Positions 1-53,342 of a DNA stretch of 53,342 nucleotides are shown in pieces; position 1 is the stretch's first letter; each line of letters starts with the position of its first letter. Source of the stretch: Pseudomonadota bacterium. Its GTDB lineage: Bacteria; Desulfobacterota; Desulfovibrionia; Desulfovibrionales; Desulfovibrionaceae. The notes beneath the pieces were generated by a model. That model worked only from the letters and a program-made list of their open reading frames with translations. It ran no database searches and was not told the DNA's origin. The stretch covers positions 1 to 53,342 of the forward strand of contig JAHIUW010000019.1 of NCBI GenBank assembly GCA_018816865.1, written 5' to 3'. The position numbers and the translations under genes are program-made.

Positions 1-114
1 GAAAAGTCGGTTCTCAGAGCTTGCGAAGCGACAATGGTCCTTCAGTTGAAAATTTTCAGGTCGAAAGTCGCCTGGATTTTCGAAAAATATGGTTGAAATT
101 TCGAGCCAACAACG

Positions 115-900
115 TTGGCAACACTTATTCACGGATTCAGGGGTGATATTCTGGCCGCTGCTAGTGGAGATAAAACATACCTTGTAAACCTTAAAACAGG
201 AAAAACCGAACACTGCTTTCCTGGTGGCGGCTGGCAGTATGGACAATTCAACTTTTCCCCCGATGGACGGTACTTCGCAGTCGGAACCTGCAAATCACGA
301 TCTTCGTTGCAACATACTGTGTATCAATATGATTTTTCTACAAGGACAATTTGTCGTGAGTTCTCAATCGAAGGAACAATCAGTCAACTCCGATTCTCTC
401 CTGATGGCCAAAAACTTCTAGTTTCAACCACAGATCCCGGAGGAATTGCCTACGAAACGAGACTTCATCTTTTCGATGCGGCAAGTGGTAAGGAGTTATT
501 CCAATGGGAAAGCGATGAAGGCATCGTTGATGTAGCCTTTTCGCCTGACAGCAAGGTCTTGGCTGTGGGTACTGCGGCAGGCGCACTCATACAAAATGGG
601 GAGGTCCGCCTGCTTGATGCGACCAATGGCGCTGAGAGAGACCGTTTCACATTGGACAACATTGTGCTTGATTTAGACATATCCCCAGATGGACAGCTTC
701 TTTCTGTCGTCTCAGGGACATACAGCCTGTGGAAAAAGAAAGCTATTTTATCTATATACAACACGAGTGAGCATCGGATTGTATATACTTTAGATTCGAA
801 AGAATTTTTCAATATGAACAGCTTTTCTCCTGATGGTCGTTTTATTGTTGTAGGCGGACGAGATGCTTCAGTACGTTTGCTTGAGTTCAACAAAAAATAA
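115..900 (+). CDS. WD40-like beta-propeller protein, possibly 5'-truncated
   Basis: Five blade signatures of the type FSPDG(x)nhhVhG recur along the 261 residues (near residues 48, 95, 144, 193 and 237), and an N-terminal stretch looks like a sixth blade, so a WD40-like propeller fold is well supported. Such proteins usually serve as scaffolds; no partner or catalytic domain is visible. The only in-frame start after the upstream stop (94-96) is TTG at 115. It has no clear ribosome binding site, and a full propeller usually has seven blades, so the gene may have lost its 5' end. The coding region is much richer in A and T than the genes after 1418, which suggests horizontally acquired DNA. Confidence 0.65.
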   Translation: MATLIHGFRGDILAAASGDKTYLVNLKTGKTEHCFPGGGWQYGQFNFSPDGRYFAVGTCKSRSSLQHTVYQYDFSTRTICREFSIEGTISQLRFSPDGQKLLVSTTDPGGIAYETRLHLFDAASGKELFQWESDEGIVDVAFSPDSKVLAVGTAAGALIQNGEVRLLDATNGAERDRFTLDNIVLDLDISPDGQLLSVVSGTYSLWKKKAILSIYNTSEHRIVYTLDSKEFFNMNSFSPDGRFIVVGGRDASVRLLEFNKK

Positions 901-1156
901 ACGGTACATCCAGCATATCATGCTTGAGATGGATGAGCATTTATTAAAGACTAAAATACACTTTCCTAAATGCTCGCGTCTAGTAAGATGTAGAACTGAA
1001 ATTCTATTTAATCTTAGCATGTTTAAACTGTCTATTTTTGCTACAACTAACTATATACTAGCAAACAACAAAGTTATTTAAACCGCTCAAAAAAACCGTG
1101 GCCGATAACCTGTATGCCGCAGGATAGTCTTCGAGCCATACGGATACAGAGAGCAG

Positions 1157-1187
1157 CGATGTATATGCCACTACATGAGGGTCCGGC
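1157..1187. repeat. Hairpin repeat copy A
   Basis: Starts CGATGTATAT and continues to TACATGAGGGTCCGGC. ATGTA pairs with TACAT, and the 3' side matches copy B at 1344-1376. A flanking TGCCGCA near 1116 can pair with TGCGGCA near 1193, followed by a T-run inside the region. Function unknown. Confidence 0.4.
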
Positions 1188-1343
1188 TTTTTTGCGGCAC
1201 ACCTAGGGCGTAAGTGAGTTGTAAGCTCAATGACTCGCTAACAACTCACTCAACAAAGCTAGCTAAAAAAATTCTTATTCAACCCCAGCCCTCGTGGGGC
1301 GTTCCAGAGGGGTTGAGTGCTAGGCGCGAGGGCTGGCCAGGAC

Positions 1344-1376
1344 CGATGTGTATTGAGGCATACATGAGGGACTGGC
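1344..1376. repeat. Hairpin repeat copy B
   Basis: Starts CGATGTGTAT and ends ATACATGAGGGACTGGC, an imperfect copy of 1157-1187 that keeps the hairpin (GTGTAT pairs with ATACAT, with one G-T). It sits inside a larger dyad formed by CTGGCCAG at 1333 and 1372. Function unknown. Confidence 0.4.
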
Positions 1377-1417
1377 CAGCGCGAAGCAACACCGCAATCA
1401 GCCCCTTTGGGACGGTC

Positions 1418-2230
1418 CTACCCCAAAGCCACGTCCAGACTCATCATAACCGTGAACCCCAGGATCACGCCCATGGTCGCCCAATCGCCGTTGCCCGAGG
1501 ACTGTGACTCGGGGATGACCTCCTCCACGGTGACGAAGATCATGGCCCCGGCGGCAAAGGCCAGGGCATAGGGCAGCATCGGTCGGGCCAGCAGCACCGC
1601 CGCCGCGCCGATCACGCCCGCAATGGGTTCAACGATGCCCGAGGCCTGGCCATACATGAAGGCCTTGGTGCGGCTCATGCCGTCGCGCCGCAGAGGCACG
1701 GAGACCGCCGTGCCCTCCGGGAAATTCTGGATGCCGATGCCCAGCGCCAGGGTCATGGCCCCGGCCAGGGTGGCCGAATCCAGGCCCGCGGCCACGGCTC
1801 CGAAGGCCACGCCCACGGCCAGCCCTTCGGGGATATTGTGCAGGGTGATGGCGATCACCAGCAGCGTACTGCGCTTCCAGTCCGTGGGCAGGCCCTCGGC
1901 CTCGCTGCGCGGGGCGTTCAAGTGCAAGTGGGGCAGGAACATGTCCACCACACGCAGAAACACGGCCCCCGCCACAAAACCCACGGCGGCGGGCACAAAG
2001 GACCAGGTGCCCAGGCCGCTGCTCATCTCGATGGCCGGTGCCAACAGCGACCAATAGCTGGCGGCGATCATCACGCCCGCGGCAAAGCCGAGCATCACGT
2101 CCAGGGTCAGCTTGCTGACGTTCTTGGTCAGAAACACGACCGCCGCACCCGCGGCGGTCAGGCCCCAGGTGAAGCACGTCGCCAAAAACGCTTGGAGGAT
2201 GGGGCTCATTTCCTTGAAGGCTTCCAACAT
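1418..2230 (-). CDS. ZIP family divalent metal transporter
   Basis: A 270-aa polytopic inner-membrane protein of the ZIP (GufA/ZupT-like) family, which imports zinc and related divalent cations. The two metal-site motifs are present: HNIPEG at 131-136 in one helix and QNFPEG at 168-173 in the next, with VEEVIPES at 235-242 in a late helix. About eight hydrophobic segments fit the family. The ATG at 2230 is preceded by AGGGAG at good spacing. It is transcribed away from lutABC across a 148-bp intergenic region. No metal regulator is adjacent, so the exact metal cannot be told from sequence. Confidence 0.88.
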   Translation of the reverse strand: MLEAFKEMSPILQAFLATCFTWGLTAAGAAVVFLTKNVSKLTLDVMLGFAAGVMIAASYWSLLAPAIEMSSGLGTWSFVPAAVGFVAGAVFLRVVDMFLPHLHLNAPRSEAEGLPTDWKRSTLLVIAITLHNIPEGLAVGVAFGAVAAGLDSATLAGAMTLALGIGIQNFPEGTAVSVPLRRDGMSRTKAFMYGQASGIVEPIAGVIGAAAVLLARPMLPYALAFAAGAMIFVTVEEVIPESQSSGNGDWATMGVILGFTVMMSLDVALG

Positions 2231-2332
2231 GGCAATCTCCCTGAAATTTTCGATTACAAGCGAAGTATACCGATTTTTTCCAGCGGGTCCAGAACGCTGC
2301 AGATCGTCCCTGCCGGGTCGCCCCCCAAGCCA

Positions 2333-2360
2333 TTGACATGGCAGCTGAAGCGGTCATAAT
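2333..2360 (+). promoter_or_regulatory. Sigma-70-type promoter of lutABC
   Basis: TTGACA at 2333-2338 (6/6 to consensus), a 16-bp spacer and CATAAT at 2355-2360 (5/6), 18 bp before the lutA start codon. The implied leader is only about a dozen bases but still holds the GGAGA ribosome binding site. This is the strongest promoter match seen in the window. Confidence 0.7.
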
Positions 2361-2378
2361 CGGCGCCTTGGAGAAACT

Positions 2379-3110
2379 ATGCCAACCGTCGATCTATTCA
2401 TCCCCTGTCTTGTGGACCAGTTCCTGCCCGAGGTGGCCGAGGCCTGCGCCAATGTCCTGACGCGCCTGGGCGTGACCCTGCGCCTGCCAAGCGGCCAGAC
2501 CTGCTGCGGCCAGCCCGTCTACAAGGCGGGACGCTTTCCCGAGGCCCGCGACATCGCCCGCCGCCATCTGGCCCTGTTCGAAGGGGCCGAGGCCGTGGTG
2601 GCCCCCTCCGGGTCCTGCGTGCACATGATGCGCCACGGCTACCCCGAGCTGTTCGAGGGCGAGCCCGGAATGCGCGAACGCGCCCGGGCCCTGGGCCAGC
2701 GGACCTATGAATTCTGCGAATATCTGGTGGACGTGCTGGGCGTGAGCGACGTGCACGCCAACTACGTGGCCCGCGCCGTGTATCACGATTCCTGCCAGGT
2801 GGGCCGCAGCCTGGGGGTCAAGGCCCAGCCCCGGGCGCTGCTGGACGCCGTGGGCGGACTGACCCGCGTGGAACTGGAATTTCCCGAGGACTGCTGCGGC
2901 TTCGGCGGACCCTTCGCCGTGCAGCACGCGGCCGTGTCCGAGGCCATTCTGGAAGACAAGATCGACGACATCCTCTCCTCCCGGGCCGACATCGTGGTCA
3001 CGGCGGAGCCCAGTTGTCTGTTGAACATCCGGGGCGGACTGCAGAAATTAAAGGCCAAGCAGCCCGTGCTGCACATCGCCCAGGTCCTGGACTCGGGGGT
3101 GGGCGCATGA
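2379..3110 (+). CDS. lutA: Lactate utilization protein A, CCG-domain Fe-S oxidoreductase subunit
   Basis: A 243-aa protein with the two cysteine-rich CCG domains of the LutA/YkgE family: TCCGQP at 41-46 with a partner Cys80 (SGSC), and DCCGFGG at 171-177 with Cys213. These bind iron-sulfur clusters in the LutABC complex, which oxidises L-lactate to pyruvate in many bacteria. The start has GGAGA eight bases upstream. Its stop overlaps the lutB start (ATGA), so the three lut genes form one operon behind the 2333 promoter. In a sulfate reducer this complex would feed lactate electrons into central metabolism. No lactate permease lies in the window. Confidence 0.92.
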   Translation: MPTVDLFIPCLVDQFLPEVAEACANVLTRLGVTLRLPSGQTCCGQPVYKAGRFPEARDIARRHLALFEGAEAVVAPSGSCVHMMRHGYPELFEGEPGMRERARALGQRTYEFCEYLVDVLGVSDVHANYVARAVYHDSCQVGRSLGVKAQPRALLDAVGGLTRVELEFPEDCCGFGGPFAVQHAAVSEAILEDKIDDILSSRADIVVTAEPSCLLNIRGGLQKLKAKQPVLHIAQVLDSGVGA

Positions 3111-4534
3111 AGATGACCGGCCCCTTCCACACCCGCTGCGAACAGGCCGTGGCCAACGCCACCCTGCGCAAGACCCTGAAGAACGCCGCCCAAATCTTCC
3201 GCCAGAGCCGGGCCGAGGGCCTGGGCACCCTGGCCGACCCCGAGGCCGCCTGCGACCGCGCCGCAGAGGCCAAACGCCGCAGCCTGGAGAACCTGCCCGC
3301 CATCCTGGAACTGCTGGAGCAGAACGTCATCGCCGCGGGCGGGCACGTGCACTGGGCCAGGACCGGGGCCGAGGCCAACCGCATCGTGGCCGACATCGCC
3401 CGGGCCGAGGGTGTGCGCTCCGTGGTCAAGGGCAAGTCCATGATCACCGAGGAGACCGGGCTGAACCAGCTGCTCAAGGATCAGGGCATCGAGGTCAACG
3501 AGACCGATCTTGGAGAATGGATCGTGCAGTTGGCGGGCGAGAAGCCCTCGCACATCGTGGCCCCCGCCCTGCACAAGAACCGCCACGAGGTCTCCCAGCT
3601 GTTCCACGAGCACCTGGGCGAACCCATCACCGACGACATCCCCACCCTGACCCTCATGGCGCGGCGCGCCCTGCGCGAGAAATTCCTGGTCGCCGAGATG
3701 GGCATCACCGGTGCCAACATCCTGGTGGCCGAGACGGGCTCCGTGCTGCTTATCGAGAACGAGGGCAACATCCGCATGAGCACCACCCTCCCCCGGGTGC
3801 ATGTGGCCGTGGCCAGCCTGGAAAAGGCCGTGCAGACCCTGGAGGACGCCGCCGCGATCCTGGCCGTGCTGCCGCGCTCGTGCACCGGACAGGTGCTCTC
3901 GTCCTACACCACCGTGATCACCGGCCCGCGCCGGGCAGGGGAACGGGACGGGGCCCAAGTCTTCCATCTGGTGCTGCTGGACAACGGCCGCTCCAGGATC
4001 CTGGCCGACCCCGAGATGCGCTCCATCCTGCACTGCATCCGCTGCGGGGCCTGCTTCAATTTCTGCCCGGCTTACACCCGCGTGGGCGGGCTGGCCTACC
4101 CCGGCACCTATTCCGGCCCCATGGGCTCGATCCTCGCGCCGCTCTTGGCCGAGGCCCAGGGCAAGGCCAACCCCTTTGCGGCCTTCCCCTATTTCTGCAC
4201 CACCTGCGGGGCCTGCCGCGACGCCTGTCCGGTGCGCATCGACCACCCGCGCCTGCTGATGAAGCTGCGCGCGCGCCACGCCGACACCGAATCGCCCCTG
4301 CCCGCCCTGGCGGCGGCGGCCTTTGCCCGACTCTCGGCCAGCCCCCGGACCTGGAAGATGGCCGCCGGCGTGGCCCGCACCCTGGACCCCGAGCTGAAGC
4401 TGGCCTGCCGCATGCCCGGCATCGGCAAGGCCCTGTCCCTGTGGGCGCGCAAACGCCGCCTACCGCGCCTGAAGCAGCCCTTTGCCGCCCGTTGGGCCGA
4501 CCGCAGCCAGACACAGCCCGGAGGACGAGCATGA
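3107..4534 (+). CDS. lutB: Lactate utilization protein B, LUD domain plus two 4Fe-4S clusters
   Basis: A 475-aa LutB/YkgF-type protein. The N-terminal LUD domain (about 70-300) carries conserved KGKSMITEE near 108-116 and a Gly/Asn-rich core near 199-230. The C-terminal half has two CxxCxxCxxxC ferredoxin motifs: Cys310/313/316/320 and Cys364/367/370/374. It is the electron-transfer core of the lactate-oxidising LutABC complex. The frame is open further upstream, but the ATG at 3107 overlaps the lutA stop by four bases, matches the family's N-terminus and is the right start. The next gene again overlaps by ATGA. Confidence 0.93.
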   Translation: MKMTGPFHTRCEQAVANATLRKTLKNAAQIFRQSRAEGLGTLADPEAACDRAAEAKRRSLENLPAILELLEQNVIAAGGHVHWARTGAEANRIVADIARAEGVRSVVKGKSMITEETGLNQLLKDQGIEVNETDLGEWIVQLAGEKPSHIVAPALHKNRHEVSQLFHEHLGEPITDDIPTLTLMARRALREKFLVAEMGITGANILVAETGSVLLIENEGNIRMSTTLPRVHVAVASLEKAVQTLEDAAAILAVLPRSCTGQVLSSYTTVITGPRRAGERDGAQVFHLVLLDNGRSRILADPEMRSILHCIRCGACFNFCPAYTRVGGLAYPGTYSGPMGSILAPLLAEAQGKANPFAAFPYFCTTCGACRDACPVRIDHPRLLMKLRARHADTESPLPALAAAAFARLSASPRTWKMAAGVARTLDPELKLACRMPGIGKALSLWARKRRLPRLKQPFAARWADRSQTQPGGRA

Positions 4535-5178
4535 GCGCCCGCGAAGATATCCTGGACGGCCTGCGCCAAACCTTGGGCCATGGCGACTGCCCAGACCGGC
4601 CCCATGCCAAGGCCAAGGCCCATGGCAAGGACGATTGGGCGCTGTTGCGCGAACGCGCCGAACTGCGAGGGGTGCGCTACATCCCCGCCAAGGACCTGGA
4701 GGCCGCCCGAGGCGAACTCACGGTCCTGCTCACGGAGTTGGGGGCCACGTCAGCGCTGGTCTGGGAGCACCATGACCTGGACGCCTTGGGGCTGGCCGAG
4801 ATTCTGGCGGAACTGAAGATCAAGGTCATCCCCCATGATGCGCCCCTGGACCAGCGCGCAGGCGCGGACGTGGGCATCACCAGCTCCCAGGCCGTGCTGC
4901 CCGAATCCGGTTCGGTCATCGTCAGCGCAGGTCCCGGCACCCCACGCCAGACCTCGCTGCTACCGCCGGTGCACATCGCCCTGGCCCTGCCCGGACGCGC
5001 CGTGCCCACCATCACGGACCTGCCGGCCTTCATCCGTTCGCAGGTCCGGCCGGACGGATTTTTGCCTTCGGCCCTGCATATCATCACCGGGCCCAGCTCC
5101 ACCGCGGATATCGAGAAGATCGTGGTCAAGGGCGTGCACGGCCCCACTGTCTGCGCGATGATCGCCGTGGAGGGCTAG
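4531..5178 (+). CDS. lutC: Lactate utilization protein C, LUD domain
   Basis: A 215-aa protein with a single LUD domain (YkgG/LutC type). The core GITSSQAVLPESGSV near 111-125 and the C-terminal HIITGPSSTADIE region are characteristic. It has no cysteine cluster, as expected for LutC, and probably completes the lactate oxidation complex. The start is the ATG that overlaps the lutB stop by four bases; open frame further upstream runs across lutB and is not coding. A strong terminator follows at 5221. Confidence 0.92.
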   Translation: MSAREDILDGLRQTLGHGDCPDRPHAKAKAHGKDDWALLRERAELRGVRYIPAKDLEAARGELTVLLTELGATSALVWEHHDLDALGLAEILAELKIKVIPHDAPLDQRAGADVGITSSQAVLPESGSVIVSAGPGTPRQTSLLPPVHIALALPGRAVPTITDLPAFIRSQVRPDGFLPSALHIITGPSSTADIEKIVVKGVHGPTVCAMIAVEG

Positions 5179-5220
5179 AGAAAAGTTTTTGAATTGTTGT
5201 CCCTCGCGCACACAACGCAA

Positions 5221-5255
5221 AGCCGGGCATTCCATGCGGAACGCCCGGCTTTTTT
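5221..5255 (+). terminator. Rho-independent terminator of lutABC
   Basis: AGCCGGGC pairs with GCCCGGCT, extended by TTCC/GGAA past one mismatch, with an ATGC loop, followed by six Ts. It lies between the convergent ends of lutC and the autotransporter gene. Confidence 0.85.
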
Positions 5256-5272
5256 GTCGGATTTAGCCCGGC

Positions 5273-7492
5273 CTACCAGAGCTGATAAGTAAAGCCCACG
5301 GAGGCGGTGAGGTCGGAGACGGAGTCGTCGTCGCAGCCCATGGCCGCCCCGAGGCTGGCATTGGCCGTCATGCGCTCGGAAAGCTGCCAGCTTGCGCCCA
5401 CGCCCAGGTCGGCCCAGTCCTGGTCCAGCTTCGACCCGGCATAGCTGAACGCGCCCAGGCCGGTGGTGGTGCCGCCCATGGCCGAGGAGGTATCCTCGAA
5501 GCGATGGTCCCAGGCCGCCCAGACCCAGGTGCCCACCTTGTCGAACAGGGCCACGTCGGCCCGCAGACCCGTGCGGATGGAGTTGGACTCCTCATTGCGG
5601 GAGTCGAAACTGGCCGGGAAGGGCCCGTCGGACTCGGTATAGCTGTCGATATGCACGGACTGCCACGTGTATTCGCCAAAGGGCGTCAGGGCCAGGGTCT
5701 CGTTCACGTCCTTGGTCCACTGGACGCGACCGGACAGGCCAAAGACCTCCGCATCCGCGTTGCCGCTGGAGGTGGCAGAGCCCGCGCCGTTCATGTAGCC
5801 GCGCGTCAGTTCCAGGTCCACGGTCTGCCACAGGGCGGACACGCTGAATTCCAGGCCGGTGCCTTGGGGGCTGTACACGGCGAACACGCCGGGGCCCAGG
5901 GCCTCGATGCGCTGGCTGCCGGTGTAGTCGGTGTCCAACTCACGCGAATCGCCGAACACGCCGCCGCCGAAACTCCACTCGCCACCGTTGTGCCAGGTCA
6001 GGCCCAGGCCGCCATGCAGGCCGAAGTCGCCGCCGTCCAACTCGGTATTCGTGCCCAGGGAGCCGATGCCCCACAGCTCCAGAGTGCCGGTCATCTCGTC
6101 ACCGCTGGACAAGCCGGATTCGTTTCCGGACCGGGCGCCCGTATCCGGGCCTGCACCTGGGCCTGCACCCGTTCCCGCACCTGGTCCGGCCACGGCGAAA
6201 TGCGAGCCCATGCCCTGGGCCACGCCGCCCAGGCGGCTCATGGACAACTGGCCCATGCTGGACACCGCCGGGCCCACCTGGCCCATGGTCGCCAGGGATT
6301 GGTACAGAGACTCGGTGGTGGTCAACCCGGCCACACCGCCCGAGATTCTGGCGATATACACTGGCCCGCCGTGGGTGTCGGCGCCGACGATGATGGTGCC
6401 GTCGCCGCTGACGCCAGAGGCTTCTTCCAGGACCCAGCCCGTCAGGTCCACTCCTCCGGCTGCCAGCAGGCTGGCCAGCGTGACCATGCCGGAACTCTCG
6501 GTCCAGTAAAAGGCATGACTGTCGCCGCCATCGTCATAGCTTTTTCCCACCACCACGGAACCATTCGTGGACACAGCAATGGCCTGGGACCACTTGCTGA
6601 CGCTGCTCAGAAAGCCAAGGCCAGCCATGGAGCCGCCACTGGCGGAGCCGTCGCTGACCCAGCGGAAGGCCTGAACGTTGTCGTCGCTATCATAGCTGTA
6701 GCCCACCACCACGGAGCCGTCGGAGGACACGCCATAGGCATGGGAAACTGTATAAGTTCCGGAGGTGTCCAGAAAACCCAGGGAGGCCATGGTGCCCCCG
6801 GTCGCCGTACCGTCGCTGACCCAGCGGAAGGCTTCATAATTCGAATAACCGCTATCATAGCAATCGCCCACCACCACTAAACCGTCCGCGGACACGGCGT
6901 TCGCGCCGGAACGATCATGCCCGCCCAAGGTGCCGAGGTCGGTCATCACGCCCGAGCTTTCGGTCCAGCGAAAGGCCCTTCTGTTATCGGCGCTGTCGCT
7001 GCTGTCGCCCACCACGACGGAGCCGTTTGCGGACACACCTGTGGCGCTGGAATATTTGTAGGTCGTATCCAAAAAGCCGAGGCCGGTCATGGTGCCCCCG
7101 GACCAGCGGAAGGCCTGAGTCTTGTTGTCGCTATCACTGCTGTCCCCCACCACCACGGAACCGTCCGCGGACACACCATAAGCTCGGGAAAATTCATAAG
7201 TTCCGGTGGTGTCCAAAAAGCCCAGGCCGGTCAGGGTGCCATCGCTCCAGAGAGCGGCCTCATTGGAAACGTAGCCCACCACCGTGGTCCCGTCCGCCGA
7301 AACATTGCCAAACCCTGTTGCCAACAAATAGGTGCCGCCGTCGCTCGTCCAAGCAACCGAGTCGGCACAGCGGGCCGGGGAGGGAGCCAGGGCCAGACAC
7401 AGGCCCAACAGCACAAGCGGCAGGGGCAACATCAAGAACCGCACGAAACGGCGGGACGGAAAGGAAAACAGCGAACGGATGACGGGGCGCAT
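5273..7492 (-). CDS. HAF-repeat autotransporter (type V secreted surface protein)
   Basis: A 739-aa protein with three parts. Residues 1-42 are a long signal peptide with an Arg-rich start. Residues 62-370 hold about seven imperfect repeats built on S(A/S)DGSVVVG followed by AFRW and GLGFLD, matching the HAF extracellular repeat family. After a Gly/Ala/Pro linker near 436-452, residues 468-739 form an autotransporter beta-barrel ending in the aromatic YQLW. The barrel should insert in the outer membrane and display the repeat domain. The frame extends to 7621, but ATG 7492 has an excellent AGGAGG seven bases upstream and starts the signal peptide. A 41-bp palindrome and a LuxR regulator lie upstream. 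The ligand is unknown. Confidence 0.85.
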   Translation of the reverse strand: MRPVIRSLFSFPSRRFVRFLMLPLPLVLLGLCLALAPSPARCADSVAWTSDGGTYLLATGFGNVSADGTTVVGYVSNEAALWSDGTLTGLGFLDTTGTYEFSRAYGVSADGSVVVGDSSDSDNKTQAFRWSGGTMTGLGFLDTTYKYSSATGVSANGSVVVGDSSDSADNRRAFRWTESSGVMTDLGTLGGHDRSGANAVSADGLVVVGDCYDSGYSNYEAFRWVSDGTATGGTMASLGFLDTSGTYTVSHAYGVSSDGSVVVGYSYDSDDNVQAFRWVSDGSASGGSMAGLGFLSSVSKWSQAIAVSTNGSVVVGKSYDDGGDSHAFYWTESSGMVTLASLLAAGGVDLTGWVLEEASGVSGDGTIIVGADTHGGPVYIARISGGVAGLTTTESLYQSLATMGQVGPAVSSMGQLSMSRLGGVAQGMGSHFAVAGPGAGTGAGPGAGPDTGARSGNESGLSSGDEMTGTLELWGIGSLGTNTELDGGDFGLHGGLGLTWHNGGEWSFGGGVFGDSRELDTDYTGSQRIEALGPGVFAVYSPQGTGLEFSVSALWQTVDLELTRGYMNGAGSATSSGNADAEVFGLSGRVQWTKDVNETLALTPFGEYTWQSVHIDSYTESDGPFPASFDSRNEESNSIRTGLRADVALFDKVGTWVWAAWDHRFEDTSSAMGGTTTGLGAFSYAGSKLDQDWADLGVGASWQLSERMTANASLGAAMGCDDDSVSDLTASVGFTYQLW
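6380..7310. repeat. Coding tandem repeats (HAF units)
   Basis: About seven units of roughly 130-160 bp encode the repeated S(A/S)DGSVVVG-AFRW-GLGFLD pattern of the autotransporter passenger. Neighbouring units share long near-identical DNA stretches (for example the segments encoding GLGFLDT), so copy number could change by recombination. Confidence 0.6.
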
Positions 7493-7663
7493 GGGGAAAC
7501 CTCCTGGGGTGAGTCGCCGCGCCGGAACGATCCCCCACGGCGCGAACAAGAAATTCAGTTTGATGGCGGCGAACACGAACAACCGTGAGCCACCGTTTTT
7601 TCTCGATCGATGCCAGGCCAAGACCGCCCGGGACAGCTATCAACCGCTCCTAGCCCATGATTT

Positions 7664-7704
7664 TTTAGCGCGCACTATCACCCTGGGTGATAGTGCGCGC
7701 TAAA
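7664..7704. repeat. 41-bp perfect palindrome (20-bp arms, 1-base centre)
   Basis: The arm at 7664-7683 (TTTAGCGCGCACTATCACCC) is exactly complementary to 7685-7704 around a single T. Neither side is followed by a T-run in the right orientation, so it is not an ordinary terminator. It lies about 170 bp upstream of the autotransporter start and just past the end of the LuxR-type gene. It may be an operator or the footprint of a mobile element. Confidence 0.75.
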
Positions 7705-7840
7705 CATCTGTTATTTCTTGTGATTGTATTTTGTTTTTATGATCGCGCGCAGCGAGCGCCCCGCTCACGCACCCCCGGCCGGGGACAGGACGGCATGCCG
7801 CCGTGGAGGAGGCGGGGGCCTCGCCCCCCTGCGGCAACGA

Positions 7841-7878
7841 AGAAAGAAAACGGCGCCGGAGAAGCTCCGGCGCCGTTC
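7841..7878 (-). terminator. Rho-independent terminator of the LuxR-type regulator
   Basis: A perfect 13-bp stem, 7849-7861 with 7865-7877 and an AAG loop, is followed on the minus strand by TTTTCTTTCTT. It ends the regulator transcript and so separates it from the autotransporter gene. Confidence 0.85.
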
Positions 7879-7929
7879 GATCCAGCGAGATGTGCCAAAA
7901 TGCGGGCCCGACCGGGCCCGCCCGAAGCG

Positions 7930-10434
7930 CTACAGGGAACCGCCCTTTTCCTCGAAATGGCGCATGAGTTGCTCGCGGCTGCTGATGCCGAGCTTCTTGT
8001 ACAGGGCGGCGAAATAACGCTTTACGGAATTGGGGGCCAGGCCCAGGGCGGTGGCGATGTCCTTGTAGGTCATGCCGGTCACGGCCAGCCGGACGAGTTC
8101 GCCCTCCCGGGGGGTCAGAGAGGGGGTGTCCCCCTGGAAAAAGCGCGAGACCACGGCGTTGCGGTTCTTCTCGAATCGGGCGGCCAGCTTCAGGATGCGT
8201 CGCACCCCGGGGCCGTAGGTCGGGTCGTCCCTCAGATTTTTCAGTTGCGGCAGGAAAGCGGTGCGCATCGCAAAAGGCATGTAAATCCTGTCCGGCAGGG
8301 CCATGTCCAGCGCCTCGAACAGCGCCGAGTCCGCCTTGGCCCAGAACCCCAGCCCCGTGTTGCCCGCGGCGATGAACAGCTGCGCGTGGATCGAGAACAT
8401 CAGGTTCTTGCTGAAAACGCCCTGTTGCAACAGCTGTGAGAACCGCCCGACCAGCTCCGCAAACTCCCCGGCCAGGAGCAGCGCACCGCCCATGACCAGA
8501 GAGGCGAAGCCCCCGGCAAAGGCATAGAACTTTTCGTCGGCACCCTGCACCAGCCACTGGGGAATCCGCTCGGGCCGACGCAGGCTTACATGCAAGAGTC
8601 CCATGCAGAGGTCCGTGGTCTGCAACAGCGAAAAGGCCTTTTCCTGTTCCACGCGCGCCCGCATGAGGGCCAACTGCTCCAGGCAGCGGTCGTATTCACC
8701 CTGCTGCATCGAAAGCCGGGCAAGCAGGAACCGGGCGCAGACCTCGATGCCGATCTGCCCATGCTCCTGCGCCGAGGCCAAAGCCTGATGCGCGGCCACG
8801 GCGGCGGCCTCGAATTCCCCCGCATTGTACCGCGCCTCGCCCAGGATGGCGCTTTCCGCTCCCGCTCCGTGCATGCCGGTCAGCCGCGAATAATGCGGCA
8901 GGCATTCGCGCATCTGCACAAGCGCCTTTTCCAGCGCGCCGCTCTCCCGGTGAAACATGTACAGGACCGAAGGAGAGCCCAACGTCCAGGGGTCCTGCCC
9001 GAACAGGCGGCTGCCTCCGGCCCCGGCCCGGCGGAAGAACTCCGCGGCCCGTCTGTGGTGGGCCGACATGGCCGTGATGTCGTTGAACTTGGTCAGGGCG
9101 AGCAACAGCTCCATCTCCCCTCTCCAGCCGTTGGCCGTCGCGTCGTCCTCAGGCAAGGATGCGCAATAGCGCTCCAAACGGGCAAGCAGATCCGAAAAGG
9201 TCGGGATATCCCTGGCGCTCAAGGCGGCCATGGCAAACCGAAACATCACGCCGGGATACCGATCCATCAGAGAGGGCTGGAATGTACGAAAAAGAGCCAG
9301 CAACAGGCCATTGCCGTCCGTGACTTGCAGGCGCTCGGCGACCGTGTTCAGGAGCTCAAGGGCCTCGGTGGAATCCTTGACCTCTCCCAGGAGCTTAACG
9401 GCCTTGCGTATCTCGTCGTGCCGAATCAACCACCTGGCATTGCGCAGATAGGCATCCTGCTGCTGCTCCAGCGGCAGGATACTGAAGTGCTCCAGCAGAA
9501 ACCCCCGGAACAGGGCATGGAGCATGTAGCCTTCCGTCACCGGATCAAAGCTGATGAAGGCATTGCGTCGCAAAACATCCGCAAGGACAGCGTGCGCATC
9601 TTCGCAAAAGAGCTTGGCCTGGGGCACGCTAAAACTCACCAGGGGAGAGAGGACAAGAAGCAGGAGCCTTGCCTCATCCCCAAGTTTGTCGAAGACCTGG
9701 CTGGCCAAGAGCACGGATAACTCGGTGGGGGCCGCCAACTGGCCGTGCCGCGAGTAGTGCAAGAGATACAGGTACAGCGCGCTGATCCAGCCCCCCGTCG
9801 CCTTGAGCAATGTCGCGGCTTCCGCCTCCGCCAGGGAGATCCCGCACAGCTCGAAATAGGCCCGGATGTCCTCCTGGCCGAGGGCGAACGGCGCAGGACC
9901 GATCTCCGTGGCGACCCCCTTGAGCAGAGCCTCTGCCATCTCCCGGCCCGGTGAGTGGCGCGAAATAAAGACAATGGGGGGAAAAACGCCTTGCCGCACG
10001 AGAAGCAGGCATAGTCGAACCAGGCCCCAACCCTCCGTTTCCGGCAAGAGGTGCACGTCATCGAAAACAAGCACGGCGTCGGTGGGGAAATCCAGACGAC
10101 CGATCAGCCCCCGGGCCGCGTCCACTTTGGCGGGATCACAGGGGTAGCCGAGCTCCTCCAAGATTTCAAGGGTGACGGCTTCGCCGGGCAAGCTCTTGTG
10201 CAGCACGCGGCAGAAATCCCGCCAAAAGGTGCCTGGGTCCTGGGTCAGAACTGAAACCCAAACGGACTGGGCCTTGTGTTCCCCAAGATACTCCCGCACG
10301 GCCACGGTCTTTCCGTAGCCCATGGGGGCATGAATGAACGTGACCTGCTTGGAGTGGATGGAGCAAAGAGCCTGCTTCAGCCGCTGACTGTGGTACAGAG
10401 TCGAGGTCTCCACCGAAGACGAATGGCTGGGCAT
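7930..10434 (-). CDS. MalT/LAL-type LuxR-family transcriptional activator
   Basis: At 834 aa this has the architecture of large ATP-binding LuxR activators such as MalT. Walker A is APMGYGKT (36-43) and Walker B VLVFDD (121-126). A long helical, TPR-like sensor region follows (about 330-700). The C-terminal LuxR helix-turn-helix is near 772-830 (SLTPREGELVRL, then NSVKRYFAALYKKLGI). Such proteins bind ATP and an inducer, then activate target promoters. The start has AGGTGA about nine bases upstream. The nearest plausible target is the autotransporter gene downstream on the same strand, with the 41-bp palindrome between them; that link is an inference. Confidence 0.88.
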   Translation of the reverse strand: MPSHSSSVETSTLYHSQRLKQALCSIHSKQVTFIHAPMGYGKTVAVREYLGEHKAQSVWVSVLTQDPGTFWRDFCRVLHKSLPGEAVTLEILEELGYPCDPAKVDAARGLIGRLDFPTDAVLVFDDVHLLPETEGWGLVRLCLLLVRQGVFPPIVFISRHSPGREMAEALLKGVATEIGPAPFALGQEDIRAYFELCGISLAEAEAATLLKATGGWISALYLYLLHYSRHGQLAAPTELSVLLASQVFDKLGDEARLLLLVLSPLVSFSVPQAKLFCEDAHAVLADVLRRNAFISFDPVTEGYMLHALFRGFLLEHFSILPLEQQQDAYLRNARWLIRHDEIRKAVKLLGEVKDSTEALELLNTVAERLQVTDGNGLLLALFRTFQPSLMDRYPGVMFRFAMAALSARDIPTFSDLLARLERYCASLPEDDATANGWRGEMELLLALTKFNDITAMSAHHRRAAEFFRRAGAGGSRLFGQDPWTLGSPSVLYMFHRESGALEKALVQMRECLPHYSRLTGMHGAGAESAILGEARYNAGEFEAAAVAAHQALASAQEHGQIGIEVCARFLLARLSMQQGEYDRCLEQLALMRARVEQEKAFSLLQTTDLCMGLLHVSLRRPERIPQWLVQGADEKFYAFAGGFASLVMGGALLLAGEFAELVGRFSQLLQQGVFSKNLMFSIHAQLFIAAGNTGLGFWAKADSALFEALDMALPDRIYMPFAMRTAFLPQLKNLRDDPTYGPGVRRILKLAARFEKNRNAVVSRFFQGDTPSLTPREGELVRLAVTGMTYKDIATALGLAPNSVKRYFAALYKKLGISSREQLMRHFEEKGGSL

Positions 10435-10601
10435 AAATTAATGTCACCTGAACAAAATCCGAATGTTAAGAAGGGTTACGTCCCCAATTACCAACTCCAA
10501 GCAAACACGTCCAGTTTGGTGTGAGAATCCTACCTTCGAAATAGGCGGCTTCCCCATGCCCGTTAGATTCATGCCCTTTGCCACGGCAGCAAGCCGGGTG
10601 A

Positions 10602-11414
10602 TCAACGACCCAGAGGCACCCCGGCAAGCAGTGCCGGCCACGCCCTTGCCCAGGCCTCGCCGCCGTGGGCCAGCCCCGGCACCACCCGCACCGTTACCGG
10701 TGCGCCGGGTCCGAGCCGCGACACGAAGGAATCCGTTATCTGGCGGGTGACGTTGGTATCCGCCCCGCCCATGAAGTGCGTCTGGGGCAGGGATGAAAGA
10801 CGCGCGGCATACTCCGCCGGGTTGAGCGATCCGTACAACGGCGTGACGTGGTGCATGGCCGTCCACGCGGCGTGATCGAGATTGCCGCAGACGGTGATCA
10901 GGGCCGCGACGTCCGTACGCCGCGCGGCCAGCAGGGTCGCCACGGCACCGCCGCCGGAAAAGCCGATCAACACCACACGCCGCGCCCCGGCCGAGGCCTT
11001 GGCGGCGTCCACAAGGCCGGTCATGGTTTGCAGCACGGCCGCGGAAAAACGCCCGGTGGTCCAGCATCTACTGGAACAGGCTGCCCCTGTCACGTACTGG
11101 CAGGGTCGCCCCAGATAGGCCACGGCGGGGGCATTGTCCCTTTGCGCCAAAAGCAATGCCGTGGGTGTAATGGGCGTAGGGTCCAGCGAGGGACGGGTGG
11201 GCGTGGCATAGGCCACGCCGTCGCCCTCGATATAGATGTGGATGACATCCGCCTGCCCGCGCATCCAGCCCACGGCGGGCAACGGACCGGCGGCGTCCAG
11301 CCGCTGCCAGGCCGCGTGCGAAGCCATCGTCGCAACCACGTCGCTGCGCACGCACCCGGCCAGGGCCAGCAAGAACAACATCCCCCAGAGGGTTCTCATC
11401 ACGGTGTTTTTCAT
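10602..11414 (-). CDS. Alpha/beta-hydrolase-fold lipoprotein
   Basis: A 270-aa protein with a lipoprotein signal (hydrophobic 9-19, lipobox LAGC with Cys21). A nucleophile elbow GFSGG puts Ser153 in a GxSxG motif; Asp219 (GGADT) and His250 (PGLAHGG) are the natural partners for a catalytic triad. It is probably an envelope-anchored serine hydrolase; the substrate is not evident. GAGGAAG lies about ten bases before the start. It is upstream of the LuxR-type regulator on the same strand, with 167 bp between them, so co-transcription is possible but not shown. Confidence 0.72.
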   Translation of the reverse strand: MKNTVMRTLWGMLFLLALAGCVRSDVVATMASHAAWQRLDAAGPLPAVGWMRGQADVIHIYIEGDGVAYATPTRPSLDPTPITPTALLLAQRDNAPAVAYLGRPCQYVTGAACSSRCWTTGRFSAAVLQTMTGLVDAAKASAGARRVVLIGFSGGGAVATLLAARRTDVAALITVCGNLDHAAWTAMHHVTPLYGSLNPAEYAARLSSLPQTHFMGGADTNVTRQITDSFVSRLGPGAPVTVRVVPGLAHGGEAWARAWPALLAGVPLGR

Positions 11415-11991
11415 GGTGGTGCATCTTCCTCATGCAATGCTGGTGACGTCAAGCCCCCATCCGAGATAGACGGGCACCCGCAGACGCGGCCATGCCCCGG
11501 CGGCTGCCTGCGTCACGCTCGCGGCCCTTGGCGGTCACCTTTCGGCCCGCCTCGGCTTGCTTCAGTACCGTCCGACTTGAGGTTGTAATGCACCCCTCGC
11601 AAGCCCTCTCCTCCCAGCCCCCAAACCTTTCCCTCTCAGGCGCTGAAAACCCCTGACTGATGGTTTGTCACCTCTCAGAGGCAAAGCTGTGGCGTTCAGT
11701 CAGGCTCAGGCCAAAAATGCTTCAGGAGATGAAGCAGGAACGGGCTCGACAGAAGGCTTTGGATGCACGGGAAACACAAGGCCCGACGCGACAAACAATT
11801 ATTTCAAACAAATGATTCAAGCGATTGTTTAGGCTCAGACCACTAGCCCCGGGGGCGCTGAACCGCCCGACCTCGGCAGTGAAGGCCACTGATTGCCAGC
11901 AAAAAACAGGATTGAGCAGGGAAGGAAACACCACCAGGCAGCGTCCGCATTGGGCCTGGGGACAAGGGGGGGCAGGGAACGATGGGCGCTG
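11415..11991. other. 577-bp intergenic region, no recognised gene
   Basis: Between ftsX and the hydrolase gene, both on the minus strand. No supported coding region, RNA gene or T-tailed terminator is visible. An AAACAAT/ATTGTTT inverted pair spans 11793-11830 in a locally AT-rich patch. A short minus-strand frame near 11450-11570 rich in Arg, Lys and Ala could be a decayed gene remnant but matches nothing known to me. Confidence 0.4.
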
Positions 11992-12866
11992 CTACTGGCG
12001 CAGGGCCACCAGCGAGGAGGCCGCGCCCACCAGGGTCATGCCCAGGACCAGGGCCAGGGCGTATTCCAGGGGCAAAAAGCCGATGGACAGGTTCAGCGGC
12101 GGGGTGTTGAAGAGATCGGCCAGGGACAGCTGCACGCCCTTGAGCATGCCCAGAGACAGCACGCCGCCCACAAGGCCTTGGGCCGAGCCGCCCACCACCA
12201 GGGGCAACTGGATGTACCAGCGTCCGGCGCCCACCAGTTGCAGGATCTCCACCTCGTCGCGCCGCGAGATGAGCGACAGGCGCAGGGTGTTGGAGACGAT
12301 GAGCGCGCCCACCAGCCCCAGAAAGGCGATCAGCGGCCAGAGCACCATGCGCGCGAAGGACTGCCAGGCCTTGGCCAGCCCCACCTGCATGGTGCTGTAG
12401 TGCACGTCGGCCACGGCCTTTTTCCCGGCGATGCGCGAGAGCACCCCCTGGGTGAAGGCCTCGGGGTCGCCGTCCGGAGCCGCGAAATGCAGCACCGCCG
12501 TCGCTGGCAGGGGGCTGTCCCCGGTCAGACCCTTGATCTGGGTCTCACCACCTTCCAGGGAGCGCGCCAGATCGGCCAGGGCCTCGTCCGGGGTGAAGGT
12601 CTTGATGGACGTCAGACCCGCCATGCCTTCGAATTCCTGCCATTGCCGTCTGACCTCGGTCATGTCCGCACCCGCCTGCCAGTACACCTGGAAGGCGAAC
12701 TGGCCCTTGGCCGAGGACAGCTCCTGGTTCAGGTTGACCACGAACAGCAGAAACAGCCCGGCCAGAAAAGCCGTCAGGGTCACGGCCATGAGCGTCATGG
12801 CCTGGGCCAGGGGGTTGCGCGTAAGGTCCGAGAACCCGCGCGCGATAAGCCGCAGCAGCATGCCCA

Positions 12867-12867
<1 letters not shown>
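11992..12867 (-). CDS. ftsX: Cell division ABC transporter permease FtsX
   Basis: About 291 aa with the FtsX layout: a cytoplasmic N-terminus, a first membrane helix near 25-45, a periplasmic domain of about 120 residues, then three membrane helices with the conserved RRDEVEILQLVGA-type loop between the first two. FtsX pairs with the ATPase FtsE and usually activates septal peptidoglycan hydrolases through periplasmic partners. The start is ATG 12867 inside the ftsE stop (TGATG) or the GTG three bases upstream. No EnvC-like hydrolase activator is adjacent. Confidence 0.9.
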
Positions 12868-13616
<749 letters not shown>

Positions 13617-13811
13617 ATGGACGGAAAGCTAGCGGTTTTCCCGCAGGAGAGCAAATACCATGGCGTATCCGGAAGCGAAGGCAAAAAATTCCTTTTCACA
13701 ACCGCGGCAGGGTTCCTTCCCTGGCACCCCGCGCCCCCTGCGGCCGCCTCGGGCAGGCCACTCAGCCGGTCTCTCCCGATCCAGGAACCATGAACAGACA
13801 GCGGACAGTGG

Positions 13812-14255
13812 CTAATGCACCGGGCCAGAATCGGACCCGGAGTCACTCTCGGCCACCTTGAATTCCTCGGCCATCAGCTCCTTGAGCTGTGCGGCAAAGG
13901 CGCCCAGGCTCTTGTGCTGGATGGCGTCCAGCACCTCCTGCTCGGCCTGGATATCGGCAAAGGGCTTGGCAAAAGCGCACAGCAGATGCACGCCCACGGG
14001 CCTGCCGTCCAGAGCGATCATGCCCAGGACATTGGCGGCCTTGAGGCGCTTCTTGACCTCCTGGGGCATGGGAATGGCCGCCAGGGCCTGCTTGCCGTAG
14101 AACAGATAACGGATGGCCATCTTGGGCGTGGACAGGGGCTCGTTCTGGAAGCCCGTGTTCATGTCCAGGCCACTTTCCTTGGCGGACTGGATCATGTTGA
14201 AGATATCGCTGGCGATACTTTCTTCGTAGCTTTTGTCGATCTCGGACATAGTCAT
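13812..14255 (-). CDS. Conserved-looking hypothetical protein, 147 aa
   Basis: Not recognised. A soluble protein of mixed helix and strand character: an acidic N-terminus, a central basic patch (EVKKRLKAANVLG near 65-77), and a Ser/Asp-rich tail (ESDSGSDSG). No signal peptide, membrane helix or metal motif. Two starts are possible, ATG 14255 (GGAG four bases upstream) or ATG 14249 (GGAG ten bases upstream). GC-rich third positions and a proper start region support a real gene. It stands alone between ftsE and rlmI, with a palindromic repeat element on its upstream side. Confidence 0.6.
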   Translation of the reverse strand: MTMSEIDKSYEESIASDIFNMIQSAKESGLDMNTGFQNEPLSTPKMAIRYLFYGKQALAAIPMPQEVKKRLKAANVLGMIALDGRPVGVHLLCAFAKPFADIQAEQEVLDAIQHKSLGAFAAQLKELMAEEFKVAESDSGSDSGPVH

Positions 14256-14292
14256 AATACTCCAATCAAGATTTTCTAATCTTATCTCTCTT

Positions 14293-14417
14293 CAGGCCGT
14301 TCAAAAATGGTCGGATGCAAGGCGCAAGAATAATTCAAGATCGCTGCGTATTAACAATACGTAAGATTTTGAATTCTTTCGCAGCAACGAAGCAGACGGC
14401 TGTTTTTCAACGGCCTG
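14293..14417. repeat. 125-bp palindromic repeat element (REP/MITE-like)
   Basis: A long imperfect inverted repeat. The left end CAGGCCGTTCAAAAATGGTC matches the right end (…AACAGCCGTT-type, reading GGCCGTTGAAAAACAGCCGT on the minus strand). The arms continue through GCAAGGCGCAAGAA/TTCTTTCGCAGC-like segments, and the centre is CGTATT-AAC-AATACG at 14347-14361. It is more AT-rich than its flanks, begins 37 bp before the 147-aa gene and abuts the rlmI stop. The design resembles dispersed palindromic elements I recall from deltaproteobacterial genomes. It could also fold in the rlmI mRNA 3' end. Confidence 0.7.
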
Positions 14418-15605
14418 CTACATAACTTGGACCAAGAGACCTTTCAAGTAGCTGCCTTCTGGGAAGTGCAGCGCAATGGGATGGTCCGGGGCCTGTGTAA
14501 AGCGGCGCACGATGCGCGCATCGCGTCCGGAATCCAGGGCCGCGCCCGCCACCACCTTCTGGAACAGGTCGTCGCTCATCAACCCGGAGCAGGAGTAGGT
14601 GAATAGCAACCCGCCAGGCCGCAGGATTTTGAACGCCGAGAGGTTGATGTCTTTGTAGCCCCGGCAGGCCTGTTGCAACTGCTGACGCGACTCCACGAAC
14701 TTGGGCGGATCGAGCACGATGACCCCGAAGCGGCGCTGCTCGTCGCGGTAGACCCGCAGGGCCTCGAAGACATCGGCGTTCTGATACTCGACGTTCTCCT
14801 GGCCCAGGCCGTTCAGTTCCACGTTACGCCGGGCCAGGGCCAGGGCCGGGGCCGAGACGTCGATATTGGTGCAGCTGGCCGCACCGCCCAACAGCGCCAT
14901 GACCCCGAAGCCACCGGTGTAGGAAAAGCAATTCAGCACGTCCTGACCCTTGCAGTGAGCGGCCACGGCACGGCGGTTGTCACGCTGGTCCAGGTAGTAG
15001 CCGGTCTTGTGGCCGCCCCGGATGTCCACCAGGAACCTGCCCGGGACTTCGTCGATCTCCACCAGTTCGGGCGGCTCGTCCCCCAGCAGCAACCCAGCGT
15101 GAGGCATCAGGCCCTCCTTGGTGCGCATCTCGGAGTCGGAGCGGTCCCAAAAGCCCCTGCAGCCGGTGAGCTCCATCAGGGCGGCGGCGATGTCGCCCTT
15201 GTGGCGCTCGGCTCCGGCGCTCATGAACTGGCCCGAAAGCCAGTCCCCGTAGCGGTCAACGACCACGCCGGGCAGCCCGTCGGACTCGGCGGCCACCAGA
15301 CGGCAGGCCCCTTGGGGGATGTCCAGGCCCTGGGTTTGCCGGGCCTCAAGGCAGGTCTTGAGCCTGGCCCGGAAGAAACCGGCGTCGATGGGGGTCTCGC
15401 GCTCAAAAGACCAGACCCGGCCCTGGATCTGGGACTCGGGCGAATAGGCGGCGTAGGCCAGCCACTCGCCACCGGCCCCCAAGACATCCACGGTCTCGCC
15501 CATCTTGGGCGACCCCTCCACCTTCTGCACGCCCCCGGAAAATATCCACGGGTGGCGGCGCAGCAATGACTTTTCGCGTCCCTTTTTCAGTATCAAGCTT
15601 GGCAT
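14418..15605 (-). CDS. rlmI: 23S rRNA (cytosine-C5) methyltransferase, RlmI-like
   Basis: A 395-aa class I SAM methyltransferase. An N-terminal PUA-like domain (about 2-75) with HPWIFSGGV is typical. The catalytic domain has the SAM-binding NCFSYTGGFG (225-234), LDPPKF (298-303) and the catalytic-cysteine motif TYSCSG with Cys339. The family methylates C1962 in E. coli 23S rRNA. The frame is open up to 15779, but the family starts at the MPSLILKKGREK-type N-terminus, ATG 15605. It is divergent from the histidine kinase gene. A palindromic repeat starts directly after its stop. Confidence 0.88.
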   Translation of the reverse strand: MPSLILKKGREKSLLRRHPWIFSGGVQKVEGSPKMGETVDVLGAGGEWLAYAAYSPESQIQGRVWSFERETPIDAGFFRARLKTCLEARQTQGLDIPQGACRLVAAESDGLPGVVVDRYGDWLSGQFMSAGAERHKGDIAAALMELTGCRGFWDRSDSEMRTKEGLMPHAGLLLGDEPPELVEIDEVPGRFLVDIRGGHKTGYYLDQRDNRRAVAAHCKGQDVLNCFSYTGGFGVMALLGGAASCTNIDVSAPALALARRNVELNGLGQENVEYQNADVFEALRVYRDEQRRFGVIVLDPPKFVESRQQLQQACRGYKDINLSAFKILRPGGLLFTYSCSGLMSDDLFQKVVAGAALDSGRDARIVRRFTQAPDHPIALHFPEGSYLKGLLVQVM

Positions 15606-15777
15606 GGCGCCCCTATAGCACTTAAGCGTCACGGGGCAAATGAAACTTGCCGCCGCAAAATCGGTGCCCCCACAGGATATCAGTAAATTCCCGAATTGAC
15701 ATCGCCGGGCAGCCGGATACCATGGCTGGGTAGACAACTCTCCACCGCCACCGGCACAGTGCTGAAATCGAGGGCCC

Positions 15778-17103
15778 ATGATGACGAAACAGCTCCCGGA
15801 TCAGGACAAATCCAGGGAACAGTTGCTGTTCGAGATTTCCCAACTCAGACGGCAGGTGGAACTCATGACCCTCTTCCAGTCCGACCAGGGACTCGCGGGG
15901 GCCCGGGAATTGCGACACCTGGAAAAGATCGGTCTGATTGAAGAGGCCATCCGCAAAGGCCGGGGCCTGGAGGCCTTGATGACCCAGGTGGTCGATGCCC
16001 TGCGCCAGGTCTTTGATGCCGACCAGGCCTGGCTGGTGACTCCCTGCGATCCCGACAGGACCTCCTTCTGCGTCCCCTTCCGTTCCTATCATCCGGACCA
16101 TGCCATCCCGAGTTCGCCGGACGAGGAACTGCCCATTACCCCACAAGTGGCGCAGGCCACCCGCGCAGCCCTGCAAGCCGCTGCCCCGCTCCCCATGGGC
16201 CCCGGGTACGAACACGCCCTGCCCGATGTGCCCAAACGGGACTTCGGCGCCAAGTCGGCCCTGATCATCGCCCTGCATCCCGACGTGGGTCCCCCCTGGC
16301 TCATGGGCCTGCACCAGTGCTCCTTCGCACGGGAATGGACGGCCCGGGAACAGCGCCTGTTTTTGGACATCAGCGGGCGCATCACGGACGCCTTGTCCAA
16401 CATGCTGCTGAACAAGGACCTGGACGACAGCCGCCAACGCCTGAAGAACCTCTCGGCCGAATTGTTCCGCGAACAGGAAGAACTACGCAAACGTTTTGCG
16501 CGAGAGATGCATGACGACCTGGGCCAGCCGTTGGTGGCCATCAAGGTCGGCCTGGACAACGCCCTCTACGACCTGGGCGAGGATGGCGACCGAAGCCTGC
16601 GCACCTGGCTGATCAGCGCCGCCGGGTTGGCCAAGTCCCTGGTGGACCGCATCCGCATGATGCAGGAGTCCCTGTACCCCTCCACCCTGCAGGACTTCGG
16701 ACCGCTGGTGGCCCTGGACGCCTTTCTGGGAGACTTCAAGAAAATCTATCCCTCGCTGACCGTGAACAAGGTCGTGACGGTCCAGCCCGAGGACATCCCC
16801 GACCAACTGGGGACCATGCTGCTACGCATCGTACAGGAGGCCCTGTACAACACGGCCAAGCACAGCCGTGCCGACACGGTGTCCGTGGCCCTGGAGCGGC
16901 GCGATGGCCAGCTGCGACTGGCCATCCGCGACAATGGCCGGGGGTTCGACACCTCGACCATCGGCCCCAAGCCTGGTGTCCCTGGCGGGTTGGGCCTGCC
17001 CAGCATGCAGGAGCGTACCGAGATGACCGGGGGGGTGTTCTCCATCCATTCGGCCCCTGACAAGGGCACCTTCCTGCAGATCGAATGGCAGGTGGAAGCC
17101 TGA
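15778..17103 (+). CDS. GAF-domain sensor histidine kinase (HisKA_3/NarX type), orphan
   Basis: A 441-aa soluble kinase. A coiled N-terminus (about 10-50) precedes a GAF-like sensor domain (about 55-205). The HisKA_3 dimerisation region has phospho-acceptor His245 in AREMHDDLGQ. The ATPase domain shows an N-box EALYNTAKHS (354-363), DNGRGFD (385-391) and GGLGL (403-407). There is no membrane helix, so the signal should be cytoplasmic. Kinases of this class normally pair with a LuxR/NarL-type response regulator, but none is adjacent. The start is ATG 15778 or 15781. Confidence 0.87.
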   Translation: MMTKQLPDQDKSREQLLFEISQLRRQVELMTLFQSDQGLAGARELRHLEKIGLIEEAIRKGRGLEALMTQVVDALRQVFDADQAWLVTPCDPDRTSFCVPFRSYHPDHAIPSSPDEELPITPQVAQATRAALQAAAPLPMGPGYEHALPDVPKRDFGAKSALIIALHPDVGPPWLMGLHQCSFAREWTAREQRLFLDISGRITDALSNMLLNKDLDDSRQRLKNLSAELFREQEELRKRFAREMHDDLGQPLVAIKVGLDNALYDLGEDGDRSLRTWLISAAGLAKSLVDRIRMMQESLYPSTLQDFGPLVALDAFLGDFKKIYPSLTVNKVVTVQPEDIPDQLGTMLLRIVQEALYNTAKHSRADTVSVALERRDGQLRLAIRDNGRGFDTSTIGPKPGVPGGLGLPSMQERTEMTGGVFSIHSAPDKGTFLQIEWQVEA

Positions 17104-17226
17104 CAGACCCGGTCCGGATGCGCAGCCAAGGCTTTTCGACCCGACAATCGATTATTCCTTGAACAACGGGCCAAAGGATTTTACCCTGATCGACCGACTA
17201 ACTCGAGCCACTGGAGACAGCATTCC

Positions 17227-18882
17227 ATGCGCAGCAATAAAATGACCAAGGGCCTGGAAAAGGCCCCCCATCGCTCCCTGCTCTATGCCCTCGGCCTGAC
17301 CGAGGAAGAAATGAAACGCCCGCTCATCGGCGTGGTCAACTCCGCCAACGAGATCGTGCCCGGGCACATCCACCTGCACACCATCGCCAAGGCGGTCAAG
17401 GCCGGCGTTCGCCTGGCCGGGGGCGTGCCCCTGGAATTCCCGGTGATCGGCGTCTGCGACGGCCTGGCCATGAACCACGAGGGCATGCACTTTTCCCTGC
17501 CCTCGCGCGAGATCATCGCCGATTCCATCGAGATCATGGCCACCGCCCATCCCTTTGATGCCTTGGTGCTGATCCCCAACTGCGATAAGGTCGTGCCCGC
17601 CATGCTCATGGCGGCGCTGCGGCTGAACATCCCGGCCGTGGTGGTCTCGGGCGGGCCGATGATGGCCGGGCCCAAGGGCAACGACCTGATCACCGTGTTC
17701 GAGGCCGTGGGCCGCGCCAAGCGCGGCGAGATCGACAGCGCCGAACTGACGCGCCTGGAGCAGTGCGCCTGCCCGGGTTGCGGCTCGTGCTCGGGCATGT
17801 TCACGGCCAACTCCATGAACTGCCTGTCCGAGACCATCGGCCTGGCCCTGCCCGGCAACGGCACCATCCCGGCGGTCACAGCCGAGCGCGTGCGCCTGGC
17901 CAAGACCGCAGGCATGCGCGTCATGGACCTCCTGAAAAACGACATCCGCCCCCGCGACATCGTCACCGCGAAATCCGTGGCCAATGCCGTGACCCTGGAC
18001 ATGGCGCTGGGCTGCTCCACCAACACGGTGCTGCATCTGCCCGCCATCTTTGCCGAGGCCGGGCTGGACCTGACCCTGGACATCTTCAACGAGGTCAGCC
18101 GCAAGACCCCTAATCTCTGCAAGCTCTCCCCTGCTGGGTCGCACCACCTGGAGGACCTGCACCGCGCCGGGGGCATCCCCGCGGTGATGAGTGAGCTGGC
18201 CAAGCATGACCTGCTGCACCTGGACGCCATGACCGTCACCGGCCAGTCCGTGGGCGACAACCTGCGTAGCCTGAAGGCCGCGGTGCTGGACTATGAGGTC
18301 ATCCGGCCCCTGGAGTCCCCTTACTCCTCCGAAGGCGGCATCGCCATCCTGCGCGGCAACCTGGCTCCGGACGGGGCGGTGGTCAAGCAATCCGCCGTGG
18401 CCCCGGAGATGATGCAACGCACGGCCCGCGCCCGGGTCTTCGATTCCGAGGAACAGGCCGGCAGGGCCATCCTGGACAACAAGATCGTCAAGGGCGACGC
18501 GGTGATCATCCGCTACGAGGGACCGCGCGGCGGACCGGGCATGCGCGAGATGCTCTCGCCCACGGCCAATATCGCGGGCATGGGCCTGGGGGCCGACGTG
18601 GCGCTGATCACTGACGGCCGTTTTTCCGGCGGCACGCGAGGCGCGGCCATCGGCCATGTCTCGCCCGAGGCGGCCGACGGCGGGGTCATCGCCCTGGTGC
18701 AGGAAGGCGACCTGATCGAGATCGACATCCCGGCCCGCAGGCTGGAACTCAAGGTGGATCAGGCCGAGCTGGACAGACGCCGCGCGGCGTGGGTCCTGCC
18801 CGAGAAAGAGATCCACTCCTCGCTGCTCAAACGCTACAGCGCCCAGGTCCGTTCCGCGGCCCAGGGTGCACGCTACAAATAA
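17227..18882 (+). CDS. ilvD: Dihydroxy-acid dehydratase
   Basis: A 551-aa IlvD, which dehydrates 2,3-dihydroxy-isovalerate and its homologue in valine and isoleucine synthesis. The iron-sulfur cysteines are visible: Cys119 in PNCDK and Cys182/185 in [10 protein letters not shown]. The metal-site segment [11 protein letters not shown] (77-87) and the C-terminal GRFSGGTRG motif are intact, and the length is normal. The start has GGAGACAG about six bases upstream. No other ilv gene is nearby, so it is probably transcribed alone. An imperfect stem, TCCCGGTCA with TGACCGGGA at 18899-18938, follows the gene but lacks a T-run. Confidence 0.96.
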
Positions 18883-19021
18883 GCTTCCGGGCCCCTGCTC
18901 CCGGTCAGGGCCGCCAAGCTCGGCGTCCTTGACCGGGAAGCCCAAACCTGTTTGAAATACTTTAGGAACTCTCTGCACTCCAGACCTGGCAAGGCCTCAT
19001 TCAAATCCGGAGCCCCAACGC

Positions 19022-19759
19022 ATGACCAGATGGGACGGCAGCGCTGTTGACCACTACGAAGCATGGTTCGAATCCTCCCAGGGTTCGTTCGCGCTGGTGC
19101 AGGAACGCCGCCTTCTGGAGCGGTTGGCCTCGCCGTGGCCGCGCCGGGCCAACACCCTGCTGGACATCGGCTGCGGGCCGGGCATCTTCATGAAGCTGTT
19201 CTGGGAGATGGGCTTTGACGTCACGGGACTGGACGCGGCGCCGGACATGCTGGGCGCGGCCCGGCGCAGGCTGGGCCCCCACGCCTCCTACCACCTGGGC
19301 AAGGCCGAGCACCTGCCCTTTGCCGACGATGAATTCGACTACGCCACCCTGCTCACGGTGCTGGAGTTCTGCGAAGACCCCTTGCAGGCCCTGCGCGAGG
19401 CCAAACGCGTGGCCAAATACGGGTTGATCGTCGGTTTTCTGAACCGCTACTCCCTGTACCGCCACGAGCGCACCACCTGCTGGCCCTGGAAGGGCGGCGG
19501 AGGCACGCTCATCGAGGCCCATTGGTACTCCTGCCTCGAGATGCGCCGCCTGATCAGCGAGGCCCTGGGCAACAAGCCCGTCAAATGCGGCTCCGTGCTG
19601 CCCGGCCCGGTCTGGACCTGGCGGCCCGACGCGCCCTGGAGCTGGCTGAACGGCCCGGTCTATCCCCTGGGCCTCGGGGCCTACGGAGCCATCCGCGTGG
19701 ACTTCGCCGGGCAGCGTCCGCTGACCCCGCTCTATTCCTTCGCCAAATCCACGGCCTGA
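19022..19759 (+). CDS. Class I SAM-dependent methyltransferase
   Basis: A 245-aa methyltransferase of the UbiE/type 11 kind. Motif I is LLDIGCGPG (46-54), followed by the acidic VTGLDAAPDM (67-76) and the typical LPFADDEFDYATLLTVLEF (97-115). The substrate is not predictable: similar proteins methylate small molecules, lipids or quinone precursors. It follows ilvD by 139 bp and precedes hisS by 118 bp, all on the plus strand. The C-terminal third is Trp/Pro-rich and lies outside the conserved fold. Confidence 0.78.
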   Translation: MTRWDGSAVDHYEAWFESSQGSFALVQERRLLERLASPWPRRANTLLDIGCGPGIFMKLFWEMGFDVTGLDAAPDMLGAARRRLGPHASYHLGKAEHLPFADDEFDYATLLTVLEFCEDPLQALREAKRVAKYGLIVGFLNRYSLYRHERTTCWPWKGGGGTLIEAHWYSCLEMRRLISEALGNKPVKCGSVLPGPVWTWRPDAPWSWLNGPVYPLGLGAYGAIRVDFAGQRPLTPLYSFAKSTA

Positions 19760-19877
19760 GCCAGGTCCAGTATCCCTAGAATGGATCATCGTTTTGACAT
19801 TTGGGCCGCTATGGACTAACTCCAAGCGGCTTGGACACTGTTTGGGAACCCTGAAGCTGAGACGAACAATCACCACC

Positions 19878-21128
19878 ATGAGCAAAATACAGAAAATCAA
19901 GGGTGTGGCCGACCTTTTCCCGCCCGATAGCACCAAATTCGCCGTCCTTGAGGGCACTGCCCGCGAGGTGTTCTCCCGTTACGGCTATGATGAGGTGCGC
20001 ATCCCGATCATCGAGAAGACCGAACTGTTCTCCCGCTCCATCGGCGAGGAAACAGACGTGGTCCAAAAGGAAATGTACACCTTCCCGGACCGCAAGGGCC
20101 GCAGTCTGACCCTGCGCCCCGAGGCCACGGCAGGGTTGATCCGCGCCTATATCGAAAACAAGCTCTACACCCCGGGCAAGGTGACCAAGGTCTTCACCTT
20201 CGGCCCCATGTTCCGGTACGAACGCCCGCAGAAAGGCCGTATGCGCCAGTTCCATCAGTTGGACGTGGAGTTGATCGGTGCCAACGAGCCCCAGGCAGAC
20301 GCCGAACTGGTGCTGATGCTGGCCACCTATCTGCGCGAGCTTGGCATGCGCCAGCTGACCTTTGAGGTCAACTCCCTGGGCTGCCGCGAGTGCCGCCCGG
20401 TGCATCGTGCGGCCCTGAACGACTTTTTCAAGAACCTCGCCGGCTTTGACGAACTGTGTGACGACTGCACGCGCAGAGCCGAGTCCAACCCCCTGCGTGT
20501 GCTGGACTGCAAGGTCGAGCGCTGTCGCGAACTGACCAAGGACGCGCCAAACATCGAGGATCACCTCTGCGACGGTTGCCGCACCTCCTACGAGGAAGTG
20601 CTGAAGATCCTGGACAGCGCCGGAGTGGACTACGTCAAGACCCCACGGCTGGTACGCGGCCTGGACTATTACGTGGGCCTGACCTTCGAGGTCACCTCCA
20701 CGGATATCGGCGCACAGACCGCCGTGGCGGGCGGCGGCCGTTACGACGGACTGATCAAGCAGTTGGGCGGCGCGGATGTGCCCGCCACAGGCTTTGCCAT
20801 CGGCATGGAGCGCCTGGCCCTGCTGACCCCGGACACGGCCCCGGCCAAAACCGACTTCTTCATCGCAGTGCTCTGCGAGGCGGCCCCCAGCCCGGCCCTG
20901 CAACTGGCGCAAACCCTGCGCGAGGCCGGACTGCGCGGCGAGACCGGCTTCGACAGCGGCAGCATGAAAAGCCGCATGCGCGCAGCCGACAAGTCCGGCG
21001 CCCGCTTCTGTCTGCTGCTGGGCGACGAGGAACTGGCCGGCGACACCCTGACCGTCAAGAATTTGGAGACCGGGGAGCAGGCATCCATAGCCCGCGCCGA
21101 AGCTATAGATTTTCTAAAAAAAGACTAG
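19878..21128 (+). CDS. hisS: Histidyl-tRNA synthetase
   Basis: A 416-aa class II synthetase. Motif 2 is FRYERPQKGRMRQFHQ, the histidine-binding signature LVRGLDYYVGL lies near 257, and motif 3 contains GFAIGMERL. The anticodon-binding domain fills the last 90 residues. An open frame extends upstream to 19794, but ATG 19878 gives the family N-terminus (KIKGVADLFPPDS). A TTGACA hexamer at 19794-19799 may be the -35 element; its -10 partner is weak. Cysteine pairs in the insertion (CRECRP near 176, CDDCTR near 198) are seen in many bacterial HisRS. Confidence 0.97.
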   Translation: MSKIQKIKGVADLFPPDSTKFAVLEGTAREVFSRYGYDEVRIPIIEKTELFSRSIGEETDVVQKEMYTFPDRKGRSLTLRPEATAGLIRAYIENKLYTPGKVTKVFTFGPMFRYERPQKGRMRQFHQLDVELIGANEPQADAELVLMLATYLRELGMRQLTFEVNSLGCRECRPVHRAALNDFFKNLAGFDELCDDCTRRAESNPLRVLDCKVERCRELTKDAPNIEDHLCDGCRTSYEEVLKILDSAGVDYVKTPRLVRGLDYYVGLTFEVTSTDIGAQTAVAGGGRYDGLIKQLGGADVPATGFAIGMERLALLTPDTAPAKTDFFIAVLCEAAPSPALQLAQTLREAGLRGETGFDSGSMKSRMRAADKSGARFCLLLGDEELAGDTLTVKNLETGEQASIARAEAIDFLKKD

Positions 21129-21173
21129 ATTATCTCACGGCCAAATTGACCTCGGGATAATCACTCAAAAAAT

Positions 21174-21202
21174 TGTTAACACTCTGATTTTATTATAGAT
21201 TA
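21174..21202 (+). promoter_or_regulatory. Possible promoter upstream of aspS
   Basis: TTGTTA at 21174-21179, a 17-bp spacer and TAGATT at 21197-21202, in a short AT-rich stretch between hisS and aspS. Other -10 registers (TATAGA at 21195) are possible. The leader to aspS would be about 160 bases. Confidence 0.4.
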
Positions 21203-21371
21203 ACTCAAAACCCGAGTAACAGCCAGAATCGCCCCGTACCGCGTTTTTTCGGTTTTTCCGGCCCCTAGTCCGCCCGGGGAAGGGAAAGTCCTCAGGGGCC
21301 CCGCCAGGGGCCATTGCCAGGGCGGCGGCGACAGGCCCCTTGAGACTCAGAAAGTGAAGAAGGACACCCCC

Positions 21372-23189
<1,818 letters not shown>

Positions 23190-23240
23190 CCCGGAGCGGC
23201 AGGCTATCAGCCCTTACGGGCTGTGGCTCAAGGAGATATT

Positions 23241-23765
23241 ATGAAGCTTAAACTACGCGTCTATCCCGACCCGGTTCTGGCCCAGAAGGCCGCCAGGATC
23301 GAGGCCATCACTCCTGACGTGAAGCAGCTGGCCCAAGACATGGCCGAGACCATGTACGCCAACGACGGCATCGGTCTGGCCGCCCCCCAGGTGGGACAAA
23401 GTGTGCGCCTGGTGGTGGTGGACCTCTCCGGACCCGAGGTCCGTGATGACCTGCGGGTCTTCGTCAACCCCGTGATCACTGAGAAAAGCAGCGAAATCGT
23501 GGAGACCGAAGAGGGCTGCCTGTCCGTGGCCACCCTGCGAGCCAACGTCAAGCGCGCCGCCCAGGTCACGGTCCAGGCCCAGGATCTGGACGGTAATGAG
23601 CTGACCATCGAGGCCGATGAACTGCTGGCCGTCTGCCTGCAGCACGAGATCGATCACCTGCAGGGTGTGCTGTTCATCGACCATATCAGCCGCCTGAAGC
23701 GGTCCCTGTACGACAAGAAGGTAAAGAAATGGATGCGCCAGCAGGACAAGGCGGGGGCAAACTGA
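23241..23765 (+). CDS. def: Peptide deformylase
   Basis: A 174-aa metalloenzyme that removes the formyl group from nascent proteins. All three motifs are present: GIGLAAPQ (43-50), EGCLSV with metal ligand Cys93, and QHEIDHLQG with His135 and His139 as ligands and a catalytic Glu. ATG 23241 has AAGGAG six bases upstream. Its 3' end overlaps fmt by 37 bases, consistent with translational coupling of the two formyl-cycle enzymes. Confidence 0.97.
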   Translation: MKLKLRVYPDPVLAQKAARIEAITPDVKQLAQDMAETMYANDGIGLAAPQVGQSVRLVVVDLSGPEVRDDLRVFVNPVITEKSSEIVETEEGCLSVATLRANVKRAAQVTVQAQDLDGNELTIEADELLAVCLQHEIDHLQGVLFIDHISRLKRSLYDKKVKKWMRQQDKAGAN

Positions 23766-24742
23766 GGATCGTCTTCATGGGGACGCCGGAATTCGCCCGG
23801 ATCTCCCTTGAGCATCTTCACGCCTGGGACGGAGCCCACGTCATAGCCGTCTACACCCAGCCCGACCGGCCCTGCGGTCGTGGTCGCAAGTGCAAACCGT
23901 CCGAGGTCAAGTCCTTTGCCCTGGAGCTGGGCATTCCCGTGCTCCAACCCGAGAACTTCAAAAGCGACGAGGCCGTGGCCGAACTCACGGCCCTGGCCCC
24001 GGACCTCCTGGTGGTGGCCGCTTACGGCCTGATCCTGCCCCAACGAGTGCTGGACATCCCGGCTCTGGGGGCCATCAACGTCCATGGCTCGCTGCTGCCC
24101 AAATACCGTGGGGCCGCGCCCATCCAGCGCGCCATCATGAACGATGAACCCGCCACGGGCATCACCATCATGCAGATGAATGCGGGCATGGACACCGGCG
24201 ACATCCTCTTCGCCCGCTCGCTGTACATCGGCAGGGACGACACCGCCGAGACCCTGCACGACGAATTGGCCCAGTTGGGCGGCAGACTGCTGGTGGAGGC
24301 CCTGGAGCGCCTGGGTCAGAACAGGCTGCTGCGCATCCCCCAGGACGACTCCAAGGCCACCTACGCCGCCAAGCTGGAAAAGCACGAGGGCGAAATCCAC
24401 TGGGACCAGCCGGCCCAGGACGTGCACAACCGCGCGCGGGCCATGCACCCCTGGCCCGGTGCCTATTTCACTTGGCCGGGAAACGAGCGCACGGGCAAGA
24501 AGCAACAGCGCCTGTCCCTGACCCCGGGGCGCGTGGGTTATGCACTGCCCGAACCCAAGCCCGCGCCAGGGACCATCCTGGGCCTGTGCGAGGGCCTGTT
24601 GGCCATCGCCTGCACGGACAAGACCTATCTGGTGCCCTCCCTGAAGCCCGCGGGCAAGAATCTGCTCACGGCCGAGGCCTTTGCCTGCGGCTACCTGGAC
24701 AGCTGCCCCAACGTCGTCTGCCCCCCGGAGCAAGACGCCTAG
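23729..24742 (+). CDS. fmt: Methionyl-tRNA formyltransferase
   Basis: A 337-aa Fmt that formylates initiator Met-tRNA. The N-terminal formyltransferase domain starts with LRIVFMGTPEFA (12-23) and carries catalytic Asn117 and His119 (NVHGSLLP) plus Asp155 (GMDTGD). The C-terminal OB-like domain follows from about 220. The annotated start at 23729 lies inside def and gives an 11-residue extension before the family N-terminus; no better ATG exists between it and the conserved block. Def and Fmt act on opposite ends of the same cycle. Confidence 0.95.
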   Translation: MDAPAGQGGGKLRIVFMGTPEFARISLEHLHAWDGAHVIAVYTQPDRPCGRGRKCKPSEVKSFALELGIPVLQPENFKSDEAVAELTALAPDLLVVAAYGLILPQRVLDIPALGAINVHGSLLPKYRGAAPIQRAIMNDEPATGITIMQMNAGMDTGDILFARSLYIGRDDTAETLHDELAQLGGRLLVEALERLGQNRLLRIPQDDSKATYAAKLEKHEGEIHWDQPAQDVHNRARAMHPWPGAYFTWPGNERTGKKQQRLSLTPGRVGYALPEPKPAPGTILGLCEGLLAIACTDKTYLVPSLKPAGKNLLTAEAFACGYLDSCPNVVCPPEQDA

Positions 24743-24761
24743 CCCAACCCGGCAACGCGCA

Positions 24762-24790
24762 TTGACTTTTTGCACCTCGACTGCTCAAAT
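24762..24790 (+). promoter_or_regulatory. Possible promoter for the DUF116-rsmB pair
   Basis: TTGACT (5/6) at 24762-24767, a 17-bp spacer and TCAAAT (4/6) at 24785-24790, placed 85 bp before the DUF116 start. It implies that DUF116 and rsmB can be transcribed apart from def-fmt. Confidence 0.45.
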
Positions 24791-24874
24791 CCACAAGTAT
24801 CGCCGGGGTGACTGGTTGAGACCCCAGGACGCTTGTATTTCTTTTCGTATTACAAACCGGATTCGACACCGCCA

Positions 24875-25729
24875 ATGACCACCAAGGAGCCACGGGTCGA
24901 GGACTTCGACCTCCTCGACCGGACCGCAGGGAGCGCCCGCAAGCGCCTGTTCATCGGACTCATCATCGGGGCCTCGGCCCTGGTCTGCAGTCTGTTGTTG
25001 CTGTTGTGGGTCATTCCCTACATCGGGCTGACCTCCATCCATCCCAGCGCCCCGTGGATCCTGGGCATCGTGCTGGCCGCCCTGGTCGGTCTGGTAGGCT
25101 GGGCCGCCCTGGGTCTGGTGCTGAACATCCTGCTGGGCCGCAGCCTGCCGCTGACGCGCCGCCTACGCGGACTGACCATCAAGCTGTTCCTGCCGCTGAT
25201 GGTCCTGCTGGGCAAGGTCCTGGGCATCAGCAAACAGCGGGTGCGCTCGTCGTTCATCAAGGTCAACAACGAACTGGTGCTTTCCGAGGCCGGACGCTAC
25301 CAGCCCGAGGACATCCTGCTGCTGATGCCGCACTGTCTGCAGAACAGCCGTTGCGAGATGCGCCTGACCTACGACATCAACAACTGCAAACGCTGCGGCA
25401 AGTGCCCCCTCAAGGAACTGCTGGAGATCTCCGAACGCTACGGAGTGCATCTGGCCATCGCCACCGGCGGCACCATCGCCCGGCGCATCGTGGTCCAGAC
25501 CAGACCCCGGTTGATCATCGCCGTGGCCTGCGAACGCGACCTGTCCAGCGGCATTCAGGACACCTTTCCCCTGCCCGTGTTCGGGGTCATGAACCTGCGC
25601 CCGCATGGCCCCTGCCTGGACACCGGCGTGCCGATGCACGAACTGGAGCAGGCCCTGCAACGTTTTCTCCTTGACCCGCCCGCGCCCAGGGTCCTGCCCA
25701 TGGCCGCCAACCCCGTTCCCAACCCCTAG
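24875..25729 (+). CDS. DUF116 family membrane protein with cysteine-rich C-terminal domain
   Basis: About 284 aa. Two or three membrane helices (about 25-50, 62-88 and possibly 104-120) are followed by a cytoplasmic domain rich in conserved cysteines: MPHCLQNSRCEMR, NNCKRCGKCPL (a CxxCGxC cluster), VACERD and HGPCLDTG. This pattern is the DUF116 family. The spacing of the cysteines suggests a metal or iron-sulfur centre; no function is established to my knowledge. ATG 24875 is preferred; a TTG at 24833 would add 14 residues. It sits between fmt and rsmB, eight bases before the latter, so a role linked to translation or RNA modification is conceivable but unproven. Confidence 0.75.
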   Translation: MTTKEPRVEDFDLLDRTAGSARKRLFIGLIIGASALVCSLLLLLWVIPYIGLTSIHPSAPWILGIVLAALVGLVGWAALGLVLNILLGRSLPLTRRLRGLTIKLFLPLMVLLGKVLGISKQRVRSSFIKVNNELVLSEAGRYQPEDILLLMPHCLQNSRCEMRLTYDINNCKRCGKCPLKELLEISERYGVHLAIATGGTIARRIVVQTRPRLIIAVACERDLSSGIQDTFPLPVFGVMNLRPHGPCLDTGVPMHELEQALQRFLLDPPAPRVLPMAANPVPNP

Positions 25730-25737
25730 GACCAGCC

Positions 25738-27060
25738 ATGCCCCGCCGCCCCAAGAAACACAGCGCCCTGCCCCCGGCCAGGCGTGCCGCCTTGTACGCC
25801 CTGACGTCCTGTCTGGCAGGCGCGGACATCCAGGCGGCCCTGGACACTGCCCTCGGCCCCAAACAGGGACTGGAACCCCTGTCAGGACGCGACACGGCCC
25901 TGGCCACGGAACTGGCCTATGGCACCCTGCGCCTCAAGCTTCGCCTGGACTGGCTGCTTGGACGGTTCCTGAAACGGCCCGAGGACCTGCCCATCCCCAT
26001 GCGCATGTCCCTGGCCCTGGCCGCCTACGAGATCATCCAGTTGGACAAGGTCCCGTCCTATGCCTCTGTGGACTGGTGCGTGGAGCACGTCAAAACGACT
26101 ATCAACCCAGGACTGGCAAAGGTTGCCAACGCCGTGCTGCGCAAGCTGACCGACCTGGGCGAGGCCACCGCGGACCCCGAGTTCTACCGCCGCGAGACCC
26201 CGGATGAACGAGCCTTTCTGACGACTTTTTATGCGGCCCCACGCTGGCTCACGGACCTCTGGTGCGAGAGCTACGGCCTGCAGCGGGCCGAACACTATCT
26301 GGCCGCCAGCGCCCAGGCCGCCCCCCTGGGGCTGCGTCTGCGCGCCGATGCACCCAAGGCCCAAGGACTGCTGGAGCAGTGGACGGCCTCCGGGAACTGC
26401 CTGGCCTCCGGAGCCGATGGCGTGGCCCTGACCCGGCCCCCTGAAGACCTGCACGAATTGCTCGACGCCGGGGCCGTGTTACGCCAGAGCATGGCCGGGC
26501 AAGAGGCCCTGCATGCCCTGGGCTGCAGCGGATGGCCGCGCCCCCTGTGGGACGCCTGTTGCGGACGCGGAGGCAAGACCCTGCTGCTGGCCGACGCCGG
26601 GGGCGGCCCCATCCTGGCCTCGGACACCAGCCTGGGTCGCCTGCGTGGACTGAAGCACGAGCTTGAGCGCCTGACCATTTCCGGAGTCGTCGCCGCCCGA
26701 GCCCGGGCCGACCGGCCTGCCCCGCTCAAGGGCTGTGTTCCGGCCATCCTGGTGGACGCGCCCTGTTCCGGTCTGGGGGTGCTCTCGCGCCGTCCCGATA
26801 CCAAAATCAAACGCCGACCCGAGGACCTTATCAAGCTGGCCGCGCTGCAGGACAACATCCTGGACCACGCGGCCCTGGCCCTGGCTCCCGGAGGTCTGCT
26901 GGCCTACGTGACCTGCACCTTGAACCCGGCGGAGAATGAGCAGCGCGTCGAACGATTCCTGAACCACCACAAGGGCTTCTCATTGGACATCCAGTGGCAG
27001 ACCCCTTCCGACTCGCCCCTGAACGAGTTCTTCTATGCCGCCCTCCTGAAGCGCTCCTGA
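25738..27060 (+). CDS. rsmB: 16S rRNA (cytosine-C5) methyltransferase, RsmB-like
   Basis: A 440-aa protein with an N-terminal NusB-like RNA-binding domain (about 12-145) and a C-terminal Nol1/Nop2/Sun methyltransferase. The SAM loop DACCGRGGKT is at 272-281. The two catalytic cysteine motifs are DAPCSG with Cys343 and VTCTLNP with Cys393. The family methylates C967 of E. coli 16S rRNA. It begins eight bases after the DUF116 gene and is probably co-transcribed with it. Confidence 0.92.
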   Translation: MPRRPKKHSALPPARRAALYALTSCLAGADIQAALDTALGPKQGLEPLSGRDTALATELAYGTLRLKLRLDWLLGRFLKRPEDLPIPMRMSLALAAYEIIQLDKVPSYASVDWCVEHVKTTINPGLAKVANAVLRKLTDLGEATADPEFYRRETPDERAFLTTFYAAPRWLTDLWCESYGLQRAEHYLAASAQAAPLGLRLRADAPKAQGLLEQWTASGNCLASGADGVALTRPPEDLHELLDAGAVLRQSMAGQEALHALGCSGWPRPLWDACCGRGGKTLLLADAGGGPILASDTSLGRLRGLKHELERLTISGVVAARARADRPAPLKGCVPAILVDAPCSGLGVLSRRPDTKIKRRPEDLIKLAALQDNILDHAALALAPGGLLAYVTCTLNPAENEQRVERFLNHHKGFSLDIQWQTPSDSPLNEFFYAALLKRS

Positions 27061-27347
27061 CAACGCCTCCTCACGGTGTGTTCCCCCACCGAGAGTCCTC
27101 ACGGAGCGTCCCAGCGAAGTCTCCAGAAACGTCCCCTAACGGCCCTGGCGGTGTCCGGTACGAACCCTGTTGGCGTCCTTGGAAGACCCTGAGCCACCTC
27201 CAGTAAAATCGGTTATCAGCCCTTGCCCTGTCTGCCTTTCCACGGTCCCTCAACACCGTGGGCCAGCCCCGCAGCTTGTTCACAAGCCCTTGTTGAGGCA
27301 TGGTTGTGACCAAGGCAACGGGCATCCGCCCTCTAACGAGGTGAACC

Positions 27348-29087
27348 ATGAGCACGACTCAGGCATTGAAGACACGCATCGACATGGCCATGGGCCGCGA
27401 ACCCGTGGACCTGCTGGTGACCAACGTCAAGGTGCTGGACGTCTTCAGCGGCACGATCTTCGAATCCCCGGTGGCCATCGGGCAGGGCGAATTCATCGGC
27501 TTCGGCGAGTACGAGGCCCGCGAGGTCCTGGACGCCGGGGGCCGGACCATGCTCCCGGGACTGATCGACGCCCATGTGCACCTTGAGTCCTCCATGGTCT
27601 CGCCACGGCAGTTCGCGGCCTGCGTCCTGCCCCGGGGCACCACCACGGTCATCGCCGATCCCCACGAAATCGCCAACGTCCTGGGGGCGGACGGCATCCG
27701 CTACATGCTTGAGGCCACACGCGCCCTACCCCTGGACGTGCGCATCATGCTGCCCTCGTGTGTGCCCGCCACGCCTTTCGAGAACGCCGGAGCCGTGCTG
27801 AATGCCGCGGATCTTGCCCCGCTGCTGGGCCTGCACGGCGTGCTGGGCCTGGGTGAGGTCATGAACTATCCCGGTGTGATCCATGCCGATCCCCAGGTAC
27901 TGGACAAGCTGCTCCTGGCCCACCAGGCCGGACGCATGGTCGACGGGCACAGCCCCGGGGTCTCTGGGCGCGAACTTACGGCCTACGCCGCCGCAGGCAT
28001 CCGCAGCGACCACGAGTGCAGCACCCCCGAGGAACTGGCCGAGCGCGTGCGCCTGGGCCTCTACGTGCTGCTGCGCGAGGGCTCGGCGGCCCGCAACCTC
28101 ACGACCCTGCTCACGGGTGTGACCCCGGAAAACGCCCGGCGCTGCCTGCTGTGCACCGACGACCGCGAACCCGCGGACCTGCTGGCGCGCGGGCACATCG
28201 ACCACAGCCTGCGCCTGGCCGTGCGCTCGGGTCTGGACCCCGTAACTGCCGTGCGCATGGCTACCCTGAACACGGCGGAATGTTACGGCCTGGCTCACAA
28301 GGGGGCCATTGCCCCGGCCTACCAAGCAGATTTCGTTCTGATGGACGATCTGTATGACTTTGTGCCTCAGCAGGTTTATGTGGCCGGTCAGCTGGTGGCG
28401 GCTCAGGGCCGCATGATCGCTGACCTGCCAGACGCCAGCATCCAGGCTGTCAGCTCCACCGTGCATCTGGCCCCGCTGGGTCCGGATTCCCTGGAACTGC
28501 GCCTGGACCGTCCCCGGGCCAACGTCATCGGACTGATCCCGGACAGCCTCGTGACCCGGGCCCTGCTGCGCGACGTGATCCTGGACGGCAACGGGCGCTT
28601 TCTGCCGCACAACAATCCAGGCCTCTCCAAGCTGGCGGTCATTGAACGCCACAAGGCCACGGGCAACGTGGGCCTGGGCATCATCGAGGGCTACGGGGTG
28701 CGAGGCGGGGCCATCGCCACCACCATCGCCCACGACTCGCACAATATCGTGGTCGCGGGCGACAACGACGCGGACATGCTGACAGCCGTGGCGGACATCC
28801 AGGCCATGGGCGGCGGAGTGACCCTCTGCCGGGCCGGCGAGATCATCGCCCGCCTGCCCCTGCCCATCGCGGGTCTGATGTCCGATCGCCCGGCTTGCGA
28901 GGTGGCCGCACAACTGGGGCTAATGCTCCAGGCGGCCCACGAGCAACTGGGAGTGGAAAGCGCCATCCAGCCCTTCATGACCCTGAGCTTCCTCTCCCTG
29001 CCCGTGATCCCGGAACTCAAACTTACGGACACGGGCCTGTTCGACGTGCGCAGCTTCAGGCACATCGGAGTTTGCGCCACATCCTGA
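27348..29087 (+). CDS. ade: Adenine deaminase
   Basis: A 579-aa amidohydrolase that converts adenine to hypoxanthine and ammonia in purine salvage. The metal site HVHLESSM starts at His76/His78, followed by ADPHEIANVLG, and the C-terminal domain has the HDSHN motif of adenine deaminases. GAGGTGA lies just before the start codon. The 287-bp upstream gap holds no riboswitch I could recognise. A strong hairpin terminator follows 70 bp downstream. No other purine gene is adjacent. Confidence 0.95.
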   Translation: MSTTQALKTRIDMAMGREPVDLLVTNVKVLDVFSGTIFESPVAIGQGEFIGFGEYEAREVLDAGGRTMLPGLIDAHVHLESSMVSPRQFAACVLPRGTTTVIADPHEIANVLGADGIRYMLEATRALPLDVRIMLPSCVPATPFENAGAVLNAADLAPLLGLHGVLGLGEVMNYPGVIHADPQVLDKLLLAHQAGRMVDGHSPGVSGRELTAYAAAGIRSDHECSTPEELAERVRLGLYVLLREGSAARNLTTLLTGVTPENARRCLLCTDDREPADLLARGHIDHSLRLAVRSGLDPVTAVRMATLNTAECYGLAHKGAIAPAYQADFVLMDDLYDFVPQQVYVAGQLVAAQGRMIADLPDASIQAVSSTVHLAPLGPDSLELRLDRPRANVIGLIPDSLVTRALLRDVILDGNGRFLPHNNPGLSKLAVIERHKATGNVGLGIIEGYGVRGGAIATTIAHDSHNIVVAGDNDADMLTAVADIQAMGGGVTLCRAGEIIARLPLPIAGLMSDRPACEVAAQLGLMLQAAHEQLGVESAIQPFMTLSFLSLPVIPELKLTDTGLFDVRSFRHIGVCATS

Positions 29088-29160
29088 ACAACCTGGCCTA
29101 GATGCTGGCGCCGCTGTTCCTCGCCCGTTTTGCCATCCTCAAGACCGACATCGATAACGC

Positions 29161-29208
29161 ACAAGAAGACCCTCCCGTCGTATGACGGGGGGATCTTCTT
29201 GTTGTTTG
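29161..29208 (+). terminator. Terminator after adenine deaminase
   Basis: A stem of about 19 pairs, 29161-29179 with 29184-29202, GTAT loop and one C/A mismatch, followed by TGTTTG. It insulates luxP from the ade transcript. Confidence 0.75.
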
Positions 29209-29294
29209 TGGACCATCATCGTCCAGGTCAGCTGGATTGACCTTTCCTCTGACTGCTCAGCCCGGGAATCATTCTCCGGCTTGATGATCAAAAT

Positions 29295-29324
29295 TTGTAA
29301 AATCACTTTCACTTATGCTATTAT
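29295..29324 (+). promoter_or_regulatory. Extended -10 promoter of the luxPQ-like operon
   Basis: TTGTAA at 29295-29300, an 18-bp spacer and TATTAT at 29319-29324 (5/6), with TGC directly before it, giving the TGn extended -10 element. It lies 64 bp before the luxP-like start, in an AT-rich patch after the ade terminator. Confidence 0.6.
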
Positions 29325-29387
29325 GAAACAGTCAATGAGAAGACCTCCCTATGAATTGGTTCGTGTGACGCGGAGGAGGGCAAGGCT

Positions 29388-30503
29388 ATGAAACAACTAT
29401 TCGTCATCATCTTCGCACTGACCCTTGCCTGCTCGGGACTGTATACGAGTTCGGGCCTGGCTCAGGAGCCAACGTCTCCCTACCTGACCGTGGAAGAATT
29501 CCTGAACCTGCACCCTGAACAGGTGCAGACCATGAACGAATTTGAACGGATCGTGGACGCACCGGGCACGGCACTCCGTCCCGGTCAGCAGGCCAAGCCC
29601 GTGAAGATTGCCTTTGTCTATCCCGGACTCCAGCCCTCTGATTATTGGCAGCGCAGCCTGAGTTCCTTCCGAAGTCGAATGGATGAGATCGGCGTCAACT
29701 ATCAACTCAGCGAATACTTCTCCAAACCCGTGGTGGATACAAGGCTCCAGCAGGAACAACTCAAGGATGCCCTGGCTGAAGACCCCGACTACCTCGTCTT
29801 CACGCTGGACGCGATGCAGCACAGGCACCTGCTCAGCCGCCTGATCACCAAGGGCCGCCCCAAGATCATCCTCCAGAACATCACAACCCCGCTCAGAATG
29901 TGGGAAGGCAAGCAACCCTTCCTCTACGTGGGGTTCGACCATACCATTGGTACCCGAATCCTGGCCGATTATTTCCTGTCCAAGTCCCGGGGAGGTCAGT
30001 ACGGGCTGCTGTTCTTCGGCCCGGGTTACGTCAGCGACATGCGGGGCAAGACCTTTCAACGCTTCATGAGTGAGGCTGAAGGCCCGTCTTTGGCCGCTTC
30101 CTACTACACCGACGGCGATCAGGAAAAAGCCCGCAAGGCGGCCAGAGAAATCCTGGACAACTACGACGTCGAATTCATCTATGCCTGCTCCACCTCCGTC
30201 GCACTGGGAACCATTGACGCCCTGCGCGAAACAGGCAATGTCGGCAACGTCATGATCAACGGCTGGGGTGGTGGCAGCGCTGAATTGCAGTCCATCCTGG
30301 CCGGAGAGATGAACGTCACCGTAATGCGCATGAACGACGACAACGGTGTGGCCATGGCCGAGGCCATTCGCCTGGACATCGAACACAGTGCGAGCCATGT
30401 TCCCACGGTCTATTCAGGCGATTTCGCTTTGGTGCAACAGGGCATCTCACCCCAGAAGATCGAACAGCTCAAGGCTCGGGCTTTCCGTTACTCGGACAAG
30501 TAA
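29388..30503 (+). CDS. luxP: LuxP-like periplasmic autoinducer-2 binding protein
   Basis: A 371-aa periplasmic-binding-fold protein with a signal peptide (cleavage near LA-QEP, residue 25/26). It matches Vibrio LuxP over its full length, down to the last residues (RAFRYSDK). Residues that contact AI-2 in V. harveyi LuxP have visible counterparts: Gln82, Ser84 and Trp87 (LQPSDYW), Asn164 (ILQNITTP), Arg219 (SDMRG), Ser268/Thr269 (ACSTS), Trp293 (INGWGGGSAEL) and Arg314 (VMRMNDD). It should bind the borated furanosyl diester form of AI-2. GGAGGAGGG precedes the start. Four bases separate it from the LuxQ-like kinase, the same order as Vibrio luxPQ. Confidence 0.9.
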   Translation: MKQLFVIIFALTLACSGLYTSSGLAQEPTSPYLTVEEFLNLHPEQVQTMNEFERIVDAPGTALRPGQQAKPVKIAFVYPGLQPSDYWQRSLSSFRSRMDEIGVNYQLSEYFSKPVVDTRLQQEQLKDALAEDPDYLVFTLDAMQHRHLLSRLITKGRPKIILQNITTPLRMWEGKQPFLYVGFDHTIGTRILADYFLSKSRGGQYGLLFFGPGYVSDMRGKTFQRFMSEAEGPSLAASYYTDGDQEKARKAAREILDNYDVEFIYACSTSVALGTIDALRETGNVGNVMINGWGGGSAELQSILAGEMNVTVMRMNDDNGVAMAEAIRLDIEHSASHVPTVYSGDFALVQQGISPQKIEQLKARAFRYSDK

Positions 30504-30507
30504 ACGC

Positions 30508-32727
30508 ATGACCGCATCCAGACAGCAGAAACTCTCTTCCCTTCTCGGATTCTATCTTGCCGGGACATTTGTCTTTTTTTCTGTGATTCTGCTACTTTGG
30601 ACGTACAATACCGCGAGCAGTACCGTAGACGCCCAACTTACAATCGATTTTGATCAACGCTTTAACATCGCTCGCAGCGTCCTTACGCACAGGCTTGAGC
30701 TGATCAGTATCAACATCAACCACATCGCGACATCGGAAAGGGTCCTTTCCCAAGTCGAGGCAGGGCACAAGACTGCAACGGAAGTGGAACTCGGCAAGGT
30801 CGTCTGGGGCCAGGACGACTCCACCCTCGACATCCTGTTCATAGTCGCGGCAGGCAGCAACAAGGTCTGGGCCGATGCCAGCGCCCCTTTCCTGGATGTC
30901 TCCGCCTTTCTGCCCCTCATTGCCAAGAGCGATCAGAATCTCGGTCCTTCAGGGGCGGTCCTGCGCCTCCAGGCCGATGACCATTCGCTGACCATGCTGC
31001 TCCAGTCCGCACCTGTCATCCGACAGGATACGGGTCGCATCTTCGGAACGCTGTACGGTGGAATCGTTCTCAACGACAATTTCCCCTTCGCTGAAGGCAT
31101 CCGCAAGAGCACGGAATCACGCGAAGTCGTCCTGATCCAGGACGGCCGGATTCTGGCTTCCACAAGCCTTCAAGACAGTGCTACAAGCAAGCATATCCGC
31201 GAACTCGGGACACAGGTCATGCAGAAGAGCTTCGTTCGCCTGCCCAACGAACTCATCGCAGCCTTCCGACCCCTCGACCTGCCGTCGTTCCCGGTTCCTC
31301 TGGTCTGCGGTATCGCCATCACCGACCACTCACCCTCGATCCTCAAGACCGCGTATCTGCATAAGGGCGCCTTTGCCGCCACCCTCTCCCTTGCCTTTTT
31401 CGTGGGCACGATTGTGCTCATCCACAGGGTCACACGGCCATCGCTCAACAGGCTTCTGGACTACACGCACCAAGTGCGTTCCGGCGACCCAGAAGCCCAT
31501 TTCGAGGTCGTTCGGATCAAAGAACTGAACACCATCGGCGAGGCCATGGAGGAAATGGTCGCAAGGATCCAAGGCTCCCAGAAGTATGTGGAAAGCATTG
31601 TGGATTCCATGCCCTCCGTGCTCATCGGCGTGGACCGGTACGGCCTTGTAACCATCTGGAACGACAAGGCGGTCGAGGCCTCCGGAAAGACCGCAGACCA
31701 AGTCAGGGGGCTGCCTTTGGACCAGGCCTTCCCGGAGCTTGGTGGCGACATGGAAATGATCCTGGCATCCATCAAGGCTGGTCAGATACGCGAAGTCCAC
31801 AAGCGCTCCCGCAACAGGGGTGGAACCATCATCTACGAGGATGTTGTGGTCTATCCCCTGGCCGTAGGCTACAACGGCGGTTCCGCTGGAGCTGTGGTGC
31901 GAGTGGACAACGTATCGGAGCGGGTGCGGATCGAGGAGGTTATCGTCCAGACGGAGAAGATGATCTCGCTTGGTGGCCTTGCGGCGGGCATGGCCCATGA
32001 GATCAACAATCCCTTGGGTGGCATCCTGCAGGGCGCCCAAAATATCGAGCGACGCCTCTCACCCGATCTTGCGGCCAACGCCACGGCCGCCGAGGCCCGG
32101 CAGACCACCTTGGATGCAGTGCGTGGTTACGCCCAGGACAGGGGAATCTTCAGGATGCTTCAGGGCATCAGGGATTCGGGCGAACGTGCTGCCAAGATCG
32201 TGTGCCACATGCTGGATTTCAGCCGCAGCGGCGAATCGCACCGCAAGACGTGCGATCTCAATGCCCTGGCGAACCGGGCCCTGGAATTGGCCTCCAGTGA
32301 CTACAATCGGGAAACAGAGCACGACTTCCGCCGCATCGGCATCCTGAGAGATTACCACCCTGGGCCACTCAGCGTGTGCTGCACGGAAATGGAAATCGAA
32401 CAGGTCGTCCTGAACCTACTTCTCAATGCAGCGTACGCCATGTCCGAACCGGGCCGGCCCGACGAACCGCCACGCATCACCTTGCGTACCCGATTGGAAC
32501 CGGGTTTCGTCATGCTTGAGGTTGAGGACAATGGTCCGGGCCTGAGTGAAGACATTATAAAGCGTGTTTTCGAGCCTTTCTTCACCACAAAGCCCCCGGG
32601 ACTTGGGACGGGGCTGGGACTTTCGGTTTCCTATTTCATCATCACCCAGAATCACGGCGGCGAATTCGGGGTCGAATCAGACCCCGGCCATGGGGCAAGG
32701 TTCATCATCAAGCTCCCGGTGGCCTGA
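30508..32727 (+). CDS. LuxQ-like sensor histidine kinase (LuxQ periplasmic domain, HAMP, PAS, HisKA)
   Basis: A 739-aa inner-membrane kinase. TM1 is near 13-33, the periplasmic domain 34-286, TM2 about 287-305, HAMP about 306-357, PAS about 362-470. HisKA has phospho-acceptor His497 (MAHEINNPLGG), and the ATPase domain shows NLLLNAAYAM, DNGPGL (674-679) and GTGLGLS. The periplasmic part resembles LuxQ, notably PVI-TGRIFGTLYGGIVLNDNF (169-192) and the VVL-ILAS strands that follow. Unlike Vibrio LuxQ there is no C-terminal receiver, and the kinase core is NtrB-like with an extra loop between the DHp helices. ATG 30508 directly follows luxP; open frame upstream overlaps luxP and is rejected. No response regulator is adjacent. 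Confidence 0.85.
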   Translation: MTASRQQKLSSLLGFYLAGTFVFFSVILLLWTYNTASSTVDAQLTIDFDQRFNIARSVLTHRLELISININHIATSERVLSQVEAGHKTATEVELGKVVWGQDDSTLDILFIVAAGSNKVWADASAPFLDVSAFLPLIAKSDQNLGPSGAVLRLQADDHSLTMLLQSAPVIRQDTGRIFGTLYGGIVLNDNFPFAEGIRKSTESREVVLIQDGRILASTSLQDSATSKHIRELGTQVMQKSFVRLPNELIAAFRPLDLPSFPVPLVCGIAITDHSPSILKTAYLHKGAFAATLSLAFFVGTIVLIHRVTRPSLNRLLDYTHQVRSGDPEAHFEVVRIKELNTIGEAMEEMVARIQGSQKYVESIVDSMPSVLIGVDRYGLVTIWNDKAVEASGKTADQVRGLPLDQAFPELGGDMEMILASIKAGQIREVHKRSRNRGGTIIYEDVVVYPLAVGYNGGSAGAVVRVDNVSERVRIEEVIVQTEKMISLGGLAAGMAHEINNPLGGILQGAQNIERRLSPDLAANATAAEARQTTLDAVRGYAQDRGIFRMLQGIRDSGERAAKIVCHMLDFSRSGESHRKTCDLNALANRALELASSDYNRETEHDFRRIGILRDYHPGPLSVCCTEMEIEQVVLNLLLNAAYAMSEPGRPDEPPRITLRTRLEPGFVMLEVEDNGPGLSEDIIKRVFEPFFTTKPPGLGTGLGLSVSYFIITQNHGGEFGVESDPGHGARFIIKLPVA

Positions 32728-33205
32728 AACCGCATACCTGTCGTGACTTTTTGACACCCTGCATGGTTCAGACAACCTTCTCTCATCTCCACTTCCAAAT
32801 TGGTTATCAAGCCGTGTGGTGTCTAGCTTTTCACCTTTGGTCAGCGCAGGCCTCTGGCCGGAACCCCTTGTTTCTCAATCCACGGGAGGACCTGCTCCGC
32901 CACAAGGACCGGGACTTGCTGCACCCGGAGTCATCCGCATTGCGTGCACGCCCACAGCGATAGTCCCCTGGCCCTGGTGTGACAGCGCTGCAGCCCACGA
33001 TCGCCCTTTCGGGACCGGCTCACGGCGGCCCAGAGTCCAGCCTCGGGCGCAAGGCTTGAACCCCAAGTCCTCTCCCGACGGCTTTCTCACGCCCTGCCCC
33101 TTTACATCGCTTGATATCTCGTGATTTATAGTAAAGATTCGCAAACCAATGAGGTTCTGCGTAACGCCCATCGGCCCGCAGGGGCAACACACCGAGGATC
33201 ACCTT
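32728..33205. other. 478-bp intergenic region upstream of pqi genes
   Basis: No gene or clear terminator is seen. The last 100 bases become AT-rich and contain TTTACA (33101) and TTATAG (33126), a poorly spaced promoter candidate for the pqi operon. An in-frame ATG at 33149 could extend the first pqi gene. Confidence 0.35.
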
Positions 33206-33808
33206 GTGAAGAGCAAATTCATCGCCTGCCACGAATGCGACCTGCTGCACCACGTCCGGGTCATTCCCGACGGTGGCTCGGCCCGCTGCATACGTTGCGC
33301 TGCCCTGCTCTACAGACGCAAGGACAACAGCATCGATCAGGTTCTGGCCCTGACCATTACCGGGCTGATCCTCTTCGCCCTGGCCAATGCCTTCCCCATG
33401 CTCACCATGCGCCTGGACGCCAATTTTCAGGAGACCACGCTGCTCACGGGAGTGTTTCAACTCTGGAAACAGGGCCTGCCGGGGCTGGCAGTGCTGGTGC
33501 TCCTGACCAGCGTGCTCCTTCCGCTGCTCAAGCTCCTGCTCCTGGCCTACATCCTGCTGCCCCTACGCCTGGGCATGGTGCCACCAGCCACAGGCCCTGT
33601 CTTCCGACTGGTGCTGGCACTGCAACCCTGGGCCATGATGGAGGTCTTTCTGCTGGGAGTGCTGGTGGCCATGGTCAAACTTTCCTCCACGGCCGAAATC
33701 ATCGTCGGCCTGGCCATGTACGCCTTCGGCTTTTTGATCCTGGTGTTGGCCGGGATCACCGCATCCCTGGACCCGAACACGGTCTGGGAACGCCTGGAGG
33801 TCCGCTGA
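33206..33808 (+). CDS. pqiA: PqiA-like membrane protein, first half
   Basis: A 200-aa paraquat-inducible protein A family member. A zinc-ribbon-like start has Cys8/Cys11 (ACHEC) and Cys28/Cys31 (CIRC), followed by four membrane helices. GTG 33206 with GAGG upstream fits the family N-terminus; ATG 33149 is an alternative. E. coli PqiA has two such halves in one polypeptide of about 417 residues; here they are two genes. The pqi system is thought to move lipids between inner and outer membrane together with PqiB and PqiC. Stop and next start overlap (TGATG). Confidence 0.87.
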   Translation: MKSKFIACHECDLLHHVRVIPDGGSARCIRCAALLYRRKDNSIDQVLALTITGLILFALANAFPMLTMRLDANFQETTLLTGVFQLWKQGLPGLAVLVLLTSVLLPLLKLLLLAYILLPLRLGMVPPATGPVFRLVLALQPWAMMEVFLLGVLVAMVKLSSTAEIIVGLAMYAFGFLILVLAGITASLDPNTVWERLEVR

Positions 33809-34434
33809 TGGAGATGCAGCTGCCCATCGCCTCCCTGGCCGGACTGACCAGTTGCCACAGTTGCCAGCTGCTGCTGCACAGGCCCCCTGACGGTGCAGCC
33901 CATGCCGAATGCCCCCGTTGCGGCGCAACGCTGCACATGCGCAAGCCCCGCAGCCTGGCCCGCACCTGGGCCTTCCTGGTCGCCTCCGTGATCTTCTATT
34001 TCCCGGCCATGGCGCTGCCCATCATGACCACCACGACCTTTCAGGGTACCCGACACGACACCATCCTCTCGGGCATCTACTATCTGCTGACCACGGGCAT
34101 GTGGCCCCTGGCCGCCATCGTCTTCTTTGCCAGCGTCGTGGTACCGATCCTGAAGATCATCATCCTCATCATGCTGGTATTCACCGTCCAGCGGGGGTCC
34201 GACTGGCGCAGGCGCGACAGAACCCGCCTCTACCGCCTGACCGAAGCCGTGGGCCGCTGGTCCATGGTCGATATCTATGTCGTAACCATCCTGGTGGCCC
34301 TGGTGCGCCTCCAGGGCTTAGCCTTCATTGAGGCCGAACCGGGTGCCGTGTTCTTCGCCTGTGTCGTTGTGCTGACCATGTTCGCGGCCAAGAGCTTCGA
34401 CCCCCGGCTGATATGGGACAAACAGGAGCGTTAA
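33808..34434 (+). CDS. pqiA: PqiA-like membrane protein, second half
   Basis: A 208-aa second PqiA-type unit with its own ribbon (Cys16/Cys19 in CHSC, Cys35/Cys38 in CPRC) and four membrane helices, including the family segment AMALPIMTTTTF. It starts one base inside the preceding stop and ends six bases before pqiB, so the two halves and pqiB are one transcript. Sequence similarity between the two halves is limited to the cysteine pattern and helix layout, as in the two domains of full-length PqiA. Confidence 0.87.
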   Translation: MEMQLPIASLAGLTSCHSCQLLLHRPPDGAAHAECPRCGATLHMRKPRSLARTWAFLVASVIFYFPAMALPIMTTTTFQGTRHDTILSGIYYLLTTGMWPLAAIVFFASVVVPILKIIILIMLVFTVQRGSDWRRRDRTRLYRLTEAVGRWSMVDIYVVTILVALVRLQGLAFIEAEPGAVFFACVVVLTMFAAKSFDPRLIWDKQER

Positions 34435-34440
34435 AAGACC

Positions 34441-36054
34441 ATGAGCGAGACCTCGCAAAAAATGAATGCCGACGCCTTCGCGGACCTGCCCGAACCGGCC
34501 ATCCGCAAACGCAAACGATTTTCCATCGTCTGGATCATCCCCCTGGTGGCCGCCATTGCGGCGTCCTGGATGGCCTACAAAACGTTCGAAACACAAGGCC
34601 CGCTGGTCACCATCTGCATGGAAACAGCCGAGGGCCTCGTTCCGGGCAAGACGAAAATCAAATTCAAGGACGTCGATGTCGGGCAGGTGGAAACCATCGA
34701 ATTCAGCAAGGATCTGCAGCACGTGGAAGTCACGGCACGCATGATCAAGGGCATGGAGCGCTACCTGCGTTCTGAGACGCTGTTTTGGGTGGTCCGGGCG
34801 CGGGTCACGCCCAGCGCGATCACGGGACTATCCACCCTGTTCTCGGGGGCCTACATCAGCGTCCTGCCCACCAAGGAGGGCAAGCTGATGTCGGAGTTCA
34901 CGGCCCTCACAGAGCCGCCGGTGATCACCGATGAAAGCCAGGGGCGCTACTTCCTGCTGCGCACCAACAACTTGGGCTCCCTGGACGTGGGCCTTCCGGT
35001 CTATTTCCACAAGGTCAAAGTCGGCCAGGTCGTGAGCTTTCATCTCGGGGAGGACGACAAGGTCGAGGTCAAGGTCTTTGTCCAGGCACCGTTCCACGAA
35101 CGGGTACACCTCAACACCCGGTTCTGGAACGCCTCAGGCCTGGATGTGACTCTGGACGCCCAGGGTGTGCGCGTACAGACCGAATCCATCATCACCATTC
35201 TCCTTGGGGGCATCGCCTTCGACACCCTGGACACCGGCGAACCCATGGAGCAGGCAGCCTCCAATGCCGTCTTCGCCCTCTACCCTTCCAAGGCACAGAG
35301 CTTCGAGGCCTCCTACGACTACCGCGAACGCTACCTGCTGCATTTCAACGAATCCGTGCGCGGACTATATGTCGGCGCGCCCGTCGAATTCCGCGGCATG
35401 AGCATCGGTCGCGTCGTGGACATCAAGCTGCAGATGAACCCCAAGAAGAAGACCGCCAGCATCCCAGTGATCGTCGAAATCGAGCCCGAACGCTTTGAAA
35501 TTCTGGGTAAAAATGGCGATCGCGAGAAGGTCGTCAGTTGCCTGGTGGCCATGGGTATGCGCGCCCAGCTCAAGAACGGCAACCTGATCACGGGCAAAAC
35601 ATTCGTCGACCTCAACCTGTACCCCTCCATACCCGGAACCTCGTTGACCATGGGCGGCAAATACCCCGAACTGCCTTCGGTCCCCTCGCCTCTGGAAGGC
35701 CTGTTGGCCAGCACCCAGCGCATCATGAACAAGTTGGAGCAGCTGCCCATGGGTGCCCTGACCACTGAACTGCGCACGACCCTGACCGACATCCGGGGCA
35801 CCTTGGGGCAGATGCGTGGGCTGATGGGCCGCGTGGACGAACTGGAGCTGCTGCCCAAGGCCGGACAGGCGCTGGAGCAGGCCACCAGCGCGCTCAAGGA
35901 GGTCGAACTGACCATGGCCCCTGACTCTCCGGTCAAGAACGACCTCGCGAAACTGCTCCAGGATGTCAGCGACACAGCCCGGTCCCTGCGCAATCTGGCT
36001 GACTATCTCGAACGACAACCCGACGCTCTGATTTTCGGCAAGGAGAAACAATAA
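34441..36054 (+). CDS. pqiB: PqiB-like MCE-domain protein
   Basis: A 537-aa protein with one N-terminal membrane anchor (about 24-44) and three MCE/MlaD repeats (near 50-140, 160-270 and 290-400), then a long helical C-terminal region (about 420-530) like the needle of PqiB. In E. coli PqiB forms a hexameric tube across the periplasm for lipid movement. Conserved GxxVxFxGxxIGxV-type cores recur (KTKIKFKDVDVGQV, GLPVYFHKVKVGQV, GAPVEFRGMSIGRV). The gene overlaps pqiC by one base. Confidence 0.92.
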   Translation: MSETSQKMNADAFADLPEPAIRKRKRFSIVWIIPLVAAIAASWMAYKTFETQGPLVTICMETAEGLVPGKTKIKFKDVDVGQVETIEFSKDLQHVEVTARMIKGMERYLRSETLFWVVRARVTPSAITGLSTLFSGAYISVLPTKEGKLMSEFTALTEPPVITDESQGRYFLLRTNNLGSLDVGLPVYFHKVKVGQVVSFHLGEDDKVEVKVFVQAPFHERVHLNTRFWNASGLDVTLDAQGVRVQTESIITILLGGIAFDTLDTGEPMEQAASNAVFALYPSKAQSFEASYDYRERYLLHFNESVRGLYVGAPVEFRGMSIGRVVDIKLQMNPKKKTASIPVIVEIEPERFEILGKNGDREKVVSCLVAMGMRAQLKNGNLITGKTFVDLNLYPSIPGTSLTMGGKYPELPSVPSPLEGLLASTQRIMNKLEQLPMGALTTELRTTLTDIRGTLGQMRGLMGRVDELELLPKAGQALEQATSALKEVELTMAPDSPVKNDLAKLLQDVSDTARSLRNLADYLERQPDALIFGKEKQ

Positions 36055-36665
36055 TGCGCCCAAACACCCTGCCAACCCTGGTGCTGTTGCTGGCCCTGAC
36101 GACTCTCTGCTCCTGCCGCAGCTCTGTGCCCCCCGTGGCCTTCTACACGCTCTCTCCCGTGTCCGCCGTGAGTCCGGAGCAGACGGCCCAGGCCGACGTT
36201 CTGGCCGTGGGTGTCGGCCCCCTGACCATCCCGCGCATGATTGACCGCCCGACGATCGTCACGCGCTCCGCTCAAGGCGAACTGCATATCGACGAGTTCC
36301 ACCGCTGGGCCGGGACCCTGGAGAGCACCGTGCTCGACTCGCTGACCCAAAACATCGCCCAACAGCTCGGCTCGGAGCAGGTGGTGGCCTATCCCTGGAC
36401 CAATTTCATCGACCCCGACTACCGCGTGCCCATCGATATCCTGCGCCTGGACGGCGAATTGGGCGGGCTCGTGACCCTGGAGGCCACCTGGGGCGTGACC
36501 CCAGGCAAGGAGCGCCGCGCAGCTGTGGTGCGCATGACGACCCTTTGCGAGCAAACCACTGGGGGGAGCTACGCGGACCTCGTCGCAGCCCACGACCGTG
36601 CCCTGGAAACACTGGCACAGATGATCGCCACTGAAATCGAAACCTTACACGCCGCAGACCAGTAA
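36054..36665 (+). CDS. pqiC: PqiC-like ABC-type transport auxiliary lipoprotein
   Basis: A 203-aa lipoprotein. A hydrophobic signal (8-18) ends in LCSC with Cys21, followed by FYTLSPV, the signature opening of the PqiC/DUF330 family. The IPRMIDRP motif near 61-68 is also typical. PqiC is an outer-membrane lipoprotein that docks the PqiB tube. The start overlaps the pqiB stop by one base, and the operon ends at the 36754 terminator. Confidence 0.9.
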   Translation: MRPNTLPTLVLLLALTTLCSCRSSVPPVAFYTLSPVSAVSPEQTAQADVLAVGVGPLTIPRMIDRPTIVTRSAQGELHIDEFHRWAGTLESTVLDSLTQNIAQQLGSEQVVAYPWTNFIDPDYRVPIDILRLDGELGGLVTLEATWGVTPGKERRAAVVRMTTLCEQTTGGSYADLVAAHDRALETLAQMIATEIETLHAADQ

Positions 36666-36753
36666 CCAACGCCGCCAGGCCCGGCCCCTTGAACGTGAGG
36701 ATTGCAGGCGGAGATTACTGGGCGAATGAACCCTGTGAGGCAAGCTCCATACA

Positions 36754-36787
36754 AAAAGCCCTGCCGGAGAACTCCGGCAGGGCTTTT
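36754..36787. terminator. Bidirectional terminator between pqiC and the heptose kinase gene
   Basis: A perfect 16-bp stem, AAAAGCCCTGCCGGAG with its complement, and a two-base loop. As begin one arm and Ts end the other, so it can stop transcription from both sides between convergent genes. Confidence 0.9.
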
Positions 36788-36851
36788 ACACGTCTTCGCT
36801 CCGAGCGGAACAAATGTAGCCTAAAAACTCAAAACAAGGCTCAACAGCAGG

Positions 36852-37886
36852 CTACGCGCCATCCCCAAACCAGGTGCAACGCGGCGGCAGTTCACAGCCA
36901 TCTTCCAACACGAGGCGGATGTCGTCGATGGAAGCCGAGGCCGTGCCCACCTCTCCCACCACGATCCCGGCGGCGAGATTGGCCAATTCACAGGCCGTAA
37001 TCAGGTCCAGGCCCTGGGAGACCGCCAGGCCCATCATGGCGATGACCGTATCCCCGGCCCCTGTGACGTCAAAGACCTTACGCGCTGCCGTGGGGATGTG
37101 CGTGACCTGTTCGGGGCCCTGGAACAGGGCCATGCCCTTGGCTCCCAGGGTGATCAGCAGGTTGGCATTGCCGAGTTTTTCGAAAATCTGAAGCCCGGCG
37201 CGCTGCACCGAATGCCTGTCCGAGGGCACCAGCTCAACCCCGGCCCCTTCCTGGGCCTCCATGGCGTTGGGGGTCAACAGGTCGACACCCTCGTAGAGCT
37301 GAAAATTGCGGGTTTTGGGATCCACGAAGACCGGCGGGCGGTGTTCCATGGCGTTCAGCAAGGACCAGAGACGGTCCATGAAGGGCTGTGTCACCAGGCC
37401 CTTGCCGTAGTCCGAGAGGATGATCACCCCGGCCTCGAGCACCCGGTCGCGCAGATAGTCGAACAGCTGCTCGGTGACGCCCTCGGACAAAAGATGGGTC
37501 TTTTCATAGTCCACCCGCACCACCTGCTGGTTCTGGGCCACGATCCGCGTCTTACGAATCGTAGGACGATCCGAATCACAGACCGCATGGGCCGTGATCC
37601 CGGCTTCGCGCAGCAGGCGCAGCAGGCGTTCCCCGTCGGCGTCCATGCCGCAGACCCCGACGATGGTGGGTTCGCCGCCCAGGGCTTTGATATTGCGGGC
37701 CACGTTGCCGGCGCCACCAAGGATGTAGCGCTCCTCTTCCACATGCACCACGGGCACCGGGGCCTCGGGCGAAATACGCGCCACGCGTCCCACCACGTAA
37801 TGATCCAACACCAGGTCCCCGATGATCAGGACCTTGCCCCCGGCAAGCCCGGGCAATGCCTGGAGCAGTTTTTCTTTTTCAGTCAT
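36852..37886 (-). CDS. rfaE1: D-glycero-beta-D-manno-heptose-7-phosphate kinase (RfaE1/HldE-N)
   Basis: A 344-aa PfkB-family kinase. The opening IIGDLVLDHYVVGRVARISPEAP-like block (21-43), GGAGNVARN (57-65) and the C-terminal DVTGAGDT with catalytic Asp279 match the kinase half of HldE. It phosphorylates heptose-7-phosphate on the way to ADP-heptose for LPS core. The adenylyltransferase half is absent, so it must be encoded elsewhere, as in two-gene systems. It follows parB on the same strand, 28 bp apart. Confidence 0.92.
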   Translation of the reverse strand: MTEKEKLLQALPGLAGGKVLIIGDLVLDHYVVGRVARISPEAPVPVVHVEEERYILGGAGNVARNIKALGGEPTIVGVCGMDADGERLLRLLREAGITAHAVCDSDRPTIRKTRIVAQNQQVVRVDYEKTHLLSEGVTEQLFDYLRDRVLEAGVIILSDYGKGLVTQPFMDRLWSLLNAMEHRPPVFVDPKTRNFQLYEGVDLLTPNAMEAQEGAGVELVPSDRHSVQRAGLQIFEKLGNANLLITLGAKGMALFQGPEQVTHIPTAARKVFDVTGAGDTVIAMMGLAVSQGLDLITACELANLAAGIVVGEVGTASASIDDIRLVLEDGCELPPRCTWFGDGA

Positions 37887-37914
37887 GTATTCTTCCGACT
37901 CGGCTCGAGGGTGA

Positions 37915-38880
37915 CTATTTCAGCATCTCCGCAATCCCCGGGACCATGGGGCCATCCTCTTCGGGCACGGCGGGAATCTCGGGCTCGTAAACGCCAAGCC
38001 TGGTCAGCAGGACGGTCAACTCCTCGGGGCAGCTGTACTTCAACACGATCTGCCCCTTGTCCAGGGAGCCGGAGACCATCGCCTTACTGCCCAAAACATG
38101 GGCGATACGCCGCCCCAATTCCAGGCTCTCGTTGGTCAGGGGCTTGGCCACTGTCTTGCGCGCCACACCCGGCTTGCCGTTGTCCCCGGGCAGCTCCCCG
38201 GTGCGCTTCCAGTAGGCAGCCATGGCCTCGGCCTCGCGCACGGAAAGCCCCTTGTCCAGGATGCGCATCCGGAACTCTTCCTGGGGCTCGGCCTCGCTCA
38301 CCGCCAGCAGCGAGCGGCCATGTCCGGCGCTCATGTTGCCGCGCCTGATGTCCATCTGGATGGCCTCAGGCAGTTGCGTCAAGCGCAGGGTATTGGCGAT
38401 GGCCGAGCGGCTCTTGCCCACCCGTTCCGCCAGATCTTCCTGAGTCAGATCAAACTGCTCCTGGAGGCGTTTGAGGCCCATGGCCTCTTCAATGGGATTC
38501 AGATCCTCGCGCTGCAGGTTCTCGATGAGCGCAATGGCCAGGGTTTCCTTGTCGTCCAACTGGCGCACGATGGCGGGCATCTCGGTCTGCTCCGCGATCT
38601 GCGACGCGCGCCAGCGACGCTCGCCGGCCACCAGCTCGTAGAGAAACTCCTCGCCCTGGATGGGGCGCACAAGAATCGGCTGCAGAATCCCGCTGGTGCG
38701 GATGGAAACCGCCAGTTCATTCAAGGAACCTTCCTCGAAATCCCTGCGCGGCTGGTTGGGATTTGCCCGGATCTTGCCAATGGGCACCAGCACGACCTCG
38801 GGTCCTCCCCCTGAGTCGTCGCCGAAGCCCGATAACAGGGCATCCAGCCCGCGTCCCAATCCCCGCTGTGCAGAAGCCAT
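37915..38880 (-). CDS. parB: Chromosome partitioning protein ParB
   Basis: A 321-aa ParB/Spo0J. The family opening GLGRGLDALL (7-16), the CTP-binding GERRWRAS (86-93), ENLQREDLNPIEEA (120-133) and the helix-turn-helix LTQEDLAERVGKSRSAI (145-161) are all visible; the C-terminal dimer domain fills the last 70 residues. It binds parS and spreads as a CTP-dependent clamp. ATG 38880 has AAGGAG six bases upstream and is preferred over the in-frame start six codons earlier. It is separated from parA by a gene on the other strand. Confidence 0.95.
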   Translation of the reverse strand: MASAQRGLGRGLDALLSGFGDDSGGGPEVVLVPIGKIRANPNQPRRDFEEGSLNELAVSIRTSGILQPILVRPIQGEEFLYELVAGERRWRASQIAEQTEMPAIVRQLDDKETLAIALIENLQREDLNPIEEAMGLKRLQEQFDLTQEDLAERVGKSRSAIANTLRLTQLPEAIQMDIRRGNMSAGHGRSLLAVSEAEPQEEFRMRILDKGLSVREAEAMAAYWKRTGELPGDNGKPGVARKTVAKPLTNESLELGRRIAHVLGSKAMVSGSLDKGQIVLKYSCPEELTVLLTRLGVYEPEIPAVPEEDGPMVPGIAEMLK

Positions 38881-38988
38881 ACGCACTCTCCTTGACAAAA
38901 AGGTTGTTGCGTCTGTTTAATCACCCGCGCATCAACATTCGATGCAGACGCAATCCCATACAAAGAACGCTATCCCATAGGAGGCGAC

Positions 38989-39399
38989 ATGTTCTCTGAA
39001 AAATCCTACCTGACCCTGTTCGATGACAGCGGCGAATCCGCCGGTGTCTGGATCTCTCCCGAACTCTGGGAACAGGCCAAGGACCAGCTCCAACCGATCC
39101 TTGCAGAAATCTGCGGCGAAACCGCCGCCCCGTGGCCGGTGATCCCCGAGCCCATGGAAGACTGGGAGGCACTCAAGCAATACTGGGATCTGCCCTATCC
39201 CCTCAGCCTGGACGTGGACTGCGGCCACTGCGGGGCGCACTCCGACGACTGGCAGGCGGACACCCCCCGCCTGTTCCGCTTGAAAGCCGCCAACTTCGGC
39301 GGGCTGACCACCTTCGAATGCCAGACCTGCCAGGCCCGCATCCTAAAAAAGCACTTCAAGGACGGCCTGCAATGCGAGACCATCCCCTTCAAGGGCTGA
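38989..39399 (+). CDS. Hypothetical zinc-ribbon-like protein between parB and parA
   Basis: A 136-aa soluble protein I do not recognise. Two CxxC knuckles, Cys78/Cys81 (CGHC) and Cys111/Cys114 (CQTC), suggest a treble-clef or zinc-ribbon site in the C-terminal half; the N-terminal half is acidic and Trp-rich. TAGGAGGCGAC precedes the start, an excellent ribosome binding site, so expression is likely. It runs opposite to both par genes, diverging from parB and converging on parA. A role in segregation is only a guess from position. Confidence 0.72.
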   Translation: MFSEKSYLTLFDDSGESAGVWISPELWEQAKDQLQPILAEICGETAAPWPVIPEPMEDWEALKQYWDLPYPLSLDVDCGHCGAHSDDWQADTPRLFRLKAANFGGLTTFECQTCQARILKKHFKDGLQCETIPFKG

Positions 39400-39410
39400 A
39401 CTCGTCCCAC

Positions 39411-39458
39411 GCGGCCACCATGGCCGCTTCGTACGGAGGAGCCCATGGTGGCTCCTCC
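39411..39458. terminator. Two hairpins between convergent genes
   Basis: GCGGCCA/TGGCCGC (39411-39427) and GGAGGAGCC/GGCTCCTCC (39435-39458) follow each other between the zinc-ribbon gene and parA. There is no T-run, so the terminator call is tentative. Confidence 0.45.
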
Positions 39459-39496
39459 CCAGACCCCGCAACTCGCCAGGCGGCGCCCTCCAGGCC

Positions 39497-40264
39497 CTAA
39501 CTGGGCCTTCTGTTGACCACTTCCTTGGCCAATTGCAGATACGCCAGCGCGCCCGCCGACTTGATGTCGTAGCCGATCACCGGCTTGCCAAAACTGGGCG
39601 CTTCGGACAGGCGCACATTGCGGGGCACGATGGTCTCCATCAGGTAATCGGGGAAGGTCTTGCGAATCTCGTTCTTCACCTGGCGCGCCAGACGGTTGCG
39701 GCCATCAAACATGGTCAGCACCACCCCCAGCAGCCGGATGTCCGGGTTCAGGCGCTTGCGCACCAAACCATAGGTCTGCAGCAACCGGGCGATGCCTTCC
39801 AGGGCGTAATATTCGCACTGCAGGGGCACCAGCACCTCGCGCGCCGCGCACAAGGCGTTTAGGGTGAGCAGCCCTAGGGACGGCGGGCAATCCAGGATAA
39901 TGAACTCGAAATCCCCATTCAGAGGGGCCAGCAGATTCTTCAAAAAGAATTCCCGCTGGGGCTGGTTCACCAGATCCAGATCCGTGGCCACGAGATCCTG
40001 GTGCGAAGGCAGGAGCGAAAGAAAGGGGATCTTGGTCTTGTAGATGGCCTGACGGACGCGTTCGGGGTCACCGAGCACGGAATAGAGATTCTCCTTCACA
40101 TGCTCAGGATACACGCCAAACCCGCTCGAGGCGTTGGCCTGGGGGTCGCAGTCCACTACCAGCACGTTTTTCTCCATGACAGCCAGACTGGCCGCCAGGT
40201 TCACCGCAGTGGTCGTCTTGCCAACTCCACCCTTCTGGTTTGCGATAACTATCACTCGCGCCAC
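39497..40264 (-). CDS. parA: Chromosome partitioning ATPase ParA/Soj
   Basis: A 255-aa deviant-Walker ATPase: KGGVGKTT (11-18), [11 protein letters not shown] (36-46) and ILDCPPSLG mark the Soj/ParA family. The short N-terminus, with no helix-turn-helix, is that of chromosomal ParA. It works with ParB on parS sites in origin segregation. GTG at 40264 with AGGAG upstream is the start. A parS-like site lies 27 bp upstream, so ParB may also repress or coat this promoter. Confidence 0.96.
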
Positions 40265-40290
40265 GTCGCACTCTCCTGGGTCTTGGAAAT

Positions 40291-40306
40291 TGTTTCACGG
40301 GAAACA
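40291..40306. promoter_or_regulatory. parS-like site 1
   Basis: TGTTTCACGGGAAACA, one mismatch to the conserved parS 16-mer TGTTTCACGTGAAACA, in the parA leader. Confidence 0.8.
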
Positions 40307-40504
40307 TTTTCAAACCAACAATCACACCCTCTTCCTGATCTCAACCCTGCTGCGTGCTCAAAGGCTTGAGCTGCGCCCTTGTCATCCAGCTCCCAGCGAC
40401 ATCAACCGCAGCCCTGAGCAATGACTTTGTTTGCAGCCGGCTTGGTTTGCCCTGCAACTCGAGGGGATTGCAGGACGTCAGCCTAGCCTTCGCGGAATAA
40501 TGAA

Positions 40505-40550
40505 TAAAAAAACCAGGGTTCAAGATAGAAGCATCCATACCGAACCCTGG
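40505..40550 (-). terminator. Terminator of the epimerase gene
   Basis: CCAGGGTTC (40513-40521) pairs with GAACCCTGG (40542-40550). On the minus strand the stem is followed by an eight-T run (40505-40512). Confidence 0.85.
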
Positions 40551-40567
40551 CGAGAGGTGTCAATGCG

Positions 40568-41575
40568 CTAGACCTTATAATAATCCCTGTACCAATCCAC
40601 GAACTTTCCGATGCCCTCTTCGATGGAGGTGTTGGGTTTGAAGCCGACATCCGCCACAAGGTCATCCACGTTGGCGTATGTGGCCGGCACGTCTCCGGGT
40701 TGCATCCCCAGGTAGTTCTTCTCGGCCTTCATGCCGAGCTTGTCTTCGAGCACCTCGATGTAGCGACCCAATTCTTCGACGTTGTTGTTGCCGATGTTGT
40801 AGATCTTGTAGGGCGAAGGCGAGGAGCTGGGGTCGGGATTGGCGCCGTCCCATTGAGGATTGCCCTGCGGGGTCTTTTTCGTCACGCGGACCACACCCTC
40901 GACGATGTCATCGATAAAGGTGAAATCTCGTTTCATTTTGCCATGGTTGAAGACATTGATGGGCTTGCCTTCGAGGATGGCCTTGGTGAACAAGAACAAG
41001 GCCATGTCCGGACGTCCCCAGGGCCCGTAGACCGTGAAGAAGCGCAGCCCCGTGCAGGGCAGATTGTAGAGATAGCTGTAGGAATGGGCCATCAACTCGT
41101 TGCTCTTCTTGGTGGCGGCATAGAGGCTGATGGGGTGGTCCACGTTGTCATGCACCGAAAAAGGCATGTCCGTATTCAGCCCGTAGACCGAACTGGAGGA
41201 GGCGAAAACACAGTGCTCTACCCCATAGTGGCGGCAGCCCTCTAGGACATTCAAAAAGCCCACGGAATTGGACTGAATGTACGAACGGGGATTCTCGATA
41301 CTGTAGCGAACTCCGGCCTGGGCCGCCAGGTTGACCACGTGGCTGAACTTCTGCTCCGCAAAGAGCTTGTCCATGGCGTCGTCATCCTGAAGCTCAATAT
41401 TGACATGGGTGAAACCCGGGTCCGGCAGCAATCTGGCCAGCCGATCCTTTTTCAGTTCCACGGAATAGTAGTCGTTAAGACAGTCCAGGCCCACGACCTC
41501 GTGTCCTTCACTCAAAAACCTCTTGGAGAGATTGGAGCCGATAAACCCGGCTGCTCCGGTAACGAGAATTTTCAT
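40568..41575 (-). CDS. NAD-dependent nucleotide-sugar epimerase, UDP-glucuronate 4-epimerase-like
   Basis: A 335-aa extended short-chain dehydrogenase. The NAD-binding GAAGFIG is at 7-13 and the catalytic YAATKK has Tyr152 and Lys156. The pattern NLAAQAGVRYSIENP (82-96) and the RDFTFIDDIVEGV block are typical of UDP-glucuronate 4-epimerases (LspL/CapI type), which make UDP-galacturonate for surface polysaccharide. AAGGAA precedes the ATG. No other polysaccharide genes are adjacent. A different hexuronate or hexose substrate cannot be excluded. Confidence 0.87.
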   Translation of the reverse strand: MKILVTGAAGFIGSNLSKRFLSEGHEVVGLDCLNDYYSVELKKDRLARLLPDPGFTHVNIELQDDDAMDKLFAEQKFSHVVNLAAQAGVRYSIENPRSYIQSNSVGFLNVLEGCRHYGVEHCVFASSSSVYGLNTDMPFSVHDNVDHPISLYAATKKSNELMAHSYSYLYNLPCTGLRFFTVYGPWGRPDMALFLFTKAILEGKPINVFNHGKMKRDFTFIDDIVEGVVRVTKKTPQGNPQWDGANPDPSSSPSPYKIYNIGNNNVEELGRYIEVLEDKLGMKAEKNYLGMQPGDVPATYANVDDLVADVGFKPNTSIEEGIGKFVDWYRDYYKV

Positions 41576-41639
41576 GTGTTTCCTTACGGTTTATTTGCGA
41601 TTCAACATCAGCCAATCAAGCTTCAGGGAACACTTCTAG

Positions 41640-41655
41640 TGTTTCACATGAAACA
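41640..41655. promoter_or_regulatory. parS-like site 2
   Basis: TGTTTCACATGAAACA, one mismatch to the parS consensus, between the SPFH gene stop and the epimerase start. Confidence 0.8.
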
Positions 41656-41656
41656 A

Positions 41657-42421
41657 TTAGCCCTTTCCATCTTCATCTGTTCCGGGAGACTTCCAGTTCA
41701 GCCGCAAAAAATCAAGGGGAATAGGCAAGATCGTTGAGGTCTGACTCTCGGCCGCCATCTCGCGCATGGTCTGGAGATAGCGCAGGGGCAGGGCAGAGGG
41801 GGATTTGCTGATGATTTCCGAGGCTTCGAACAATTTTTGGGCGGCCTGGAACTCGCCCTCGGCATTGATGACCTTGGCCCGGCGTTCGCGCTCGGCCTCG
41901 GCCTGTTTGGCCATGGCGCGTTGCATCTCCTGGGGCAGATCGATGTATTTGACCTCCACGGTGCCGACCTTGATGCCCCAAGGATCGGTGTGCAGATCCA
42001 GAATATCCTGGATGCGCTGGTTGACCTTGTCGCGATGGGCCAACAACTCGTCCAACTCCACCCCACCGCACACGCTGCGCAGGGTGGTCTGGGACATTTG
42101 GGAGGTGGCGTACATGTAGTCCTCGACGTCCACGATGGCCCGTACCGGGTCCACCACGCGGAAATAGACCACGGCATTGACCTTGATGCTCACATTATCC
42201 TTGGTGATCACGTCCTGATTAGGGATGTCCAGGGCGATGACCCGCAGACCAACCCGCACCATGCGGTCCACAACGGGGATCAGAATGATCAGCCCAGGGC
42301 CCTTGGCCTTGATGATCCGCCCAAGACGAAAGATAACGCCGCGCTCATACTCATTGAGCACACGCAAGGATGACGCCAGAAACAGGACGATCAAGACGAC
42401 AACTGGCAGAATGGTATACAT
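41657..42421 (-). CDS. SPFH/stomatin-like membrane protein (slipin)
   Basis: A 254-aa slipin. One N-terminal membrane hairpin (about 3-22) is followed by the SPFH domain ([11 protein letters not shown] near 25-35, the [17 protein letters not shown]-type block near 73-88) and a helical Glu/Ala-rich tail (about 165-200) for oligomerisation. GGGAGGG precedes the ATG. It lies 14 bp after the NfeD-type protease gene, a classic conserved pair: the protease is known in archaea to cleave the C-terminus of its partner stomatin. Probably forms membrane microdomains. Confidence 0.92.
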
Positions 42422-42435
42422 GGACCCTCCCAGGG

Positions 42436-43752
42436 TTAGACGCCGTCCGGCGGGGATTCAACCCGCAGAAGCAATCCCTCGACGGCAGTTATTTGCACCA
42501 CTGCATTGGCCTTGAGGGACGTCGGCCCCTCGGCCTTCCAGAGTTCACCGCGCACAAAGACCCTGCCCTGCCCGGAGTTCCAGGACCTGACCAGCGCGGT
42601 TTCGCCGATCATGGCCTGCCCTCCGCCCCTGGCTTTGTGACGCTGGACCCGCACGATGAGCACCAGGCACACGCCCAGCAGCAGTCCCACGGCGGACACG
42701 GTGGACAGGATCAACGACAGGGGCAAGGGCGAGATCCCCTGCCCCGGGTCGAACAGGATGGTGGAACCGAAGAACAGGGCCGACAAGGCGGTCAGGCCGA
42801 GCAGGCCGAAACTGGTGACATAGACCTCGAGCACCAGCAGGAGCAGTGCGAACAGGATCAGCAGCACTCCGGCCACATTGGTGGGCAACACGGACAGGGC
42901 ATACAACCCCAGCAGCAGACACAAGCCGCCGAACACCCCGGGAAAGACGGCACCGGGGGTGGCAAACTCGAAAAACAGGCCTGCCATGCCGCCCAGGAGC
43001 AGCAGATAGGCCACCTGGGGCTGCAGCAGCCAGGACAGGACCTCGTGCCTGAATCCCGGATCAAAGTCCTGGAAATGGAGGCTCCCAGCTGGCAGAGATC
43101 GGCGTTCGCCCCCAAAGGGCACCCCTCCCCGGGCAACGAGCTGGATCACAAAATCCTGCCTGTCCACAGCCAGATGCTCCACCACGCCCTGGAGAACGGC
43201 TTCCTGGCCCGTGATGCTCACGGCCTCGCGGACCGCATCCTCATACCACGCCACATTGCGCCCGCGCGACGCGGCCAGGCCACGAATCAGGCTTCCCAAG
43301 TCATTGACGATCTTGGCCTGCATCACGGGATCAATCGCCTTGCCGTCCATATTCACAGGGCTGGCGGCCCCGATGGTCGCCTGGGGCGACATGGCCGCGG
43401 CGTGGGAAGCCGCCACAAGAAACACCCCGGCCGAGGCGGCCCTGGCTCCGCCAGGCCCTACCCAGACCAACACAGGGACCTTGCTGGAAAGGATCATCTG
43501 CACCAGGGAGCGCATGGATTCAACAAGGCCGCCCGGGGTATCGATTTCCACCAGCAGGGCCAGATGCGCAGCGGATTCCGCCGTGGTGATGGCCGCACGA
43601 AGGGCGTCAACCGTGGCGGGGGTGATGGCCTCCCTGAGCTCAAAGACAAGGATGGTCGGCGTGTTGCCCAAGGGCTTGTCCTGGCCCTGGGCCGCCACAG
43701 GCAGCACGGCCAAGCCAACCAGCAGCAGTAGCATCCAGCAAGGGACTCTCAT
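42436..43752 (-). CDS. NfeD-family membrane serine protease (ClpP-class)
   Basis: A 438-aa long-form NfeD. A signal peptide (about 1-22) leads a periplasmic ClpP-fold domain with nucleophile Ser107 (RAASAG) and general-base Lys138 (MDGKAID), the Ser-Lys dyad of this class. Four to five membrane helices (about 230-360) and a C-terminal OB-fold NfeD domain (about 375-438) follow. ATG 43752 has GGAG seven bases upstream and starts the signal peptide; the longer open frame lacks support. Co-transcribed with the slipin gene. Confidence 0.92.
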
Positions 43753-43849
43753 GATCCGTCTCCGTTCAGCGTGTTGATTCCAGGCCAACGAAAGAGGTAC
43801 GAGTCTAGTCTATATAAGAATTACTGAAAAATGGATAGCGCGGGGCAGG

Positions 43850-44590
43850 CTAAGGCTGACGATTGCGCAGGGTGTCCCAGACAATGCGCTTGGCCTGGGC
43901 ATCGCCCGCGAGCATCTGCGTAGGACCGGGCAGGACCGTGATCTTCAGGTCGTTGTGCATGAAGGACGAGTGAGAGAAGGGTTCGCGCGGGAAGAGGGTC
44001 TTGAAGGCCCGCTGCCCGAAGACAACAAGGCTTGTGGCCTGGGCCTCGCGTACGCCGCGCCAGAACTGCCCAGGCTGGGCCACCAGGGTCCCTTGGTGTT
44101 CAAAATTATGCGGCCAGAAAGTGACACTGCCGGAGGGCAGATTCAAATTTTTAAGGATATTGCGGAACAGCTCGCGGCGCTCGGCCAGGGCTTGCCCCCC
44201 AAAATCCAGACCAAGATCCCAGTAGGTCCAGACCTGACGACTGGGCACGCGCAACCGCGGTCGAAAGAGTTCCCAGGGGAAGATGGCCAGGTCGTTGTCC
44301 TCGGGGGTCTGCCCTTGAACAGCAGTCCTTGAAGGATGCTCCTCGGCCAAGGGGCGCGCCTGGGGCGATTCGGGGGCGGGCGGCGTCTGGGGTGATGCCT
44401 GGGGCGGCGTCCAGGGCCTGGGGGGCGCAGCTTTTCTGGGGGACGTTGCCGGACGCGGCGCGACGCCCGCAGGCTGGACAAACGGGGAGTCAGGGCTTGT
44501 TTCACGTGAAACTTTTAAAGCCGAGACTTCTTGCCCGCAGAGCACAAAGCGCAGCCCTGCGTTGGCCCAGGGCCGCAAATCCTCACGCAT
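43850..44590 (-). CDS. Hypothetical protein with proline-rich linker; contains a parS-like site
   Basis: A 246-aa protein I do not recognise. A short N-terminal segment (about 1-30) and a globular C-terminal half (about 100-246) are joined by a linker very rich in Pro, Ala and Ser (about 35-85). The C-terminal half (FGQRAFKTLFP, HNDLKITVLPGP) looks like a compact alpha/beta domain, faintly like uracil-DNA-glycosylase folds; that is only an impression. Codons for KVSRET (24-29) form a parS-like 16-mer. ATG 44590 falls three bases past the coaBC stop and is preferred over ATG 44626, which would overlap coaBC. Confidence 0.65.
   Translation of the reverse strand: MREDLRPWANAGLRFVLCGQEVSALKVSRETSPDSPFVQPAGVAPRPATSPRKAAPPRPWTPPQASPQTPPAPESPQARPLAEEHPSRTAVQGQTPEDNDLAIFPWELFRPRLRVPSRQVWTYWDLGLDFGGQALAERRELFRNILKNLNLPSGSVTFWPHNFEHQGTLVAQPGQFWRGVREAQATSLVVFGQRAFKTLFPREPFSHSSFMHNDLKITVLPGPTQMLAGDAQAKRIVWDTLRNRQP
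44498..44513. promoter_or_regulatory. parS-like site 3 (inside a coding region)
   Basis: TGTTTCACGTGAAACT, one mismatch at the last base of the parS consensus, encoding part of KVSRET in the proline-rich hypothetical gene. Confidence 0.75.
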
Positions 44591-44592
44591 GG

Positions 44593-45801
44593 CTAGAGAC
44601 CAAGCATCCAATCCCAGACCCTCCATGCAACCTCGGTCTTGGCCAAGACCGGCCAGATTTCCATGCGGCCCTTGGCATCAAGGACCGTCACTCCATTGGT
44701 GGAATGGCCGAATCCGCAGCCCTGAGCCGTGACATCATTGCCCACGATCAGGTCCAGTTTCTTGGCCGTCAGCTTCGCGCGACAGTTGGCGTCAAGCTGG
44801 CCTGACTCCGCCGCAAAACCAATCAGAAATTGTTGCTGTGATTTGCGGGTGCCCAGGGTCTTCAGAATGTCGGGATTGGCCTCGAACTGCACCTGAAGTT
44901 CGCCCTGGCCCTTCTTGAACTTCTCAGCCGAAGGATTGGCGGGTCGATAGTCGGCCACGGCAGCGCTGAAACAGGCCACGTCCACCTCGCTGAAAACATC
45001 ACTGGCGGCCTCAAACATCTCACGCGCCGTGGAGACATCCACCCGGGTGATGCCCTCGGGCAGCCAGAGGTCCACCGGACCGCAGATCGCTGTGACATCC
45101 GCCCCGCGCAACCAGGCGGCCACGGCCAGGGCCGCACCCATGGTCCCGGTCGAAGGGTTGGACCAGAAGCGCACGCAGTCGAAGGGCTCACGCGTCGGCC
45201 CCAGGGTGATCAGCACCTTGCGTCCGGCCATGTCCTGACGGGTCACGGCGCGCAAGGCCTGCAGATAGATGCGTTCGAGCTGGGGCAACCGCCCACGGCC
45301 CTCTTCGCCACAGGCCATGGCCCCGCATTCGGGTTCGATGCAGACATGGCCACGCTCGTTGAGCTTTGCCCAATTCTCCCGGGTGGCGGCGGCGTTCCAC
45401 AGGCGCGGGTTCATGGCCGGGGCGATGACCAGCGGATGCGGAAAGGCCAGGGTCTGGCAGGACAGCATGTCATCGGCCAATCCACAAGCCAGCTTGGCGA
45501 TGGTGTTGGCCGTGGCCGGGGCGATCACAAAACCATCGGCGTCCTGACCGGGGTCAAGATGTCCGTACAGCGCGTCGCGCGTATCGAACATCTCGCCGTA
45601 GACCGGGGCAGCACCCAGGGCCTCGAAGGACAGGGGCGTCACAAAGCGCATCGCAGAGGGCGTCAGCGTGGCGCTGAGATGCGCGCCCGTGCCCTGGAGC
45701 ATGCGCAGCAACTCCAGGGCCTTGAAGGCGGAGATGCTGCCGCACACACCGAGGTGCACACGCTTGCCGAGATAGTGGTTGAAGGCCAGGTATGGCTGCA
45801 T
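44593..45801 (-). CDS. coaBC: Bifunctional phosphopantothenoylcysteine decarboxylase/synthetase
   Basis: A 402-aa Dfp/CoaBC of coenzyme A synthesis. The flavin-dependent CoaC half has GSISAFKA (21-28), the PAMN motif (128-131) and catalytic Cys164 in ACGEEGRGR. The CoaB half opens with GPTREP (201-206), has SNPSTG with Asn215, and AAVADYRP before a Lys-rich loop. The usual SSGKMG reads STGTMG here, a lineage variant that leaves the catalytic residues intact. GAGGG precedes the ATG. It heads a probable operon with the proline-rich gene. Confidence 0.94.
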   Translation of the reverse strand: MQPYLAFNHYLGKRVHLGVCGSISAFKALELLRMLQGTGAHLSATLTPSAMRFVTPLSFEALGAAPVYGEMFDTRDALYGHLDPGQDADGFVIAPATANTIAKLACGLADDMLSCQTLAFPHPLVIAPAMNPRLWNAAATRENWAKLNERGHVCIEPECGAMACGEEGRGRLPQLERIYLQALRAVTRQDMAGRKVLITLGPTREPFDCVRFWSNPSTGTMGAALAVAAWLRGADVTAICGPVDLWLPEGITRVDVSTAREMFEAASDVFSEVDVACFSAAVADYRPANPSAEKFKKGQGELQVQFEANPDILKTLGTRKSQQQFLIGFAAESGQLDANCRAKLTAKKLDLIVGNDVTAQGCGFGHSTNGVTVLDAKGRMEIWPVLAKTEVAWRVWDWMLGL

Positions 45802-45810
45802 GAGCCCTCG

Positions 45811-46308
45811 CTATTGCGGAAGATTCTCTTCCATGGGTGCGGAACGCATTTCCTGCGGGGTGCTGCCCGAGTCCTGTCTGGGGGCGACCATGATCTCGAC
45901 AACGGTGTTGAAGGTCTCGTCGATGATGTTGACCACACAGTCACGGTCGGGCTTCTCAAAGACCATGATGGTGCGGTTGTACTTCATCTTGCTGCGCAGC
46001 CGCCAGTTGTCCTTGGGCAATTCCTTCTCGAAGAAATTCGCCAGGGACACGGCGTCCACGCGGCCCTTGTAGGTCACGATGCCCGTCTTGAACTGCGGGG
46101 TCTCGAAGACGAACGAGGCCTTCTGGTCCAGCTCCATCTCATTGGGAATCAGGACATCGTCGAATTCCTGATAGGTTCCCATGGGTTTGCTCATGGACTG
46201 GGTCGATTTCGCAGGGGCCCCTTCACCGCGATTCTGCAGGGCGGAGTCGCAGCCCCCAAGGGCCAACAAGGAAACAATTGCCAGGGTCGTGATAAAAATT
46301 TTATGCAT
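45811..46308 (-). CDS. Hypothetical lipoprotein, 165 aa
   Basis: A secreted lipoprotein: a hydrophobic signal (5-17) and lipobox ALGGC with Cys20. The mature part has a Ser/Gln-rich spacer and a domain (about 50-150) with a strand-rich pattern including FETPQFKTGIVTYKGR and VSLANFFEKELP, seen in small conserved outer-membrane lipoproteins of Desulfovibrio-like genomes (recollection, not checked). ATG 46308 has AGGAGG six bases upstream; the open frame further upstream is not used. It precedes coaBC by nine bases and is probably co-transcribed. Confidence 0.78.
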   Translation of the reverse strand: MHKIFITTLAIVSLLALGGCDSALQNRGEGAPAKSTQSMSKPMGTYQEFDDVLIPNEMELDQKASFVFETPQFKTGIVTYKGRVDAVSLANFFEKELPKDNWRLRSKMKYNRTIMVFEKPDRDCVVNIIDETFNTVVEIMVAPRQDSGSTPQEMRSAPMEENLPQ

Positions 46309-46471
46309 AGTTCCTCCTACGGAATGATCTTGAGCCGCCGCCACTGGCAGCGCCAACGTATTGTCCATATTTGAGCGGCTTAGCTTACCTGAGCTTTGGG
46401 CAAACCGCAATTTGCAAAGGCCCACGCAGTGGAATCCCTCAGAGGGACTGCCCTGCCCGCCAATAGCGCTC

Positions 46472-46477
46472 TATAAT
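46472..46477 (+). promoter_or_regulatory. Perfect -10 hexamer upstream of queA
   Basis: TATAAT at 46472-46477 in a short AT-rich stretch 25 bp before queA. No good -35 is seen at the expected distance. Confidence 0.4.
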
Positions 46478-46502
46478 ATCATCAATATAACCATTAATCC
46501 AT

Positions 46503-47597
46503 GTGGTTACAGTGAACGAACAAGATTTTCTCCTCTCCTCCTACGGCTACGAACTGCCCGAGGAGTCCATCGCCCAGTCCCCGGCCCAAAAGCGGGACCT
46601 CTCGAAACTGCTGGTCCTGGATCGCTCCAAGGCCGGCCTTGCGATCAGCTCCTTTGCCAAACTGGTGGAGCACATCCCCGAGGGCGCCCTGCTGGTGGCC
46701 AACAACTCCAAGGTCCTCCCGGCACGGGTCTTCGGGGTCAAGGACTCGGGGGGCAAGGTGGAGTTCCTGCTGCTGACCCCGCTGCCGTTGATCGTACAGA
46801 GCAAGGAGGCCCACGGCCCCTGGTCCGTGGCCGAGGTCGAAGGTCTGCTGCGGGCCAGCAAGGCCCCCAAAAGCGGGCAGCGCATCGTTTTTTCGCCCCC
46901 GTTCCAGCTCGAGGTCATCACCCGCGGCGACTTCGGCAAGAGCCGGGTCAGACTCTTCTGGCAGGGCGACCTGGCCGCCCTATTCCGCGACCTGGGCCAC
47001 TACCCCCTGCCGCCCTACATCAAGCGCCCGGACACCGCCGAGGACGCCAAGCGCTACCAGACCATCTACGCCGAGGACGCCAAGCTCGGCTCCGTGGCCG
47101 CGCCCACGGCCGGGTTGCACTTCACCCCCGAGGTGCGCCAGTCCCTGGCCGCGCGCGGTGTGCAGTGGACGGAGGTCACCCTGTACGTCGGCTACGGGAC
47201 CTTCTCGCCCGTGCGTGAGGCCGACATCCGGGACCATGCCATGCACGAGGAATACATCGAGATCCTGCCCGAAACCGCCCGCATGGTGGCCCAGGCCAAG
47301 GCCCAAGGCCGTCCCATCGTGGCCGTGGGCACCACCAGCGTGCGCACCCTGGAGGGGGCCTTTGCCGCCACCGGGAAAATCGCCCCCTTTGCGGGCTGGA
47401 CAAAGATCTACATCACCCCCGGCTACGAGTTCAAAGTGGTGGACAAACTGCTGACCAATTTTCATTTGCCAGAATCATCGCTGCTTATTATGGTTTCCGC
47501 TCTCGTGGGGCGAGAGGCCACTCTCGCAGCGTATCGTACTGCCCTGGAAAACAATTTCCGCTTCTTCTCATACGGCGACGCCATGCTCATCCTCTAG
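46503..47597 (+). CDS. queA: S-adenosylmethionine:tRNA ribosyltransferase-isomerase
   Basis: A 364-aa QueA, which transfers and isomerises the ribosyl moiety of SAM onto 7-aminomethyl-deazaguanine tRNA to form epoxyqueuosine. The opening SYGYELPEESIAQ, VANNSKVLPAR, the PTAGLHFTPE motif and VGTTSVRTLE are diagnostic. GTG 46503 or GTG 46512 is the start; no ATG is available in frame. It stands alone, head-to-head with the lipoprotein gene across 194 bp. Confidence 0.95.
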   Translation: MVTVNEQDFLLSSYGYELPEESIAQSPAQKRDLSKLLVLDRSKAGLAISSFAKLVEHIPEGALLVANNSKVLPARVFGVKDSGGKVEFLLLTPLPLIVQSKEAHGPWSVAEVEGLLRASKAPKSGQRIVFSPPFQLEVITRGDFGKSRVRLFWQGDLAALFRDLGHYPLPPYIKRPDTAEDAKRYQTIYAEDAKLGSVAAPTAGLHFTPEVRQSLAARGVQWTEVTLYVGYGTFSPVREADIRDHAMHEEYIEILPETARMVAQAKAQGRPIVAVGTTSVRTLEGAFAATGKIAPFAGWTKIYITPGYEFKVVDKLLTNFHLPESSLLIMVSALVGREATLAAYRTALENNFRFFSYGDAMLIL

Positions 47598-47666
47598 GGA
47601 TGAACCCAGCCACGGGTCCGCGAGATCGACAACTGAACTCCGGCAACGCATTTCAAGGAGATTTCT

Positions 47667-47894
47667 ATGTCACGAATCGTCATTCGGGAGGATCGCTGCA
47701 AGGGCTGTCTGCTCTGCACCACGGTCTGCCCGCAGGAGATCATCGTCCAGTCGGACAGATTCAACCAGCAGGGCTACAAGGTCGTGGCAGTCACCAATAT
47801 GGATGACTGCATCGGCTGCGCCTCATGCGCCAAGATCTGCCCCGACTTCTGCATCACCGTCTACAAGACGAAAACATCCAAGGTGAAGGAGTAG
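47667..47894 (+). CDS. korD: 2-oxoacid:ferredoxin oxidoreductase delta subunit (2x4Fe-4S ferredoxin)
   Basis: A 75-aa ferredoxin-like subunit with two cluster motifs: Cys11/14/17/21 and Cys48/51/54/58. It carries electrons from the thiamine-diphosphate site to ferredoxin. AAGGAG precedes the ATG. It starts a tight four-gene operon, delta-alpha-beta-gamma, two bases before the next start. The complex may use 2-oxoglutarate (Kor) or branched-chain 2-oxoacids (Vor); the sequence alone does not settle this. Confidence 0.9.
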   Translation: MSRIVIREDRCKGCLLCTTVCPQEIIVQSDRFNQQGYKVVAVTNMDDCIGCASCAKICPDFCITVYKTKTSKVKE

Positions 47895-47896
47895 CC

Positions 47897-48961
47897 ATGT
47901 CCAGCAAGACTCCTAAGCGCATCTTCATCAAGGGCAACGAGGCCATCGCCCACGGCGCCATTGCCGCAGGCTGCAAGTGCTTCTTCGGCTACCCCATCAC
48001 CCCCCAGAACGACATCCCCGAGATGATGTCCACGGCCATGTTCGAGGCCGGGGGCGATTTCGTGCAGGCCGAGAGCGAAGTGGCCGCGGTCAACATGCTG
48101 CTGGGTTCCTGTGCGGCGGGTATCCGCTCCCTGACCTCATCAAGCAGCCCGGGCATGTCCCTGAAGCAGGAGGCCATCTCCTACATGGCCGGCTCCGAGC
48201 TGCCCGCCGTGCTGGTCAACATGAACCGCGGCGGACCAGGCCTGGGCGACATCGGCCCGGCCCAGGGCGACTACTACCAATCCACCCGCGGCGGCGGTCA
48301 CGGCGACTACCGCCTACTGGTGCTGGCCCCGGCCACCTGCCAGGAGGCCTACGACCTGACCATGGACGCCTTTGACCTGGCCTTCGAGTACCGCAACCCG
48401 GTGCTGATCCTGGGCGACGCCATCCTGGGCCAGATGAAGGAACCCATCATCCCCCACCCGGGCAAGACCCCCAAGGACAAGGCCGAGGACTGGTGCCTGA
48501 CCGGAAACCAGGGCCGCGAAAAGCGCCTCATCAAGTCCCTGTTCCTGGAAGAAGGCGCCCTGGCCGACCAGAACCGGCACCTGATGGCCAAGTACGAGCG
48601 CATGAAGGCCGAGGTCCGCTACGAGGCCTTCGAGACCGCGGATGCGGACCTTGTGATCTGCGCCTACGGCTCCGTCGCCCGCATCGCCAAGTCCGCCGTG
48701 CGCAAGCTGCGCGCCCAGGGCAAGAAGGTCGGCCTGTTCCGGCCCATCACCCTGTTCCCGTTCCCGGACGAGCCGCTGCTGAAGCTGGCCCTTGAGGGCA
48801 AGCGCTTTCTGACCATCGAGCAGAACTGCGGCCAGATGGTCGACGACGTCCGCCTCGCAATCCGCACCAAGGCCGACTCCGAATTCTTCGGCGTCATGCC
48901 CGGCGAATTGCCCAACCCCGACGATTTAGAGGGACCCATCCTCAAGAGCCTGGAGGGTTAA
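47897..48961 (+). CDS. korA: 2-oxoacid:ferredoxin oxidoreductase alpha subunit
   Basis: A 354-aa subunit with the pyrimidine-binding thiamine-diphosphate domain: FIKGNEAIAHGAIAAGCKCFFGYPITP opens it in two familiar pieces (GNEAIAHGA and FGYPITPQND), and QAESEVAAVNMLLG carries the conserved Glu. The transketolase C-like domain lies near 225-340. ATG 47897 with GGAG upstream is the start. The length matches VorB/KorA-type alpha subunits that lack the fused gamma domain. It joins TPP-dependent cleavage of a 2-oxoacid and CoA to ferredoxin reduction. Confidence 0.92.
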   Translation: MSSKTPKRIFIKGNEAIAHGAIAAGCKCFFGYPITPQNDIPEMMSTAMFEAGGDFVQAESEVAAVNMLLGSCAAGIRSLTSSSSPGMSLKQEAISYMAGSELPAVLVNMNRGGPGLGDIGPAQGDYYQSTRGGGHGDYRLLVLAPATCQEAYDLTMDAFDLAFEYRNPVLILGDAILGQMKEPIIPHPGKTPKDKAEDWCLTGNQGREKRLIKSLFLEEGALADQNRHLMAKYERMKAEVRYEAFETADADLVICAYGSVARIAKSAVRKLRAQGKKVGLFRPITLFPFPDEPLLKLALEGKRFLTIEQNCGQMVDDVRLAIRTKADSEFFGVMPGELPNPDDLEGPILKSLEG

Positions 48962-48964
48962 TCC

Positions 48965-49729
48965 GTGGCCCAAGAAACACTCGTATTCGAACCGTCCAAG
49001 GTCCTCATCGACCGACCGACGCATTATTGTCCCGGTTGCCAGCACGGCACCGCCCACCGCATCGTGGCCGAAGTCATTGACGAGTTGGAGATCGCCGGCA
49101 AGACCATTGCCATCGGTTCCATCGGCTGCTCGGTGTTCCTCTACAACTATCTCAACGTGGATGCCGTGGAGTCCCCGCATGGCCGCGCCCCGGCGGTGGC
49201 CACGGGCGTCAAACGCGCCCGACCCGATAAGGTCGTGTTCACCTATCAGGGCGACGGCGACCTGGCCTCCATCGGCATGGCCGAGATCATGCACGCCGCC
49301 AACCGCGGCGAGAACATCACCGTGATCTTCGTCAACAACACGGTCTACGGCATGACCGGCGGCCAGATGGCCCCGACCACCATGATCGGCCAGTCCACCA
49401 CCACCTGCCCGGGCGGCCGCTGCGCCGAACGCGAGGGCCTGCCCATCAGGATGAGCGAGATCATCGCCATGCTGGGCGGCGTGACCTACTGCGAGCGCGT
49501 GGCCGTGAACAACGTCAAAAACATCAACAAGGCCAAGAAGGCCGTCAAAAAGGCCTTCCAGTGCCAGCTCGACGGCAACGGCTTCAGCTTCGTGGAATTC
49601 GTGGCCACCTGCCCCACCAACTGGAAGATGTCGCCCGTCAAGGCCAACGAGCGCGTCGGGGAAGAGCTGCTGCCCTACTTCCCGCTGGGCGTCTACGCCG
49701 ACAAGCTCGCCGACAAGGAGGGCAAATAG
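48965..49729 (+). CDS. korB: 2-oxoacid:ferredoxin oxidoreductase beta subunit (TPP-binding)
   Basis: A 254-aa subunit that binds the pyrophosphate of thiamine diphosphate. HYCPGCQHG (20-28) is the family start, GDGD at 96-99 and NNTVYGMTGGQ (124-134) form the Mg-TPP motif. GTG 48965 lies four bases after the alpha subunit stop. Cys22, Cys25 and others may bind a cluster near the TPP, as in related enzymes. Confidence 0.93.
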   Translation: MAQETLVFEPSKVLIDRPTHYCPGCQHGTAHRIVAEVIDELEIAGKTIAIGSIGCSVFLYNYLNVDAVESPHGRAPAVATGVKRARPDKVVFTYQGDGDLASIGMAEIMHAANRGENITVIFVNNTVYGMTGGQMAPTTMIGQSTTTCPGGRCAEREGLPIRMSEIIAMLGGVTYCERVAVNNVKNINKAKKAVKKAFQCQLDGNGFSFVEFVATCPTNWKMSPVKANERVGEELLPYFPLGVYADKLADKEGK

Positions 49730-50284
49730 ATGCTGTACCAAGACGTCATCATCGCCGGATTCGGCGGCCAGGGCGTGATGCTCATCGGCAACCTCCTGGC
49801 CTACGCAGGCATGAACCAGGGCCTGTCCGTGACCTACATCCCAGTCTATGGCCCGGAGATGCGCGGCGGCACCGCCAACTGCACCGTGGTCATCTCCGAG
49901 GATGAGATCGGCTCGCCCATCATCCGCACCCCCATGAGCCTGATCCTCATGAACCGCCCGTCCCTGGACAAGTTCCAGGCGCGCATGGCCGACGGTGGCA
50001 TCCAGATCGTCAACTCCTCGCTCATCGAGCCCAAGCTGGCCGAGAGCGGACGCATCAAGTCCATCTTCGTGCCCTGCAACGAGACCGCGGACAAGCTGGG
50101 CAACACCCGCATGGCCAACATGGTCGCCATCGGGGCCTATGTGCAGGCCACGGGCGTGATGCCCATCCAGGCCGTGAAAGACGCCCTGGAAAACGTCATC
50201 TCCGCGCGCTACGCCAAACTCATCCCGGCCAACGCCCAGGCCATCGACGCCGGGGCCGAGATCGCGGCCAAGGCCATAGCCTAA
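49730..50284 (+). CDS. korC: 2-oxoacid:ferredoxin oxidoreductase gamma subunit
   Basis: A 184-aa gamma-domain protein. It opens with AGFGGQGV (9-16) and contains [12 protein letters not shown] (40-51), both family signatures. It starts directly after the beta subunit stop and closes the operon, which ends in two large hairpins (50307-50430). Together with the other three subunits it makes a complete enzyme. Confidence 0.93.
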
Positions 50285-50306
50285 CGAAAAGGGACAGAAG
50301 ATAATT

Positions 50307-50355
50307 CGGGGAGAGAGAAAACCTTCTTGGGAAAGAAGGTTCTTCCCTCTCCCCG
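50307..50355 (+). terminator. Large hairpin after the ferredoxin oxidoreductase operon
   Basis: Outer arms GGGGAGA/TCTCCCC and inner arms AACCTTCTT/AAGAAGGTT surround a GGGA loop, 23 bases after the last stop. No T-run follows; it may act with the next hairpin. Confidence 0.55.
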
Positions 50356-50385
50356 AACCCCTCTCCCTTTCCAAGAACCTTTATA

Positions 50386-50430
50386 ATCACAAGGCCCCCG
50401 AACGGAGATTCCGTTCGGGGGCCTTGTGAT
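50386..50430. terminator. Perfect 20-bp stem hairpin between korC and aroE
   Basis: ATCACAAGGCCCCCGAACGG pairs exactly with its complement around AGATT. It lies between convergent genes; T-content downstream is modest on both strands. Confidence 0.65.
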
Positions 50431-50496
50431 GTTTGGGAGCTTTGTCGGGCAGTGCGCTCTGCTGGGGCTGAAAGATCAAGGGGTGGTCTGTCCGAC

Positions 50497-50512
50497 TGCT
50501 TCACATGAAACA
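50497..50512. promoter_or_regulatory. parS-like site 4 (weaker)
   Basis: TGCTTCACATGAAACA, two mismatches to the parS consensus, between the korC hairpins and the aroE stop. Confidence 0.5.
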
Positions 50513-50547
50513 GTACTACACATTGAAATACAGAAGAAACCCGTTGT

Positions 50548-51387
50548 TCAGGCCAGCAAGGCGGCGATGAGCTTGCGGGCCTGACCCAGGTCAAAGGTCT
50601 GCCCGGTCCAGAGCCGGAACTGCTCCACGGCCTGATGCACGAACATGGTCAGGCCATCGATGGTCCGACAGCCCTGCGCCTCGCCTTGCTGCAAAAATTT
50701 TGTGCGCACGGGGTTGTAGACCAGATCGTAGAGGGTCTGGTGCGGCGACAGACACAAACCTTCGGGCAGGGGGTTCTGCCCCACCCGCTCGCCCAACATG
50801 CCAAGCGGCGTCGAGTTGATGATCAGCTCGGTCTCGAATCCGGAGCGCTCATCCCAGTCCTGGACACTGACAGCGAACTCGGCGGCCAGCCCCTCGGCCT
50901 TGTGCGCATTGCGATTGGAAATCACGATCTCGGGCACCCCGATTTCCAGCAGTCCGGCGACCACGGCACGAGCCGCACCCCCCGCTCCGAGCACCAAAGC
51001 CGACTTTGGCCGGGTTGCGAGCTGGGTCAAAGGAGCCATGAAGCCGTAGACGTCCGTATTCTCGCCCAGGAGGCGTTTTCCCTGCCAATAGAGGGTGTTC
51101 GTCGCCCCGACCTTGGAAACGCGTTCTGAGACCCCATCCAGGAAGTTTCCCACGGCCAGCTTATGCGGAATGGTCACCGACAAACCCGAGAGGGGCAATT
51201 CGCGCACCTGGGCCATGAATTCGGACAGTTCTTCGGGCGGCGTGGGGAAGGCGCGATACTCCCCCGCAATGCCCAACTCCCCAAACGCCCAATTGTGCAA
51301 GGCGGGACTCATCGTATGCCCCAGGGGGTGGCCGATGATCCCGTACAACCTCTTCCCACCCTCGGGCATGACGATCTTCTGACTCAT
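50548..51387 (-). CDS. aroE: Shikimate dehydrogenase
   Basis: A 279-aa AroE that reduces 3-dehydroshikimate with NADPH in aromatic amino acid synthesis. The substrate-binding HTMSPALHN (24-32), catalytic Lys76 in TIPHK and Asp112 in ENTD, and the nucleotide-binding GAGGAARAV loop are present, with a normal length. TGGAG lies about seven bases before the ATG. It is the last core gene before the AT-rich segment on the right. Confidence 0.95.
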   Translation of the reverse strand: MSQKIVMPEGGKRLYGIIGHPLGHTMSPALHNWAFGELGIAGEYRAFPTPPEELSEFMAQVRELPLSGLSVTIPHKLAVGNFLDGVSERVSKVGATNTLYWQGKRLLGENTDVYGFMAPLTQLATRPKSALVLGAGGAARAVVAGLLEIGVPEIVISNRNAHKAEGLAAEFAVSVQDWDERSGFETELIINSTPLGMLGERVGQNPLPEGLCLSPHQTLYDLVYNPVRTKFLQQGEAQGCRTIDGLTMFVHQAVEQFRLWTGQTFDLGQARKLIAALLA

Positions 51388-51522
51388 TCATTGCTCCAGT
51401 CTTCGAAGTGCCTCAATCGATTATCACGCACCCCACCAAACCGCCAAGCCTTCCTGTCCACCTAGAGCACCCGCGACAACAGCTTCAGAATCAAGCAAAA
51501 CCATAGAACGTTAACCAGCAGA

Positions 51523-51548
51523 AACAACAAACCCCACCAGAGGTGGGG
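51523..51548 (-). terminator. Terminator of the Panacea-like cassette
   Basis: CCCCACC (51532-51538) pairs with GGTGGGG (51542-51548) around AGA, and the minus strand continues TTTGTTGTT. It lies 56 bp past the stop of the second cassette gene. Confidence 0.75.
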
Positions 51549-51603
51549 GATACAAAGCTAATTAAAAAGACGATCAAGAATGAAATTCATATTGGATAAA
51601 AGA

Positions 51604-52308
51604 CTAATGTACAATAGTCGACTCTAGAAGTACACGAAGCTGTGTTAGTTCGTCAGAGCATACACCAGTAATACAGTATGTCAGCATATCACGAAGAGCA
51701 TTAAACACAGGTTGTGATAAGCATATTTCAGATGGTTCAAGCGCATGTGGTCCTTGATCTATAATGATTTGAAGACGATCAAATCGAACCACTCCCTCCT
51801 TAAATAAATTAAATTTAGGGATATAGAAAAACTGCCTAAAAAGCAGACACTCGATGTATGGCATCATTTCTCTAATGAAGCCCTCTCCGTATTCCTCCCG
51901 GCAAACAGTATAGATCGGAGCAACAAAAACTGAATCTTCTTGAAGGTGAATCTTACCTTTTTGACGCAACAAAGCATCAAACTGTGGGAAGCAATCCAAG
52001 CCGACGCCAACGATCACCACAGGTCGTTTCTTGGCTCGTTGAACCAGCAATTCTTCGTGCGCCCGCAAATTTAGATATTTAATTGGCAAGCTACGATCTT
52101 TCTGCCGGAAGTCTTCTGGCCTATTGGCATTCCTAAGCATAAACTTGACTTTTTCATGTACTTCAGGAGATGCGCGCTCAACATCAAGAATCTGTGGGAT
52201 AGCAGTCGGAATCGGAGTTGGTGCCCAGCAAAGCTGTCCCAAACACAACTTCTTTGGGTCGGTTGAGCAAAAGAATTCATTTGTAGGATAGAGCTCGATC
52301 AGACTCAT
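51604..52308 (-). CDS. Unknown partner protein in the Panacea-like cassette (candidate toxin)
   Basis: A 234-aa protein, not recognised with certainty. It has no signal peptide or membrane helix. The segment LRAHEELLVQRAKKRPVVIVG (about 82-102) followed by VFVAPIYTV (about 128-136) is strand-rich, and with GQLCWAPTP (24-32) recalls the SH3-like barrel of PemK/MazF-type toxins; this is an impression, not a match. Its start codon overlaps the stop of the Panacea-like gene (ATGA), so the two are translationally coupled. The AT-rich composition sets it apart from aroE next door. A role as toxin or effector held in check by its partner is inferred from the arrangement. Confidence 0.55.
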   Translation of the reverse strand: MSLIELYPTNEFFCSTDPKKLCLGQLCWAPTPIPTAIPQILDVERASPEVHEKVKFMLRNANRPEDFRQKDRSLPIKYLNLRAHEELLVQRAKKRPVVIVGVGLDCFPQFDALLRQKGKIHLQEDSVFVAPIYTVCREEYGEGFIREMMPYIECLLFRQFFYIPKFNLFKEGVVRFDRLQIIIDQGPHALEPSEICLSQPVFNALRDMLTYCITGVCSDELTQLRVLLESTIVH

Positions 52309-53042
52309 GGCATTTCAATCTTTGCAATACCGTTAAAGCCTGGAAGAGGATCCGAACGATCGAGAAATTGAACTAATTTAAGATAACTTTCCGTCTTAAA
52401 CTTAATAATGCGTTCATTCTCAGCCGCGAGTCTCTTTGCACCATCTTCGTACTTTGATCCCATGCCTGAAATCAACGCCTTGGCCTTTTCAATTTCCTCT
52501 TTAGACATTGGCCGCCGCTTGGCAACTTTAGGCGGCTTAAAAATTTCAACCAAAGAAAAGTCCAAAAGATCACCTTTCCGAGCGTTTTTCATCGGTTCCG
52601 TATCAAAATAAACAAAATCTAGAAGGTCGGCTGTGTCATCTCCGAATTGCCTAATCGCCCACTGAATTTTGGAAAGCACGATGAAGTTGATGCCTTCTTC
52701 AATTGCTTCGGCATCTTGATGATCTCGACACTTAAAAAGATGGAAGTCTTTATCAATGTCGAATTTACTATCGTGGGTAGATTTGCAGATACCACCGGCT
52801 AAAACTGCATTGTCAATACTACTCATCGCTTCTCGGCAGTAAGGCCCGTAATAGACAAAGGTCCATGGGAAATCAGTGAACTTACTACCTAGAACTTTGG
52901 CATGAAAATAATCGAATAAATACATAAACTTGACGAGACGGTTTGTCGTCAAGGCAATATCATTCTTGGTAGCGAACCAAGATATATATTTGATTATGTC
53001 TTGTATCGTCATATCGAACTCAAAGGAGGAAGAAATACTCAT
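52305..53042 (-). CDS. Panacea (DUF4065/SocA)-like protein, candidate antitoxin
   Basis: A 245-aa protein whose first 150 residues resemble the Panacea domain. TIQDIIKYISWFA (12-24) matches the opening helix, NRLVKFMYLFDYFHAK (33-48) the LxKLLYfaq block, and the FVYYGPYCREAMSSI stretch (about 62-76) the GPV/vY-type motif. In PanAT systems such domains neutralise diverse toxins encoded next door. A Lys/Glu-rich helical region (about 180-230) follows. The start is ATG 53042, or ATG 53012, which begins exactly at the domain; neither has a good ribosome binding site. It overlaps the partner gene by four bases. Confidence 0.6.
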   Translation of the reverse strand: MSISSSFEFDMTIQDIIKYISWFATKNDIALTTNRLVKFMYLFDYFHAKVLGSKFTDFPWTFVYYGPYCREAMSSIDNAVLAGGICKSTHDSKFDIDKDFHLFKCRDHQDAEAIEEGINFIVLSKIQWAIRQFGDDTADLLDFVYFDTEPMKNARKGDLLDFSLVEIFKPPKVAKRRPMSKEEIEKAKALISGMGSKYEDGAKRLAAENERIIKFKTESYLKLVQFLDRSDPLPGFNGIAKIEMP

Positions 53043-53257
53043 TTGTCGGGTATTGAGTCAAGACACCAGAAAATTGTAAATTCAAGTTCCTGAAAAAACA
53101 CACACTCCTGTCAATCTGGCCGTTATCACAAAAAATACGACATTCGCAATCTATTATACCAGGATAACATGCAAAAAGGGAAGTACTCATTGCATTGAAC
53201 CTTGTTTGTACAGAGATAGTATTTACCTGACACTTGCCGCCCTTGGCGGGGTGATTT

Positions 53258-53342
53258 TTAGGCAGCGTTTTTGGCTGCCTTTTCCTTGGTCTTTTCATCC
53301 TTGGGCAGACCGTCCAGAAAGACCTGATTCGGAGTCCTGCCA
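53258..53342 (-). mobile_element. C-terminal end of a DDE integrase-core transposase (IS fragment, runs off the window)
   Basis: The last 27 codons read TPNQVFLDGLPKDEKTKEKA… and stop with TAA at 53258-53260. The (R)TPxQxFxxGLP ending followed by a Lys-rich tail is typical of transposases of the IS3/IS481 group; the exact family cannot be fixed from this piece. TGT trinucleotides at 53203 and 53207 begin an unexplained stretch that may hold the element's end. The rest of the gene lies to the right of the window. Confidence 0.6.

Follow-up and report, generated by a model that had tools for sequence, protein, structure and literature searches.

The closest described relatives of the gene pair reported here are the LuxP/LuxQ systems of V. 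harveyi and V. cholerae, in which LuxO, an NtrC-type regulator, stands at the end of the relay. They resemble it in the binding protein, the pocket residues, the pairing of the genes and the periplasmic domain. In contrast to Vibrio LuxQ, which has a fused receiver, the kinase of the present sulfate reducer has none, its kinase half is of another family and luxS is absent.

The occurrence of LuxP and LuxQ in sulfate reducers is already known. The available part of PMC5187520 lists LuxP for D. piezophilus, D. hydrothermalis and D. alaskensis, LuxQ for D. salexigens and D. hydrothermalis, the kinase resembling LuxQ along 31% of the query, and LuxS for D. hydrothermalis. These Desulfovibrio homologues share with our locus a LuxP in sulfate reducers and a LuxQ-like kinase; a Vibrio-like system is inferred in that part of the paper, which does not give the kinase architecture. 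Excerpts of PMC2561040 describe relatives of LuxP next to regulators of the PAS type (Marinomonas, Neptuniibacter, Desulfuromonas) and a D. desulfuricans LuxP without LuxQ, whose signal path was judged probably absent. Common to these cases and ours is a LuxP without luxS, found there in two deltaproteobacteria and partly adjoining a non-Vibrio output; unlike in D. desulfuricans, a LuxQ-type head is recognised here on an intact kinase. A literature search on LuxPQ in deltaproteobacteria gave no match, and no report of the kinase rewiring, the partner receiver or the range of outputs was found in the literature searched.

The window, a stretch of 53,342 nt, contains both genes of the LuxP/LuxQ-like pair that a previous sequence-only reading had placed at 29388-32727 (Table 1), as confirmed by open reading frames, Pfam and a phmmer search of the PDB. 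The listed frame of the kinase (30346-32727, 793 aa) runs into the 3' end of luxP; a start at the ATG at 30508, four bases past the luxP stop, is plausible. The luxQ gene directly follows luxP, an order kept in the sister genome G175. Upstream elements had been taken as a terminator and a dedicated extended -10 promoter. The hairpin is retained in G175, where its pairing persists with one pair altered on both sides, but the promoter claim is weak because the site is conserved there only in part.

Table 1. Features of the luxPQ locus, in window coordinates.
Feature	Position	Strand	Evidence or remark
Terminator-like hairpin	29171-29192	+	upstream of luxP; 1 found vs 0.2 expected
Promoter-like site TTGTAA-18-TATTAT, TG before second hexamer	29295-29324	+	1 found vs 0.3 expected
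luxP-type periplasmic binding protein, 371 aa, hydrophobic N-terminus	29388-30503	+	pocket residues, tree, PDB phmmer
luxQ-type sensor kinase, 739 aa, without receiver domain	30508-32727	+	Pfam/NCBIfam
LuxQ-periplasm domain, residues 53-263, flanked by two hydrophobic stretches	30664-31296	+	Pfam, structure model, Foldseek
HAMP, residues 304-355, under Pfam cut-off	31417-31572	+	
PAS domain, residues 361-446	31588-31845	+	Pfam
HisKA with His497 (31996-31998) and the kinase family's insert between two helices	31972-32232	+	
HATPase_c domain	32386-32721	+	Pfam

Although unrelated genes flank luxPQ and neither a linked output gene nor a synthase is present, both reading frames are uninterrupted and conserved in G175 (75% identity for LuxP, 71% for LuxQ), and all kinase motifs looked for were found. 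That luxPQ was gained by horizontal transfer and is now a decaying, non-functional remnant is therefore extremely improbable. LuxP was absent from phage records at E 1e-10. Ten were found in plasmid records, six of these from Vibrio.

Among PDB entries, LuxP structures were matched at E values of about 5e-98, versus 6e-10 for the next protein, and in a tree the binding protein grouped with LuxPs, apart from E. coli RbsB, AlsB and LsrB. A grouping with ribose- or galactose-binding proteins, named beforehand as the result that would speak against LuxP, was thus not found, and a ribose-type binding protein was ruled out. All eight AI-2 pocket residues are kept (Q82, S84, W87, N164, R219, T269, W293 and R314). 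The earlier list held all of them except T269, which aligns to Vibrio Thr266, and its seven residues were correct; also absent from it is Ser270, which replaces the neighbouring Asp267 of Vibrio. According to the accessible part of PMC9687752, AI-2 is hydrogen-bonded in 1JX6 by Gln77, Ser79, Trp82, Asn159, Arg215, Thr266 and Arg310. These correspond to seven of the eight residues retained here, and Asp267 is not one of them.

Were LuxP to bind another small sugar-like compound, the pair would sense a nutrient or metabolite instead of AI-2. The absence of luxS from the genome and the Ser270 replacement are in line with this, as is a distant homologue encoded among ABC-transporter genes (Roseicitreum, 33% identical), which keeps 7/8 pocket residues, so that these residues do not prove the ligand; its position within LuxP in the tree, at the end of a very long branch, is not trusted. 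We nevertheless hold this alternative to be decidedly unlikely, given that all seven reported hydrogen-bonding residues are kept and that luxS and the LuxQ domain co-occur in the class (luxS in 10/19 genomes with the domain versus 3/329 others, though all ten are from one genus). Moreover, in the available part of a 2025 survey (PMC12268683), three random picks from 267 LuxP-type sensory domains of proteobacteria and deferribacterota are reported to bind AI-2.

The Pfam LuxQ-periplasm domain scored 77.3 bits in the kinase (cut-off 25.7), and a dCache_1 match was absent up to E 1. Foldseek comparison of the predicted domain model (pLDDT 90.5) with the PDB placed LuxQ chains in the top six positions, with TM scores of 0.65-0.72 by query length, versus 0.55 for the best dCACHE. 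A generic CACHE domain, the other counter-argument raised beforehand, was ruled out by this score and ranking, and the domain is LuxQ-like as first described. Across the class, LuxQ-periplasm was found in 19/19 LuxQ-type proteins and dCache_1 in 10/19 (best 1.3e-9). The NCBIfam LuxQ_Vibrio equivalog gave 137.5 bits and did not reach its threshold of 1200.

In the cytoplasmic half, Pfam agreed with the proposed HAMP, PAS and HisKA/ATPase order without a receiver, HAMP being weak (20.9 bits, cut-off 25). Response_reg was not listed for this kinase at E up to 1 and matched 0/19 LuxQ-type proteins of the class. The description "NtrB-like" had to be revised, AtoS-like fitting better: with the entire protein as query, AtoS ranked first in NCBIfam (181.4 bits, below the cut-off of 646), versus 76.5 bits for NR(II)/NtrB (cut-off 240). 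Judged by sequence, the LuxQ-type head appears to sit on the kinase half of another family than that of Vibrio LuxQ.

This kinase half is a member of a local family and has ten paralogs, 52-63% identical, in the genome under study (G000), where eleven kinase units scored at least 274 bits before a drop to 117. The helices flanking the phospho-histidine are nearly identical in all eleven, and the stretch ahead of the kinase unit (PAS region) is similar also in most paralogs. No receiver gene was found within 3.6 kb of 10/11 family kinases (9/10 paralogs), versus 1/5 less similar G000 kinases. This distance was used because the L250 neighbourhood is covered to 3.6 kb on one side; that of L253 ends 1.15 kb away on one side, at a contig end. 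A receiver gene lies 352 bp downstream of paralog L246, and the nearest one to L254 is 4072 bp off. A lineage-specific expansion of two-component genes is described for D. vulgaris, likewise with many local paralogs, but the available part of the source (PMC3333781) mentions neither a connection to AI-2 nor a single-domain receiver common to them.

The "unlinked response regulator" postulated earlier agrees with the receiver-free surroundings of the kinase, and the candidate is P0003, an orphan single-domain receiver on a contig other than that of luxPQ (C18:94685-95062, minus strand). P0003 is the one close homologue in G000 of the receiver that follows this kinase type in relatives. Receivers of its family lie directly after LuxQ in G303 and L066, and after same-family kinases without a LuxQ head in G089, G061 and G319; close pairs of kinase and receiver hits also occur in G065, G211, G328 and G198, the receiver lying in a longer open frame in three. 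The kinase family was found in 95/98 genomes with the receiver versus 17/250 without it, counts that are confounded by kinship. Because the receiver family is present in 79/329 class genomes without a LuxQ domain, it is not specific to the LuxQ-type sensor, and the notion of a LuxPQ-specific receiver in G303 was dropped once the family turned up in 98/348 genomes of the class. In G205 the receiver is followed by a REC-kinase-REC protein, for which a search of G000 gave many similar matches and no clear orthologue.

AtoC, the partner of AtoS, is of the NtrC type. Consistent with the AtoS match, and with a receiver gene carrying a sigma-54 activator motif about 3.4 kb from P0003, the pair might sense AI-2 while its kinase signals to an unlinked NtrC-type (sigma-54) regulator, the small receiver serving other kinases. 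This is unlikely in our view: apart from L246, no receiver gene was found within 3.6 kb of the family kinases (for L253, within its contig), and in the relatives looked at the receiver directly after this kinase type is of the single-domain type.

Relationships among the kinases were inspected in a quick tree of 92 rows with long branches, which was narrowed to 45 with L110, L106, L073 and L088 excluded; trees and tallies also exclude L067 and L133, duplicates of L062 (G303) and L056 (G266). The 16 LuxQ-type kinases of genus g33 are 22-24% identical overall to the present one and lie elsewhere in the tree, so that LuxQ/receiver co-occurrence there is uninformative on pairing. AU tests gave p 0.013 for the eight LuxQ-type heads carried by this kinase family as one clade, and p 0.046 for three of those eight. 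They offer only a hint of separate transplants of the heads, because the groups were named after the tree was seen.

Neither luxS, the gene of the known AI-2-producing enzyme, nor an MTA/SAH nucleosidase was matched in the 99.97% complete genome, in which SAH hydrolase is present. The organism would therefore only listen, and a Vibrio-like self-signalling circuit was rejected because luxS is absent. The sulfate reducer probably listens to its neighbours and routes the message into a different circuit. D. vulgaris is reported, in the accessible part of PMC7845633, to lack luxS, luxP and lsrB, yet appears to sense the AI-2 of its neighbours.

On balance we lean towards an AI-2-sensing LuxP/LuxQ-type pair whose kinase, together with the ten paralogs, feeds P0003. 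LuxP would bind AI-2, or a closely similar furanosyl compound, from other species; loaded LuxP would dock on the LuxQ-type protein at its periplasmic domain, and docking would shift the kinase/phosphatase balance of the PAS-HisKA-ATPase unit. The eleven local kinases, with their different sensors, most likely phosphorylate P0003, which they would share. AI-2 would then be one of several inputs to a common hub, in an arrangement that lacks the receiver fused to LuxQ in Vibrio. The proposal of an AI-2-type receptor pair joined to another circuit is upheld as far as the two protein families and the missing receiver are concerned, its ligand and phosphotransfer being predicted.

Beyond the window, at least 53 non-Vibrio LuxQ-type proteins were found beside luxP among 80 of 296 loci. 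Among the 53 listed, 23 carried GGDEF and EAL, 25 HisKA and one SpoIIE. The 25 HisKA proteins comprise seven with a receiver and 18 with no fused receiver (some maybe incomplete), so the present arrangement is not unique. Of the Vibrio loci listed, 19/20 had the fused receiver in frame and 1/20 in a split frame. NspS/MbaA of V. cholerae, which senses polyamines and has a GGDEF-EAL output, is an analogue for the GGDEF-EAL proteins counted here. Its binding protein controls a membrane signalling protein, as proposed here for LuxP.

Tentatively, and with somewhat less than even confidence, LuxP and a LuxQ-type head may be seen as a portable AI-2-type input cassette that different lineages have joined to outputs of unrelated kinds, namely hybrid kinases, kinases that work with a small separate receiver, proteins of the GGDEF-EAL type and a phosphatase of the SpoIIE type; here, with ten other kinases, it would feed one shared orphan receiver. 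If so, an apparent non-producer would weigh the AI-2 of its neighbours against many other signals. If AI-2 indeed binds, many non-Vibrio bacteria, some of them without luxS, would gain a defined AI-2-type receptor, and one receiver, P0003, would be named as a candidate.

The luxP gene and the luxQ-type kinase gene of the window are a genuine AI-2-type receptor pair; the pair is conserved, and its kinase half has been exchanged. The binding protein had been read from the sequence as a LuxP that keeps the AI-2 contact residues, and both points held. In a PDB search, four distinct LuxP sequences were matched at 5e-98 to 7e-98, whereas all other matches were no better than 6e-10, and in a 99-row tree the LuxPs were split from E. 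coli RbsB, AlsB and LsrB with a support of 99. Judged by sequence, the protein is LuxP and not a ribose-type binding protein. The same tree placed it among the proteins of other sulfate reducers, with a support of only 83-91 beyond the sister genome G175. All eight AI-2 pocket residues are kept, seven of them being reported AI-2 hydrogen-bonders (PMC9687752). Two observations count against a simple AI-2-receptor reading: Ser270 stands in place of Asp267 in the LuxPs of the window, G175 and locus L104, and a distant ABC-type homologue of LuxP keeps 7/8 pocket residues.

The head of the sensor is LuxQ, in agreement with the resemblance proposed earlier. Pfam LuxQ-periplasm scored 77.3 bits, and for an AlphaFold model of the head (252 residues, 55 sequences, pLDDT 90.5) the top six PDB structures were LuxQ chains, followed by dCACHE domains at clearly lower TM-scores. 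The LuxQ-periplasm family is assigned to the Cache clan (PMC4822843), and dCache_1 also matches 10 of the 19 LuxQ-type proteins of the class. The remainder of the sensor is not LuxQ, since it carries no receiver domain and its kinase half matches AtoS best in NCBIfam, far under the cut-off of that family. The pair works like a LuxPQ input and falls outside the Vibrio hybrid LuxQ family.

Positions of the receptor genes, of their neighbours and of related loci
Feature	Source	Coordinates	Remark
luxP	window	29388-30503	+ strand
luxQ-type gene	window	30508-32727	+ strand; ATG at 30508, 4 bases after luxP
Adenine deaminase gene	window	27348-29087	
Xan_ur_permease gene	L045 (G175)	5524-6855	
Phage-type genes	L062 (G303)	446-3274	
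luxPQ and receiver	L062 (G303)	3609-7346	
PNP_UDP_1 gene	L075	11910-12740	
Kinase with fused ABC_sub_bind	L252	4604-7480	
Head joined to SpoIIE	L065	9236-12405	
P0003 receiver	contig C18	94685-95062	minus strand

In the window, adenine deaminase is the upstream neighbour of luxP, the genes 3' of luxQ match the pqi-type PqiA, MlaD and ABC_trans_aux, and a receiver profile search of positions 24001-40000 found no response-regulator gene. The G175 pair is flanked by the same outer genes, with different inner neighbours: 5' of luxP a purine-type permease occupies the place of the deaminase, so that the purine-related genes at this place differ. In genome G303, luxPQ and its receiver gene stand beside a gene for a phage head-tail connector and a gene that matches a T7-type assembly family weakly (below cut-off); a prophage neighbour or cargo may be involved. 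In L075, a Desulfobacterium MAG, the gene after luxPQ is of the nucleosidase type (PNP_UDP_1); in Marinomonas, a pfs gene is reported 3' of the regulator adjoining a LuxP relative (PMC2561040).

When residues 478-739 of the window's kinase were searched against its own genome, ten further kinases scored at least 274 bits (identity 52-63%), the next match being at 117 bits. Their N-terminal parts differ, one carrying a fused ABC_sub_bind domain. The helices flanking the phospho-histidine are nearly identical across the 11 kinases and differ from those of five kinases in this genome that resemble them less. A search of 3.6 kb to each side found no receiver gene near 10 of the 11, the window's included (at L253 a contig end 1.15 kb past the gene limits the search on one side; the receiver gene closest to L254 lies 4072 bp off). 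The exception, L246, has one 352 bp downstream. Of the five others, four either contain a receiver in their own gene or lie no more than 230 bp from one; the fifth has none. Kinase trees place the window's unit among these local paralogs and make a different paralog from the window's genome the sister of the G303 LuxQ unit (support 83/98, not starred); the LuxQ units of genus g33, Vibrio, Arcobacter and Kiloniella branch elsewhere. A test weakly rejected a single origin of the heads on the window's kinase family (p 0.013, with groups chosen once the tree had been seen).

P0003, an orphan single-domain receiver of the window's genome, is the predicted partner of the kinase. Receiver genes of 122 and 128 residues follow luxP-luxQ in G303 and in the Desulfatibacillum MAG L066. 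In the window's genome the G303 receiver matched P0003, a standalone receiver, at 6e-24; the next matches began at 3e-13 and fell in frames of at least 400 residues, except for a 152-residue frame on contig C17 (4e-10). P0003 is 45% (G303) and 40% (L066) identical to the linked receivers and has the usual receiver Asp, Thr and Lys. A search of 19 kb surrounding it found no kinase gene, either in the window's genome or at the corresponding place in G175. In G089, which gave no LuxQ domain match in the class survey, a receiver 60% identical to P0003 directly follows a kinase, and the unit of that kinase shares 59.5% identity with the window's. The order is the same in G061 and G319, and in the g12 and g23 loci examined a REC-kinase gene came after the receiver and showed a second REC wherever the sequence extended far enough. 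The kinase family (E 1e-70) occurs in 95/98 genomes with the receiver (E 1e-17) versus 17/250 without, and all 19 LuxQ genomes carry both. In each genome, scoring was limited to the 12 top receiver candidates and the 7 top kinase candidates, so the numbers within a genome are lower bounds, and kinship among genomes inflates any significance of the co-occurrence.

The class survey covered 348 genomes, of which 19 had the LuxQ domain, 17 LuxP (E 1e-30) and 13 luxS. Ten LuxQ genomes, all of genus g33, carry luxS, which the survey did not detect in G175 or the window's genome. The latter, 99.97% complete, matched neither luxS nor MTA/SAH nucleosidase and has SAH hydrolase, so that no AI-2 can be made enzymatically by established pathways. 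Four LuxQ genomes (G259, G262, G263, G269) had no LuxP match at E 1e-30, nor a LuxP gene at the usual position 5' of luxQ. Conversely, two LuxP genomes (G291, G293; loci L063 and L064) gave no LuxQ-domain match; the gene before luxP is presumably a sodium-dependent transporter.

Desulfovibrio LuxP and LuxQ homologues have already been published (PMC5187520, PMC2561040, PMC8586430, PMC9659907). A 2025 global AI-2 survey (PMC12268683) places LuxP mainly in proteobacteria and describes it as a sensor domain only, which binds AI-2 for import. A 2016 census reports a single c-di-GMP case of a LuxQ-type head with GGDEF-EAL (PMC4822843). In the open-licence literature searched, no paper was found on non-hybrid LuxQ-type kinases, on the proposed partner receiver or on further GGDEF-EAL cases.

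A scan with the LuxP alignment over 84,980 species, each represented by a single genome, gave 296 LuxP relatives. Of the best 80 of these, 75 had a LuxQ-type head by our own profile, and L083, L103, L124, L129 and L134 did not, for L083 possibly because the opposite frame was picked in ORF choice. Apart from 20 Vibrio loci and 2 duplicates, 53 were domain-scanned: LuxQ-periplasm was found in 53/53, HisKA in 25, HATPase_c in 25, GGDEF in 23, EAL in 23, Response_reg in 7 and SpoIIE in 1, counts that are floors, some proteins being truncated by contig ends or disrupted frames. By our own profiles all seven receivers are on kinases (L068, L069, L073, L075, L106, L117, L142). Other outputs next to the kinase were two receivers, one carrying an HD domain (L076) and one a HisKA_2-ATPase part (L104). 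In L065, a head joined to a SpoIIE phosphatase is followed by a DUF6272 gene and by a further small gene, which reads as STAS-like and has no Pfam match; a partner-switching output is possible. Heads with GGDEF and EAL directly follow luxP in L080, L077, L094, L116, L131 and others, mostly of Stappiaceae and Oceanospirillaceae, where AI-2 may control c-di-GMP.
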